Source: a virus. Taken from it: 51,623 nt of DNA. Where the stretch lies: IMG/VR virus record IMGVR_UViG_3300030107_005790, positions 1 to 51,623 of that record. One strand, given 5' to 3'. Under the pieces are notes generated by a model. The model did no database searches and had not been told where the DNA came from. It saw only the letters and a program-made list of their open reading frames with translations. Below, piece after piece: positions 1-51,623 of this stretch; positions within the stretch are counted from its first letter, which is position 1; each line of letters begins with the position of its first letter. The translations under genes and the position numbers were made by a program.

Positions 1-100
1 CTGTAGCAATATCCACCGTTATAAGTGTCCTCAACCAATCTTTCTATCTCTGATTGTTCAAGGTTGTTATCATTCCAATGCATCATTGCAGCCTTTACGA
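1..100. repeat. Terminal direct repeat, left copy
   Basis: Bases 1-98 are identical to 51524-51621. Base 99 is G here and A at 51622, and base 100 matches again. The repeat lies inside the primase-helicase gene and the mismatch is a synonymous third-base change in a Phe codon. The simplest reading is the overlap left when a circular or circularly permuted genome is assembled, not a biological terminal repeat. Confidence 0.95.
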
Positions 101-896
101 AATTACTAGGAAACCCATTTCGCCTGAAATGACTTATTATCCTCATAGCAGTATGATGCCTATTCCCTTCTTGAGGGCCTAAGTTAATCATTGATTGTAT
201 GCATGGAACTATATTAGAAGGCTCTGTTACTTTCTTTTCTGACCTAATACTAGGTATCTCAGTAACTATATGCTCTTCTAATTCCCCATCTCCAATCATT
301 TCTGTATAAGGAAATTCTAGCCTAGGAGTTTCTGCTAATTTTAGTATTTCATCTGGGCTGCTACTCATGATTTCTCTCATGGTAATTGGAATTTTGTACA
401 ATCCAGTTTTCTGATTCTTTGTATGTTGTACTCTGTATATACCTGTTCTCATATAGACGCTACTATCTATGCCTATATCTTGGAATAAATATTCCATGGT
501 ATACTTTACTACATATGGTAAATCATCAGAGGGACTGAAATTGAACACGCTATTTGGTAATACTAGGTGATATCCTGTACCGCTAAAGAAAGGCTGAATA
601 CTTTCTGAGTCTACTCCCAATTCTTCAAGATGCATAATAGCAGCCTGAGCTTTTTGTTGAGTAAACTCATTAGTATTCTTTTCTTTATCAATATCGATTA
701 GTATCTTATCAATAGCACGTTCGCCTATATACCTTTTTATGGTATTGTTTTCGTCTGCATACTTCTTAGCATCTTCATTGTATAAATACATTGACCTGTA
801 TAAAGGGTCTTTTGAATTTATATATTTTACTAAGTCGTTTTTAGCGATTAGGAGTCCACGATTAAATGGACTCCCTTGTGCTATTTCAACAAACAT
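1..896 (-). CDS. AEP-type primase half of a primase-helicase (cut by contig end)
   Basis: This is the N-terminal 298 residues of a protein that continues at 51523 and ends at 50650. Joined across the junction the gene codes for 589 aa. The archaeo-eukaryotic primase motifs are visible: D68-x-D70 (metal binding), S105-G-T-G-Y-H110 (the S-x-H nucleotide motif) and D144 followed by R150 and R155. A helical stretch at about 220-295 looks like a PriCT-type linker. The start ATG at 896 overlaps the stop of the SSB-like gene by one base (TAATG), so translation is probably coupled. It should make primers for phage replication. AEP enzymes can also polymerise DNA, which matters because no DNA polymerase gene is present. 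Family and fusion are secure; PrimPol activity is inference. Confidence 0.9.
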   Translation of the reverse strand, partial: MFVEIAQGSPFNRGLLIAKNDLVKYINSKDPLYRSMYLYNEDAKKYADENNTIKRYIGERAIDKILIDIDKEKNTNEFTQQKAQAAIMHLEELGVDSESIQPFFSGTGYHLVLPNSVFNFSPSDDLPYVVKYTMEYLFQDIGIDSSVYMRTGIYRVQHTKNQKTGLYKIPITMREIMSSSPDEILKLAETPRLEFPYTEMIGDGELEEHIVTEIPSIRSEKKVTEPSNIVPCIQSMINLGPQEGNRHHTAMRIISHFRRNGFPSNFVKAAMMHWNDNNLEQSEIERLVEDTYNGGYCY

Positions 897-1522
897 TATA
901 AGCTACTTAATCCAGCATCAGCTAGTTCTACCTCTTGATTTGGCGCAGCGGCAGATTCTTTATGCTCTTTAATGTAACCTTGAGACTTCATCCAATTAAC
1001 CTTGTCTTTCAACTTGGTCCTATTTTCAGCAGTGTCTAGGTAAATCTCTGGATAAATAGTAGTAAATACTTTGCCACTACCATTTTTGGATTTTTCTTTA
1101 TAAACATATGCTATATATTTATAATCCATATCTTCTCCAGGCATACCATTAAACCCACATTTATCGTTGAGGAATGATGCAATATCTTTAATGGGCTTTT
1201 CATCATAGGTTTCCCATTCGCCTTGCATGTTGATTCCTGCTTCACATTTGATTACACCGAAGAAATGGTTAATCTTATTTACTACTCTATTCTCTCCTGG
1301 AGTAGCAGTTAGATTGCCATTACCATCTTTGTCGAATCTTCCTGTGATTCTTAGGGTTTTATCATAATCACTTCCTTCTTGTCTAACAGTCACTGAAATA
1401 TAGACATCTGACCAATCATACTTTGAAGATAAATCATCAAAGTCTTTAATTGCTATTTTACAGATGCCATAGAACTTGCTGCCGTCTGAAGGAGATGGTG
1501 TTGTTGGTTTGTATAAAGCCAT
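896..1522 (-). CDS. SSB-like / T7 gp2.5-like DNA-binding protein (candidate)
   Basis: A 208-aa protein starting at ATG 1522 (MALYKPTT), with AGGAGG nine bases upstream. A GTG at 1528 would add two residues but sits too close to that site. The central region is beta-rich (KFYGICKIAIKDF, YISVTVRQ, LRITGRF), suggesting an OB fold. The tail after about residue 185 is loose and ends in a hydrophobic LSSL without a strongly acidic tip. It lies between a Sak4-like ATPase and the primase-helicase, where phages often keep their single-strand binding protein. Its stop overlaps the primase start. No diagnostic motif was recognised, so the function rests on fold impression and position. Confidence 0.55.
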   Translation of the reverse strand: MALYKPTTPSPSDGSKFYGICKIAIKDFDDLSSKYDWSDVYISVTVRQEGSDYDKTLRITGRFDKDGNGNLTATPGENRVVNKINHFFGVIKCEAGINMQGEWETYDEKPIKDIASFLNDKCGFNGMPGEDMDYKYIAYVYKEKSKNGSGKVFTTIYPEIYLDTAENRTKLKDKVNWMKSQGYIKEHKESAAAPNQEVELADAGLSSL

Positions 1523-1527
1523 TTTCA

Positions 1528-2205
1528 CTAGCCTCCTTTTATTGGTTTGTATATATTAGACCACTTAAAATCGACTTCTTCGCCTCTTAAATGTGGACAT
1601 CTACTTCCTGCCTCTATTGCTTCTCCTGATTTAAAAGATACTTTTAATGTTTCTTTTTCAGGGTCTCTAAATACATATCCAATAGCATCACAATCTGCCA
1701 TTATCATATTCTTTAGCTTTCCTGTTATATCTAGACTTTCAGGTTCTACAATAGCTTTCCCTTCTACTATTGCTCTAGCTGACTTTCTATGGCCAACTAG
1801 TATTAGACCTTCACAAATACTCTTAAAAGCCTTTATAGTGTTCATAACTTTATCACGAACTAGTGCGTAACCCTTACCGAAAGATAAATCGGCAAGGGCT
1901 TGCACATCATGTTCAGCGATAACTGCCTTTTCAGCCCAATCAACAATCTTGTCGATGGTATCTAAAGCAATATATCTAAAGTCATGTCCACCATTAGCTT
2001 TTTTGAGAACTTCGATTAGGTCGCCTCTGCTGTTAACCTCTACAATATGACCTTCTACCATATGAGAGCCCTTTTCAGTGTCTACAATAAGACACTTATC
2101 TAGTTTTGACAACATAGTTGTCTTTCCTACTTTTGGGGCTCCGTATAGCAGCAGGATTGCTGGGTTTACAGAGACTACTTTTCTCTTTTTGACTTCTAGT
2201 CTCAT
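1528..2205 (-). CDS. Sak4-like RecA-fold ATPase (phage nucleotide-binding protein)
   Basis: A 225-aa P-loop ATPase. Walker A is G22-A-P-K-V-G-K-T-T30, Walker B is the YIALDTID segment near residue 80, and a sensor-like ILVGHRKSA lies near residue 140. Length and motif spacing fit the phage Sak4/AAA_24 group, RecA-related ATPases that work with SSB in single-strand annealing recombination. The neighbouring SSB-like gene supports this. The ATG at 2205 has GGAG seven bases upstream. Its first 110 bases overlap the 3' end of the ThiF gene in another frame, an unusually long overlap. A general DNA-repair ATPase is the alternative. Confidence 0.85.
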   Translation of the reverse strand: MRLEVKKRKVVSVNPAILLLYGAPKVGKTTMLSKLDKCLIVDTEKGSHMVEGHIVEVNSRGDLIEVLKKANGGHDFRYIALDTIDKIVDWAEKAVIAEHDVQALADLSFGKGYALVRDKVMNTIKAFKSICEGLILVGHRKSARAIVEGKAIVEPESLDITGKLKNMIMADCDAIGYVFRDPEKETLKVSFKSGEAIEAGSRCPHLRGEEVDFKWSNIYKPIKGG

Positions 2206-2875
2206 TTGTGACTCCTCTCTCGTTAAGCACTAGGTGTTGTTTTCTAAAAGACGATGGAGATAACGACTTCCAAATATACGAATAATAAGGCCTATGATGC
2301 AACACATTAAATGCTGCTGATAAGCCTAAACCTGATATTATCGAGGCTGTGAATATCGTATGTTTTTCAGTACAAGGTTCATCTGCAATGTCTATACTCG
2401 GCTTCCATGTATTGAAGAATATATCTTTTTGTTGGCTGCATGTTATAACTTCCATAGTTACAGCTCCCATTCTCATATCTATGAGGAATATTCTTTCATT
2501 CATATCTTTCCAAGCATTCCAAACAGCAAGACGAACCTCCATATTATCTGGAGCCATCATCACTTTGTCTGTTAAGGGTTTTTCTGGTGTCCATGGTTCA
2601 GTATGCTCAATAATTCTACATTTGCTATTGAAATACTTACCAACTTCTTTTGCTGCTGAAGTCTTAGACTTACCAAGGAACTTCTCTGGATACATTGTAG
2701 TGCTGAGATTATGTTCTTCTAAATCATCAAAATCCCATACATGTATCTTTTTAAAGCCCATAATTGCTGCGTTGATGACCAGAGACGAGCCGACTCCCCC
2801 TACGCCTATTATAGTCAACTCGTCTAGTTTGTTCTGGTCAATCATATCTTTATTTCTTAGATACCTATTTCTCAT
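2096..2875 (-). CDS. ThiF/E1-like ubiquitin-activating enzyme (PRTRC ThiF-like)
   Basis: A 259-aa E1-superfamily adenylyltransferase. The Rossmann nucleotide loop is G24-V-G-G-V-G-S30 and the acidic strand is D48-F-D50-D-L-E-E-H-N56-L, the typical D-x-D-x(5)-N-L pattern. A conserved-looking EPCTEK (C168) is a possible catalytic or metal cysteine. E1-like enzymes adenylate the C-terminus of a ubiquitin-like protein and pass it to a cysteine. The start ATG overlaps the JAMM stop (ATGA). The last ~36 codons overlap the Sak4-like gene. With the upstream JAMM, E2-like, Ubl and ParB genes it reproduces the PRTRC gene set. Family is secure; the substrate being the 82-aa Ubl is inference. Confidence 0.92.
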   Translation of the reverse strand: MRNRYLRNKDMIDQNKLDELTIIGVGGVGSSLVINAAIMGFKKIHVWDFDDLEEHNLSTTMYPEKFLGKSKTSAAKEVGKYFNSKCRIIEHTEPWTPEKPLTDKVMMAPDNMEVRLAVWNAWKDMNERIFLIDMRMGAVTMEVITCSQQKDIFFNTWKPSIDIADEPCTEKHTIFTASIISGLGLSAAFNVLHHRPYYSYIWKSLSPSSFRKQHLVLNERGVTNETRSQKEKSSLCKPSNPAAIRSPKSRKDNYVVKTR

Positions 2876-3705
2876 GATAACAGTCCAAAAGAATCATTCC
2901 AAGAGGCTATATCATCTGGCTCCTCTCCAAAAGTTTCTGTATATTTCTTAGAAACCTTATCGAATCTTTTCTTTATTTTGTTATATTTCTTTTTAGATAT
3001 CTTTCCATGCTCAAGATTAGCTTCAGCCTGAGTCATTTCTTTCTCTACAGCTTCATACTCTTCTTCTAGCCTATCTTCTTCTTTTAAGGCTTTATTATCT
3101 TCATAAAACCCACCCCAAAGAGTTCTTTGGCCTACTCCTGGCTTAGTACGACTGAGTCCATTGTAAAATACAGTTGGTGATTTCTTCCGTTTTTTATCCA
3201 TTTCATCAGCGTATTTAACCCATTCATCAAGAGGCTTGATTTTAGGAGATTTAACTTCAATATCTTTAGTTTCTACTAATTGAATTTGATTGAAGTTATC
3301 TAAATAGCTTATACCAAATGCAAACTTTGTTTTAGTATGAGCTACTACTAGACTGGGATATCCTACTTTATTGGCAGCTTCTTCAAGTTGCTGTTTATCT
3401 GTTCCACTAAAGTATGCTCCCATTCCATGGTGCGAATGAATTAATCCCATAAAGCATTTCTGGTAATCTGGATGCTTATCATATATTTCTTTTGATATTT
3501 CAACCCAATCTTCACCATCCCATTCAGTGCTTGTTGCGTCTCCCAGGTCAAGTGTTACGAAACCTCTGAGTGTCCATTCTGCAGGGAATCCATCATCATC
3601 GTACTTAACGCTATAAAATGCTGGTCCACTCCACTCAGTGTTTTTATAACGACCCAAGAGATAATTGATGTGTTTCTGGCTTTGCTGTGTTATTATTAAT
3701 TTCAT
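2872..3705 (-). CDS. JAMM/MPN metalloprotease (JAB, PRTRC protein A-like)
   Basis: A 277-aa protein with an intact JAMM zinc site: E24 in TEWSG, then H90-S-H92, seven residues, S100 and D103. This is the catalytic signature of deubiquitinating JAB/MPN+ peptidases. Residues 205-260 are a charged, probably coiled-coil tail, longer than a minimal JAB domain. Start ATG 3705 has AGGAG upstream and its first 62 bases overlap the end of the E2-like gene. In PRTRC and related cassettes the JAB protein trims or removes the ubiquitin-like modifier. Here the Ubl ends in Ser-Gly-Lys, so cleavage after Gly would be a plausible activation step (inference). Confidence 0.93.
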   Translation of the reverse strand: MKLIITQQSQKHINYLLGRYKNTEWSGPAFYSVKYDDDGFPAEWTLRGFVTLDLGDATSTEWDGEDWVEISKEIYDKHPDYQKCFMGLIHSHHGMGAYFSGTDKQQLEEAANKVGYPSLVVAHTKTKFAFGISYLDNFNQIQLVETKDIEVKSPKIKPLDEWVKYADEMDKKRKKSPTVFYNGLSRTKPGVGQRTLWGGFYEDNKALKEEDRLEEEYEAVEKEMTQAEANLEHGKISKKKYNKIKKRFDKVSKKYTETFGEEPDDIASWNDSFGLLS

Positions 3706-5107
3706 TTAATACTTTTCTCCTTTCTCTTTCGAGGTATGCTAGTTTCTCTTTGTTTACTATTAGTTTTAACGATTCCAACTCTTCTTTCATATAATTAAAA
3801 CGCTCTACAGCTTCATCTAATAAGGTACTTGAAGATGGTATTGTTTTTTCTACTTCTTTCGTTATATCAAAAGAATAGCTGGTATCGTGTATTGATTCTT
3901 CTGCTCTAAGTATGAATACATCAGGATTTCCAATTAGCCACTTAATAGCAGCCATAGGAGGGGATGAATCATTATCGCCTGTTACATTACTTTGAATCCA
4001 ATTGTAATGAGGTGACAATTTTTTAAGTTCTTTTGAGTCAACCTTGAATCTCATATTCAAATAAAATGAGCCATTGTTATAAAGCATTTTATATGCAAGC
4101 TCTTTCATTTTCATAAAGTCAGGTATAACCTTTCCTAAATCAGCCCTAAGTGATTCTTTTGTGTTAAATTTCATCCACAAAGAATTGTATTCATTTTGTT
4201 TCTCTCTGTCATTCCAAGATGAATATGGATTTGCTACCCTAAACTTTTCTAATATCTCTAAAGTTTGTTCTATAGGCATTGTTGCTCCACCATCTTCATC
4301 TGGACTTATTAAGTTCCAAAATGCAAATGCATTATAGATATCTTTACTTGTTCTAAAACAGCTGACCCTATATCTTTCATTCATTATATTATGAAACTTT
4401 CTTTTCACTCTATAAGTCTTAAAAGTAATAGGCTTAAATGATTTGAATTTTTTAGCTTCTTCTTCATTTAAATCATCTACTATATAGTAATAAGCTTCTG
4501 GGTCTACAGTCAATTCATCTTCTCTTGCATCAAAGTATTTACCTCTGGTGTATACATCTCTACCATTGTATTCTTCGATATATTTACGAATTAACTTACA
4601 AGCACCATAGAAATTAGCAGACCATAAAGCATTGTCTATTGCTGTTTTATGACCACCAAAACATCCTTTACCTGCTTGAATATGTGGATGTTCTGCAGGT
4701 CTAAGACAATGTTCTCCATGTCTATCACATCCATCTTGATGGAAAGCAAGTTCCCATCCTCCATAAGGATTAAATTTCAATTCTGCTATATAATCTCCTG
4801 GATAGATGAATCTTCTACATTTAAATCTTGGATTGATGATTCTAATCCACAATGTAAGAGTATATGTTGTCTTTTTTATAACATCTCCATCTTTCTCATT
4901 CTTCATAGTATTAGAATGTGACTCAATTGAGTAAATGTTAAACAATTTCTTTTCATGCTGCACATTTACTTGAGATATCATCTTTTCTTGCATTTTCATA
5001 GCCTCTTTGTCTTTCAGAAGCTTATAAGTACTGCTATAAGGCAGTTCTAATGTCTCTATATTATGTATAATCTTATTTACATAACTGCTAAAGCTTATTA
5101 ATCGCAT
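3644..5107 (-). CDS. E2-like conjugating protein with long C-terminal extension (PRTRC protein B-like)
   Basis: A 487-aa protein. The start is set at ATG 5107 because GGAGAG lies four bases upstream; an ATG at 5119 overlaps that site. Residues ~80-180 look like an E2 fold: beta strands, then H140-P-H-I-Q-A-G-K-G-C149, closely resembling the E2 active-site HPN/HPH-x-x-G-x-C pattern, then two helices. C149 would be the thioester cysteine. Extra Cys and His residues just before it may bind metal. The remaining ~300 residues are unrecognised and make it much longer than ordinary E2 or PRTRC-B proteins. Position between Ubl and JAMM genes supports the call. E2 assignment is by motif and context. 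Confidence 0.75.
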   Translation of the reverse strand: MRLISFSSYVNKIIHNIETLELPYSSTYKLLKDKEAMKMQEKMISQVNVQHEKKLFNIYSIESHSNTMKNEKDGDVIKKTTYTLTLWIRIINPRFKCRRFIYPGDYIAELKFNPYGGWELAFHQDGCDRHGEHCLRPAEHPHIQAGKGCFGGHKTAIDNALWSANFYGACKLIRKYIEEYNGRDVYTRGKYFDAREDELTVDPEAYYYIVDDLNEEEAKKFKSFKPITFKTYRVKRKFHNIMNERYRVSCFRTSKDIYNAFAFWNLISPDEDGGATMPIEQTLEILEKFRVANPYSSWNDREKQNEYNSLWMKFNTKESLRADLGKVIPDFMKMKELAYKMLYNNGSFYLNMRFKVDSKELKKLSPHYNWIQSNVTGDNDSSPPMAAIKWLIGNPDVFILRAEESIHDTSYSFDITKEVEKTIPSSSTLLDEAVERFNYMKEELESLKLIVNKEKLAYLERERRKVLNEINNNTAKPETHQLSLGSL

Positions 5108-5122
5108 TTTTCTCTCCATTTT

Positions 5123-5183
5123 AGCAAGCAGGGCAAGATAAGGAGCTCGAATGAATAAAACGAGAAACTTACCCTGCCTGCTT
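5123..5183. other. Hairpin in the Ubl/E2 gap
   Basis: GCAGGG (5128-5133) pairs with CCCTGC (5172-5177), with an inner CTCG/CGAG pair at 5146-5149 and 5161-5164. An alternative register pairs AAGCAGG with CCTGCTT. It fills the only gap between the Ubl stop and the E2 start. There is no U-tract, so it is not a clear terminator. A role in message processing or in setting E2 levels is inference. Confidence 0.5.
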
Positions 5184-5197
5184 AGGTTAACCTATCA

Positions 5198-5446
5198 CTA
5201 TTTACCAGATTTGTTACTTTTCTTGTGAACTTGCAAGTAATCATCAGGCTGAAGAACTGTATTAACAGTTACTCTGTCTCTTGCTTCTCCATTGCCTGTT
5301 GTTATTTCAAGAAATACATCAGTTGGTGAGATGTTATCTTCTTGAAGTACATCACCTACAGTCATGCCTGACTTTAAATCTTTAGATTGAAGTCTATTGC
5401 CTGTCATAAATGATGATAGTTTGTATGTAAGATTGCTATTTGCCAT
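5198..5446 (-). CDS. Ubiquitin-like beta-grasp protein (PRTRC protein C / MoaD-ThiS-like candidate)
   Basis: An 82-aa protein. Residues 26-75 follow the ThiS/MoaD/Ubl pattern: SGMTVGDVLQE (strand then helix), VFLEIT, DRVTVNTVL, then QPDDYLQVH (the l-x-x-x-D-x-v-x-v end of a beta-grasp fold). The C-terminus is N-K-S-G-K, with a single Gly rather than Gly-Gly. It lies directly upstream of E2-like, JAMM and E1-like genes, exactly where PRTRC cassettes place their Ubl. Start ATG 5446 overlaps the previous gene by 11 bases and has GAGG upstream. The predicted role is the conjugated modifier. Fold is inferred from sequence pattern, and the atypical tail leaves conjugation competence open. Confidence 0.6.
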   Translation of the reverse strand: MANSNLTYKLSSFMTGNRLQSKDLKSGMTVGDVLQEDNISPTDVFLEITTGNGEARDRVTVNTVLQPDDYLQVHKKSNKSGK

Positions 5447-5705
5447 TTGTCGTTATCTCCTCTAGGTTTGTTGTATATACATTATTATTCCATTCAAAAG
5501 TCATTCCAGGTCCAAGTAAATTTCTTTGGAACTTAAATTCCTTCTCGAATGGTGTTAACTCGCTTTTCTCTACGCTTTTCTCTATTGGTGGCAATATTAC
5601 AATGCTATTGCCGTTCGAACATTCATCTAATGATACTTTTATTAAGTATATCATTAAAATTATTACTATTGATAAAAGTGCTATTAAAGACTTGAATAAA
5701 TTCAT
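5436..5705 (-). CDS. Membrane-anchored small protein in the Ubl cassette
   Basis: An 89-aa protein with an N-terminal hydrophobic segment (about residues 5-25), probably a signal anchor, and a soluble domain containing GPGMTFEWNNNVY. No family is recognised. It overlaps the Ubl gene by 11 bases, so it belongs to the cassette operon. It takes the place of the accessory genes (E/F) that sit between ParB and Ubl in plasmid PRTRC systems, but I see no specific similarity. It could tether conjugation to the inner membrane (speculation). Confidence 0.75.
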   Translation of the reverse strand: MNLFKSLIALLSIVIILMIYLIKVSLDECSNGNSIVILPPIEKSVEKSELTPFEKEFKFQRNLLGPGMTFEWNNNVYTTNLEEITTNGK

Positions 5706-5732
5706 TTCTTTCTCCTTTTTGTTTTAAATGAT

Positions 5733-5757
5733 GGGGAGAAGTGGCATACTCCTCCCC
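5733..5757. other. GC-rich hairpin after the ParB-like gene
   Basis: GGGGAG (5733-5738) and CTCCCC (5752-5757) form a six-pair stem in the 121-base gap between the ParB-like stop and the next minus-strand start. Bases 5762-5780 add a weaker GTAAAA/TTTTAC pairing. On the minus strand no U-run follows, so intrinsic termination is doubtful. It may be an attenuator or processing site. Confidence 0.5.
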
Positions 5758-5826
5758 GAGGGTAAAAACACACTATTTTACTCACGCTGTACAGTTCGAT
5801 GAGCTTATCCATGTGTTAGGGAATGT

Positions 5827-6504
5827 TTAAGACTTAGCTTTTTTAGGCAACCTTAAGCTACCTGGGGCAACATATAGAGCTTTTAATTTCTTTCTCTTCT
5901 CTATGCAGCCAATAAGCTGTCTTTTTGGAATGAAGTTGTACATTGCATGCTTTGTCTTCATAATACTTTCGACATTTAGCATATAATATGCAAATTTCTT
6001 CATTTGAACTTGAGTACTTTGACCAGTATAATCTCTATACATTTTCATTACTGTATGAATACTTGCTGGTGAAGTGTTTCTTTCTATTAATAGTCTAAAA
6101 AGACCCCAAGCTGCTTTCTTTCCAAGCCAAGTTTCTAAAGGCTTTATATAAAGATTTAGATACTTTTCTGGAATAGAAGCTTTGTTCATGTAACGCCATA
6201 GATACTGAGCTCCATTCATTCTAAGTGTATGTTCATTTGTTGCTAAAAAGAATGAATCTGTTGTTTTTTGCTCAATCTGATGCTGTATTACATTGACTTT
6301 CTTCCAATTTAATTCAAGGATACATCTGAATCTTCTATGTCCATTGATTATTACATTGTTTTTATCGATTGTTAAAGGCTCAATAAGACCTCTTTCTTTT
6401 ATATCTTCCCTCAAGCCGTCAATAGAACGATTAGCCACTGTTCTTGATGGTGGATTGTATATTGATGGATTAATTGAAGATACTTTTATCTCTTTTAGCT
6501 TCAT
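5827..6504 (-). CDS. ParB-like nuclease/partition-domain protein (PRTRC ParB-like)
   Basis: A 225-aa protein. Residues 1-100 are a ParB/Srx N-terminal domain: LKEIKVSSINPS, IDGLREDIKERGLIEPLTI, then N54-G-H-R-R58, the G-x-R-R box that binds CTP or phosphate in ParB. The remainder is helical and basic, without a recognised ParB DNA-binding HTH. Start ATG 6504 has GGAGAG upstream. No ParA partner is present, arguing against ordinary partition. ParB-domain proteins head PRTRC cassettes, and this one heads the operon that contains Ubl, E2-like, JAMM and E1-like genes. A transcription or DNA-clamp role is possible. Confidence 0.88.
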   Translation of the reverse strand: MKLKEIKVSSINPSIYNPPSRTVANRSIDGLREDIKERGLIEPLTIDKNNVIINGHRRFRCILELNWKKVNVIQHQIEQKTTDSFFLATNEHTLRMNGAQYLWRYMNKASIPEKYLNLYIKPLETWLGKKAAWGLFRLLIERNTSPASIHTVMKMYRDYTGQSTQVQMKKFAYYMLNVESIMKTKHAMYNFIPKRQLIGCIEKRKKLKALYVAPGSLRLPKKAKS

Positions 6505-6949
6505 TTTCTCTCCTTTTTGCTATTGTTGTTGTAATTATACAGGCGTGGAGTTTTTATACTACCTCAACCGAGGCCTACTGCAACTTCCAGCCAGTCGATT
6601 CCCTTGCTGCGTATATGTTGTACTTAATAAAGCTCCTGTTTATTAAATCCCGCAGTTATTTGTGCCTGTAATTATTTGAGAGAACCTCACATTTTCCTTT
6701 GCCTACTAGCTGACAGTTTCACCTAGGTTGTAGGACTTATTTTCCCTATCTGTTTCACGAAGCTGGTACCAATCCCAGTCTATGACCACATTGATAGGAG
6801 GACCAGTTATTGGCTCTCTCAATTATTTGGGGAGGCTTGACCCTCGTTAGTTACAGGGCACCTGAAAAGGTTATCGTAGTAACTCGCCTGTCAATATCCT
6901 CCCCTATTTAAACTAATCTGACATGAGGTTTGTACCATGCATCCACAGA
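6505..6949. other. Gene-free structured stretch upstream of the ParB/Ubl operon
   Basis: No credible gene lies here, although short frames exist. The stretch is visibly less AT-rich than the genes around it and rich in pairings. TTGAGAGA (6676-6683) is complementary to TCTCTCAA (6814-6821). The motif AATTATTTG occurs twice (6670-6678 and 6820-6828). A compact foldable domain lies at 6829-6904. Position suggests the leader and promoter region of the ParB-Ubl-E1 operon, or a non-coding RNA. I could not match it to a known riboswitch or intron. Confidence 0.6.
6829..6904 (+). ncRNA. Candidate structured RNA domain (strand uncertain)
   Basis: Nested pairings are visible. GGGGAGG (6829-6835) pairs with CCTCCCC (6898-6904), TTGAC (6837-6841) with GTCAA (6890-6894), AGTTAC (6849-6854) with GTAACT (6879-6884), and ACCT-GAAA-AGGT (6860-6871) closes a GNRA-type tetraloop. 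The GAAA loop exists only on the plus strand, which is antisense to the surrounding operon; the other stems work on either strand. The nesting is too regular for chance, but the function is unknown. Confidence 0.45.
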
Positions 6950-7162
6950 TTATGTTGTTTCATTAGTTCTTATGGCTACATATTTATCCCATAAGCCATT
7001 ATCTTTTAAGAACTTATCATTAAACTCCTGATTAAGCCTTTGCTGTTTAATCATTTGTTTAGCTTGTTCTATAGTTCTACGCATCTCTGCGTTCTGACTC
7101 TTTAAGTCTTCGATAGAAAGATTAAGCTCGTTAATATATTCTATCCTTCTTTTATCGCTCAT
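6950..7162 (-). CDS. Small coiled-coil protein
   Basis: A 70-aa, mostly helical protein. Residues 10-45 show heptad-like spacing (INELNLSIEDLKSQNAEMRR, then TIEQAKQMIKQQ) and should form a coiled coil. No family is recognised. Its ATG overlaps the stop of the 118-aa membrane protein (ATGA), so the two are translationally coupled and may act together. It ends just before the structured 6505-6949 stretch. Confidence 0.75.
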   Translation of the reverse strand: MSDKRRIEYINELNLSIEDLKSQNAEMRRTIEQAKQMIKQQRLNQEFNDKFLKDNGLWDKYVAIRTNETT

Positions 7163-7515
7163 TTTAAGAGTCCTTTAACAGAACCGACATTATTCTTCAT
7201 AGACTTTAAATCTGCTAATAAAGAGTCAATCCTGCTACTTGTAGCTTGTGCTGTTGATAACATAGATGTATAAATCTCTGATTTCATTGCATCCATTTCT
7301 TCAGCATATTCTGTTACTCTATCACTTGTAGCTAAAAGCATTTCATTAACATCACTTTTATAGGCTACTAAATCGCCTTTTACAAGATATAGATTGTGCT
7401 TAATAACATCAATCTTTTCTTTAACATCATTGGTTACAGTGGTTACTACCACTATATTTATTGCCGACATTAGAAATAAGATACTTAATGTTATGAACAT
7501 TGATGATTTTTTCAT
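7159..7515 (-). CDS. Membrane-anchored coiled-coil protein
   Basis: A 118-aa protein. Residues 5-28 are a hydrophobic anchor following a MKKSS start; the rest is helical with regular hydrophobic spacing. Topology resembles small membrane-anchored chemoreceptor-like or spanin-like coiled coils, but no family is recognised. ATG 7515 has GAGG six bases upstream. It is coupled by ATGA to the following 70-aa coiled-coil gene. An early inner-membrane role, such as superinfection exclusion, is speculation. Confidence 0.78.
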   Translation of the reverse strand: MKKSSMFITLSILFLMSAINIVVVTTVTNDVKEKIDVIKHNLYLVKGDLVAYKSDVNEMLLATSDRVTEYAEEMDAMKSEIYTSMLSTAQATSSRIDSLLADLKSMKNNVGSVKGLLK

Positions 7516-7576
7516 ATAAACCTCGCTATTATTGTTGTTGTTTTAATTAATATGAAGAAAAATGCATACCACGACA

Positions 7577-7592
7577 CTAGGCAAAAGCCTAG
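7577..7592. other. Short perfect hairpin
   Basis: CTAGGC, AAAA, GCCTAG forms a perfect six-pair stem with a four-base loop in the 106-base gap between two small minus-strand genes. There is no adjacent T-run. It is one of several gap hairpins in this arm. Confidence 0.5.
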
Positions 7593-7621
7593 CATCGCAA
7601 TATACACGCACATCCTAACTA

Positions 7622-7810
7622 TCACGCCTCTCCCTTTAGATTATCAATCTTTCTTTGTAATCTTTCATTAAAGCCTGGAGACACTTTGAGCTTGGGATGT
7701 AGCATCGCCTCTGCTATTCTATCCCATTTCTCTTTCTCTTCTTGCTCTTTAATACCATTTAAGAACCATATGAGGCCTACTAATGCATATGCAAATCCTA
7801 CTACAAACAT
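7622..7810 (-). CDS. Small single-pass membrane protein
   Basis: A 62-aa protein with an N-terminal hydrophobic segment (FVVGFAYALVGLIWFL) and a charged cytoplasmic-type tail. No family is recognised. The ATG overlaps the previous stop (TAATG), and GGAGG sits six bases before the start, so it is coupled to the 55-aa gene upstream. Confidence 0.72.
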   Translation of the reverse strand: MFVVGFAYALVGLIWFLNGIKEQEEKEKWDRIAEAMLHPKLKVSPGFNERLQRKIDNLKGEA

Positions 7811-7977
7811 TATTTACCTCCTTGCACGTATGTATCAACCATTCTCTTAGGCTTAACTACATAGTATTGCTTTTTAAACTCTTCTCTTGAAAGAATCTTG
7901 AGAGTTTTGCCACCTTTATCAACAATCTTTACTTTTCCAATCATTGACATATCTAGATATCTTCTTTCTTTTCTCAT
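7810..7977 (-). CDS. Small basic protein (55 aa)
   Basis: A short frame beginning MRKERRYLDMSMIGKVKIV and rich in Lys and Arg. AGGAG lies upstream of ATG 7977 and the stop overlaps the next start (TAATG). These signals support it as a real gene. No function is recognised; the beta-strand-like start (GKVKIVDKGGKTLKIL) could be a small barrel. Confidence 0.65.
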   Translation of the reverse strand: MRKERRYLDMSMIGKVKIVDKGGKTLKILSREEFKKQYYVVKPKRMVDTYVQGGK

Positions 7978-8005
7978 TCTTTGCTCCTTTATTTAATAAA
8001 ATTTG

Positions 8006-8039
8006 TGTTAAGTCGCTACCTAGAGGCAACGACTTAACT
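8006..8039. other. Nine/ten-pair hairpin between small early genes
   Basis: GTTAAGTCG (8007-8015) is exactly complementary to CGACTTAAC (8030-8038), with one further T-A pair, around a 14-base loop. On the minus strand the stem is followed by ACAAATTTTATT, a weak U-rich tail, so partial termination is possible. Confidence 0.5.
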
Positions 8040-8080
8040 AATATAATTATGATTATTGTATCATAAAGTTCCTTTATTTG

Positions 8081-8221
8081 CTAGGGGTTTGTGTTGTAAT
8101 ATATCGCATACAACTGTTTCTTTTTCATCTTCTTGAATCTACTAGCTTCCATAGGCCACTTACAAATAGCCCATTCAAGTAGCTGATATCTATGCTTATA
8201 AGGACATATAGCTCTATTCAT
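8081..8221 (-). CDS. Small basic protein (46 aa)
   Basis: A frame beginning MNRAICPYKHRYQLLEWAIC and ending in a Lys-rich stretch and YYNTNP. It starts inside the stop of the 47-aa membrane protein (ATGA), typical of coupled phage genes. No family is recognised. Confidence 0.6.
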   Translation of the reverse strand: MNRAICPYKHRYQLLEWAICKWPMEASRFKKMKKKQLYAIYYNTNP

Positions 8222-8361
8222 CTCTTAGACCTATGAAATAGTTCTAATACATAACATCCTAAGTCAATAAGCCACGAAACTGCTATTACTGAAAAACATA
8301 TAAATAAATATGTCAACAATATTGCTAGTGCTAGGTAAAACATTATATCCGCGTAATGCAT
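8218..8361 (-). CDS. Small membrane protein (47 aa)
   Basis: A frame starting MHYADIMFYLALAILLTYLF, with one or two hydrophobic helices and a basic C-terminus (FHRSKR). AGGAG lies about eight bases before ATG 8361, and its stop overlaps the next gene by ATGA. Function unknown; a small early inner-membrane protein. Confidence 0.62.
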   Translation of the reverse strand: MHYADIMFYLALAILLTYLFICFSVIAVSWLIDLGCYVLELFHRSKR

Positions 8362-8402
8362 CTATTTACTCCTTTTTTTATTTAATCAATACTTTGTTTA
8401 GC

Positions 8403-8478
8403 TTAACGCAGATAATGGCACTATTATATGATTTAAGGAGAAATACAGGGTATTGTGCAAGAGTATTATCTGCGTTAA
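8403..8478. repeat. 14-bp perfect inverted repeat
   Basis: TTAACGCAGATAAT (8403-8416) is exactly mirrored by ATTATCTGCGTTAA (8465-8478) around a 48-base loop, which itself holds a GCAC/GTGC pair. It is longer than an ordinary terminator and lacks a T-run. It may be a binding site or a structured transcript. Confidence 0.7.
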
Positions 8479-8588
8479 ACTATTATTAAAAATTTACATC
8501 CATTTATCCATTAGAAAGAAAGAGCACTAAACTCTACTTACATCAAAAACAAAGAGTAATCTCTGATTACGCCGAGACTTTACATCTT

Positions 8589-8624
8589 CGTGGACAGGTC
8601 CCTTTTCAGGTTCGGCTGTCCACG
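8589..8624. repeat. Nine-pair hairpin
   Basis: CGTGGACAG (8589-8597) pairs with CTGTCCACG (8616-8624). On the minus strand the loop contains CCTGAAAAGG, which can form a GAAA tetraloop hairpin. The same ten bases occur on the plus strand at 6861-6870. CCACGATAGA overlapping its end (8620-8629) recurs inverted at 9309-9318 across the control region. Confidence 0.65.
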
Positions 8625-8695
8625 ATAGAATGTGCTATTGAGTACTAAAGCTAGCTATACTTCAGAGGCGAGTCTTTAGCTCGAAGGCAAAGCTA

Positions 8696-8929
8696 CTACT
8701 CGCCGTTGAACGCGTCAACTTGCTCGTCAGTAGTTCTTTGCTTTCTGATGAATGTGCAAGGCTCGTTAGTTCTGTCGCCTTCACTAATCTGTGCGTACAG
8801 GTCACATTCATCAACCATCGCTTGGATTTCAGCAGGTAGAGGCTCTGTAGTAGAGATTCTAACCCACCCTTCTCCAACTGCGATGGTGCCAAAGGTGGCT
8901 TTTAAAGCATCAAATAACTTGTTTAACAT
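8696..8929 (-). CDS. First gene of the minus arm, small acidic protein
   Basis: A 77-aa protein beginning MLNKLFDALKATFG and acidic overall, with two cysteines (DECDLY, NEPCTF). GGAG stands seven bases before ATG 8929. An overlapping frame at 8662-8892 on the same strand has no ribosome site and is rejected. No family is recognised. As the gene nearest the divergent control region it is the first product expected from the early minus-strand transcript, a position often held by host-takeover proteins. Confidence 0.75.
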   Translation of the reverse strand: MLNKLFDALKATFGTIAVGEGWVRISTTEPLPAEIQAMVDECDLYAQISEGDRTNEPCTFIRKQRTTDEQVDAFNGE

Positions 8930-8955
8930 CGTTATCTCCTTATGCTATTCACTAT

Positions 8956-8978
8956 CATACATACCCTGTGCATGTATG
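8956..8978. promoter_or_regulatory. Operator-like dyad upstream of the minus arm
   Basis: CATACAT, nine bases, ATGTATG is a perfect 7+7 dyad, 27 bases upstream of the first minus-strand start codon. On the minus strand TATGAT at its downstream edge could be a -10 element, but no good -35 is seen. A repressor or activator site is plausible. Confidence 0.45.
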
Positions 8979-8985
8979 GTATTAC

Positions 8986-9109
8986 TAGATAATAAGACTA
9001 GTCGCGTGCCGCGTGCACGCTCTTGGTTCCCTACTGCTCCGTTCATTGAGTGTGGCATCGTAGGGCTCAATGAATTGTATTAGTTATGTCATACTAGTCT
9101 TATTATCTA
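8986..9109. repeat. 17-bp perfect inverted repeat forming a large cruciform
   Basis: TAGATAATAAGACTAGT (8986-9002) is exactly complementary to ACTAGTCTTATTATCTA (9093-9109). The interior holds CCCTAC/GTAGGG (9029-9034/9060-9065) and TTCATTGAG/CTCAATGAA (9042-9050/9066-9074), giving a branched structure. Not a tRNA. It could be an origin hairpin, a non-coding RNA or a nuclease/integration site. Confidence 0.75.
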
Positions 9110-9208
9110 CAGCTAGAATAAATCTAACTGCACTACCAACAAGAGGCGGTCTTAAAGAGAGTGGCTAAGGCAGAGGACAGTAGCTAAGGCGGAGGCACAG
9201 ACAGCCGA

Positions 9209-9314
9209 CACATCGTGTCTGGCTGACCGTGGTCTTGGTCTTAAGATAGACCAACCATGGCAAAATTCAACGGTAAGAGACCCCATAGGGCCTAATTTTG
9301 CCGGGGGGTCTATC
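9209..9314. other. Cluster of G/C-rich hairpins in the control region
   Basis: CAGCCGACAC (9213-9222) pairs with GTGTCTGGCTG, allowing mismatches. GATAGACC (9245-9252) pairs with GGTCTATC (9307-9314), and inside it GGCAAAATT (9259-9267) pairs with AATTTTGCC (9294-9302). This may be a structured RNA or a bidirectional insulator. Confidence 0.55.
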
Positions 9315-9367
9315 GTGGTATATCTCAAACTCCCATTCTCGGTAAATTTTTTTAAAAATTTTTTTAC

Positions 9368-9396
9368 TTGACTTTTTGGGGTAATGTTGTTATTTT
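9368..9396 (+). promoter_or_regulatory. Sigma70-like promoter for the virion gene arm
   Basis: TTGACT at 9368-9373, a 17-base spacer and TATTTT at 9391-9396. The upstream 9343-9366 run of A and T resembles an UP element. It points toward the 38-kb virion gene arm and is the only good promoter-like match I found by eye on this strand before 9513. Confidence 0.55.
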
Positions 9397-9407
9397 CTTA
9401 CTCTAAG

Positions 9408-9433
9408 TAGGCTACTTACATAGGCTACTTACA
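9408..9433 (+). repeat. Tandem 13-bp repeats, operator-like
   Basis: TAGGCTACTTACA occurs twice in a row (9408-9420, 9421-9433), beginning 12 bases after the proposed -10 element. The first copy overlaps a palindrome, AAGTAG-G-CTACTT (9405-9417). Position at the start of the transcript fits a repressor or activator site on the virion-gene promoter, or a DNA-bending iteron. Confidence 0.6.
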
Positions 9434-9452
9434 TTACACTTAGTTTTTTAAT

Positions 9453-9477
9453 AAGAGATACCCTCTTCGGTACTCTT
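9453..9477 (+). other. Leader hairpin before the first virion gene
   Basis: AAGAG-A-TACC pairs with GGTA-CTCTT around a CTCTTC loop, with one bulged A. It lies in the predicted 5' leader 36 bases before ATG 9513 and may stabilise the long transcript or tune translation. Confidence 0.45.
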
Positions 9478-9512
9478 ATAGTAACTCTCTTCGAAGGCTC
9501 TTAGAGGTACCT

Positions 9513-10517
9513 ATGGATGTTATTGTATTTTACGTATTTATGGTACTAGGAGCTACTTATCTTGATGAAGGTGGCCCTAATAAGGATTCCTACGCTTGTC
9601 CCGTATATTGTGCTGTAAATCACAAACATCTTGCATTTAAGGATACTACAGTTGTATATTCCAATATGGCTAAAAATGACAATACAGGGTTCTTAAGCGG
9701 GTTATTTAACCTTATTGGAGGTAAACAGGGTACTGAGATAGATGCTCTTCCAGTAGGTGAATCTAGCTTAGATAACCTAAAAGAAATGCAAAGAAATAGA
9801 GGTAGTTTTTTAGATAACTATCAAGATGCTAAGGAAGCTCAAGTAGCAGCGGTTACTGATATGAGGAATGAAGGTGTATCAGAAGATATTATTGCTAGTG
9901 TAATGCCTAAAAGTGATAAGGCTTTTGAGACTATAGCTCCTGATAATACTAAGGTTGATATGCTTGTAAGTGAGGCTACTAGAGATATTACCAAGCCTAT
10001 GGATATGGCTGATGTATGGGGAGCTGTTTATCAAAGTGAATCAGATACTGATAAAATGGACTTATTTAGAGAGCATCAAGAGACCTTTAAAGACCCTTAT
10101 AAAAAGGAATCTTTGCATAATATTAGCAATGTTTCTGATATAGCTGGGGATGTTTTCCATGGAGATGAAGGCATATCTGGTAAGAAATTAGCAGATATAC
10201 TCTATGCTACTGGTGTTCACGAAAGTGGAGGGGGCAAATGGGATAGGCAGAAAGGAGGTGGTCCTGCATTGGGTTATTTCCAAGTAGAGCCAAAAACAGC
10301 TAAAGATTTAATAAAAAATTCTTCAGCATATTTCGGTCCTAAGGCTAAGTCCCATTTTAAAAGCATTTTAGGGAAAGATGTTAATCTATCAAATATATCA
10401 GATAAAGATTTAGAGTCGTTATTAATGAGTGATATAGGAAGTGCTATATTTGCAGGGGCTAAATACTTAGCTGGAGCTAAGGCAAAGGGCTCTGCTTACC
10501 TAGATTATTTAAAATAA
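9513..10517 (+). CDS. Virion-associated lytic transglycosylase
   Basis: A 334-aa protein whose C-terminal third (about 215-330) is a lysozyme/SLT-like domain: LADILYATGVHESGGG with E237 as likely catalytic acid, then GPALGYFQVEP, a substrate-groove motif common in phage murein transglycosylases. The first ~200 residues are low-complexity and helical. The chosen ATG has AGAGG upstream. An ATG at 9666 (MAKNDNTG) would remove an odd Cys-containing leader and is a real alternative, though it has no ribosome site. Likely carried in the particle to open the cell wall during DNA entry. Confidence 0.8.
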   Translation: MDVIVFYVFMVLGATYLDEGGPNKDSYACPVYCAVNHKHLAFKDTTVVYSNMAKNDNTGFLSGLFNLIGGKQGTEIDALPVGESSLDNLKEMQRNRGSFLDNYQDAKEAQVAAVTDMRNEGVSEDIIASVMPKSDKAFETIAPDNTKVDMLVSEATRDITKPMDMADVWGAVYQSESDTDKMDLFREHQETFKDPYKKESLHNISNVSDIAGDVFHGDEGISGKKLADILYATGVHESGGGKWDRQKGGGPALGYFQVEPKTAKDLIKNSSAYFGPKAKSHFKSILGKDVNLSNISDKDLESLLMSDIGSAIFAGAKYLAGAKAKGSAYLDYLK

Positions 10518-10520
10518 TTA

Positions 10521-11279
10521 ATGTATACCATAAATATTAAACATAAAGACAAAGGTCTTACTACTTATACCGTGTATAAGAAAGAAGAGGCTGATGAAAA
10601 AGGCATTGCTTATAAAAAATGGCAGGATGCCGATAAGGGTGAGTATGGAATATCAGACGATGAGTACGTGGCAAAGGTTATATCTAGACGAATTTATAAA
10701 ACAAGCAACGGTAGGAAGAATGTATATCTAAGATTTCCTTGGGGATACACGTTTTATAACCCTAAAGGGAATACAAAGCCTTTAAAGGTTAAGGGAAGAA
10801 AGGCTAATAACACCATGTCTGGCAAGAGATACATAGAAGTACAAGCAAAGCAGGATAAAATGAAGAATTTAGCGACTATGTTCGCTATTAAACCCGACTA
10901 TGACATTGCTATAGAATGGGCTCTTGGCGAAGTAGAGAGCTGGGAGAAGAAAAAGTGGAAAAGAACCATGAAAACGGAGGTATTTAAGGGTATGGTTAGA
11001 GAAGAACTGGTTAAATTGCTTACTGAGCATGGTATGACAGAGGATTATACACTTAATCTTCTAGAAGAGACAATACAATTAGCAAAATCAAAGAAAGATG
11101 TTACAAATCTTATGAGAGGTATAGAAAATCTACAGGATATGCACGGTATGAAGGAAAAACACCTTGTTAAGACTACCGACAAGCTAGAAGCACATAGCAG
11201 TGCAGAGCTTATTGATGATATTGTAAAAGAGGAGAAAACCTTATTAGCACAGAGAACTACTGAGTCTAGTAAGGAATAA
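10521..11279 (+). CDS. Terminase small subunit (candidate)
   Basis: A 252-aa basic protein directly before TerL, with a one-base overlap (TAATG). Residues 1-110 are beta-rich and Lys-rich. Residues 150-225 are helical (MVREELVKLLTEHGMTEDY, TLNLLEETIQLAKSKKDVTN), as in TerS oligomerisation regions. No ribosome site precedes the ATG, so it is probably coupled to the upstream gene. The call rests on position and helical pattern. Confidence 0.6.
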   Translation: MYTINIKHKDKGLTTYTVYKKEEADEKGIAYKKWQDADKGEYGISDDEYVAKVISRRIYKTSNGRKNVYLRFPWGYTFYNPKGNTKPLKVKGRKANNTMSGKRYIEVQAKQDKMKNLATMFAIKPDYDIAIEWALGEVESWEKKKWKRTMKTEVFKGMVREELVKLLTEHGMTEDYTLNLLEETIQLAKSKKDVTNLMRGIENLQDMHGMKEKHLVKTTDKLEAHSSAELIDDIVKEEKTLLAQRTTESSKE

Positions 11280-12775
11280 TGAATTACGAAGAGCTATATG
11301 CGAAGAAACAGTCCTTAAAGAAGTTAAAGGACAACATGGCACTGTTTGGAAGAATCTGCTTCCCTACCGCCCTCCGCAAAGCAACCCCTCCGTTTCATAT
11401 AAATATATATGGGGCCCTTCGAAACGACAACGACAAGAGAGTTTTAATAGCTGCACCTAGAGGAACGGCTAAGAGCACTGTTACTACTCTCATTTACCCA
11501 CTATATAGGACAGCTTTTAAAGCTTCAGACGAAGGATTGTTCATTGTAATCATATCTGAGTCACAAGCACAGTCTATTAACTTCCTATCTAGAATAAAGT
11601 ATCATTTAATACATAGTGACAAATTTAAGGCTTTATTTGGGGATATGGGTCCAAATACCGCTACTAGATGGACAAATACCGATATTGTCCTTGCTAATGG
11701 TACTCGTATGGTAGCAGTTGGTACTGGACAAAGAGTTAGGGGATTCCTAGAGGGAGATACTCGTCCTAACCTAATTATAGTAGATGACTTTGAATCAGAG
11801 CTAAATGCCTTTACACCAGAGGCTAGAGCTAAGAATAGAAAGTGGATTACCGAAGCTGTTATACCTTCGTTATCAGATGATGGTAAAATAGCTATGATAG
11901 GAACGGTAATATCGGAAGATTGCTTCCTTTATTGGGCAAAAGAGTCCTCATCGTGGAAATGCTTATGGTATTCCATCTGGGACGAGGAAGAGAAGAGTAT
12001 ATGGCCTGAGAGATTCCCAAGAGAGAGAATCTTACAAATTAAGTCAGAATTTGAGGCAGTAGGCAACTTGAATGGATTCTATCAAGAATACATGAATATA
12101 GCTCAATCTCCTGATAATGCACCCTTTAAACCTGAATGGATAAAGTTGCATCATTACGACTTTGAGAGAATTAACGGCCAGAACTGTCTGGTAAGAGAGG
12201 TAGAAGATGAAAGAAAAATTATCCCTATTGAAGTCTATAGTGGTGTTGACCCCGCTAGTTCTTTGGCGTCTCATGCAGACTTCTTTGTCATTACTACTAT
12301 CGGGATTGACAGTGACAACAATAAGTATATCTTGGATTGTTATAGAAAGCGCATCTCGCCTGCGGAACAGCCTGATATCATTATTGAGACGTTTAAGAAG
12401 TTTAGGCCCAGAAGAATGAAGATTGAGACTGTTGGGTATCAAGAGGCACTTCGTACTGCTACTAAAGAGCTTATGTTAAAGAACAATTTATATATACCTG
12501 GGCTAGAGAAGGGTGTAAAGCCCAGAAATAGAAAGAGTGAGAGACTTTTATCTTTAGTGCCTATGTTCGCAAAGAAGCAGTTTTTCTTTAGACCTGAAGA
12601 TATGATACCACAGCAAGAGTTCCTTTCTTATCCAAAAGGAAAGCACGATGATGTAATGGATAGCGTTTGGACAGCACTAGAGGGTGCAAAGCCTTGTAGA
12701 AAGAAGAGTTTTGACCCTGAAAAGAAAGAAAAAGATAGCTTTACAAAAAAAGTACTTGACTGGATGATACAATAA
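11279..12775 (+). CDS. terL: Terminase large subunit
   Basis: A 498-aa packaging motor. The ATPase domain has the Walker A-like A59-P-R-G-T-A-K65-S-T and Walker B IIV-D169-D-F-E172. The RNase H-like nuclease domain has YSGVD324 and the late acidic pair D457-D458 in GKHDDVMDSVW. Length and motif spacing are normal and no intein or break is seen. It cuts and pumps DNA through the portal encoded next. Confidence 0.96.
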   Translation: MNYEELYAKKQSLKKLKDNMALFGRICFPTALRKATPPFHINIYGALRNDNDKRVLIAAPRGTAKSTVTTLIYPLYRTAFKASDEGLFIVIISESQAQSINFLSRIKYHLIHSDKFKALFGDMGPNTATRWTNTDIVLANGTRMVAVGTGQRVRGFLEGDTRPNLIIVDDFESELNAFTPEARAKNRKWITEAVIPSLSDDGKIAMIGTVISEDCFLYWAKESSSWKCLWYSIWDEEEKSIWPERFPRERILQIKSEFEAVGNLNGFYQEYMNIAQSPDNAPFKPEWIKLHHYDFERINGQNCLVREVEDERKIIPIEVYSGVDPASSLASHADFFVITTIGIDSDNNKYILDCYRKRISPAEQPDIIIETFKKFRPRRMKIETVGYQEALRTATKELMLKNNLYIPGLEKGVKPRNRKSERLLSLVPMFAKKQFFFRPEDMIPQQEFLSYPKGKHDDVMDSVWTALEGAKPCRKKSFDPEKKEKDSFTKKVLDWMIQ

Positions 12776-12791
12776 CAACTAATTTACGCTG

Positions 12792-14996
12792 ATGGCCTAC
12801 GACCAAAATAATAAAAAAGATAAAGCCCAAGAGACGAGAGACCTTTTTAAGAAGTATAGCCTTAATCGAGAGACGTGGGCTAAACATGCTCAAGAAGATG
12901 ATGAGTTTCGTTTGGGTAAACAATGGACTGCAGAGCAGAGACGGGTTCTCGAATCTAGAGGACAAGCTCCTATTGTAGTTAATAGGATACATCCTGCTGT
13001 AGAAGCAGCTAAATCTATGATAACCGCTAATAGACCTTCCTTTAGGTGCTCACCTAGAGAGGATTCTGACAGGAAAGTAGCAAATGTAATGTCTGCTTTA
13101 TTATCGTATATGTACGATATATCCGATGGAAGGACTGTTATAAGGAATGTAGTTGATGATTACTATGTAAAAGGTTTGGGTTATATTAATGTTTACCAAG
13201 ACCCTATGATGGACATGGGCAAAGGTGAAGTATGTATACATGACGTTGACCCGCTCGATGTATACGTAGACCCTAACTCTAGACATAGAATGTTTGATGA
13301 TGCAGAAAATATTATAGTATCTAGGCTGTATACTCGTGACCAAGCTAAAAAGCTCTATCCTATGTATGAAAAGGCTATATCAAACGCAGCTCAAGATGAG
13401 TTTGATACAGATAGACCCTCAACCGACAGGGAAGATGATGGAATTGCATCATTTCCAGAAGATACAGTTACTCAAACATATTCTAACCCGTGGGGAGAGA
13501 ATGATGAGTATATCAGAGGATATGAAAGATATTATAAGATTATGGTCAATAGGTATAGAATCTTTGAGAAATTCTCTGGAAAAGAGGATTTATTAGTAGC
13601 AGATGAATTTAATGCTTACATACAAAGACCTGCATGGGTTGTACAAGGACAACCTATTTTAGATGAGAATAAAGCTAAAGAGCTTATAGCTCAACTTGAA
13701 ATGCAATTAGCACAACAATATGAAATAATTGCTCAAGAAGCTCTAAGTAAGGGCATCAAGGTAGATGACCTACCTGCGCCTCCTAAGTTAGATGTAAAAG
13801 AAGTAAACGTAGACTTTCTTGTAAAGAATAACTTTATTGAAGTAGCGCAGACTCAGGTACAAAGAGTTCATATGTGCGTCATAATGGGTGATAAGTTACT
13901 ATACGAAAGAGAACTTCCAATTGAAAATTACCCTATTGTCCCGTTCGCGAACATACACACTCGCACACCATTCCCTGTTTCAGATGTACGAATGGTTAAG
14001 AATATGCAGGAATATATTAATAAAACTAGGTCGCTAATAGTAGCACATGCTACTACAGCTACCAATGTAAAGATTTTAGTCCCCGAGGGTAGCGTGGATA
14101 TGAAAGACTTTGAAGAGAAATGGGCACAGCCAGGAGTAGCAATATCTGTAGATATGGATAATGGTGCTCCTATGCCTGTACAGCCCTTACCTCTTCCTAA
14201 TGAATTGTACCAAAACGAGATAACTGCTAAAAATGATATTGACCATCAACTAGGACTATATGAAATGATGATGGGTAACACACAAGCAGCTCCACAAACA
14301 TACAAGGCTACTATCAGTCTTGATGAATTTGGTCAAAGAAAAATTAAATCTAAATTAGCTGATATTGAAGCTGGCTTAACTAGGGTAGCCCAAGTAGCCA
14401 TACCTTTAATGCAGCAACTGTATAACACTCAAAAGGTTATTAGGCTTGTTAATCCTAATAATTCTATGAATGAGTATGTAATGAATAAAAGGCTTTACGA
14501 TGATAAAACTGGTGAAGCTAAAGTCATTAATGATATTACAGTAGGAAAATATGATGTTATCGTGGTGGCAGGTTCAACCTTACCCACAAATCGATACGCA
14601 GAACTTGAGTTCTATATGGATGCTTATTCTAAAGGACTTATTGATAGGCAAGAAGTTCTTAAGAAGACTGAGGTGTTTGACATTGAGGGTGTTATGCAAC
14701 GAACTGATACTATTCAGCAGTTGCAACAACAACTTCAAGGCTCTCAGGAAGAAATAAAGAAACTCAAGGGTGATTTACAGACTCGTGATAGAGAAGCTGT
14801 AAATCTAAGAAAGAAAATGGCGGTTAACAAGGTAGAAACTGAACTTGATAAAGTTAAAAACAAATCTCAAGCAGCAGGGACTATTTACGAGAAACGCCTT
14901 GACGATATGCTTGCTGGCATAAAAAAACAAGTCGCAACTGCGATTAAAGACATGAGCTCACCTTCCCCCAGCAAGGAAGCAGCCAAAAAAAAGTAA
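12792..14996 (+). CDS. P22-type portal protein
   Basis: A 734-aa portal. Residues 10-60 (RETWAKHAQEDDEFRLGKQW) and the following VVNRIHPAVEAAKSMITANR match the start of P22-like portals, and DPLDVYVDPNSR is a typical core segment. The C-terminal 110 residues are helical and coiled-coil (the portal barrel region). It follows TerL directly and precedes the scaffold-like gene, the usual order in podoviruses. It forms the DNA entry ring. Confidence 0.93.
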   Translation: MAYDQNNKKDKAQETRDLFKKYSLNRETWAKHAQEDDEFRLGKQWTAEQRRVLESRGQAPIVVNRIHPAVEAAKSMITANRPSFRCSPREDSDRKVANVMSALLSYMYDISDGRTVIRNVVDDYYVKGLGYINVYQDPMMDMGKGEVCIHDVDPLDVYVDPNSRHRMFDDAENIIVSRLYTRDQAKKLYPMYEKAISNAAQDEFDTDRPSTDREDDGIASFPEDTVTQTYSNPWGENDEYIRGYERYYKIMVNRYRIFEKFSGKEDLLVADEFNAYIQRPAWVVQGQPILDENKAKELIAQLEMQLAQQYEIIAQEALSKGIKVDDLPAPPKLDVKEVNVDFLVKNNFIEVAQTQVQRVHMCVIMGDKLLYERELPIENYPIVPFANIHTRTPFPVSDVRMVKNMQEYINKTRSLIVAHATTATNVKILVPEGSVDMKDFEEKWAQPGVAISVDMDNGAPMPVQPLPLPNELYQNEITAKNDIDHQLGLYEMMMGNTQAAPQTYKATISLDEFGQRKIKSKLADIEAGLTRVAQVAIPLMQQLYNTQKVIRLVNPNNSMNEYVMNKRLYDDKTGEAKVINDITVGKYDVIVVAGSTLPTNRYAELEFYMDAYSKGLIDRQEVLKKTEVFDIEGVMQRTDTIQQLQQQLQGSQEEIKKLKGDLQTRDREAVNLRKKMAVNKVETELDKVKNKSQAAGTIYEKRLDDMLAGIKKQVATAIKDMSSPSPSKEAAKKK

Positions 14997-15005
14997 GGAG
15001 TTTAT

Positions 15006-15965
15006 ATGGAAATTGACAATGTACAGGACACCCCTCAGAATGCTAATCCAGGCAACGCTGATAATGCGTTTGAACCGGCTCAAGCTAACGAAGGCTCCTC
15101 GAGCGAATTTTCCGTTGACGATATCATTCTAGGAAAGACGGAAGCAGCTGACGAAGTATTCGCCACACCTGCGCAGGAAACAGAAGTTCAACCACAGCAA
15201 GAGCAACAGCAAGATTTTACACCTCCAGCCCCAGAACAGCCAGTGGACGCTAAAAACGATGATACTCGTTTTCAGTATTGGCAGTCAAGAGCTGCAAGAT
15301 TAGAAAATCAGTTGAAAAATGTAGAGACCCAGCAAATGCAAGCACAACAACAGCAAGCTGCAGTCCCTCAAGCTCCAGCCAAGGAAGAATTTCCAGCTCC
15401 GCCAGATAAGCCTGAAAAACCAAGGCACTTTAGTAGAGAAGAAGCTTATACTGATAGTACAAGCGATTCTGCTAAGTACCTTGATGAGATGGATGACTGG
15501 AGAGATAACATGGATGAGTACAATCAGCTGAAGCATCATTATGAGATTGCTACTGTTAAAGAAAGTATGCAAGCCCAAGAAAAAGCTCGTCAAGAGGATA
15601 TTCGAAGGCGTCAAGCATATGCACAACAGCAGAAGCAGGTTCATGATGTTAAACAGTATGTACAGAAATCACATGGCTTTAGTCCTGACCAAGCTAATCA
15701 GTTTGTAAAGGAAATGGCCTCTCCTGAATCAATAACAATGGATAATTTGGTACAATTGTGGAGATTTCAACAAGGACAACAAACTCCTCAAGCTGCACCT
15801 GCACAGCCTTCTCAAGCTTTTCAGCAAGAGAAAAGGGCTGCACAGGTTCCATCACCAATGGGCGTAATGCCCTCGGCTGGTGGACAGACTGATGGACGCT
15901 CTACAGAAGACCAGATTATGGACACAATGATAGGGGATTTTAATAATAAAAATCCCTGGAAATAA
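15006..15965 (+). CDS. Capsid scaffold-like protein
   Basis: A 319-aa acidic, Gln/Pro-rich protein with a disordered first ~100 residues, a helical middle (YNQLKHHYEIATVKESMQAQ) and a poorly conserved Gln-rich tail. Composition and position between portal and major capsid are those of scaffold proteins. GGAG precedes the start. No protease motif was found. Confidence 0.75.
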   Translation: MEIDNVQDTPQNANPGNADNAFEPAQANEGSSSEFSVDDIILGKTEAADEVFATPAQETEVQPQQEQQQDFTPPAPEQPVDAKNDDTRFQYWQSRAARLENQLKNVETQQMQAQQQQAAVPQAPAKEEFPAPPDKPEKPRHFSREEAYTDSTSDSAKYLDEMDDWRDNMDEYNQLKHHYEIATVKESMQAQEKARQEDIRRRQAYAQQQKQVHDVKQYVQKSHGFSPDQANQFVKEMASPESITMDNLVQLWRFQQGQQTPQAAPAQPSQAFQQEKRAAQVPSPMGVMPSAGGQTDGRSTEDQIMDTMIGDFNNKNPWK

Positions 15966-16025
15966 TCGCCCTACTTGAAGGCCTAAAGGGTAGTTGATAG
16001 AGGGTAAAACAAAGAGGTAATATAA

Positions 16026-17423
16026 ATGGCAACATTAAGTCAAAGTAAGTACAATCCTTCTTTTGGCTCTGCTGTCCAGGGAATAAGTATTGATAATAAT
16101 AGACGACTTTTTAACTTCGGTGAAAGAGTTGCTGAACTTGCTCCCCAACAATCTCCGTTTTTTGTATATTTGTCAAAAGTAGCTAAGAAAGCTACTAATG
16201 ACCCAGTATTCAAAACGCTAGAGCAAAGACATCAGTGGCAAAGAAGGAATTTTGAAGTAGTAACTGCACGACTAAATCTAAATAAAGGCGCAGGTGTAGC
16301 ACTTGGGTCTAGTGGTGATTTAGTTATTAAATGTGGTTATAATACAAAAGGTGTAATAGAGGCTGACCAGCCTTGTAAATTTATACTTCCAGGTCAGACA
16401 TTGGCAGTTAAAACCACTGAAGGTGTAGTAATTCTTAGAATTGCTAGAGATACAGTTATTGGGGATGCTACTGCTGGTACTGATGGAGAAATAAAGCATG
16501 ATGCTGGGCAAACTACAATTGCAGGTGAAGACCTATTTGTAGTTGGTAAGGATATGACTGCTACTGAGGATATCCTTGCAGGTGCAAAAGGTCAAGTAAT
16601 AGGAAGTGCATGGGCTGAAGGCTCTACTGCTCCACTTGGTTGGGAAGATGCTTTATTCGATAGAGAAGGATATTGTCAGATTTTTAAGACTGCAATGAAT
16701 CTTTTCTCTGGAACAGCTATGGCTACAGAATATAGAGGTCTTTCAAATGAATACCAAAGAGTTTGGCAAGAAAAACTAATGGAACATAAGATGGATATTG
16801 AAAACGCTATGTTGTTTGGTAGAGGTGTTGCAGGTCACGGAACTGAAGGTGATACTGGAGCAACTGCTGAAACAGCAGGTACAGCTAGATTTACTCATGG
16901 TATAATTCCTTATACTGAGGTAAATGGGAAAACGTACAATATGTCTTATGCTTCATCTGGTTATGATGCCTTCTTAGATGCAATGGAGGATTATTTTGCA
17001 CCTGAGTCTGGTAATAGTGGTAATAAGCTTGTTCTAGCTTCTAGAAAGGTTATTACTTACTTGAATAAACTAGGTAATGGTTCATTCTTGAATAACTCTG
17101 TTGGTTCTAGCCAGTATAGACTTGATATTGATACTGTGCCTGGAGCTTTCGGCCATCAAGTAACTGTAGTAAATACTATCTTTGGTAATTTACATTTTGT
17201 TGCAGAGCCCCTTTTAAGAGGCCCTTGGGAAGACTATGCATGCATGGTTGACCTTAAAAATGTAGCTTATCGTCCACTAGTTGGTAATGGTGTGAGTCGA
17301 GACACTTTTATTGAAACCAACATTCAAAACAACGATGAAGATGGAAGAAGGGATTTAGTTATGACTGAAGCTGGTCTAGAAATCACTCTTCCTGAAACAC
17401 ATGCTGTTTTGAAATTCTCTTAA
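16026..17423 (+). CDS. Major capsid protein (HK97-like fold)
   Basis: A 465-aa protein after the scaffold gene, with features of podovirus coat proteins: an N-terminal helix and arm (RRLFNFGERVAELAPQQSPF), a long central insertion (about 90-190) and a C-terminal region rich in beta strands. Preceded by GAGG. No catalytic motifs. Assignment rests on position, size and overall look. Confidence 0.85.
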   Translation: MATLSQSKYNPSFGSAVQGISIDNNRRLFNFGERVAELAPQQSPFFVYLSKVAKKATNDPVFKTLEQRHQWQRRNFEVVTARLNLNKGAGVALGSSGDLVIKCGYNTKGVIEADQPCKFILPGQTLAVKTTEGVVILRIARDTVIGDATAGTDGEIKHDAGQTTIAGEDLFVVGKDMTATEDILAGAKGQVIGSAWAEGSTAPLGWEDALFDREGYCQIFKTAMNLFSGTAMATEYRGLSNEYQRVWQEKLMEHKMDIENAMLFGRGVAGHGTEGDTGATAETAGTARFTHGIIPYTEVNGKTYNMSYASSGYDAFLDAMEDYFAPESGNSGNKLVLASRKVITYLNKLGNGSFLNNSVGSSQYRLDIDTVPGAFGHQVTVVNTIFGNLHFVAEPLLRGPWEDYACMVDLKNVAYRPLVGNGVSRDTFIETNIQNNDEDGRRDLVMTEAGLEITLPETHAVLKFS

Positions 17424-17437
17424 GTAGGAGGTAGATT

Positions 17438-17896
17438 ATGTCTTGGATAAAGTTAAAAGATGGTGTTACTCCTGGATGGTATTCAGATTTGACCCATACT
17501 GCAGGCGGAACTGTAGATGTTGATAGTGCAGCTATTGACTTTCTGCCTTCAGGTACTACATTCACTGTAATGTATAACACTGAAGCAGTTGCGACTAATA
17601 GCCAAACAGCTGATGTAGATATATTAGTAGCAAGTTCTAATGATGGTACCTATACAGTTGCTAAGGCTGATTTGATAGCTAATGGTGCTGGCAGTGTTAT
17701 GACTGCAGCAGCTTATGTTCCGGGAACTACAGGAGCAGGTTCGAATGTTTATAAAGTTCGAATTGACCCTGATGGCGACCTGGATGGAGCTGTTGTAAGA
17801 ATAGCAATTGTGCCTACAATAGATGGAATGGCTAAGGTAGACGCAAGTGGTATGCCTCAATCCGATATTGGCGGTGTTGGTGCTGACCCATCATAG
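17438..17896 (+). CDS. Head decoration-like protein
   Basis: A 152-aa, beta-rich, Gly/Ala/Asp-rich protein after the capsid gene with a strong GGAGG site. Low-complexity strands (SGTTFTVMYNTEA, VYKVRIDPDGDL) resemble small capsid cement or spike proteins. No specific family is recognised. Confidence 0.6.
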   Translation: MSWIKLKDGVTPGWYSDLTHTAGGTVDVDSAAIDFLPSGTTFTVMYNTEAVATNSQTADVDILVASSNDGTYTVAKADLIANGAGSVMTAAAYVPGTTGAGSNVYKVRIDPDGDLDGAVVRIAIVPTIDGMAKVDASGMPQSDIGGVGADPS

Positions 17897-17920
17897 TAAG
17901 TAACGTGTTTAATTGATGAC

Positions 17921-17940
17921 GAGGGGGAGTAATCCCCCTC
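17921..17940 (+). other. Perfect hairpin with GUAA tetraloop
   Basis: GAGGGGGA, GTAA, TCCCCCTC forms eight perfect pairs closed by a GNRA-type loop. It lies between two virion genes, 26 bases before the ATG of the next. It is not followed by a T-run, so it is more likely a message-stabilising or processing hairpin than an intrinsic terminator. High capsid mRNA levels could depend on it (inference). Confidence 0.7.
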
Positions 17941-17966
17941 TGATTCACAAATTTAGGAGAAAAGAT

Positions 17967-18428
17967 ATGGCCGATAGATTAGGCTCAAAATGGAGTAGCT
18001 TAGCAGACCTTACAATAGCAAATGCTACAGTTGAAGCATATGCAAGTTCAGTTATTCCTGGAGAATCAACTTTAAATAATACTGTAGGGCATTGGTGTTA
18101 TTTTGCAATGGATGGAGGCACAGATGCTGATTATACATATGATTTTGACTGGCCTATACAAGGTGATTTTACTATTATAATAAACCCTACTCTTATTGAT
18201 ACTGATGCTGCTACAACTTTAAATGTAAGCGTCAAAGGTAGTGTAGATGGAACAAATTATGTTGATTTGCATGATAATATTATAAGTGCTGGAGCTATAG
18301 ATACAGCAGCACAAGTAGCTGTATATGACTTGGATGCAAAAGGAAAGTTACCACATATGCATTTAGAGCTTACAGCCGCAGCAAATGAATCTGATAGTAC
18401 GATTATAATAGGTGTTATTCCTCACTAA
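17967..18428 (+). CDS. Structural protein, beta-rich
   Basis: A 153-aa protein. The start at 17967 (MADRLGSK) is chosen because AGGAG lies seven bases before it. A longer frame from 17913 would run through the GC hairpin. Beta-rich with Thr/Ala/Asp and few charges; similar in style to the two neighbouring structural proteins. Possibly a head spike or neck protein. Overlaps the next gene by TAATG. Confidence 0.65.
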   Translation: MADRLGSKWSSLADLTIANATVEAYASSVIPGESTLNNTVGHWCYFAMDGGTDADYTYDFDWPIQGDFTIIINPTLIDTDAATTLNVSVKGSVDGTNYVDLHDNIISAGAIDTAAQVAVYDLDAKGKLPHMHLELTAAANESDSTIIIGVIPH

Positions 18429-19249
18429 TGGGACAATGGAAAAGATATAGATGCATTGCTCAAAGTATAACTGGTGAGCAAACTAGCGGTTCAACCTTAG
18501 CAGTAGACTTTCCTAAGCTAAGAGCTACAGGGGATGCTAATGAAGGTGCTACATATACTATAGTAATGACAGGAAATTCAGGTACTGACCATTTTCATTA
18601 TATAAAAAACGAAGGAAAAGGTAATGAAGAAACAGTATATGCAGGCGTTGGAACTACAGATAAATTTGTCCATGTAGTAAATGGGACTGATTTAGCAGGT
18701 AATCTTGTATATGCGTCTATAGATGAAGGTGTTGAAATAGCAATACCTAATAATACTTACACTACTGGTGATAAGTTTAAATTTACAATTCCAAAGCTAG
18801 AAAAGGTATATGATGGTGGTATACATGGATTTTGTCAGATGGCATTTGCTATTGGCTCTACACTTTATACAGACCCTATTCCTTATAAAATATCAGAAGT
18901 AGCTACTTTCGCTATCAATTCAAGATTCGTAAGATATACTGTGAACAGTAGTGATACTACTGGAAATTCAGGAACTTCTACTGATTTGCAATATACAGTT
19001 GATGGTACAAATTATACAGATGGATTCGAGTTAATCAATGATACAAATATGGGTGATGCAGTAGCTCCTTTAGACAGTGAAAATTGTACTGCTATTTTTG
19101 ACAAAAGTGATGCAACTGGAACAGCTCCAAAGGAAACTGGAGGTCAAGCTGTAAAATACAGGTTAAAATTTTCGTATGAAAATTTAGGGGGAGGAGAAAA
19201 GATTTTAGGTAGAAAACAATTTTTACATGTAGCAATTTATAATCATTAA
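18428..19249 (+). CDS. Structural protein
   Basis: A 273-aa beta-rich protein coupled to the previous gene. It has many Gly, Thr and Asn residues and a repeated style like decoration or head-fibre proteins. No motif is recognised. It is probably exposed on the capsid, given its position. Confidence 0.6.
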   Translation: MGQWKRYRCIAQSITGEQTSGSTLAVDFPKLRATGDANEGATYTIVMTGNSGTDHFHYIKNEGKGNEETVYAGVGTTDKFVHVVNGTDLAGNLVYASIDEGVEIAIPNNTYTTGDKFKFTIPKLEKVYDGGIHGFCQMAFAIGSTLYTDPIPYKISEVATFAINSRFVRYTVNSSDTTGNSGTSTDLQYTVDGTNYTDGFELINDTNMGDAVAPLDSENCTAIFDKSDATGTAPKETGGQAVKYRLKFSYENLGGGEKILGRKQFLHVAIYNH

Positions 19250-19261
19250 AAGAGGTAAATA

Positions 19262-19552
19262 ATGGCACAATCAAAAAAAACAAGAACAAATATAGATTTA
19301 ATACAGACAGCTAGTAAAATAGTTGATGCTATGTTCCCTGCAGGTGTTGGAGGTAGAGGACCAGGAGCTGGAAGTATGCCTGGTGGCGGAACTGAGAAAA
19401 AAGGAAAGCTACAAAAAATAAAAGGTAAAGCTAAGATGACGAAAGGTGCTAAGGCTGCTAAGGTGGGCAGTGTAACTAGAGGCGGAAGAAAGAAAAAAGG
19501 TGGCTCTGGTGGTATTACTAAGACTAGAGGTACTGCAAGAGCTTCTAGATAA
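19262..19552 (+). CDS. Small Gly/Lys-rich basic protein
   Basis: A 96-aa protein. After a helical start (IDLIQTASKIVDAMFP) it becomes Gly-rich, then strongly basic (KLQKIKGKAKMTKGAKAAK). Its composition suggests a nucleic-acid-binding or packaged internal protein. The stop overlaps the next small gene's start. Confidence 0.6.
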   Translation: MAQSKKTRTNIDLIQTASKIVDAMFPAGVGGRGPGAGSMPGGGTEKKGKLQKIKGKAKMTKGAKAAKVGSVTRGGRKKKGGSGGITKTRGTARASR

Positions 19553-19653
19553 TGGCTAAAGTAGTATACTCAGGCAGTATAGGTAATCCATGGCATGGAG
19601 TTAAACCTAATACTAGAAGGAAGCTTAACACTCAAAAGAAGAAGGGTAAATAA
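19552..19653 (+). CDS. Very small basic protein (33 aa)
   Basis: A frame beginning MAKVVYSGSIGNPWHGVKPN and ending in a Lys-rich tail. It is linked by single-base stop/start overlaps to the genes on both sides, which supports it as real despite its size. Function unknown. Confidence 0.55.
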   Translation: MAKVVYSGSIGNPWHGVKPNTRRKLNTQKKKGK

Positions 19654-21014
19654 TGGCATTAAGAGACAGAATAGAGTATTATACTGGAGATATAGATAGC
19701 TGGAATGGTCAAGTTTATTCTTCTGCAGAAGGTAATGCAGAAAGAGTTTTAGTTAATGGAGTTCAGTTTGTAATTGATTTAGTAGCTAAAGCTACTCCAG
19801 ATAAACTAGCATTATTTACAACAAGCACTTCTTCTGATTGGACTAGCTATAAATTTACCCTTGGTGGTGATTATTCAGACTATTTTACCAATGTATATTT
19901 AACACATTCTGATGGAAAGATATACGAATGTACCCCAATATCAGCAGATATGGCAAGGCAAGCTCTAGATGAAGATAGTTTGCATTATGCTCCTTCTGTT
20001 TCTCCTGTATATTATGTAAAGAATAGTCAGGTAAATGTATTGCCTGCACAAGGAACGCCAAGTATAGATGTTGCAAAGCCTGTCCAGACAAATGAATTTG
20101 ACATCACTTCAGATGGAGATATTCCAAGATTCCCTAAAAGTTATAGAGATATAGTAGTTTTATTTGCTGCTGGAAAGATAATAGGGTCTAAACTTGCCTA
20201 TTATCAGGATTATTATACAATAACAGAAACAGCATCTCATGCTTATACTGCATTAAATACAGCCAAAACAGAGCTATCAGAGACACAGGCTTTATGTGAT
20301 TCAATTAACACTCAAACAGGTAACGCAGTAACAGAAGTTGCAAAAGCTGTAGCTGAAGCTGGAGAAATGATAACGCAAACAGATAATAGTTCAGATTTTT
20401 CTACAGCTTTAACAGCTATGAATACAGCAGTTGATAAATTTAGAGCAGATTCTAGTGCCCCTGCTTTATTTGGAGATGCATCGCAATATACGACAGGAAC
20501 AGGGATTACAGGAGTCCAAGATGCTTTAACAAAAGCTGAAAATCTAATTGATGGAACTACAATGGGAGGAGAGACAGAAACAGAAAGTGTTCAGTATTGG
20601 TTAAATCAAGAAGATACTGAAATGGCTCAAGCAACTTTACAAGCTGCTCAAAGTGAAATAAGCAGAGCTCAAGGTCATATAGCGGAATGGAATGCAGCAG
20701 TAGGAGCTTTGCAGGCAGAAATTAATGGATTTGCTACAGAAGTTCAATCAAGAACAGCTCTTACAGGAGCTAAAAGCCAAACTGTTCAAGCCATACTCTC
20801 TGAGGTTCAGGGATATTTAAATGCAGCTCAAGGTTATTCATCTGAAATTCAAGCTAAAATTTCAATTTCTAATGGATATATAGCAGAATTTAATGCAAGA
20901 TTTACAAAAGACACAACTACTTATCAGTGGTTGGCAGGACAAAAACAATTAATCAATACAGAGCTTATGCAGGCTTTGGCAGCAAAAGGATTAGCAGGGG
21001 CACCTGCTCAATAG
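19653..21014 (+). CDS. Tail/connector protein with long coiled coil
   Basis: A 453-aa protein. Residues 1-190 look globular (LVNGVQFVIDLVAKATPDKL and a YYVKNSQVNVLPAQG beta segment). The remainder is Ala/Gln/Glu-rich coiled coil with repeated SEVQGYLNAAQGYSSEIQAK-style units, as in gp4-type connectors and tail fibre shafts. The start overlaps the 33-aa gene. I favour a neck or fibre-adaptor role. Confidence 0.65.
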   Translation: MALRDRIEYYTGDIDSWNGQVYSSAEGNAERVLVNGVQFVIDLVAKATPDKLALFTTSTSSDWTSYKFTLGGDYSDYFTNVYLTHSDGKIYECTPISADMARQALDEDSLHYAPSVSPVYYVKNSQVNVLPAQGTPSIDVAKPVQTNEFDITSDGDIPRFPKSYRDIVVLFAAGKIIGSKLAYYQDYYTITETASHAYTALNTAKTELSETQALCDSINTQTGNAVTEVAKAVAEAGEMITQTDNSSDFSTALTAMNTAVDKFRADSSAPALFGDASQYTTGTGITGVQDALTKAENLIDGTTMGGETETESVQYWLNQEDTEMAQATLQAAQSEISRAQGHIAEWNAAVGALQAEINGFATEVQSRTALTGAKSQTVQAILSEVQGYLNAAQGYSSEIQAKISISNGYIAEFNARFTKDTTTYQWLAGQKQLINTELMQALAAKGLAGAPAQ

Positions 21015-21022
21015 GAGAATAA

Positions 21023-23353
21023 ATGGCAGATTTAGAAGGAAAAACAATAGCGAGTACGTATAAGAGTCTTTTAAATGTATCAGGCTCAGATAATGCTGTA
21101 TTACCTACAGGCTCTGTAGTGGCAATTGCAGATGGAACAGGCGTTAATTCAGCTTTATCATTAGGGACAGACAGAGCTACTATAGCTCTTGGCTCGGACT
21201 CTGGTGATGACTTTATAGTAGGTGGGACTAAACTGGTAGTGAGAGGCAATAATGGCTTTGTTGGAATAGGAACTTCTAGCCCAGATAGATTACTTCAAGT
21301 AGAAGCTAGTGGGTCTGCTGCTACAGCAATTTTATCCATAGCTACGCCAAATGATGGAGCGTCAAGAATAGAATTTTCAGAGGTAACTGGTCCAGACCTT
21401 GATGGTGGAAAAATTGAATATAGGCATGCAGCACATGCTACTACTGCTGATAGGGATAAAATGATGTTTCAAACAGCAGATTCTATAAAAATGGTTATAG
21501 GCTCTGCTGGAAATGTTGGTATAGGAACTACAGCTCCTGAAAATCTTTTATCTCTTTATTCTACTGGAAGCACTGCTTTAGAGATAAGAAGCGGGGCAAC
21601 AACAGATGCCCAAGACCCTCATTTGCTTTTTAGAAAAAGCGCAGGAGAAGGGGTGTCCGATTTAACTCTTGTTGGTGAAGATGACCATCTTGGAACAATA
21701 AGATTTGATGGGGCAGATGGTAATGAGTTTATTCAGTCTGCTGGAATAGAAGGTAGGATTGATGTAGATGGTAACACACCTGCTAATAATGTAATGCCAG
21801 GTAAATTATTATTTAATACAAATAATAATGGCGCTGGAGTTACTACTAAGATGGTAATAAAGTATGATGGGAAAGTTGGTATAGGAACTACATCTCCAGC
21901 ATCTTTATTGCATTTGTATGACACAGATGGCGGAGACCCTGACCTGACTATAGAGCATGTAGGTGCAGCGGACCAGGAAGGTGGAAATATTGTTTTTCAA
22001 CAAAGAGAAAGTAGTGGTTATATAAACGATGGGAAATCTATTGGTCAAATTATATTCCAATCTTATGACAATGATAGTGGGAGTGGTACCTATAGGTCTT
22101 CTGCAAAGATTAGGGCAACTGCTACGCATGGGCAAGAAGAAGACAAATTAAGCGCAAATCTGTCTTTTTGGGTTAACAACCACTCTCAAAATCCATTTCA
22201 AGCAATGACAATACAATACGATGGCAACGTTGGTATAGGAAGTACAAGTCCAAATGCTAAACTGCATATTGAAAATACCACTGAAGATGAAAAACCCCAA
22301 ATATATATAGTTAATAAATCTACTACAGCCGCACATGATGGTGGAGAGATAAGATTTTATAGAGAAGACCCTTCAGCTCATCTTGTTACGGATGGTTTAT
22401 CTTTGGGTGATATAAAATTTCTAGGTAAAGATGCCTCTGGTACTTCAATAATTGGAGGCTTAATTAGAGGTTATGTAGATGGAACTGATGCAACTACAAA
22501 TGACCTCCCTAGCGGATTGAAGTTTATGACTAATCCTGGAGGGACAAGTGTTAGCACTAGAATGACAATCGACAAGAGTGGCAACGTTGGTATAGGAACT
22601 ACAAGTCCATTGGCAAATCTACATGTATCTGGTGCTAGTATATCAGATACAAATCCAATGATGATGATAGAATGCACAGATGCAGATGCTGCTACTGGGC
22701 CTGATATCGCTTTATATAGAAATAGTACAAGTCCAGCTGATGATGACTATCTTGGAGCTCTTACTTTTATAGGAAGGAATGATGCTACAGGTGAGGCAGC
22801 TCATAATGTTGATTATTGCGATATATATGGAAGAATTAAAGATATGACCAATGGAACTGAAGATGCTACTCTTTATTTTAGAACTGTAGTTAATGGAACG
22901 CAAACTGATACTATGATGTTAAATGGTGGAAATGTTGGAATAGGAACTGCAGAACCAGGACAAGATTTAGATGTAGCAGGTATAGCTCAAGTAAACTCTA
23001 TAAATTGTGATACAAAAGTAGACATAGCTAATGGTACATTTACAAATACAAGTGTTGCTGGAGTTAGTATGTTAAGATGTGATACAAGTAGTGGACATTG
23101 CTACATTAAAGGGTTAGATGGAGGCGTGGAAGGACAAATGCTATATGTAGTGAAAACTTCTAGTGCTAATACATTGGTAATGTATAACAACTCAACAGAT
23201 GCTGCAAGTGGTGATAAATTGCTTTTAGCAGGATGTATTGCTGACGATAATTCTGATTATATCACAGTACCAGCAGGGTATGGCGGCTTTATATTTATAT
23301 ATCAAGGAAGCTATTGGAGGAATGTATCACACACAGGAGAAGTAACAGCTTAA
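21023..23353 (+). CDS. Tail fibre with VGIGT repeats
   Basis: A 776-aa protein with six copies of a G-x-V-G-I-G-T/S-x-x-P unit spaced by 80-120 residues. Each copy probably starts a trimeric beta layer, a pattern common in phage fibres and bacterial adhesins. The end (AGYGGFIFIYQGSYWRNVSH) resembles fibre tips. No S74 chaperone is seen. Likely receptor-binding fibre or spike. Confidence 0.75.
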   Translation: MADLEGKTIASTYKSLLNVSGSDNAVLPTGSVVAIADGTGVNSALSLGTDRATIALGSDSGDDFIVGGTKLVVRGNNGFVGIGTSSPDRLLQVEASGSAATAILSIATPNDGASRIEFSEVTGPDLDGGKIEYRHAAHATTADRDKMMFQTADSIKMVIGSAGNVGIGTTAPENLLSLYSTGSTALEIRSGATTDAQDPHLLFRKSAGEGVSDLTLVGEDDHLGTIRFDGADGNEFIQSAGIEGRIDVDGNTPANNVMPGKLLFNTNNNGAGVTTKMVIKYDGKVGIGTTSPASLLHLYDTDGGDPDLTIEHVGAADQEGGNIVFQQRESSGYINDGKSIGQIIFQSYDNDSGSGTYRSSAKIRATATHGQEEDKLSANLSFWVNNHSQNPFQAMTIQYDGNVGIGSTSPNAKLHIENTTEDEKPQIYIVNKSTTAAHDGGEIRFYREDPSAHLVTDGLSLGDIKFLGKDASGTSIIGGLIRGYVDGTDATTNDLPSGLKFMTNPGGTSVSTRMTIDKSGNVGIGTTSPLANLHVSGASISDTNPMMMIECTDADAATGPDIALYRNSTSPADDDYLGALTFIGRNDATGEAAHNVDYCDIYGRIKDMTNGTEDATLYFRTVVNGTQTDTMMLNGGNVGIGTAEPGQDLDVAGIAQVNSINCDTKVDIANGTFTNTSVAGVSMLRCDTSSGHCYIKGLDGGVEGQMLYVVKTSSANTLVMYNNSTDAASGDKLLLAGCIADDNSDYITVPAGYGGFIFIYQGSYWRNVSHTGEVTA
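21254..22956 (+). repeat. Six degenerate VGIGT-type coding repeats
   Basis: The motif begins near 21254 (GFVGIGTSSP), 21509 (GNVGIGTTAP), 21869 (GKVGIGTTSP), 22223 (GNVGIGSTSP), 22580 (GNVGIGTTSP) and 22927 (GNVGIGTAEP). Spacing is uneven, so they look like old duplications of a structural module rather than recent tandem copies. Confidence 0.75.
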
Positions 23354-23363
23354 AGGAGAAAAT

Positions 23364-23633
23364 ATGGCATTATTTACAACAGAACAAGCAAATGCAATAG
23401 AAATAAAAGAGGCTATAAAAACTGTAAGAAATTCACAAAATTCCATACAGGTATGGTTTAATGATGGAGATGGATTGCGTTATAAGTACAATTTAGAAAA
23501 CTATACAGGAGCTGAGACTAAAGAGGCTATACTTGCTGCAGTAAAAAGTCAAATTGTTGCAGGAACTAATTCTGAAGGATTGGACACAGGCCTTAAAAAG
23601 AAAACTTTATTAGTATCTACTAAAATAGTATAA
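23364..23633 (+). CDS. Small structural protein
   Basis: An 89-aa protein with GGAG upstream. It begins with a helix (ALFTTEQANAIEIKEAIKTV), then mixed strands. No family is recognised. Position after the fibre gene suggests a fibre chaperone or minor virion protein. Confidence 0.6.
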   Translation: MALFTTEQANAIEIKEAIKTVRNSQNSIQVWFNDGDGLRYKYNLENYTGAETKEAILAAVKSQIVAGTNSEGLDTGLKKKTLLVSTKIV

Positions 23634-23652
23634 GATAAAAGAGGAGTCAATA

Positions 23653-23892
23653 ATGGCAAAAGAAACAAAAGTAAAAGAGTATAAAGAAGAGGCTGAAAAG
23701 CTTAATCAGCCAACTAATGCAGATGCTTTAATTAACCTGAAAGAGCAACTTACTGGATATCAAAAGCAAGCTGCATATTATCATGAAATGGTACTCAAAG
23801 CACAAGGTGCTATTGAAGTATTAACTCAACTGGAGAAAGAGAATGAATCAGAAGGAAATGGTGGAACTGATTCAGCAGCACCATCCAACTAA
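23653..23892 (+). CDS. Small coiled-coil protein
   Basis: A 79-aa, mostly helical, charged protein (TKVKEYKEEAEKLNQP, LINLKEQLTGYQKQA). Its last 50 bases overlap the next gene. No family is recognised; likely a minor virion or chaperone protein. Confidence 0.6.
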   Translation: MAKETKVKEYKEEAEKLNQPTNADALINLKEQLTGYQKQAAYYHEMVLKAQGAIEVLTQLEKENESEGNGGTDSAAPSN

Positions 23893-24544
23893 AGGTGTTG
23901 TTGAAATAAATAAAATGCTAAACAGGGCTTCTGACACATTTTGTGCAGAGTCTGAGATAGTAGAAACAACTCTTATCGAAAGTTCTGTTGCAGGGCAACG
24001 ATATTATACACTTGACGCTGATATTGTAAAGATTATCAGCGTTGAGTTTAATGATGTTGCTATTCCAAGAATGATTGGCAAACCTCTAATAGAGGATGAT
24101 GAAATAGCTACTTCTGATGCAAATGCATTGGCTGCACCTACTTCTAGTAGTAATAATAGATATTACTATATAGATAACGATAGGATTGCTATTATAGAAA
24201 AAGCTACTAATGCTATTACAAGGGATGATAAAACATCTAATTATCAAAGCTGTAGTGTTGCTGGTACAAAGAATATAAGAGTATATGCTATTGTATTAGC
24301 ACTTCCTTTTACAGAGACTAGCTTAGATACAGCCCCTTCTGGACCTTCAAGCGAAGTGCCAGTCCAATTTCATGAGGTAATTGTACATAAAGCTTTATCA
24401 GACCTTTATAAGACTCCTCCTACGATGAATATAGATTTAGCGATGTTCTTTGAGGGTGAGTATATGAAAGGCTTAAAAAGAGCTAAAAAATACTCAAAAA
24501 CACATAAACAAAGAGGAGGAGTAATAGCACCTCATGAGTTTTAA
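23843..24544 (+). CDS. Head-tail connector/adaptor protein
   Basis: A 233-aa protein with GGAG nine bases before its ATG. A helical start (VELIQQHHPTKGVVEINKML) is followed by strands (GQRYYTLDADIVKIISVEFN) and a final helical domain (FHEVIVHKALSDLYKTPP). This order matches podovirus gp4-like head-completion adaptors. It overlaps the preceding gene by 50 bases and the next by 11. Confidence 0.7.
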   Translation: MNQKEMVELIQQHHPTKGVVEINKMLNRASDTFCAESEIVETTLIESSVAGQRYYTLDADIVKIISVEFNDVAIPRMIGKPLIEDDEIATSDANALAAPTSSSNNRYYYIDNDRIAIIEKATNAITRDDKTSNYQSCSVAGTKNIRVYAIVLALPFTETSLDTAPSGPSSEVPVQFHEVIVHKALSDLYKTPPTMNIDLAMFFEGEYMKGLKRAKKYSKTHKQRGGVIAPHEF

Positions 24545-24755
24545 TAGAGAGTATATAGGACCTGTTCAATGGCAACAATTAACTGCTCATAATTGGGATT
24601 CATTTAATGAGGCTTGGGACGATGGTGAGCCTTCAACTTTTAATAGAGAAACTATAATACTACCTGAATCTTGGGAAGCTCAAACAACTGGATTTTGGGA
24701 AGCAACTACAAACAACTGGGATTCTGAAACATATAAAGGATTTGTTAGAGAATAA
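24534..24755 (+). CDS. Small Trp-rich protein
   Basis: A 73-aa protein with eight Trp and repeated N/E-W-D/E-style segments (AHNWDSFNEAWDD, TNNWDSETYKG). It starts inside the previous gene. Likely a minor structural protein; no family recognised. Confidence 0.65.
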   Translation: MSFNREYIGPVQWQQLTAHNWDSFNEAWDDGEPSTFNRETIILPESWEAQTTGFWEATTNNWDSETYKGFVRE

Positions 24756-24763
24756 GGAGAAAA

Positions 24764-24910
24764 ATGGAAGATACTTTAAAAACAGCAACAGTTGGAATAT
24801 CAGGTTCAATGGTTACTTGGATGGAAGTTCTTCCTCCTTTCTTTAGCGCGTTAGGTGCTATTGCTACTGTGATATATATGGGTATAAAGATTTACAAAGA
24901 ATTAAAATAA
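24764..24910 (+). CDS. Holin-like small membrane protein (48 aa)
   Basis: A frame beginning MEDTLKTATVGISGSM, with GGAG upstream. Its central segment (LPPFFSALGAIATVIYMGI) is hydrophobic, ending in a short basic tail (KIYKELK). Size and topology fit a holin. Proof of lysis function is lacking, and two more small membrane proteins follow within 3 kb. Confidence 0.6.
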   Translation: MEDTLKTATVGISGSMVTWMEVLPPFFSALGAIATVIYMGIKIYKELK

Positions 24911-24926
24911 TAACAGGAGAAAATCA

Positions 24927-25076
24927 ATGGGAATGATTGTAGGATGGGTTACAAAGACTATACTAACTGAAAAGATGATGAAGAGCGTTTTAATTATGCT
25001 TGGAGACTATTTGGTTGCTAGTTCTAAAAATAAACTTGATGACAAGATATGGGATAAAGTAAAAAAGACACTTTAA
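24927..25076 (+). CDS. Small membrane-associated protein (49 aa)
   Basis: A frame beginning MGMIVGWVTKTILTEKMMK, with AGGAG upstream. Amphipathic first half, charged Lys-rich end. It may be an amphipathic partner of the holin candidate before it. Function unknown. Confidence 0.58.
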   Translation: MGMIVGWVTKTILTEKMMKSVLIMLGDYLVASSKNKLDDKIWDKVKKTL

Positions 25077-25084
25077 GGGGGAGC

Positions 25085-25399
25085 ATGCCACAAAGATTCG
25101 TAGTATTACAAGACCTAATAAATACAGATAAAGACTCATTAATTGAAGGGCTGGGAATTTATGGGACTAAATACTACACGAAGAAACCAAAGGAATGTCA
25201 TGTTTGTGGCAGCGATGACATAAATAAAATCGAAGTCCTAGGAGCTTCTAGTAAACCATTGTTATGGACATGTGATGAATGTGGAGAGTTTTACTTAATG
25301 CGTTCTCCCGTGTATACTGAAGTTCTGCTAAATAAAGCTAAATGCTTATATACAAACCCTAGAGATTGGATAGGGCTTGACAGAGGGCTTAAAAATTAA
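25085..25399 (+). CDS. Zinc-ribbon protein
   Basis: A 104-aa protein with two C-x-x-C pairs (KECHVCGSD and TCDECGEFYL) about 30 residues apart, a zinc ribbon. GGGG(A)G precedes the ATG. It lies just before the metallophosphoesterase, and the two could act together. No enzyme motif. Confidence 0.75.
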   Translation: MPQRFVVLQDLINTDKDSLIEGLGIYGTKYYTKKPKECHVCGSDDINKIEVLGASSKPLLWTCDECGEFYLMRSPVYTEVLLNKAKCLYTNPRDWIGLDRGLKN

Positions 25400-25407
25400 G
25401 AGGTTAA

Positions 25408-26187
25408 ATGCCAAACAAAAAGAAGGGGGTCCTGAAAAGGGCAATCGTAACCCCAGATAAGCATGTACCAATACATGACAAGAAAGCTTGTAATGTAGTT
25501 TTAAAAGCGATTGAAATAGTAAAGCCTGATATCTATGTAGATTTAGGCGATTTAGGTGAATGGGCTAGTGTAAGTCACTGGCAATGGAAAAGAAAGAAAA
25601 AACCACCAGTTGAATACATTATACCTAGAGTAGAAAAGGATATAGCAGATGTTAATAAATGGCTTGATATAGTGGATGAAAAACTAGACAAAGTAGGTTG
25701 TAAGAAAAGGCATATGTGTGCTGGCAACCACGAAGAATGGCTTGACAACTTTGTCAAAGAATATCCTTATCTCAAGCAATACAAAACAAAGACTGCTTTA
25801 AAATTTGATGAAAGAGGTTGGATATATCACGAACCAGGTGAGTATCTTAAAATTGGTAAATTATATTATTATCATGGGCATCATTTCGGTGGACAGTACC
25901 ATACTGCTAATCACTTAAGAAAGTTAGGATGCAATGTTATATATGGGCATCATCATTCTATGCAACAAGATAGTATCAGCCATATGGATGGACCTAAATC
26001 AGCATGGAGTTTAGGCTGTCTTAAGAGTATGTCTGATAAAAAGAATAAGTGGCTAGGTGGTAGGAAGCACAAATGGGCGCATGCTTTTGCCGTCGTGGAT
26101 TATTATGACAAAGGTCATTTTGCAGTCCACCCTATTCAAATCATCGATGGCAAAGCGTCCTTATGGGGAGAGTTAATTCGTGGATAG
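25408..26187 (+). CDS. Calcineurin-like metallophosphoesterase
   Basis: A 259-aa enzyme with the full metal-site set: D17-K-H19, G-D48-L-G-E, G-N107-H108-E109, YYHGHHFGG and IYGHHHS. Family members hydrolyse phosphodiesters or phosphomonoesters (nucleic acids, cyclic nucleotides). It lies inside the virion gene arm rather than with the replication genes, so it could be packaged or act late, for example on a cyclic-nucleotide alarm signal (inference). Overlaps the next gene by eight bases. Confidence 0.92.
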   Translation: MPNKKKGVLKRAIVTPDKHVPIHDKKACNVVLKAIEIVKPDIYVDLGDLGEWASVSHWQWKRKKKPPVEYIIPRVEKDIADVNKWLDIVDEKLDKVGCKKRHMCAGNHEEWLDNFVKEYPYLKQYKTKTALKFDERGWIYHEPGEYLKIGKLYYYHGHHFGGQYHTANHLRKLGCNVIYGHHHSMQQDSISHMDGPKSAWSLGCLKSMSDKKNKWLGGRKHKWAHAFAVVDYYDKGHFAVHPIQIIDGKASLWGELIRG

Positions 26188-26551
26188 AAATGACATACTA
26201 CAGAAAGCAAAGCAAATAAAGCAAGGATTAACTCCTTCGCCTATGCATCAAAAGATTGCTAATGTTGCTTCTGATTATATGAAATCTAATATGTCTACTA
26301 AAGGTTATTTAAAAAGCGAGTTAAAGGATATGAAAAAGCAATTGGATAAGAATATTGAAAATCCAGAGCAATCTTTTAAAGGATTGCTTGGAGCTGCTTT
26401 AGGGCAAGCTATAACTCAATATAGCCCTGAAGGTGTATATTTAAATCCTACATTAAAAAGACTAGGTTATAAAACAGACAGCTCTAACATTTACTTGGAA
26501 GAGCCTAAAGAAAATGAACTATTTAGAATAGGAGGTGAAATAAATTTCTAA
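26180..26551 (+). CDS. Hypothetical virion-arm protein
   Basis: A 123-aa helical protein starting at GTG within the end of the phosphoesterase gene. Segments such as YLKSELKDMKKQLDKNIENP suggest a coiled coil. No family is recognised. One-base overlap with the next gene. Confidence 0.62.
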   Translation: MDRNDILQKAKQIKQGLTPSPMHQKIANVASDYMKSNMSTKGYLKSELKDMKKQLDKNIENPEQSFKGLLGAALGQAITQYSPEGVYLNPTLKRLGYKTDSSNIYLEEPKENELFRIGGEINF

Positions 26552-27021
26552 TGGCAAAAGGATTAATGGATTTAGTAAATAAGTATAGACAAGGTAAAGA
26601 GATAGAGAAAGCCGAGAAAACTTTTGAAGCTACAAAAGATTTAGATACAAGAATGACTCAAGCTCAATCTCTTAGAAGGTTAGAAAAGGCTGGATTAGGA
26701 AGCACTCCTGTTGGATATAGTGACCCTCATAATCAACCTTTATGGGAATTTGAAGGAGTTAAGAATCCTTTTGATATGGATAGAGATACTTATAGCAACT
26801 TTATTGAATCAGGAGAATGGAATTATCCTAATGTAAATAATATGTTGGATGAACATGAAATAAAGGCTCAAATGATGGCTGATTATGACATTATACATCA
26901 AGGCAGAGAAAGGGCATCTGACAGAATGGATGCTATTATAGATTCAACTAAAAAGGCATATGCTGCTAAACCTAAGAATATTATACAAGCATTAGCCATG
27001 AAAATGGGTCTTGGAAAGTAG
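26551..27021 (+). CDS. Hypothetical virion-arm protein
   Basis: A 156-aa, mostly helical charged protein (GLMDLVNKYRQGKEIEKAEK at the start, ALAMKMGLGK at the end). Coupled to both neighbours. Looks like a small internal or assembly protein; no family is recognised. Confidence 0.62.
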   Translation: MAKGLMDLVNKYRQGKEIEKAEKTFEATKDLDTRMTQAQSLRRLEKAGLGSTPVGYSDPHNQPLWEFEGVKNPFDMDRDTYSNFIESGEWNYPNVNNMLDEHEIKAQMMADYDIIHQGRERASDRMDAIIDSTKKAYAAKPKNIIQALAMKMGLGK

Positions 27022-27290
27022 TGGACCCAATTGCCTTTTTAGAGCAGTTTGGGATTCCCCTTACTGTGTCAGCTGCTTTCGGCTATTTTATATGGAAGCA
27101 GAATCAGTTCATTCAAAACGAACTAATGGAAGAATTAGATGAGAGGTTTAAAAGATTGGAAGGAATAACAATAAAACTAATAGACCAAATAAAAGCCACA
27201 CAGCTAGATTTTCAAGCACTTAAGGGTTATGTGGAAGGTATAGAGAATATATTAAAAAAGCTCTTTAGAAAGCGATATAGAGACGAATGA
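27021..27290 (+). CDS. BhlA/UviB-like holin candidate
   Basis: An 89-aa protein from a GTG start. One N-terminal transmembrane helix (FGIPLTVSAAFGYFIW) is followed by a coiled coil (LMEELDERFKRLEGITIK) and a basic tip (LFRKRYRDE). This topology fits BhlA/UviB-type holins. The stop overlaps the next small membrane gene (ATGA). Confidence 0.6.
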   Translation: MDPIAFLEQFGIPLTVSAAFGYFIWKQNQFIQNELMEELDERFKRLEGITIKLIDQIKATQLDFQALKGYVEGIENILKKLFRKRYRDE

Positions 27291-27430
27291 GTGCTATTGC
27301 AGTTATATTAGGAGCATTATTTATTTCGCTCTTTTTATTTACTGCTTATTTAACTTATTTGTTTTACAAAGTAACAACTAAATTTAGAGTAGACCATTTA
27401 GAAGTAGAGGAAATAAAAGATGCCAAATAA
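27287..27430 (+). CDS. Small membrane protein (47 aa)
   Basis: A frame beginning MSAIAVILGALFISLFLFTA: one long hydrophobic helix and an acidic tail (VDHLEVEEIKDAK). Coupled to the BhlA-like gene by ATGA. It may be an antiholin or a second lysis protein. Confidence 0.6.
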   Translation: MSAIAVILGALFISLFLFTAYLTYLFYKVTTKFRVDHLEVEEIKDAK

Positions 27431-27515
27431 AAAAGCTAAAGCAAGAAAACAAGCAAAGAAGAAGAAAACACAAGCTATTAAACAATATAAAAAGAATAAA
27501 AAAAAGAAATATTAG
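27420..27515 (+). CDS. Very small Lys-rich protein (31 aa)
   Basis: A frame beginning MPNKKAKARKQAKKKK, overlapping the previous gene's end by 11 bases. About half the residues are Lys or Arg. Possibly a nucleic-acid-binding packaged peptide. Codon bias could also make such a frame by chance in A-rich DNA. Confidence 0.4.
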   Translation: MPNKKAKARKQAKKKKTQAIKQYKKNKKKKY

Positions 27516-27523
27516 GGAGATAT

Positions 27524-27796
27524 ATGGGCGCAATAGGATATGAACAAAGGAAAGCAGCAAAAAAGGCAAAAAAGCTTGCCAAGCAAAAAGCTCACCAAGC
27601 TTCTGTTCAAAAAAAAGAAAGTGATTTTAAGGAAAGGATTGCTAGAGGTACAAATATAAAAGGGCAACATAATGCTAATCTAATTCGTAATAAAAGATAT
27701 AAAAAGGCGGGAGTTGAATTTACCTCTGGGAATCAAAATAGGACGGTTGCTCCAGAACAATATGGTGGTCCGTACAAGAAAAAGAAAAAGTATTAG
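27524..27796 (+). CDS. Small basic protein
   Basis: A 90-aa, Lys-rich protein (AAKKAKKLAKQKAHQASVQK) with GGGAG upstream. No family is recognised. Stop overlaps the GTG start of the sulfotransferase-like gene. Confidence 0.6.
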   Translation: MGAIGYEQRKAAKKAKKLAKQKAHQASVQKKESDFKERIARGTNIKGQHNANLIRNKRYKKAGVEFTSGNQNRTVAPEQYGGPYKKKKKY

Positions 27797-28335
27797 TGGA
27801 TTACCTTATAACAGGATTACCTAGAAGTAGAACTGCATGGTTAGCTAACTATTTAACAGTAGGAAGCTCATTTTGCTATCATGAAGGCCTTAAAAACTGC
27901 TTTGACATAGGAGACCTTAGAATGATGAAAAAAGCTCCTTATACGGGCAATTCTGATAGTTCAGCAGTATTCTTCGTAGATGAGATGAAAAACCTATTTC
28001 CACATATGAAGATAGTTATAATAGATAGAAACTACCAAGATGTGCTAAATAGCCTTAAAGATGAATACTCTGGCCCTTATACTAACTACTTAGTATCAGC
28101 AACAAAAACTTCAAAGAAATATGTAGAAAAGAACTATGACCATATGCTAGTAAAGTATAAAGATATAAATGATAGGTTAGATGAAATAGCAGCATACTGC
28201 ATTCCTGACCAAGAAATTACAGAGGAAAGAAAGAATATGCTACTTGATTTAAAAGTAGAAGTATCAAAGGACTCCTACGAGAACGTAGGTATGCTGGTAA
28301 GAAATAAAATAAAGGAATTATTAGCTTATGCCTAA
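27796..28335 (+). CDS. Sulfotransferase-like P-loop protein
   Basis: A 179-aa protein from a GTG start. Residues 4-16 (LITGLPRSRTAWL) form the 5'-phosphosulfate loop typical of PAPS-dependent sulfotransferases. A later IVIIDRNYQDVLNSL segment resembles the R-x-P/3'-phosphate region of this family. It is shorter than cellular enzymes, as seen for other phage-encoded relatives. It overlaps the giant tail protein start by eight bases, so its target may be a tail or surface glycan. Catalysis is not proven. Confidence 0.72.
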   Translation: MDYLITGLPRSRTAWLANYLTVGSSFCYHEGLKNCFDIGDLRMMKKAPYTGNSDSSAVFFVDEMKNLFPHMKIVIIDRNYQDVLNSLKDEYSGPYTNYLVSATKTSKKYVEKNYDHMLVKYKDINDRLDEIAAYCIPDQEITEERKNMLLDLKVEVSKDSYENVGMLVRNKIKELLAYA

Positions 28336-31300
28336 AGAGTTATTAGAAATAAAGAATTTTACACTTGGAATACAAACTACTCCATCAGAGGCTGATATTA
28401 ACCATGAAGCTGCATCTTACTCTTTAAATGTAGACCCTATAGCACAAGATGGTAAATTGCAAGCTATTCCTGATGATGAAACTAAAGATGTAGATTGGGC
28501 TGATGCTACTGGCAATCAAGCTGAAATGATGAGAGTAATAGAGGTAGATGGTGTTAAATCTATTATAACATATACAAGTGATGGAAAAATTAGATATTCC
28601 TACAATTTAACCACAGGGACAACAGATGGAACTGCAACTGCTTTAGCAGATGTTACAGGAACAACTAGTGCTGGAACTATTACTGCTAATTTACAAAATG
28701 GCGATAATATTGATATGGAGGTTAATAATCAAGAAGCTCATATAGGTTTTGGGACTTCTACTAATCCTTATTGGGCTGGAAAAATAGGACATGAACAATT
28801 TAGCGTAGCACACTCAGCTACAAATGGACTTTATGCTACTGAAGCTGAATTAAAGCCACCAAGTGAATTTAGAGGTTGCTATAAGTTAGTTTTTGCAAAA
28901 GTAGATACAACAGGGAATGGAACAGCTGATACAGTATATATTTATGGAATAGATTGGAAAGGAAATAGAGTTTATAAATTTAAAGAAGCAACTGCAGGCC
29001 AAAGCTATACATTTGAAGGGGCATCAACTACAAGGTTTACTTCTACTCAAGGAATATGCCAAAGATATGTAGGTGGAAGCAATGGTAGTGGCGCAAATGA
29101 AACTGCAGAATCTGCTGTATTATGGATTTACGATGCGGGTATAGGAGCGCAAGGAAGTTTAGTTGCATATGACCCTGTAGAAGATGCAATTAAAAAAACA
29201 TTCACTATTGGCAATACTAATATAGCAGATAAGACTGATAGTAGTTTTACAGATACTGTATCAGATATCTTAGAAACAGAATTTGCTAATAAGGTTAGAC
29301 ATGTTTTCTTTTCAAAAAGATACGATAATGAATATCCAGTAGCATTTAAAGATTATTATAGTGGTAATTCAGGGGATTTAGATGCTAGTTATGGCACAGA
29401 TAATGGTGTAGGAATTATATATTCTACCTCGGAAGCCTCTTTTGATGAAACAACATCAAGTGGAGATAAAACATCGACAATGGTTACCTTGACTAATAGA
29501 ACTCCTAAAATAATGGCTACAGATAAAACTAGTGCCCTTGTTCATCAAACATTAGCTCCTTATTTATCTGAATATGAATGGATGGTTCATAGCAGCTTTG
29601 GAGATAGCTCTTACACAGCAGGTAATCAATACTTAGGAGGGCTTGCTCCTTTTACGGGAACAAGAATAAAAGATAAAAGAGGAAACTCTTTTACACCTAA
29701 AAGTGTAAGTAATAACGGCTATTCAGGGGAAGGAGCTAGTTATAAAATAGCAAGTGCAACTGGAGATATTTCTAGCACAGCATATGCAAATTGCAATTTT
29801 CTTAATGCGGCTATTGGGCATATAGACTGGCTGAATGATGGTAGTCAAACAGTTCATTATAAGTATCAAAATAGCTGTAGTGTAGATGATAATAATGGGA
29901 CTAAATATTTAGCAGGCGTGCAAACTCATAATATTGCTATAGATTCTACAAATAAAGTTGTATTTGCTAGCACAAGAAGTGCTTCTCATAGAGCTGCTAA
30001 ATATAGTGCAATAATAGGATTTTTATACTCAACAACCAATTCAAAAGATTGTCCTAAAGGAACTGCGAGCGTTCCTATTACTATTGCTACGCCAGAGGTA
30101 GCCACTTTAGATTCATCATCAGGTGGTGCTAGCTATCCAGACAGTGCAAATCAATCATATGGCCCTATAGCCCTTGATACTGTTAATAAATTATTATTTA
30201 CAGGAGTTGGTAATCAAGATGACCATACAGGCAGTTCTGGAGAGTTACTATGGTCTTATTCATATACTGGAGCCCAATTAACTTCAAGGAAAGATGCATT
30301 TTTAAAAACTGAGCATTCTACTTCTGGTACATATACAGGAGAACCTCATCAATTAATAGTAGATGAAGAAAGGCAAATACTTATTTCGATTACAAACTCT
30401 AATATGGCTGCCACTGCTGGTACTCATGCGACTAAATGGGATGGTGTTTATGCTAATATTGCTTTTATTAGCTATACTAGTGCAGGTATTTTTACAAAAA
30501 TTGAAGATTGGGCTTTAACAGGAGCTTATATAGTAGCAGCAGATTACGATTCAACAACAATGGAGTTAGCATTTAATACAGTAGTAGGCTATACACATCC
30601 AAGCAATGCAGATGCAGCTGAAGGGGCTAATGTTTATGTTATGGGTATGAATTGGTCAGGAAGTATTGGTAGTTGGACTTTTGCTGAGACATGGAGCGTG
30701 AAGAATTATGCCTCGGGAAATACAGGTGACTATATTCCTATGGATATAAAAATTGATGGAACAAATGGACTTGTTCATGTTAATAGTAAGTATGCAGGCA
30801 CATCTGAATTTGATAATACCGATGGCCTTTCTAATGCAAAAGCTAATGGTGGTGCGGTTTTTGATGCAGGATATATCGGTGGAGACCACGATGAGCCTGA
30901 CCCAACCAATTCTACCACACTATCAGGATTGACTATTGCGCTTGGTAATACTTTAATCCCTAGCTCTGGTACAACTTCAATACCTACAGCTAATTTGTTA
31001 GGAAGGCCTGTAAGTGGCCTTGGAATACCTCATGGTACTTTTATAACTGAATCTGTGACAACTAGTAGCACTAATACTACTAGTTTTAGAATTAGTCAAG
31101 CACCTACTGCAAATACAGTTACAGTTACAGGGACTATATATTCAGCAATGGTTACTGGTACGGATGATAAATTTGTACGCTCTTCGGGTAGTTTTACTTC
31201 TGCAGGATTTGAAGCAGGAATGCTAATCAACGTTTCTGGGTTCACAGATGCCGCTAATAATGGCAACCATAGAATAAGTTCAGTAACATCTACTGAACTT

Positions 31301-34300
31301 TTTGTAACATCATCTGGAAGCACTTTAGTAAATGAGGCAGCTGGAGACACAGTTACAATAACTGCTGGTGAAATTAATGTTTATCCAAATGTAGGTTATG
31401 TAGCTAGTTCCGGTGTAGGCTCAAGACAGACAACTAAAGGCGGAGCATCTGTTGTTCATACTTATAAATTAGCAGATGGCCAATTAACTGAAACAGATGA
31501 TAAATATTGCTATGATGCTCAAAATTCTCCTCAAGAATGCCATGGGCAGATGACAATAACAGGTGATGGAAAATATATGTTTATGGGTGGAACTCCTGGA
31601 ACTAAATCTATTAGATTTGTTAAAAGAAATGTTACTAACAAAACTTCAGGAGAGTCTATATTTACTCATAGTATGAATTTTTTACAAAGAATTAATAGCA
31701 ATGAAGGAGCTGGTGTTCATTCTGGTATGTATATGGGGAAAGTAGTTTTAGATGAAAATTTAGGTTATTGCTTTGCCATGAATGTAGATGAAAATACTTT
31801 AGATGTATTCCAATATTTTACAGATGACGACTGCAAGATTACAACTCCATTAGCAAATTTAATAACTGTTAATGATGGTACTGCAAATAGAAGGGTAGCA
31901 TTTGCTTATAAATTCAATCATCCTTCAGGTGTTCAATTTAATGTAGACAATGCTTTAGATATGGGCAAATGGTTTCTTCATTGTGTAGATGACAATGCAG
32001 GTGGAAATGGAGTGGCTGATGAAGATGGAACTACTGCCTTTCCTTCACCATCCTCAGTTGCGGTTACAGGAACTACATATGCAGCAGTTAGCTCTAATAG
32101 AACTATCACATCAACTGCAAATAATTTTATTGCGGCAGGTTTTACGGCAGGGATGAATATTAGAGTATTAGGGTTCTCAGAAGCTGCTAATAATACTACT
32201 CATAAAATTGCATCAGTAGTTGCTGGTACGATTACATTGACAGGTGGTTCTAGTTTGACCGATGATGCTGCTGGTGATTCAGTTACAATAGAAGAATGCA
32301 GTAAAGGGCGAGTATTTAGATTTGAATATACACATAATGTTACAGATTACTTGTTTAATGCTAATATTTATGGATTATTTAATATTAGCAATAATATTGG
32401 CGATTTAATGGCTAGAGATACTTTAAAGCAATGGGGGTATACATTTGAAAAAAGTTCAACTGAAACTTATATACACGTAACAAACCATCATGATGCCATT
32501 GGATACGATATGGGGAATGATGCATATAGCGAAGGAATAACATATAATTTACTTGATTTATACAATGGTAATGTATTAAGTCGTGGAGAAGGCTCTGTTA
32601 ATATACCTAAAGCTATTTTAGCATATAGAACTGACTTGTCTGGAACAGCTGTTATGGCTGATGATACGCACTCATATTGGATGGGAATTGGAATGGATGT
32701 TCCGTTGACAGTTTCTTTTAAAAGAGTAGATAATGCCGACCACAACCCTATAGATGGAGGTAACTGGGAAGTTACTTTAGCAGAAGACGCAAATGCAATT
32801 TATCAAGGACCACAAGGAGGTTTTTATATTGATAATATAAAAGTAAAATCTTCAGGTGGAACCCTTAAGAAAGACTATAAATACTTTTATAAAGCTTCTG
32901 CTGTTTATGATGGGTATCAAGAAGGGCCTTTAGGTGACAACTTTGAGGTAATTACTACCGTAGATGAAGATTCTAATATTATCAACGAGAATACAGTTAG
33001 AATTAATTTAGATGTTAATATTGATAATCTTCCTAACTTAAATAAAAGATTATCAGGAATTAAAATATACAGAGCTGAAAATTCTGATACTTTATCAGAA
33101 ACTCCTGAAGGATTTTACAGGCTTATTAAGGAGCTTTCTTTAAAAACTAATCTTTTTGCACTTGGAACAATTTCTGGTACACTCCCATCTATGGAAAACA
33201 AAAGGTTTGCACCTCTTGAAGATACAGGGGCATCTTTTCAAAACTATGAAGCAAATACAGGTATAAATGAAGTTATTGACAGCTTTAATGTTAAGTATAA
33301 ATGCAGCACTCAACTTAATAATACTCATTTTATAGGTAATTTAGCATCGGATTTAGATAATAGTTTGTTAGGTTCTAATTATATAGCTAAATCAAAACCT
33401 TATAATTTTAATCAATATGACCTTTTACAGGATATTTTACAAGTTCCTGGGACTGTAGTGGCAATGGCATCATTTGCTGGCCGTATATTTGCTTTTTCTG
33501 AAACTAAAGTATTTAAAATAGAGCCTAATAATTTATTCATAGAGGATACATGGGAAAATATAGGGACTTTCAATCAAAAGTCAGTTCATGCGTCAGAGCT
33601 TGGAATGTGCTGGTGTGATAAAAATAATATATACCTTTGGGATGGAAGACAAGTTAGAACAATAGGTGATACTATATTAAAAGGTGATAGCACTAATTCA
33701 TGGCAAGAAGGTAGTTTAGTTTATGATGGAGCAACCGATAGTGCTGCATCCAAGGAGCCTCAAGTATTCTGGGACCCAGAAAGAAAAGCATTTTTAATTA
33801 TGTTTACTAGCGATACTGACCATAGAAAGATATGGGTTTATAGCGTTACAAAAAATAGATGGGACTTGTGGGATATGGGAGACGGAGCTCAAGTACAATC
33901 TTTTACACATGGGCCATCAGGAGAAGTATTTTATGTAAAATATGGAAGTAGGAATTTATTTTGGTTAAATGGTCATGCTACTACTAGAAAACCTCTATCT
34001 TGGCATTCTAAGAAGCTTACCATGGGAATGGATACTCAGATTAAGTTATTTAAAAAAGTAAGAATAACAGGCTTTGATGGAGTAGATGAAAATGTTCTTA
34101 ATTCAGATGTAAATGTTAGTTTTTTAACAGCAGCAGGTAATCCTGAAGATGGTGATGGATTTTCTAATGATACTACGCAGTCAGTATATACCTTATCTAC
34201 AAGTGCCGCTAAATCAGAATGGCTAAAGGTTAAAATAGATGCAGCAGAGAATGATAATCTACAAATAGATTCTATTGGAGTAATTTATAGAAGGAGACCA

Positions 34301-34309
34301 ATTAGATAA
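28328..34309 (+). CDS. Giant tail protein (1993 aa)
   Basis: A beta-rich virion protein. The C-terminal ~450 residues (GTVVAMASFAGRIFAFSETK, NIYLWDGRQVRTIGD, RKIWVYSVTKNRWDLWD) form WD/Kelch-like strands suggesting a propeller, as in podovirus tail-tube or stabilisation proteins. Residues 942-1011 and 1246-1321 are an internal duplication. The N-terminus (LLEIKNFTLGIQTTPSEAD) is compact. Probably the tail hub or nozzle. No enzymatic motif was found. Confidence 0.75.
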   Translation: MPKELLEIKNFTLGIQTTPSEADINHEAASYSLNVDPIAQDGKLQAIPDDETKDVDWADATGNQAEMMRVIEVDGVKSIITYTSDGKIRYSYNLTTGTTDGTATALADVTGTTSAGTITANLQNGDNIDMEVNNQEAHIGFGTSTNPYWAGKIGHEQFSVAHSATNGLYATEAELKPPSEFRGCYKLVFAKVDTTGNGTADTVYIYGIDWKGNRVYKFKEATAGQSYTFEGASTTRFTSTQGICQRYVGGSNGSGANETAESAVLWIYDAGIGAQGSLVAYDPVEDAIKKTFTIGNTNIADKTDSSFTDTVSDILETEFANKVRHVFFSKRYDNEYPVAFKDYYSGNSGDLDASYGTDNGVGIIYSTSEASFDETTSSGDKTSTMVTLTNRTPKIMATDKTSALVHQTLAPYLSEYEWMVHSSFGDSSYTAGNQYLGGLAPFTGTRIKDKRGNSFTPKSVSNNGYSGEGASYKIASATGDISSTAYANCNFLNAAIGHIDWLNDGSQTVHYKYQNSCSVDDNNGTKYLAGVQTHNIAIDSTNKVVFASTRSASHRAAKYSAIIGFLYSTTNSKDCPKGTASVPITIATPEVATLDSSSGGASYPDSANQSYGPIALDTVNKLLFTGVGNQDDHTGSSGELLWSYSYTGAQLTSRKDAFLKTEHSTSGTYTGEPHQLIVDEERQILISITNSNMAATAGTHATKWDGVYANIAFISYTSAGIFTKIEDWALTGAYIVAADYDSTTMELAFNTVVGYTHPSNADAAEGANVYVMGMNWSGSIGSWTFAETWSVKNYASGNTGDYIPMDIKIDGTNGLVHVNSKYAGTSEFDNTDGLSNAKANGGAVFDAGYIGGDHDEPDPTNSTTLSGLTIALGNTLIPSSGTTSIPTANLLGRPVSGLGIPHGTFITESVTTSSTNTTSFRISQAPTANTVTVTGTIYSAMVTGTDDKFVRSSGSFTSAGFEAGMLINVSGFTDAANNGNHRISSVTSTELFVTSSGSTLVNEAAGDTVTITAGEINVYPNVGYVASSGVGSRQTTKGGASVVHTYKLADGQLTETDDKYCYDAQNSPQECHGQMTITGDGKYMFMGGTPGTKSIRFVKRNVTNKTSGESIFTHSMNFLQRINSNEGAGVHSGMYMGKVVLDENLGYCFAMNVDENTLDVFQYFTDDDCKITTPLANLITVNDGTANRRVAFAYKFNHPSGVQFNVDNALDMGKWFLHCVDDNAGGNGVADEDGTTAFPSPSSVAVTGTTYAAVSSNRTITSTANNFIAAGFTAGMNIRVLGFSEAANNTTHKIASVVAGTITLTGGSSLTDDAAGDSVTIEECSKGRVFRFEYTHNVTDYLFNANIYGLFNISNNIGDLMARDTLKQWGYTFEKSSTETYIHVTNHHDAIGYDMGNDAYSEGITYNLLDLYNGNVLSRGEGSVNIPKAILAYRTDLSGTAVMADDTHSYWMGIGMDVPLTVSFKRVDNADHNPIDGGNWEVTLAEDANAIYQGPQGGFYIDNIKVKSSGGTLKKDYKYFYKASAVYDGYQEGPLGDNFEVITTVDEDSNIINENTVRINLDVNIDNLPNLNKRLSGIKIYRAENSDTLSETPEGFYRLIKELSLKTNLFALGTISGTLPSMENKRFAPLEDTGASFQNYEANTGINEVIDSFNVKYKCSTQLNNTHFIGNLASDLDNSLLGSNYIAKSKPYNFNQYDLLQDILQVPGTVVAMASFAGRIFAFSETKVFKIEPNNLFIEDTWENIGTFNQKSVHASELGMCWCDKNNIYLWDGRQVRTIGDTILKGDSTNSWQEGSLVYDGATDSAASKEPQVFWDPERKAFLIMFTSDTDHRKIWVYSVTKNRWDLWDMGDGAQVQSFTHGPSGEVFYVKYGSRNLFWLNGHATTRKPLSWHSKKLTMGMDTQIKLFKKVRITGFDGVDENVLNSDVNVSFLTAAGNPEDGDGFSNDTTQSVYTLSTSAAKSEWLKVKIDAAENDNLQIDSIGVIYRRRPIR
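31151..31360 (+). repeat. Duplicated beta module, copy 1 (in the 1993-aa tail protein)
   Basis: Codes for residues 942-1011. It shares AGFxAGMxIxVxGF, AANNxxHxIxSV and AAGDxVTI with 32063-32290 in the same order. The paired modules probably arose by internal duplication. Confidence 0.75.
32063..32290 (+). repeat. Duplicated beta module, copy 2 (in the 1993-aa tail protein)
   Basis: Codes for residues 1246-1321. Same motif order as copy 1 (AGFTAGMNIRVLGFSEAANN, then DDAAGDSVTI). Divergence between the two copies is high, so the duplication is old. Confidence 0.75.
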
Positions 34310-34566
34310 TGCCTGTATCAAAGAAAAAGCCACCAGCAGGTGCAGTTGAGGGTATGGATAGAATTATACAGCAGATTTACGATGATATTAATGATGTTAT
34401 TAACTCTGTAAATCAATCTGAAAATGCTATGAGGAATCTAGGAAAAGGTAAGGTTGGTGATATAAAAGTAGTACAAACAAGTGGTGGTACAGATAGAATT
34501 GAAGTAAGAACTAAAAGTGGCTGGTCTAAAGTTAATTTAACTCGAATAGAAAAACAAGTTGACTAG
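34309..34566 (+). CDS. Small coiled-coil virion protein
   Basis: An 85-aa protein coupled to the giant tail gene by TAATG. Residues 15-45 are a coiled coil (IIQQIYDDINDVINSVNQSE), then a beta hairpin (GKVGDIKVVQTSGGTDRIEV). Possibly a fibre or hub-clamp protein. Confidence 0.65.
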   Translation: MPVSKKKPPAGAVEGMDRIIQQIYDDINDVINSVNQSENAMRNLGKGKVGDIKVVQTSGGTDRIEVRTKSGWSKVNLTRIEKQVD

Positions 34567-34621
34567 TGAACACATTTAATATTATATTTAAACGCTGGAT
34601 TACAAGTAAAAAGGAGATATT

Positions 34622-35287
34622 ATGCCATTATTAATAGCGGCAGGCGTTACAGCAGTAGCAGGTTTAGGAGCAACGGCTTATGGTGCTAGCCAAGCTGGCA
34701 AAGTAACTAAATACGACCAAAATAAAATTAGACAAGATTTAGCACCTTGGCAGCAAAGTGTTGATAAAATGCAAGACATGTCTACATCTTTATCTCAAAG
34801 GTCAGATAGAATGTATGGGCAAGCTGACCAATTTTTTGACCCTCGTAGTAATTATTATAATCAGCAAAGGCAACAAATGAGAGAGCAGATTGCTGGTCAA
34901 ACTGCTAATGTAGCCCAACAACAAAATCAATTAATGGCACAGAGAGGGATGGGAGGAGGCGGTATAAAAGGCCTTCTTGGAGCCGTTAGTGCCAATCAAG
35001 CAGGAGAGCAAACCAGACAAGGTATGCTTACAATGCAACAACAAGGCATTGGATTAGGTCAAAGACAACAGCAATTAGCAGGGACTATATCAGGTCAAGC
35101 TGGGCAAATGTTAAGTTCAGCTACAACTCAACAAGGTAGTATATCTGAAAATATAGCACAAGCTTACCTTGCTAATGTAGACGCTCAAAATGCTGCACAA
35201 CAAGCTAAAGCAGCTGGCTGGATGGGTGCAGGAAGTGGATTGTTAGGTGCAGCTGGTACAATGGCTGGTGGATATGAGGCAGGATAA
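34622..35287 (+). CDS. Internal virion (ejection) protein, hydrophobic N-terminus
   Basis: A 221-aa protein. The first 20 residues (LLIAAGVTAVAGLGATAYGA) are hydrophobic and Gly/Ala-rich, and the rest is Gln-rich helix (REQIAGQTANVAQQQNQLMA). Such proteins are packaged and injected in P22/T7-like phages. AGGAG precedes the ATG. Confidence 0.72.
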   Translation: MPLLIAAGVTAVAGLGATAYGASQAGKVTKYDQNKIRQDLAPWQQSVDKMQDMSTSLSQRSDRMYGQADQFFDPRSNYYNQQRQQMREQIAGQTANVAQQQNQLMAQRGMGGGGIKGLLGAVSANQAGEQTRQGMLTMQQQGIGLGQRQQQLAGTISGQAGQMLSSATTQQGSISENIAQAYLANVDAQNAAQQAKAAGWMGAGSGLLGAAGTMAGGYEAG

Positions 35288-35301
35288 TAAGGAGATAGCT
35301 A

Positions 35302-36555
35302 ATGGCATTAAAATTTAATTTAGCAAATCAATTAATAAGCCCAGAGCAAATGGGACAATATGGTGAAGCCTTTGGAGAAGGCCTTGGTGGTATGGGATTA
35401 GCTCTAACTGAAGCTTGGGATAAACAACAAAAGGACCAAGCCTTAGGGCAGGAAGTTGATGAGTTCACAGCTGATGACGATTGGACAACAGGAACTAGAG
35501 CTTCAGATGCAGAAATCGAAGGAATGGAAAATGAATGGTTATCTCAAAATCCAGATTGGGTAAAAGAAGATGGTGAATTTAAATTATATGAAGATAGTCA
35601 AGCTTCAAAAGATTTAGATGCCTGGGCTGCAGGGCCTGAAGAAGGAGATTATTCTGCCAGTGAGATAGAACAAGGAAGACAAAAAGCAGCTTGGAACGCT
35701 GCCAAAGCTTCTATAGATGAAGGACTAGCTGAGCAAGGTGCTCTTGATTATACTACATCTGCTAAGATTTGGAAAGATTCTCCTGAATTTACTTTAGACC
35801 GTAAATCTTTAGGGGAAAAAATAGAGATTCCTGAAGCAGTAGCAACTCAGGAAGATAAAGATACTTATATAAAAGAACATGGAATGGACGCATATAATGC
35901 TCTTACTGAGAAGCAATTACGTGAACAAGATTCAGGTATGCACAGTGGAGCTTCCTTTAAAGCAGGAGGGGTGGATTCAGGCTTTGGACTTGATAGAGAG
36001 GTTAGCGATGTTCTCGAAGGTACGGATGAATGGAAAGGTGATGCACAAAGTTTTATGAGTCAAAATCCTCAGACTTCTAAGTTTATTCCTGGCAAGTCTT
36101 CAGGAATGTTAGGACTGGGAGAAGGTAATATTTCTACTCTTGGTAGTGCAGACCAAATAAGTTCAGTTAGTTCATTTTCTCCTACAATTTCAAATAGATT
36201 TAAGCAAGATTATTCAAGTATGTTATCAAGTATGGATGAAGGTCAATACTTTAAAATGGATAAAAGGACTGGAGAATATTCACCAACAGACCGTAGTAGG
36301 CTTGACCAAATTAACTTACTGCAGCAAGCTGCAAGAAGTGGAGAAATGCAAGACCTTATGGGAGGCATTCCTGAGGGTATGAATAAAGAGGAATATATAA
36401 GTAAATTACAAGATGCTAAACGATTACCTGGTGATGTAGGGTTTAAATATAATACTGCAGGAGAGTCTTGGTTGCCTGAAATTAATCAAACTAGTACATC
36501 TAGCCCTAATGATTTAGATAGATTATTATGGTCAAAATTTAGCAATTTTAAATAG
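35302..36555 (+). CDS. Internal virion protein candidate
   Basis: A 417-aa acidic, mostly helical and low-complexity protein lying between two clear internal-protein genes. No family is recognised. Many Gly/Ser/Asp stretches suggest it is flexible in the particle. GGAG precedes the start. Confidence 0.6.
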   Translation: MALKFNLANQLISPEQMGQYGEAFGEGLGGMGLALTEAWDKQQKDQALGQEVDEFTADDDWTTGTRASDAEIEGMENEWLSQNPDWVKEDGEFKLYEDSQASKDLDAWAAGPEEGDYSASEIEQGRQKAAWNAAKASIDEGLAEQGALDYTTSAKIWKDSPEFTLDRKSLGEKIEIPEAVATQEDKDTYIKEHGMDAYNALTEKQLREQDSGMHSGASFKAGGVDSGFGLDREVSDVLEGTDEWKGDAQSFMSQNPQTSKFIPGKSSGMLGLGEGNISTLGSADQISSVSSFSPTISNRFKQDYSSMLSSMDEGQYFKMDKRTGEYSPTDRSRLDQINLLQQAARSGEMQDLMGGIPEGMNKEEYISKLQDAKRLPGDVGFKYNTAGESWLPEINQTSTSSPNDLDRLLWSKFSNFK

Positions 36556-36563
36556 GAGATAAA

Positions 36564-37592
36564 ATGAGTTTTATACAGAATTATATGGCAGCAAAACAGC
36601 AAGGTAGATTAGATAAAGCTGCTTATGAAGCTAAACAGGCAAAGAAGTTCCAAGGTGCTGTCGCAAATATGATGATAGGCTATAGTTTTGATGGTCAATT
36701 TGAAGTTCAAGAAGATGGTTCACTGCAATTTCAAAATGCTTTAGGTGGACAATTTAAAGGATTTCCTAGTGTAACTGAATCTTTTAGTAAATATAAGAAG
36801 CTTGCAAAGCAATATGGGCAAGAACCTGATTATCCTGCTTTTACAGCTATGTATAAAGAGGCTGAAGGTAAATTTGCCCAATCATTCTTAGGGAAGTTAA
36901 AGTCAATGGAAAATGCAGGGCATAAACCAGAAGCAATTTCAAATGCTATATTAACTAATCCTGAGTTAACTAAAACTTATAATCATTTTCTAGGAACATC
37001 TCTTGGTCCTAATTTAAAGCCTTATGCTCCAAAGCCTCCAGGTGGAATTTTTGGTGGAATGTGGGAAGGAGTAACAGGGATGGAAGGTTCTCCTTTAGCA
37101 AGATATGGAGCTAGAGCAGGATTAGGAGTTGCTACAGGGGGAATTGGAGCTTTATCTACCACTCTAGGTGCAAAGAGCGCAGTAAGAAGCCTTGGAGGAA
37201 AAGCTATAGTAAAAAAGCTTACTGCTGATGGAAGTTTGGATGCAGTTACAGGTGTTTCTAAACATATAGGCTCTAAATCTAAAACTCTTCAAGGGGGATT
37301 AAAAGCTATACAAAAGTATGTTGAGAAGCATGGCGCAAAGTCCCTTATGGATAAAATTATAAAGAAAGCAGGTTGGAAGGGTGCGGCAAAAATACTTGGA
37401 AAAGGAACTGTAGGAGCTTTATTAACAGGTAGTGGAATTGGAACAGCTGCAGGCCTTGCTCTTGATGCTTGGACTGTTTACGATATTATCAATATTATAA
37501 ACGAAACAACAGAAGAATTTGGAAGGGGAGAAAATATAAAAGAAAGTTTAATTGGAGGCGATGTAAAGGCACCAGCAGGCACTATTTATTAG
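36564..37592 (+). CDS. Internal virion protein with membrane-active C-terminal region
   Basis: A 342-aa protein. Residues 170-220 and 280-320 are Gly/Ala-rich and hydrophobic (RYGARAGLGVATGGIGALST, ALLTGSGIGTAAGLALDAWT), able to insert into membranes. The start is helical. With its two neighbours and the giant protein it forms the probable DNA-ejection set. Confidence 0.68.
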   Translation: MSFIQNYMAAKQQGRLDKAAYEAKQAKKFQGAVANMMIGYSFDGQFEVQEDGSLQFQNALGGQFKGFPSVTESFSKYKKLAKQYGQEPDYPAFTAMYKEAEGKFAQSFLGKLKSMENAGHKPEAISNAILTNPELTKTYNHFLGTSLGPNLKPYAPKPPGGIFGGMWEGVTGMEGSPLARYGARAGLGVATGGIGALSTTLGAKSAVRSLGGKAIVKKLTADGSLDAVTGVSKHIGSKSKTLQGGLKAIQKYVEKHGAKSLMDKIIKKAGWKGAAKILGKGTVGALLTGSGIGTAAGLALDAWTVYDIINIINETTEEFGRGENIKESLIGGDVKAPAGTIY

Positions 37593-37600
37593 GAGGATAA

Positions 37601-40600
37601 ATGGCCAATGAGTTTCAACCTAGCTTAAGTCTAGAAGAAGTACAAACCTATGCGAAAGACTTAAAAGCTTTCCCTCATCATTATGATGACAATCAAAAAG
37701 AACAATTAAAAGCACACGCTGATTATTATGGTGTACCTATGTACACAGGTGAGTTTGACATTACAGATGCCGTTAAACAGCTTGCAGGTGGCCTTGTAGA
37801 GGGTTTTACTACCCTAAACATAGTTGATGCCCCTGACAACGAATATGAAGCTATAATACGTAATATAGGGCATTTAGCAGGATTTGCACCTGGCATTGCT
37901 GTTGCCCCCTTAAATGCTGTTAGATTAACAGGATTAGCAAAAGTTGCAGGTGCTTTAGGTAAAAAATCCCTTCCTATGTTTGGAGCAGAACTTGCTACCA
38001 AACAAGCCAAAAAGATATTTAAAGGAGCATTAAGTGGTAAGCTAGGCTCTGCTAGAGCAGGTCAGGAAGCTATGGGCTTTCTTCAAAAGCGAGCTGGTGC
38101 TGCTAAACATGTAGTAGAAGGTGCATTCCATCTTGGAACAGCATCTGCTATTTCTGCATGGCAAGGTGGTGTCGATGAAATGATGCATTCTTTTATAGGA
38201 GGTGCTAAAGCAGGTGCTTTCTTCAGGCTTTTAGGTAATGTTAAAATGTCTAAGCAACCTCAAGTTCAAAAGAATCTTCAAAGGCTTTCTGGGTCCTTAT
38301 TTATGGGTCTCCCTGCTACAGCAAGAGGAGCAACTACTCCTGAACAGGTATATGAGTATTTAATGGGTGCTTATTTCGGAGGAAGCGAAGTTCATTGGAC
38401 AAAAGCAAAGTCTCAGCAGTTTATCCAAAAAGTAAATAAAGATATATATAAAGATGGTTTTGGCTTATTAAAAGCTAAAGGAGAAATAGAACTTCATCCT
38501 GAATTTGAAAATCTTGACCCAATGGTTCAAAAGCAAGCAAAGAAAGATTGGGCTAATATTGTAGGTAAAAAGAAATGGAATTATATAGCTGGCCATATAT
38601 TAAGTAAACGTGGTGAGCTAGAGAATTTTAATGAAATTATCAAAAAGGCTAAAGAAACTGGTGACTATACTGAATATTATAATTTATTAGAAAAGTACGA
38701 ACTAATTGACCCTGCAGAAGCTAGCAATTGGAAAAGGAATCACAGAGAATCAGAAGTATTAGAGTCCCATGCTAACATCATGGAACAAACTCAAGAGGCT
38801 TTTGATATACAAGAATCAAGAGATAATTTAAAACCTGGAGACTGGATTAAGCGTGCTCCTGATAATATTGAGATTACAGGACCATTACAAGTTAGTAAGA
38901 TACATAAGTCAGATTCTGGGAAATTTGTAGAAGTTAAAGGCTCTAAAGAAGCGTTTCCTATTGAAGAGATAAAGATTGTTGAAGCTCCTAAAGAGCAAAG
39001 AGTTCCTACAGAGACTGAATTTAAAGTTGAACTAGAAAAAGGAGGTCGTAAACCTGAAGAAGCTCCCGTTGAACCTATTAAACCTGAGAAAGAAGCAGAA
39101 AAAATTGACAAAGTTCCTAAGCCTAAGCTATATGTAGGCGATGCTGAGATAGTTTATAAGAAAATTGGCAAAAAAAGAGGACCTAAAGATATGGTCCCTG
39201 CTCGAACTATATATGGGAAAGATGGTGTTAATAAGATAGAAATTGATAAGGATTTACTAAGAAAGAAATACGATGAAAAAGCATGGACAAAGCCTAAAGT
39301 TAAAGGTGTAACTCCATTGCCTGAAAATGCTTTTAGAAACTATAAAGAATGGGAAGTATTTGCTATAGGGCATGAGCAAGGACATGCTTTAGAAGGTCCT
39401 GGACCAAAAAGAGGTACTCCTGAATATGTTGCAAATGAAAATAAGTTAAATCAATATGGACTTGATGCTGTTCAAAGATATAGAGAGGCTCAAGAAACAC
39501 AAACTATTGAAACTAGAAAGAAAGAATCAAAAGAATTTAAGTTAGATATTACTCCAGATGAGATTCAGAACTATGATTTTAACAGTGATTTAGATGTAGG
39601 AATGCAAAGTGCTGCTCCTGGAGAGTTTAAAATAGAAACCTTTGCAAGAACTAAACTTCCTAGTAAAATTAAAGAATTAGCCCAAAAAGACGGGATTACA
39701 ACTGAAGTAGGTATAAACCAGGCTATAAGCAAAATCTCGCAGAATATAGCTAAAATAATCGATAAAAACCTTACTTATAGCAATGAAATCAAGTCTAATG
39801 AGGTATTAAAGGAGTTAAAAGCAGAATATGGCATTGATTTCCTTAAAAAAGGAAAGGAAGATAATCTAGCTATAGGTATGATACGAAACTTCATGATGAG
39901 GAAGAATCAATTAAGACCTTATGAAACTATGAATTTCACTATGGATAAAGGGATTATTGGAGAGCTTAAACCTGGTGTTCAGTATATACCTATGGGTGAG
40001 CCTGGAGCTCAAAAGACATCACCAGCAGGTAAGGCTATTAATCCTGTTACACCTAGAACTCCTTTTGATAGCTTTATGGAAAAGTATTACTCTCCAGAAG
40101 AAGGTAGAGGATTTATGACATGGGAAAGTATATCAGCTAGAGGAAAGGATGGCCGTTTTGTTGATTATGAGATATCAAGGTTTAGAAATGAATTAAGAAA
40201 TAATATTCTAAGAGATAAGATAGATGCTATACCTAAAGTTCTTTCTTATAAGAATAGGATGAAAGAGATAAATAAGTTAGTTGAAAAAGAAGAGAATAAA
40301 ATCTTTCACTCAATAGCACGGGAAGCTGCTGAAAAAGACCATTATCTCTTTAGTGGTAAAGGTGATTTCGATGGATTCTTCTTTGCTAAGGTACATCCAA
40401 AAATTAAGCAGCTTAATGTTAAGATTACTGATATCTTTTCAGGAGAATCTAATAGAAGTTGGATTGAAAAATCTAGAAAAGATTTTCTTTTAGGTGCTGG
40501 AAAGAATACGAACAAAAAAAGACTCTTGGAAATACATGATACAGGACTATTAAATAATGTTTTCCATCAAATAGAAACAATCAATGGGATAGAGATTGTA

Positions 40601-43600
40601 TCTGCAAAGCAAGTAAATAAGCTACTTAAAAAGATGATGCAGAAAGGGTCTGGATTCTTAAATGACTCTAAAGGTTTTAATAAAAGGTCTCAAATCATAC
40701 TTACTAATGGATTTAATTCTGATGGGAATTTTATTAGAAGGCATTTAGGACTTAAAGAGGATTCTTATAGTAAAAAAACTGGCGAACTTGTTGAAGGCGA
40801 AAAGCTAAAGTTTGAAGTTGTTCCTGATTTTAATGCAAAGGCTCCTAAAAAAGACTCTAATGTATTATTATTACCCAATACTCAAATAATGGAGTCAACG
40901 GATGGTGGATTTAGAACTCATACAAAACTTGTTAATGCTATGAATTTAGATGGAGGTCAAGAATTTTCTGGTCATAATAAGAATATGCATAATGGTGTTA
41001 TTTATAAAGATGGCAATCCATTAGGGGCATTGCTGCTTAAAGGTATGAATCACAATATGGATAAAGCAGGTAATAAAAGATTAGAAGAAAAAGGGATATG
41101 GGGAGAGATACCTGAATCTGTTATAAAACAATTAGGTGGAGTTAAGGTAGGGGATATTATTGAGATAGACCCTAGTAACTTTAAATATGTACTCTCTACT
41201 ACTGAAAGCTCTCATATGTGGACACCTCAAAAGCTATATAAGCAATTATCTACATCAGCTACAATGGCTGCTAAAAATCCAGAGCTATACAAAGAAGCTG
41301 TTAATGATTTTACATCTCAAACTATGAAGAGATTCTATGGAAATGATGTCTTTAATAAACTTCTTGAGACTACTTTAAAGAAGCCTACTAAAGAAAGTTT
41401 AGATAAGATAATGGATAATATAGATGAAATAGGTGTAAAGAATATTCTAGAAGCAGCAAGGAAGAAAGGCAATGAGCAATTTACTCAAAGATTCTATGCT
41501 CATGTACTTGATTTGAATGTTCAAAAAGAGATTATCAGAGAGATTGAAAATTCTGGAGAAATTAATAATACACAAGCAAATAAACAGATAGCTGAAATGG
41601 AAGGATTTCTTGGAGGAGTTAAGGAAGAAATTAAGTTAGCTGCTGAATGGGCTAAAGAGAATAACAATGCTGATTTCTTAGAAGTTTATCATAATAACAA
41701 TTACTTTCAAAATGCTTTAACCAATTGGGTCAATGCACAGGTATTAACACCTAAGATAAAAAATAGTGCTTTAACCATAATGAGACCTCAAGATGTTGAG
41801 TCTACTAAACTTATGAAATTTAATCAAGAACCAGCAATGATTAAAGAGAATGGTAAATGGAAAAGAAATGATAAGATAATGGAATTTTGGCTTGATGAAG
41901 GGGGCAGGAAGAAACTAATTGAAACAGGTATAGAAGGTATTGGCGATATTAAGCTAGGTGATTTATGGGATAACTTTAAAGCTAACAAATATACAAAAGA
42001 GCAAAATACTGAAATAAAAGAAGTCCTTAGAGCTGTTGTTGGTCGTGTTCCTCAAGATTCGGTATCTGGTGCTGTAGTACTCAGATTTGCAGGATTCTCA
42101 GGAAGAGAAGGCTATGGAACTTGGATGCATGGTGTAAATGAGAAGTTCTTAGGTGGTGCTGATAAAGATGGAGATAAAGCATTTGTATACTTTGGAGGTA
42201 AGGGAGGATTAAGCAAAAAGACAAAGGACTTTATTGATGCTAATTGGGATGAATATATTGATTATTCGGGTAAAGAACCTACACTTAAAGAACCTAAAAA
42301 TCCTAAAAGTGAAGAGATATTTGGAGTTCCTTTAAAAAAGAGTGATAAGATGTATTATGATAATAGCGTAGGATTCTTCTCTCCTTCAGTTAGAAAGACA
42401 ATCGCTAGTAACGCTGTTAGAAGTAGACAAGCATTAGGACAAAACTCCACACTTAAGACTATTATACAGTCTGCTTATTCTATAGACAGAGCGTTAAACA
42501 GAGCAACAGATGGGGATATCAATATAAGAGGTACAAGATATAATATAACAATGACCCCTAAGAAGGAAGTTATTAATGGAAGAGAATTAATAGCATCATC
42601 TATTGCCTACTCTGCTGACCCTTATGATGTATTTGCATTAAAACCATATAACCATGTTAATAGAGTCCTAATAAAGTCTTTTTATGATTTTAGTGTAAAG
42701 CCAATGATTAAGAAAGGTAATAAATTTGTACCTGCAAAAGCAACTAAGGGAACTGTAGACTTTGCTATTAATCAATTTATTGATAGAACATTAAATAGCG
42801 AGAAAACTTTTTCTACTATTAGAGCTGTAAGGAAGCTTAATCAAGGTTTATATGGTAGAAATTGGGCTTCAAATAGAAAGTTTTATGCTGGAGAAAAGAT
42901 GGAAAAGTTTGCTGAAGCTCAAGGTATTGATGCTTTAGGAGACAACTTCTTACCTAGAGCTGGCAGTATGATAAAACAAACTTTATATAGAGACCATATA
43001 TTAAAGAGAGTTAATGAAACTGTATTTGAGAATATCTTAAAAAATGTTAATGAAAATGTAGGAAGATACGATTATTTAAAAGAACTAACAGGTCGTTCTA
43101 CTTTTAGATTGCCTGACAATAAATTTATAGAATTAAATAAACTTATATTAGAAAGATTTGACATGCTAACCGATATACAGTCAGTAGAGGCTAGCGAGTT
43201 TATGGGCTTTTTAAAACCTATATGGCAAATGAAAGCATATAATGAAAAATATAGTACATTCAATAGAATGATTGACCCAGTAAGGGCAAAAAATATGGCT
43301 GAAACTAAAGAGGGGAGAGTTGAACTTCTTGAGCAAATCCTTTCGTATGGAGAGAAATCAGTTAAAAGAGATTTAGACCAAGCTGTATCTCAAGAGATTA
43401 TTCATAAGTTGATTACAGCTAGGAATCTTTCTAAGAAAGAATTAGCCAAAGTAAAAGAAGTTTATGAGAAAGCTGAGGAGATTAAAGCTAGAAGTTATCT
43501 CAAAAATAGAGATAGTCGTAATGAAACACCTGACCCCAATGACCCATTTATACAAGCAGGAAAAACTTTAAAAGAAAAGGTTCCTCAAAAAGAAAGACAT

Positions 43601-46600
43601 AAAGTTGAAACCCCTGAAGATAGAGCAGAGCTTAATAGAGAACAAATTGATATTGAAATTAGAAAATATAAAGATACCTTAACTCCAAAGCTTCAAGATA
43701 TATTTGATGCTGCTCTATTAGGCAATATAAACAGAGGTAATACAGCAAAGAGAATTAAGCGTTTAGAAAAGATTTTAAAGGAATCTTTCCATAAAACTCA
43801 TGGAAAGCCAGGAGAAACTGCTGAACAATTCAAGGAAAGGATGAGGAGGGTTGAAATTGAACTCCAACAACTAATTCATGATGGAGCTAAGCATAATACA
43901 TCTGTTTTAGGGTGGCAGAGCAAAGAGGTTAATAGGAATGTTAAAAAGTTTTTCATTGGAAAGAAGCTTTCTATCTTTGATAAGTCTAAACCAGAGAAAG
44001 TTGAAAAGATTGTTAATAATGCTAAGAAGAAACTTGAAACTACATCTGAAATTCAGAATGAAATAAAAGAACCTATAGAAAAGATTAAAAAGCAAATTAA
44101 AAAAGAAATGGAAGTAGAGCAACTTTCATTTGATTTTGGTAAAGGCTCTAAACCTGAGATTAAAAAGATATTAGCAAATGAAATAGAGATAAAGCTTAAT
44201 AACTTAGATAAATATGTAGAAAAGCTAGTAAATGAACCTCTACCTTTAAGGGAGAGAAATATTGACAAGTTGCTTGAAGATGTTGTAGATAAGCATATTG
44301 TAGAACTGCAACATCAAAAGAACATTGACCACTTACTTGAGATTGACCCTTCTAGAGGCCTTAGAGGTTTGGTCAAAGGCAAGATGAGTGACCTGCCAAA
44401 AGAATATCAATCTGTAGTAGCAGAATTACAAGAACACTTAAAATTTTACAATAACAAAATAAGTCATAATTTCGCTGAAATTGTGGGAGGTATATTAAAA
44501 AAAGAAGTAAATACTCTAAACTTGCATGATTATAAGGTCTTGAATAATTACTTTAAAGACCTTAGAGGAGGAAGCTTTTTCCAAAAGATATTTGGAGATA
44601 AGGCACCTGAAATTCATAAACGCTATTACTGGTTATTCCCAGATAGCGTTAATAAAGAAATGATGAAATATGAGATAGATTGGCTCAAAAAAGAAGGATT
44701 AGTTCTTACCAAGGAAGGAACAATGAAGACTGCTAATGTTGCTGTTCCAACCTGGACCCTTTCTAAGCTTACTCACTTTGTAGCTAAGATGCAAGACCAG
44801 GCAGCTGGGCAAGCTGATGAATGGATTGGAAACTTAAAGACTGATATGTTATTTCTTGGTAATGTTGCTGAAGGAGAAACCTTAAGACAAATAGCAGTCA
44901 GGAAGAGAGAGCTTGACTTACAGAATGTATCTCCAGCTGAAAAGAAAGAGCTTACAGATAATTATAACAAGATATTGAAAGAATCTAAATATGAACAAAA
45001 GCTAAAGAATAAGAGATATACTATTACCAATGCTGAAGGCAAACGTGAAGAGCTTACTGGAGAGCAAATTGTAGACAGAATAAATAATTCTTATACTAAG
45101 TTCTTTACAAAGATGTATGACTTTATAAAGGGTAAGGGTGGGCTGACTGATAAAGATAACATTCCAGAAGCTTTAAAGCAATTTATTGATAAGAAAGACC
45201 CTTGGCAGGATGTTGAAGCTACTGTTCCAAAGATAAATTGGAAGAAGTTTTTAAAGTATATGGAAGATGCTTATAATAGGGGAGAAGACGTTTCTTATGA
45301 GTTTGGAATAGATGGCCTTAGAATGGTATCTAATTCTATGCTAGTTGATTTTGCTAAAGAATTAGAAGATGCAGGCAAAGCAAAAAAGGGCAGTTTTTCT
45401 TCTAGGCTAAAAAGGAGAAAAATAGAACCAACTGGATTCCAAGGAGATAAAACTGGACAATCTGCTGGGTATTGGGCTAGAATGATGACTAGTCCTTCTG
45501 CAGCTATTGAGGCTGCTAAAAAGCAAATTGAACTTATTAAAGCTGATACTAAGCTTAGTAAAGAAGCTAAAGACAAGAAAATAGCAGAAGTTCTTATAAG
45601 GCAGCACTCTCTTACTGGTGATTGGCATTTCAATGAAATGGATGTATATGAAAATTTTGATGCTGCTGTTGATGTTATAATTAAAAAGCAGAAAAAGCAA
45701 GAAGGAGTTGGTATTGATTGGTTTGATGCTAATCAAGTTAGCCCTAATATGCGTAAACGTACAGGAGTAGCAAGTGGTTATTCTATTGATGCTACTGTAC
45801 CCGAAACTTATGCTAGAAATATAGCTAATCTATACTCTAAGCATTTATCACAAATTTACTCTAGGGCTACTGTTGATAAAGCTTATAAAAGACATGCTAA
45901 GAAATGGGGAGAAGAACTTGCTTGGGGCTGGAGGCAATACTTTACATTGTATGTAAATGATGCACTTGGAAATCCTGTAAGAATACCTGATAATGTTTTA
46001 GATAGCCCAGTTATGAAAGTTAAAGGTACACCTTATGCTTGGTGGGCTGATGATAAAATGTTAGATAGAGTTAACTCTATAGCTAAGAAGCTAGGAGTTG
46101 GCGGCAGAGACCTACCTGAAGGACTCGAACCTGTAACTATGCATAGAATGAGGCATTGGGGTAATTTAGAAGCACAATATCAAATGGCATCATTATTAGC
46201 ACACCCTAAGTCTATGGTTACTAATATATTTGGTGGTGCTATGCATACTGTAGAGTCTGTTGGATTTAGAACATGGAGAAACGCTAGGAATTTAGATTAT
46301 CTAAGAAAGATTAATCCTGAATGGAAATCAATAGAAGACTTAAATGCCTTTGTATTAGAGCATGGAGTTATTCCTGAGTATATATCTTATGAAGCAGGTT
46401 TGTCTAAAGAGGTTCGTACTGCTAATGCTCAGAATTTTATAAAAGACGTTGTTAATAAGGTTAAGAAAAATCCTGATTTAAAGAATACAGACCTTATGAC
46501 ACTAGCTAAAGAGCATGGCGTAACTGATAGAGTTAGAAATTTTGCTGCTAAGTTCTTAACTGTTCCTGAGAAGGCACTGCGTAGAGATGCGTTTATGGCT

Positions 46601-47347
46601 CATTATATACAAGCATGGGAATCCTTTAATGGTGCTATTACAGACCCAAGGCATCCATTCCTTATTGAGATGGCTAAGAAAGGTGTTAAAGCTACTCAGT
46701 TCTTGTATTCAGCTCCATTTAGACCAGCGTTTGCAAGAACAGCATTAGGTAAAGTATTAACTCGTTTCCAGCTTTGGAGTTGGAACTCTGTTAAATTTAG
46801 AAATGATGTTATGAGGGATGCTAAGATTCATGGCTATAGACAAGGCACTCCTGAATTTGAAAGATTTAAAAGAATGGCTCAAATGGACTTATTTGTATTT
46901 GCTCTTGCTAATGCATACGCCTATTCTTTATTTGAAACAGCATTGCCTGCTCCTTGGAACTGGTTCCAAGATACAGCAGATTGGATGTTTGGTGATGAAG
47001 AAACAAGAGATAGAGCATTTTTCGGAGCGTGGCCCACAGGTCTCGCACCCTTACAAGTAGTGACTCCTCCTATAATGAGACTAGGGCCACCTGCTCTGAG
47101 AGCTATGCTTGATAACGATTATAAGAAATTAACTGATTATTATATTTATACTATGTTCCCATTTGGAAGATTAGCAAAGGATGTAATAGGACCAAACAAT
47201 GTGATTGATGCTCCTATTAATGGTATTAGTAAATTTACAGGATTGCCCTTATTACAGGCTCAGAGAAAAGCTAGTCAAAGACGTAAGGACATTGAGGCTG
47301 GCACTGTTTATAAAGTACCAACCCCTGGAAGGAATATGTTATTTTAG
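37601..47347 (+). CDS. Giant virion protein with zincin and RNA-polymerase-like barrel (3248 aa)
   Basis: A 3248-residue protein, the largest gene, at the end of the virion arm. Residues ~50-150 are hydrophobic and Ala/Gly-rich (membrane insertion). H591-E-Q-G-H595 in FAIGHEQGHAL is a zinc-metallopeptidase motif. R1482-V-P, then 39 residues on D1521-K-D1523-G-D1525, reproduces the R-x-P ... A-D-F-D-G-D spacing (35 residues) of the RNA polymerase beta-prime active barrel. The matching first-barrel lysines were not found with certainty; K1147 is one possibility. Residues ~1930-2230 are Lys/Glu-rich helices. The last 400 look like internal virion proteins. Comparable zincin-polymerase fusions exist in crAss-like phages. 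Polymerase activity is inference. Confidence 0.7.
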   Translation: MANEFQPSLSLEEVQTYAKDLKAFPHHYDDNQKEQLKAHADYYGVPMYTGEFDITDAVKQLAGGLVEGFTTLNIVDAPDNEYEAIIRNIGHLAGFAPGIAVAPLNAVRLTGLAKVAGALGKKSLPMFGAELATKQAKKIFKGALSGKLGSARAGQEAMGFLQKRAGAAKHVVEGAFHLGTASAISAWQGGVDEMMHSFIGGAKAGAFFRLLGNVKMSKQPQVQKNLQRLSGSLFMGLPATARGATTPEQVYEYLMGAYFGGSEVHWTKAKSQQFIQKVNKDIYKDGFGLLKAKGEIELHPEFENLDPMVQKQAKKDWANIVGKKKWNYIAGHILSKRGELENFNEIIKKAKETGDYTEYYNLLEKYELIDPAEASNWKRNHRESEVLESHANIMEQTQEAFDIQESRDNLKPGDWIKRAPDNIEITGPLQVSKIHKSDSGKFVEVKGSKEAFPIEEIKIVEAPKEQRVPTETEFKVELEKGGRKPEEAPVEPIKPEKEAEKIDKVPKPKLYVGDAEIVYKKIGKKRGPKDMVPARTIYGKDGVNKIEIDKDLLRKKYDEKAWTKPKVKGVTPLPENAFRNYKEWEVFAIGHEQGHALEGPGPKRGTPEYVANENKLNQYGLDAVQRYREAQETQTIETRKKESKEFKLDITPDEIQNYDFNSDLDVGMQSAAPGEFKIETFARTKLPSKIKELAQKDGITTEVGINQAISKISQNIAKIIDKNLTYSNEIKSNEVLKELKAEYGIDFLKKGKEDNLAIGMIRNFMMRKNQLRPYETMNFTMDKGIIGELKPGVQYIPMGEPGAQKTSPAGKAINPVTPRTPFDSFMEKYYSPEEGRGFMTWESISARGKDGRFVDYEISRFRNELRNNILRDKIDAIPKVLSYKNRMKEINKLVEKEENKIFHSIAREAAEKDHYLFSGKGDFDGFFFAKVHPKIKQLNVKITDIFSGESNRSWIEKSRKDFLLGAGKNTNKKRLLEIHDTGLLNNVFHQIETINGIEIVSAKQVNKLLKKMMQKGSGFLNDSKGFNKRSQIILTNGFNSDGNFIRRHLGLKEDSYSKKTGELVEGEKLKFEVVPDFNAKAPKKDSNVLLLPNTQIMESTDGGFRTHTKLVNAMNLDGGQEFSGHNKNMHNGVIYKDGNPLGALLLKGMNHNMDKAGNKRLEEKGIWGEIPESVIKQLGGVKVGDIIEIDPSNFKYVLSTTESSHMWTPQKLYKQLSTSATMAAKNPELYKEAVNDFTSQTMKRFYGNDVFNKLLETTLKKPTKESLDKIMDNIDEIGVKNILEAARKKGNEQFTQRFYAHVLDLNVQKEIIREIENSGEINNTQANKQIAEMEGFLGGVKEEIKLAAEWAKENNNADFLEVYHNNNYFQNALTNWVNAQVLTPKIKNSALTIMRPQDVESTKLMKFNQEPAMIKENGKWKRNDKIMEFWLDEGGRKKLIETGIEGIGDIKLGDLWDNFKANKYTKEQNTEIKEVLRAVVGRVPQDSVSGAVVLRFAGFSGREGYGTWMHGVNEKFLGGADKDGDKAFVYFGGKGGLSKKTKDFIDANWDEYIDYSGKEPTLKEPKNPKSEEIFGVPLKKSDKMYYDNSVGFFSPSVRKTIASNAVRSRQALGQNSTLKTIIQSAYSIDRALNRATDGDINIRGTRYNITMTPKKEVINGRELIASSIAYSADPYDVFALKPYNHVNRVLIKSFYDFSVKPMIKKGNKFVPAKATKGTVDFAINQFIDRTLNSEKTFSTIRAVRKLNQGLYGRNWASNRKFYAGEKMEKFAEAQGIDALGDNFLPRAGSMIKQTLYRDHILKRVNETVFENILKNVNENVGRYDYLKELTGRSTFRLPDNKFIELNKLILERFDMLTDIQSVEASEFMGFLKPIWQMKAYNEKYSTFNRMIDPVRAKNMAETKEGRVELLEQILSYGEKSVKRDLDQAVSQEIIHKLITARNLSKKELAKVKEVYEKAEEIKARSYLKNRDSRNETPDPNDPFIQAGKTLKEKVPQKERHKVETPEDRAELNREQIDIEIRKYKDTLTPKLQDIFDAALLGNINRGNTAKRIKRLEKILKESFHKTHGKPGETAEQFKERMRRVEIELQQLIHDGAKHNTSVLGWQSKEVNRNVKKFFIGKKLSIFDKSKPEKVEKIVNNAKKKLETTSEIQNEIKEPIEKIKKQIKKEMEVEQLSFDFGKGSKPEIKKILANEIEIKLNNLDKYVEKLVNEPLPLRERNIDKLLEDVVDKHIVELQHQKNIDHLLEIDPSRGLRGLVKGKMSDLPKEYQSVVAELQEHLKFYNNKISHNFAEIVGGILKKEVNTLNLHDYKVLNNYFKDLRGGSFFQKIFGDKAPEIHKRYYWLFPDSVNKEMMKYEIDWLKKEGLVLTKEGTMKTANVAVPTWTLSKLTHFVAKMQDQAAGQADEWIGNLKTDMLFLGNVAEGETLRQIAVRKRELDLQNVSPAEKKELTDNYNKILKESKYEQKLKNKRYTITNAEGKREELTGEQIVDRINNSYTKFFTKMYDFIKGKGGLTDKDNIPEALKQFIDKKDPWQDVEATVPKINWKKFLKYMEDAYNRGEDVSYEFGIDGLRMVSNSMLVDFAKELEDAGKAKKGSFSSRLKRRKIEPTGFQGDKTGQSAGYWARMMTSPSAAIEAAKKQIELIKADTKLSKEAKDKKIAEVLIRQHSLTGDWHFNEMDVYENFDAAVDVIIKKQKKQEGVGIDWFDANQVSPNMRKRTGVASGYSIDATVPETYARNIANLYSKHLSQIYSRATVDKAYKRHAKKWGEELAWGWRQYFTLYVNDALGNPVRIPDNVLDSPVMKVKGTPYAWWADDKMLDRVNSIAKKLGVGGRDLPEGLEPVTMHRMRHWGNLEAQYQMASLLAHPKSMVTNIFGGAMHTVESVGFRTWRNARNLDYLRKINPEWKSIEDLNAFVLEHGVIPEYISYEAGLSKEVRTANAQNFIKDVVNKVKKNPDLKNTDLMTLAKEHGVTDRVRNFAAKFLTVPEKALRRDAFMAHYIQAWESFNGAITDPRHPFLIEMAKKGVKATQFLYSAPFRPAFARTALGKVLTRFQLWSWNSVKFRNDVMRDAKIHGYRQGTPEFERFKRMAQMDLFVFALANAYAYSLFETALPAPWNWFQDTADWMFGDEETRDRAFFGAWPTGLAPLQVVTPPIMRLGPPALRAMLDNDYKKLTDYYIYTMFPFGRLAKDVIGPNNVIDAPINGISKFTGLPLLQAQRKASQRRKDIEAGTVYKVPTPGRNMLF
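42044..42175 (+). other. RNA-polymerase-like active-site segment in the giant protein
   Basis: Codes for residues 1482-1525: R-V-P, VSGAVVLRFAGF, then GGADKDGDKAF. The D-x-D-G-D triad at 42161-42175 would bind catalytic magnesium, and the Arg in R-x-P would contact the incoming NTP, by analogy with beta-prime. A strong motif match by eye; structure prediction would decide. Confidence 0.6.
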
Positions 47348-47357
47348 CCGCCATGTA

Positions 47358-47669
47358 TCAAGTATTATTTTTTTCCTCAACCATTCCCCAAAGTAACATA
47401 AGGTAGACTATTGCATCTTTTATTCTCCCTCGGACATCCTCTCGTTGCGATGTATGCCCGTTCGCCCAACTTACTATCCCGTCTTTGTGCTTTAGGAAGT
47501 AGGTTAGCAAAACTTTTTCTGGAGAACTATCCAAATCTTTTGCTACCCTTTTAAAGTTAGCAAATACATCACTCTGCGTGCGCGCGTACTCTTTCTGTCC
47601 CTGCTCCCTTGTTTGCACTACTTCCTTCATTATCTTTTTTGTCAGTGTCCTGAACTTCGTTAGTTTCAT
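47358..47669 (-). CDS. Helical phage accessory protein (103 aa)
   Basis: Start placed at 47669 (MKLTKFRT) because GGAGG lies six bases upstream; a longer frame to 47699 would bury that site. Segments DVFANFKRVAKDLDSSPEKV, LKHKDGIVSW and RIKDAIVYLMLLWGMVEE form an all-alpha fold reminiscent of MazG-like or nucleotide-metabolism accessory domains, but the match is loose. It ends the minus arm, ten bases from the converging giant gene. Confidence 0.65.
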   Translation of the reverse strand: MKLTKFRTLTKKIMKEVVQTREQGQKEYARTQSDVFANFKRVAKDLDSSPEKVLLTYFLKHKDGIVSWANGHTSQREDVRGRIKDAIVYLMLLWGMVEEKNNT

Positions 47670-47859
47670 TTTTATCTCCTCCAACTTTTGATTTAACAAA
47701 TTCTATAAAATCTTGGTTATCTCCTTTATATGTAAGTAATAAGTCAAAGAGATTTTCCAATGTAGTTAGACGTTCTCTTAATGAAACACACTCATGTGCT
47801 ATTGTTTGTACTGATTGCCATAATTGCTCATTATTTGGACTTTTTTTCTTTTTAGCCAA
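47569..47859 (-). CDS. Small hypothetical protein, TTG start
   Basis: A 96-aa protein. No ATG is available; TTG 47859 has a strong GGAGG site six bases upstream. Helical first half (LWQSVQTIAHECVSLRERLT), then a charged loose tail. It overlaps the next gene by 101 bases, so its C-terminus is constrained by two frames. Confidence 0.6.
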   Translation of the reverse strand: MAKKKKSPNNEQLWQSVQTIAHECVSLRERLTTLENLFDLLLTYKGDNQDFIEFVKSKVGGDKNETNEVQDTDKKDNEGSSANKGAGTERVRAHAE

Positions 47860-48085
47860 GTGAACCCTCCTTCATTTGTTTTCTAAAGTTTTTAGACCCA
47901 TATTCTTCCCTATACACACATTTTTTACAAGTATTGAAAGTGGTTTTAGGTATATGGTCTTCTATATGTTGAAAAGCTTTATAAATCCACCTATCTTGAA
48001 CCTTTTCTGTTCCACATATTTCACAAGCAAAGTAACTTCTACCTGTTTTTGATGCAATTCTTTCTTTATATCTATTTGTCGCCAT
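47852..48085 (-). CDS. Small zinc-finger protein
   Basis: A 77-aa protein with C-x-x-C pairs in FACEICGTEKV and FNTCKKCVYREEY, separated by a helical stretch with His residues, so one zinc site is likely. Reminiscent of phage small DNA-binding fingers. Its stop lies within the following TTG start. Confidence 0.7.
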   Translation of the reverse strand: MATNRYKERIASKTGRSYFACEICGTEKVQDRWIYKAFQHIEDHIPKTTFNTCKKCVYREEYGSKNFRKQMKEGSLG

Positions 48086-48362
48086 CTTCTTCCAATGTTC
48101 TTTTTACAACAATAGACATATTTGCTGTAGCTTCTTTTAATCCTTTTAAAGCATTCATATTCCTATATAAATTCATTTTATCAGGATTAGCAGGTTCTGA
48201 TTCATACTTCTCCTTGCCATCACAAGCTTTTTTAAATAGCTTTTTATTAAAATTAGGGTCTATATCAGCAAAGTATCTTGCTATTGTATTTACAAAGGCA
48301 ATCTTTACTTTACTACTTATTAATATCTCGTGGCATATTTTTGCAATTACCGCATAGTCCAT
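48072..48362 (-). CDS. Hypothetical small helical protein
   Basis: A 96-aa protein; ATG 48362 (MDYAVIAKIC) is preferred to a TTG three bases earlier, with GGAGG about ten bases upstream. Helical and basic. It overlaps neighbours at both ends, typical of this tightly packed cluster. Function unknown. Confidence 0.65.
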   Translation of the reverse strand: MDYAVIAKICHEILISSKVKIAFVNTIARYFADIDPNFNKKLFKKACDGKEKYESEPANPDKMNLYRNMNALKGLKEATANMSIVVKRTLEEDGDK

Positions 48363-48564
48363 CAATACGTTCCTCCATTTCTTTCATTTTCATTATAAGC
48401 ACATATACTTTATGCTTTAAGTTTTCTATCTCTTGCTGCCATTCAACTGGAGGATGTGCTAGCTCCTCCAGCTTGGCAAGCCTTTCTTCTATTACTTTTA
48501 CACCGTTCTCTCTATAGACATACTTAACTTTTGTTCCTTTTTTAAAGGTATTGCTCTGGCTCAT
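48313..48564 (-). CDS. Small coiled-coil protein with C-terminal Cys pair
   Basis: An 83-aa protein. A beta-like start (FKKGTKVKYVYRENGVKVIE) is followed by a coiled coil (WQQEIENLKHKVYVLIMKMK) and GLCGNCK, a C-x-x-C pair. ATG 48564 has AGGAG upstream. Function unknown. Confidence 0.65.
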   Translation of the reverse strand: MSQSNTFKKGTKVKYVYRENGVKVIEERLAKLEELAHPPVEWQQEIENLKHKVYVLIMKMKEMEERIDGLCGNCKNMPRDINK

Positions 48565-49333
48565 CCATTAACTCCTTTTTCTTTTCTTGATTACTTAATT
48601 TAAAAGAAGAAGGTAACTTTCGTTTCTTAAAAGGTCTTGGAGGATTTCCTCTGCCATCGCTATTCATCCAGTACCATAAATTAACAGCACCTTCTACTTC
48701 CTTTGCTAAGAACTTTAATTGCTTATATTGAGGATTAGGTCCTTTAATCCATCTATCGCCCAAATATAGCCCTCTAAGCTCATCTATGTAGTATTCCTTA
48801 CCATAGCCACATTGCTCCATTATAGTGTCCCATAGTATTTTATAACAACTTGCCTGTAAATCATGACTTTTATAGTAACCACCTGTTTTTATGTCTATCA
48901 AGACATTCTTATTATCTATTTTGGCTATAAAGTCGAATCTACCTGCAAAGCGTATACCTGGATAAGCAAGCATTTCTTCTATTGCTATTATCTCAGGATT
49001 TGTTTCTTTCCACCACTTTTCAAAACACATAACTCTTTTGATAACTTCTGGTCCATAATCTTTTACTAGCACTTCCTCTCCTTTCATAAGGTCTTCTGCT
49101 ATGTCATGAACTAAAGTTCCTCTTTCTGCGGCAGCGTCCCTTACTTGACATGCTATATCATAACTTGCATGACTTGCTACCCATTTAAGAAAGTTCTCTC
49201 CTTTATCTACAACAGATAAAATAGATGTTACTGATGGCACCCAATCTCCGCTTCCTTTTATTGAATACCATCTTGTGTTTCCTTCCATGGAGATGATTGG
49301 ATTCATTTCTTTCCATTTTTTGAGTTTAATCAA
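48542..49333 (-). CDS. PD-(D/E)XK exonuclease (Cas4/RecB-like)
   Basis: A 263-aa nuclease from a TTG start inside the preceding stop (TTGA) with GGAG upstream. Motifs: RGTLVH76, the acidic EE119-120, GRFD134, D147-I-K149 and the late Q160-A-S-C-Y164, a full RecB/Cas4-type set. No Cys cluster for an iron-sulfur site is apparent. It probably processes DNA ends with the Sak4-like and SSB-like proteins. Confidence 0.9.
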   Translation of the reverse strand: MIKLKKWKEMNPIISMEGNTRWYSIKGSGDWVPSVTSILSVVDKGENFLKWVASHASYDIACQVRDAAAERGTLVHDIAEDLMKGEEVLVKDYGPEVIKRVMCFEKWWKETNPEIIAIEEMLAYPGIRFAGRFDFIAKIDNKNVLIDIKTGGYYKSHDLQASCYKILWDTIMEQCGYGKEYYIDELRGLYLGDRWIKGPNPQYKQLKFLAKEVEGAVNLWYWMNSDGRGNPPRPFKKRKLPSSFKLSNQEKKKELMDEPEQYL

Positions 49334-49704
49334 AACAGCTCCTTTAACGGCAATAGGAACATAACGCTTGTATTATTATCTCCTCCTTGCTCAAGCCTTC
49401 CATGCCCTTCTGCCCTTATTTCTTTTATTCTTTTTTTCATTTCTTCTGTCGGCAATATCACTATCCCCTTCACTATGCTATTCTCTGTTAATATATGGCA
49501 CCAGTAATCTGATTCTGTTGTTTGTATACCACTAGGCTTGTTCCTACTCCTAAGTTCAACAGCAATGTTTCCTGTTGATTTCCATATATCTCTTTCTGTT
49601 TTTACTTCTATTTTCTTGCTAGTCAATATATTAGCAAGTTTGGTTTCGAATATCTCTCCAAACTGCAAATCTATATCAAACTTACTATCGTTGTTTTTTC
49701 TCAT
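49330..49704 (-). CDS. PD-(D/E)XK-like nuclease (124 aa)
   Basis: Start set at 49704 (MRKNNDSKF), with GGAG eight bases before it. A longer frame to 49896 would overlap the preceding gene and has no ribosome site. Motifs: FGEIFE20, then I-E33-V-K35 and TGNIAVE50, a compact E ... E-x-K endonuclease core as in small phage nucleases (for example resolvase-like enzymes). Activity is inferred. Confidence 0.72.
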   Translation of the reverse strand: MRKNNDSKFDIDLQFGEIFETKLANILTSKKIEVKTERDIWKSTGNIAVELRSRNKPSGIQTTESDYWCHILTENSIVKGIVILPTEEMKKRIKEIRAEGHGRLEQGGDNNTSVMFLLPLKELF

Positions 49705-49720
49705 TTTCTTTTCTCCGTAT

Positions 49721-49951
49721 TTAGAGGCCAGGTAGGCTCTTAGGGAATTTTCTGGGTTCTGCTTCCATGTCCCAGTACCACCAATAGCCTGGCTTTCTAT
49801 GGGACTTGAGCTTTGGCTTGTTTTTTTGCCTATATTCTTTGCATTCTTTATTGTGGCATTTTTTGCATAGCGACCTGTATCTCCCATAAAACTCAACCTC
49901 TCCTTCTACTTTTTTGCATTCTTTGCATATTTTCACTCTTGGTGTATTCAT
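49721..49951 (-). CDS. Small zinc-finger (endonuclease VII-like) protein
   Basis: A 76-aa protein with KICKECKKV and LCKKCHNKECKEY, giving a zinc site like that at the start of endonuclease VII or HNH proteins. The catalytic half is missing. GAGGA precedes the ATG. Could be a degenerate nuclease or a DNA-binding finger. Confidence 0.68.
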   Translation of the reverse strand: MNTPRVKICKECKKVEGEVEFYGRYRSLCKKCHNKECKEYRQKNKPKLKSHRKPGYWWYWDMEAEPRKFPKSLPGL

Positions 49952-49963
49952 TGTTATTCCTCA

Positions 49964-50446
49964 TTAATATCTATCTGATTTTGCTAACTTTCTTAATACA
50001 TATTTTTCTACTATTTCTGGTTGTCTTTTTAACCAACTTAGTATTTTTCCATACTGTCTATCTGTTAGCGTTCCTTTCCTTGTATTGCACCTGCCGCATA
50101 TTAGCTGCAAGTTCTTTAAGTTTGATTTACCTCCCAAAGAAAGTGGTATTACATGGTCACACACTGTATTCTTTATAGTCATTTTGCATCCACAGTACTT
50201 ACACTTCTTTCCATAAGACTTTAACAGCATGTCTCTTATTTCTTTAAGAGTTATATTAAACTCTACTTCATACTCTTTACTTCTTTTGCGTAACGAAGAC
50301 CTTAGTGTAGAAGACTTTTTCATGAGCCTGTGGAATACATTTTTCCACATATGCCCATGAAAAGCCTTCAATACTTTGGCAAATCTAATCTGCCAATTGT
50401 CTAAGATACTTTTACGCTTTGATTTCTTGCGTTTCATCTTAGCCAT
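49964..50446 (-). CDS. HNH endonuclease
   Basis: A 160-aa protein with a basic N-terminal half and a C-terminal HNH domain: C82-K-Y-C85, D97-H98-V-I-P-L-S-L-G-G, NLQLICGRCNTRKG. It may be a free-standing homing or packaging-associated nuclease. No intron or intein is seen nearby. A ribosome site is weak. Confidence 0.9.
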   Translation of the reverse strand: MAKMKRKKSKRKSILDNWQIRFAKVLKAFHGHMWKNVFHRLMKKSSTLRSSLRKRSKEYEVEFNITLKEIRDMLLKSYGKKCKYCGCKMTIKNTVCDHVIPLSLGGKSNLKNLQLICGRCNTRKGTLTDRQYGKILSWLKRQPEIVEKYVLRKLAKSDRY

Positions 50447-50452
50447 ATCTCA

Positions 50453-50653
50453 CTACGCCTTTGTTAATGGTGTTGTTTGCTTGTAGCCTTTTTTGCTTCT
50501 AAGAGCAAAGCCTATTGTAAACTCTAGCATAAATAATCCTATACTTAAAGACCAATAAGTCCCTACTCTTCTTTTCGCTCTATTTCCTTGTATGTAGAAT
50601 CTTCTAAATAAAGTTATAGAAAATCCATCTCCAAGGTTGAAGTATTCTATCAT
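50453..50653 (-). CDS. Small membrane protein
   Basis: A 66-aa protein with one hydrophobic segment (YWSLSIGLFMLEFTIGFAL) and a basic tail. ATG overlaps the helicase stop (ATGA). No family is recognised. Confidence 0.65.
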   Translation of the reverse strand: MIEYFNLGDGFSITLFRRFYIQGNRAKRRVGTYWSLSIGLFMLEFTIGFALRSKKGYKQTTPLTKA

Positions 50654-51623
50654 ATATCAGTTCTCCTCATTCTAAAGCTTGGAGTCCATTCTAATTCACA
50701 AGAAAATAACTCTCCATCTGTATTCTTAAACATCTGAACAGTTTTATTCTTAGAATTAGCTTGTCCTTTTAAGCCAATTACTTTTCTACTAGCATTCTCA
50801 ATTGCTCCTGAGCCTTTGCCAGCGTACAAGTCTAGAACTTCGTTACGTGAATAATCCCGTGCTACTTGTGATATTTGTATGATAATGATATCCATATTAA
50901 CAGCCATATTAGACAAACTATGAGAAATATATTTTATTTGTTCGTATTCTGACCTTATGTTGCTAGGCGTTGCTACTAAATCAATATAGTCAACGATTAC
51001 AACAGCAGGTTGCAGCTCTCTTATTTTTCCCTTTATCTGTTCTAATGTAGGTGAAACTGTTTGTATAGATAGATGCTGTAATTGATGACCATGCTTTTCA
51101 TATATACCTGAATAGTTGTCATTAACAGTATCTTTATCAGTATCGCTTACTATCTGTAAGTGCCTTTTATGCATATACCAATCTGATAATTCTAGAGATA
51201 GGAATAATGTAGGAATTTGATATTTCTTATCAATCTCATTCTTTACAAAGTCCAATCCTAGTACCAGATTCTGTGCAAATGTAGTTTTATTACATCCTGT
51301 AGGGCCAAATATAGTAACTAGCTCTCCAGGATATATTTTACTATCAACACTCAATCCAAGCATTCCTGATAAATCTACACATCTACCACTAAAGTCAGTT
51401 GTCAACCTTTCATGTAGCTCTCCTTGCAATTCCTCGGCACCTTTAACCTCTATAAGATAATCTTTCCTCTTAAAGAATACACACCTTGGTTTACAATGTT
51501 TAACCATCAATTTATCTTGACAACTGTAGCAATATCCACCGTTATAAGTGTCCTCAACCAATCTTTCTATCTCTGATTGTTCAAGGTTGTTATCATTCCA
51601 ATGCATCATTGCAGCCTTTACAA
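50650..51623 (-). CDS. DnaB-like helicase half of the primase-helicase (cut by contig end)
   Basis: This is the C-terminal part of the 589-aa fusion begun at 896; an in-frame ATG at 51609 is internal, not the start. In full-length numbering a C297-x-x-C300, C309, C313 zinc site follows the primase. The RecA-like helicase then carries Walker A G372-P-T-G-C-N-K-T-T380, Walker B VVIVDYIDL (D477) and IIIIQISQVARDY. It unwinds DNA for primase and host polymerase. No separate DnaB loader is seen. Confidence 0.92.
   Translation of the reverse strand, partial: VKAAMMHWNDNNLEQSEIERLVEDTYNGGYCYSCQDKLMVKHCKPRCVFFKRKDYLIEVKGAEELQGELHERLTTDFSGRCVDLSGMLGLSVDSKIYPGELVTIFGPTGCNKTTFAQNLVLGLDFVKNEIDKKYQIPTLFLSLELSDWYMHKRHLQIVSDTDKDTVNDNYSGIYEKHGHQLQHLSIQTVSPTLEQIKGKIRELQPAVVIVDYIDLVATPSNIRSEYEQIKYISHSLSNMAVNMDIIIIQISQVARDYSRNEVLDLYAGKGSGAIENASRKVIGLKGQANSKNKTVQMFKNTDGELFSCELEWTPSFRMRRTDI
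51524..51623. repeat. Terminal direct repeat, right copy
   Basis: Matches 1-100 except base 51622 (A, versus G at 99). The difference turns a TTC codon into TTT and leaves the protein unchanged, consistent with population variation in the sampled phage. Confidence 0.95.

Follow-up and report, generated by a model that had tools for sequence, protein, structure and literature searches.

A putative ubiquitin-like conjugation pathway encoded in the replication region of marine viruses and crAss-like phages

Introduction

In bacteria, ubiquitin-like pathways have mainly been described from host defence systems and from plasmid cassettes of unknown role. The virus record IMGVR_UViG_3300030107_005790, analysed here over its whole stretch of 51,623 nucleotides (the window), raises the question of whether a bacterial virus may itself carry the complete enzymology of such a pathway and, if so, what it would tag. 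An earlier note, made from the sequence alone, had described six consecutive minus-strand genes as a PRTRC-like ubiquitin conjugation cassette. Our analysis suggests that four of these genes probably encode a ubiquitin-like (Ubl) conjugation pathway, processed by a JAMM protease and tagging replication-associated or host proteins.

Results

The contig ends overlap by 100 nt with one mismatch, and a primase/helicase gene spans them; the sequence thus appears to be a whole genome, circularly permuted. The ORF list places the six minus-strand ORFs at 2096-6504, with the positions and transcription order first described, and the Sak4, SSB-like and primase/helicase genes follow as the earlier note had read them. 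The features of the locus are:

5827-6504, minus strand: ParB N-domain protein, accessory (Pfam ParB_N, 37.7 bits)
5436-5705, minus strand: small single-TM protein, accessory (hydrophobicity)
5198-5446, minus strand: ubiquitin-like protein of 82 aa, ending ...NKSGK (conserved Ser80-Gly81; AF2 beta-grasp)
5120-5197, minus strand: Ubl-E2 spacer with a hairpin (GCAGGCAGGGTAAG...CTTGCCCTGCTTGC), read from sequence
3644-5107, minus strand: E2-like protein (HPHIQAGKGC motif; invariant H, P, H, C)
2872-3705, minus strand: JAMM/JAB metalloprotease (Pfam Prok-JAB, 26.4 bits, cut-off 25)
2096-2875, minus strand: E1-like (ThiF-fold) activating enzyme (Pfam ThiF, 61.3 bits)
1528-2205, minus strand: Sak4-like ssDNA-annealing protein (PHROG 124, 96 bits; synteny)
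896-1528, minus strand: conserved SSB-like gene after Sak4 (role by position; synteny)

The Ubl, E2-like, JAMM and E1-like genes occupy 2096-5446. Within this core the Ubl-E2 gap is the only wide one and the remaining junctions overlap; core overlaps recur in relatives, with junction medians of -68, -26 and -35 nt in a Ubl-E2-JAMM-E1 unit followed by Sak4-SSB. The Sak4-like ORF overlaps the E1 ORF by 110 nt, and Sak4 is the next gene past E1 in almost all relatives. The gene at 896-1528 had no family match. We found 264 relatives of the E1 in IMG/VR, almost always in the order Ubl-E2-JAMM-E1-Sak4-SSB, and hundreds of related marine viral sequences carry the same four genes within the replication region. 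All six relatives whose records reach 46 kb or more carry the E1; some relatives have no detectable cassette, and those records may be fragments. The arm that holds the cassette also contains small variable genes and control elements. The two upstream genes, which had been counted as part of the set, are not fixed members of it: of the 53 loci whose sequence extends far enough upstream, ParB occurs at only 3 and was rejected as a system component, and a small hydrophobic, TM-like ORF is found at 18, its sequence not conserved.

The E1-like protein carries the loop reported earlier, GVGGVGSS, together with D48 and K71. Across 109 sequences the GxGG(V/I)GS loop, D48, D50, N56, K71, D110, R115, D133 and R135 are invariant, and every one of them has a catalytic-type cysteine, C168, in (E)PCTxK(H/Q)T, a putative acyl-transfer cysteine. 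The ThiF domain, ATP-binding loop, DxD and Arg/Lys/Asp adenylation residues place the protein in the ThiF/MoeB/Uba superfamily; ThiF models are its best family matches, and its profile matches a ThiF-type protein, UBA5 and UBA2 in the PDB. CxxC zinc motifs and a rhodanese domain are absent from the sequence as read directly. The full JAMM ligand set described before (E24, H90, H92, S100 and D103) is likewise present, invariant in every homolog with letters at those columns, and gives the protein the JAMM/MPN+ metal site (E ... HxH ... SxxD).

The 82-aa protein, taken in the earlier note for a beta-grasp Ubl, is predicted by AF2 to have this fold (pLDDT 85). Foldseek matched the model to TtuB, SUMO and NEDD8, TtuB being the best, and the best profile match in the PDB was ThiS (1.7e-4), with SUMO2 and SAMP2 also found. 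To the beta-grasp it adds the conserved Gly tail typical of a Ubl: the Ser-Gly that closes the fold is present in 55 of 55 distinct Ubls and supplies their only invariant residues. The Gly is followed by no residue in 8 sequences, by one in 37, and by 2-19 or 97 in the remainder. Variable tails past an invariant Ser-Gly are what one would expect of a Gly uncovered by a peptidase, which fits trimming of the Ubl by the JAMM protease after Ser-Gly. Many Ubls have a single residue past the Gly, which could be tolerated without processing.

The E2-like ORF opens at 5119, and a GGAGA Shine-Dalgarno lies directly before its second ATG, at 5107. HPHIQAGKGC spans residues 144-153 of the longest ORF, so that its cysteine is C153 from 5119 and C149 from 5107; the HPH...C site and the number C149 given earlier therefore agree with the Shine-Dalgarno-backed start. 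A single-sequence search with this protein found nothing in viral contigs or annotated phages, and relatives were gathered through the E1 and JAMM profiles. Among 59 homologs, which are 11-53% identical to the window protein, H144, P145, H146 and C153 are the sole invariant columns, which sets the motif beyond chance. The AF2 model comprises helices at 29-49, four strands at 60-131 (plus 137-141), the HPH-C loop and a helix at 157-166, with pLDDT about 90 around the active-site-like loop; the C-terminal half of the 491-aa protein is long, helical and variable. Foldseek of the whole-chain model against the PDB, dominated by this long and less certain helical half, did not recover a solved E2, and the UBC fold therefore rests on motif and topology. 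Related viral models include that of a crAss-like virus protein (prob 0.80). The motif and the order of strands and helices would fit a UBC fold with an HPN-type loop and a catalytic Cys about 10 residues on, and C149, with E2-like spacing ahead of the helix, may lie where the earlier note had placed it, in an E2 active-site position. Neither of the two outcomes that the note had named as refuting it was seen. When five window and crAss E2 proteins were aligned with MAFFT, the active site came out misplaced, and that alignment was left out.

The same four-gene order is found in Flavobacterium phages (FpV4 gp50-gp53) and in cultured crAss-like phages (crAss001 gp76-gp79, DAC15 gp048-gp051). Crassvirales (Steigviridae) and Flavobacterium phages share with the window the four proteins, their order, a replication-arm site near Sak4, primase and uracil-DNA glycosylase, the JAMM, the Cys in E1, a KSG/ASG Ubl end and an H(S/P)H...C.G E2. 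They differ in a C-terminal extension of the Ubl of 100+ aa, so that more than 100 residues follow the Gly and the fold still closes in KSG or similar, and in an E2 motif that is mostly HSH, with a longer loop. Existing annotations of these genes go no further than 'thiamine biosynthesis', 'metalloprotease domain' or hypothetical, and in the open literature searched we found no paper naming crAss-like or phage-encoded genes as a ubiquitin-like conjugation pathway. In sister phages the Ubl ends exactly in Gly-Gly (NNKVGG) and the E2 slot reads HP(Y/F)I...C(L/F)(D/G), with VCLD in some; one slot, GNGNICLGEL, is near the eukaryotic E2 motif. An E1-profile scan of genome contigs, restricted to one narrow peptide pattern, returned no bacterial copy.

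PRTRC cassettes of plasmids and ICEs correspond to the row 6d type of Iyer 2006 (TIGR03734-03742; PMC1779556). Their order, ParB-E-C(Ubl)-F-B(E2)-A(JAB)-ThiF, resembles that of the window, and both have ParB ... Ubl, E2, JAB, ThiF on one strand, with separate E1, E2 and JAB proteins. The Ubls of both have a conserved terminal-region Gly and variable tails, and we also count as likenesses the (S)CS-type cysteine of the PRTRC E1 and the SSB or DnaN genes near PRTRC cassettes. In contrast to the HPH...C of the phage E2, the active-site loop of PRTRC_B is N....C.G, without HPH; the PRTRC Ubl ends in G(T/A)KG and the phage one in (K)SG; the phage E2, with its helical half, is twice the size; and ParB, E and F are not conserved in phage loci. 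In HMM comparisons, all PRTRC models fell below cut-off for the window proteins. The window E1 did not match TIGR03736 (PRTRC ThiF, cut-off 144.75 bits) at E up to 1; 29 of 36 E1 relatives did at E <= 0.01 (best E 9.4e-11), with more matching ThiF models, and the crAss E1 scored 39.7 bits, below the cut-off. The window JAMM scored 12.5 bits against TIGR03735 (PRTRC_A), under the cut-off of 101.8, and PRTRC_A was a weak and recurrent family match among JAMM relatives (21/35). Profile comparison by hhalign gave 98.7% for E1 against PRTRC_ThiF and 87.9% for JAMM against PRTRC_A. For the E2-like protein there was no match to TIGR03737/PF14460 (Prok-E2_D; hhalign probability 1%), nor for the Ubl to TIGR03738/PF14454 (Prok_Ub; hhalign 0.7%). 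Against plasmids, the window E1 returned only noise, and the crAss E1 recovered PRTRC ThiF. By these comparisons PRTRC kinship, though distant, extends to the phage E1 and JAMM; the earlier PRTRC-like description thus stood for layout and for this kinship, and not for membership.

Unlike type II CBASS, in which Cap2 is an E1-E2 fusion accompanied by a CD-NTase and an effector, the window encodes E1 and E2 as separate genes, and CD-NTase models had no match among the ten proteins at 896-7515. The earlier view that this is not CBASS is reasonable, given the absence of an E1-E2 fusion. Bil/Bub-type operons resemble the locus in encoding a eukaryote-like pathway whose Ubl, E1, E2 and JAMM-type protease are individual proteins, but they are host defence or stress operons and not phage genes. 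The window E1 scored 15.4 bits against BilD, the only match to BilA-BilD models, which does not make it a Bil member, and we noticed none of the Bub regulators (PMC13373217) at the locus. Tail-assembly TAPI (Ub-like) and TAPK (JAB) of phages lambda and T1 (PMC1779556) also pair a phage Ubl with a JAB peptidase; in contrast to the window, they have no E1/E2 and belong to a tail module rather than a replication arm.

Discussion

We regard true Ubl-protein conjugation as the likely activity of these four proteins. The E2 HPH/C, the JAMM E/H/H/S/D, E1 Cys168 and the Ubl Ser-Gly are invariant despite identities down to 11-12%. Against conjugation, neither the E2-like protein nor the Ubl matched any Pfam or NCBIfam model, and no E3 or target was identifiable. 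The pathway would be co-expressed with DNA-replication genes. The JAMM protease would trim the Ubl directly past the Ser-Gly, a step that genes ending at Gly would not need; the ThiF-type nucleotide site of E1 would adenylate the Gly carboxylate and Cys168 capture the Ubl, which would be handed to E2-like Cys149 (C153 in the long ORF) beside the HPH loop. The E2 would then place the Ubl on a lysine, its large, variable helical half perhaps selecting the target, and the JAMM protease could undo the bond. From gene position we infer a role in replication or host defence. The likeliest targets would be DNA-bound phage or host proteins of replication or recombination (Sak4, the SSB-like protein, the primase/helicase), proposed by analogy with plasmid PRTRC cassettes, which adjoin ParB, SSB or DnaN genes; we put replication-associated targets at somewhat less than an even chance.

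The same biochemistry could serve counter-defence, with the Ubl placed on host defence proteins or competing with host Bil/Bub/CBASS-type pathways. In its favour, small variable genes and control elements share the arm with the cassette. However, anti-defence genes tend toward patchy occurrence and cluster in accessory regions, and a cassette conserved in near-complete relatives and crAss-like phages, with fixed Sak4/SSB/primase neighbours, would be unusual for them; we consider counter-defence unlikely, even though Bil and its bacterial relatives act on phage and an immune role has been proposed for Bub operons (PMC13373217). Sulfur transfer, in which a ThiS/MoaD-like Ubl, a ThiF-like adenylyltransferase and a JAMM processing protease would yield a thiolated product, for example through tRNA or nucleotide modification, could account for the ThiS and TtuB matches of the Ubl and the ThiF matches of the E1, and operons joining JAB with ThiS/MoaD sulfur genes have been described (Iyer 2006, PMC1779556). 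It seems improbable for an E1 that has neither rhodanese domain nor CxxC zinc pairs, at a locus with no sulfur-metabolism gene nearby, and it leaves the E2-like protein and its invariant HPH/C without a role.

We give equally little credence to the idea of a true PRTRC cassette, acquired from a plasmid or integrative element and serving genome partition or copy control: the shared ParB-x-Ubl-E2-JAB-E1 order, the hhalign scores and the recurrence of PRTRC_A would suit it, but not the sub-threshold models, the unmatched Ubl and E2, the rarity of ParB or the PRTRC_B loop. It is very doubtful that the 491-aa protein, for all its lack of a family or solved-fold match, is some other Cys/His protein giving the E1-JAMM-Ubl module a different output, given that H, P, H and C alone are invariant, with E2-like spacing ahead of a helix, and that sister versions read HP(Y/F)I...NICLG or VCLD.

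Returning to conjugation, we propose, more tentatively still, that a complete pathway of this kind belongs to the replication-arm core of a broad range of phages (the marine lineage of roughly 51.5 kb, the Flavobacterium phages and the crAss-like gut phages in culture), reversibly tagging replication or recombination proteins. If so, a bacterial virus would regulate its own genome duplication through protein tagging, with the whole enzymology phage-borne and conserved among very divergent proteins. The crAss-like 'thiamine biosynthesis ThiF' and 'metalloprotease' genes would be re-annotated as one pathway. Among the carriers are crAss001 and DAC15, which grow in Bacteroides and can be mutated, and the function of PRTRC-type cassettes, a long-standing question, could then be tested directly in a phage that has a plaque phenotype.

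RNAs of the wide Ubl-E2 spacer matched no Rfam family, and 68 distinct homologous spacers had a median fold z of -2.9.

A conserved four-gene core

The minus-strand genes of the window encode the following proteins, listed in transcription order and followed by the primase/helicase:

5827-6504, minus, ParB-domain protein
5436-5705, minus, small membrane protein
5198-5446, minus, 82-aa protein (Ubl)
3644-5119, minus, 491-aa protein (E2-like)
2872-3705, minus, JAMM protein
2096-2875, minus, ThiF protein (E1)
1528-2205, minus, Sak4-like protein
896-1528, minus, product of a conserved gene taken as SSB-like

The earlier note read the first six as a ubiquitin conjugation unit, and all of the residues it named are present in these proteins. 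Comparison with relatives reduces that unit to a four-gene core, Ubl-E2-JAMM-E1, with accessories, since among the 53 Ubl loci whose upstream sequence extends for 1.5 kb or more ParB is present at three and a small TM-like ORF at 18. With duplicates removed, the commonest order is Ubl-E2-JAMM-E1-Sak4-SSB, or whatever portion of it the contig holds. Median junctions are overlaps at E2/JAMM (-68 nt), JAMM/E1 (-26 nt) and E1/Sak4 (-35 nt), and the sole junction with a spacer is Ubl-E2 (median 95 nt). Among relatives chosen by terminase, E1 is carried by all six with records of at least 46 kb, and its presence is mixed in shorter records, which may be fragments. In the window, the E1 ORF shares 110 nt (2096-2205) with the Sak4 ORF in a different frame, so that the start of Sak4 is overprinted by the C-terminal tail of E1; L002, a relative's sequence, is arranged likewise.

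Profile searches of IMG/VR returned 264 E1 and 214 JAMM relatives. We kept the best 80 of each, some of which share a contig, and gathered from their loci 109 distinct E1, 112 JAMM, 102 E2-like and 55 Ubl sequences. Invariant residues are G24, G26, G27, S30, D48, D50, N56, K71, D110, M112, R115, D133, R135, C168, K171 and T173 in the 109 E1 sequences, E24, H90, H92, S100 and D103 in JAMM, and only S80 and G81 in the Ubl. Identity to the window E2-like protein among 59 full-length homologs is 53% in one and 11-21% in the others, with H144, P145, H146 and C153 as the sole invariant columns. Judged from sequence, conservation restricted in this way to catalytic positions would be the signature of a working pathway.

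The Ubl and E2-like proteins

The AlphaFold2 model of the 82-aa protein is a beta-grasp (pLDDT 85, pTM 0.68), and among solved structures its closest matches in fold are TtuB, Ub-like domains, SUMO and NEDD8 (prob about 1.0, TM about 0.5-0.6), in agreement with the fold proposed for it earlier. Its family profile matches are ThiS (1.7e-4) and, more weakly, SUMO2 and SAMP2. The invariant Gly is followed by no residue in 8 sequences, by one in 37, and by 2, 3, 4, 9, 19 or 97 in the rest. A protease exposing this Gly would account for such variable tails, and the same operon holds a JAMM gene.

In UBC domains, HPN precedes the catalytic Cys. The AlphaFold2 model of the E2-like protein, with a pLDDT of 74 over the whole chain and about 90 near the site, predicts helices, then four long strands and a short one, then the HPH...C loop and a helix at 157-166, the order expected of that domain. 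The cysteine, C153 in the long ORF, is indeed C149 when counted from the second ATG (5107), which has a GGAGA ribosome-binding sequence directly 5' of it. None of the family models recognises the protein, and a whole-chain Foldseek search against PDB recovered no E2. Against viral models, Foldseek matched uncultured viral proteins, a crAss-like virus protein (prob 0.80) and a protein of 420 residues (prob 0.92), which is as long as the E2-like protein of the Flavobacterium phage. Profile comparison of the window E2 core with the crAss-type E2 gave 74% (E 2.8e-5) against near 0.1% for unrelated controls, with the alignment falling on the active-site loop. The 491-aa protein is likely, not proven, to be an E2.

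Relation to PRTRC and to cultured phages

We compared the cassette with twelve plasmid PRTRC loci, the complete ones of which run ParB-E-C-F-B-A-ThiF, an order that the window matches. Among the plasmid proteins, PRTRC_C has a G(T/A)KG end with tails that vary, PRTRC_ThiF conserves an SCS cysteine, and the loop of PRTRC_B reads N....C.G and lacks HPH. By hhalign to the PRTRC counterparts, E1 scores 98.7% and JAMM 87.9%, and the phage E2 and Ubl are not significant; none of the proteins reaches the NCBIfam PRTRC cut-offs. The cassette is therefore organised like PRTRC, in line with the "PRTRC-like" label given earlier, and its E1 and JAMM probably share ancestry with their PRTRC counterparts, but by these comparisons it does not qualify as a PRTRC member. 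Iyer et al. 2006 (PMC1779556) described such operons in bacteria and, for phages, only the tail-assembly Ubl/JAB pair.

The window E1 finds tblastn matches in Flavobacterium psychrophilum phages and Steigviridae crAss-like phages, where the order Ubl, E2-like, JAMM, ThiF is repeated (gp79-gp76 in crAss001; gp048-gp051 in DAC15). In these cultured phages, either all of the genes are labelled hypothetical or the labels are a mix of hypothetical, "metalloprotease domain" and "thiamine biosynthesis protein, ThiF". Nearby lie a Sak4-like gene and genes for primase and uracil-DNA glycosylase. Here a long extension follows the Ubl fold, whose end is KSG, ASG or similar. Sister phages of the window's lineage (L241-L245) combine a similar terminase with a divergent cassette, in which Gly-Gly, alone or with two residues after it, closes the Ubl and the E2 slot reads HP(Y/F)I...C(L/F)(D/G), in one version GNGNICLGEL. 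The cassette type appears to have been swapped with its neighbours unchanged.

Proposed pathway

In the best-supported pathway, JAMM would trim the Ubl, and E1 would adenylate its Gly and load it onto Cys168; the E2-like protein would receive it on Cys149 for transfer to lysines, from which JAMM could take it off again. Gene position suggests replication or recombination proteins as targets. The main rival is a counter-defence role of the cassette. A sulfur-carrier role is less likely, as it leaves the E2-like protein unexplained and we saw neither sulfur genes nor a rhodanese domain nor zinc motifs in E1.

Genome and structured RNA elements

Window positions 1-100 and 51524-51623 overlap, with a single mismatch close to the edge across the 100 nt. 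The overlap lies within a primase/helicase gene running from one end into the other, so the virus record probably represents the whole of a circularly permuted genome of ~51.5 kb. A single 3248-aa ORF (37601-47347) fills one fifth of it, and its product resembles a very large virion protein or internal polyvalent protein. Our guess for the host is Bacteroidota, made from the crAss and Flavobacterium relatives, and we read the sample set as placing the relatives' origin in marine settings.

Two classes of structured RNA element were also observed:

window 6676-6822, minus, first class, upstream of ParB
L061, about 4540-4650, first class
L023, L051, L057, L008, L038, L063, L242 and other relatives, first class
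L022, about 5510-5595, and L031, about 880-965, second-class hairpin
L062, L064, L036 and L052, second-class hairpin; L039, L243 and L244, related core

The first class, which has no match in Rfam, has the core CAATAACTGGTCCTnnAAGyC ... GGCAAAGGAATATGTGA, present as an exact match in 86 IMG/VR stretches and enclosed by an outer stem that is paired over 7 bp in 69/69 copies, with base-pair changes (A-U/U-A/G-C) further out. Its frequent sites are the Ubl-E2 spacer and positions ahead of helicase-like genes. The second class, also in Ubl-E2 spacers, has the core TATGGG ... CTACTAAGACATCTAGCGCA (variant ACATCTAGCGGG). A further hairpin, GAGCCTCATGGGCAAGTCCCGTGGACGAA, is inserted in some first-class elements and occurs in the spacer hairpin of L129.
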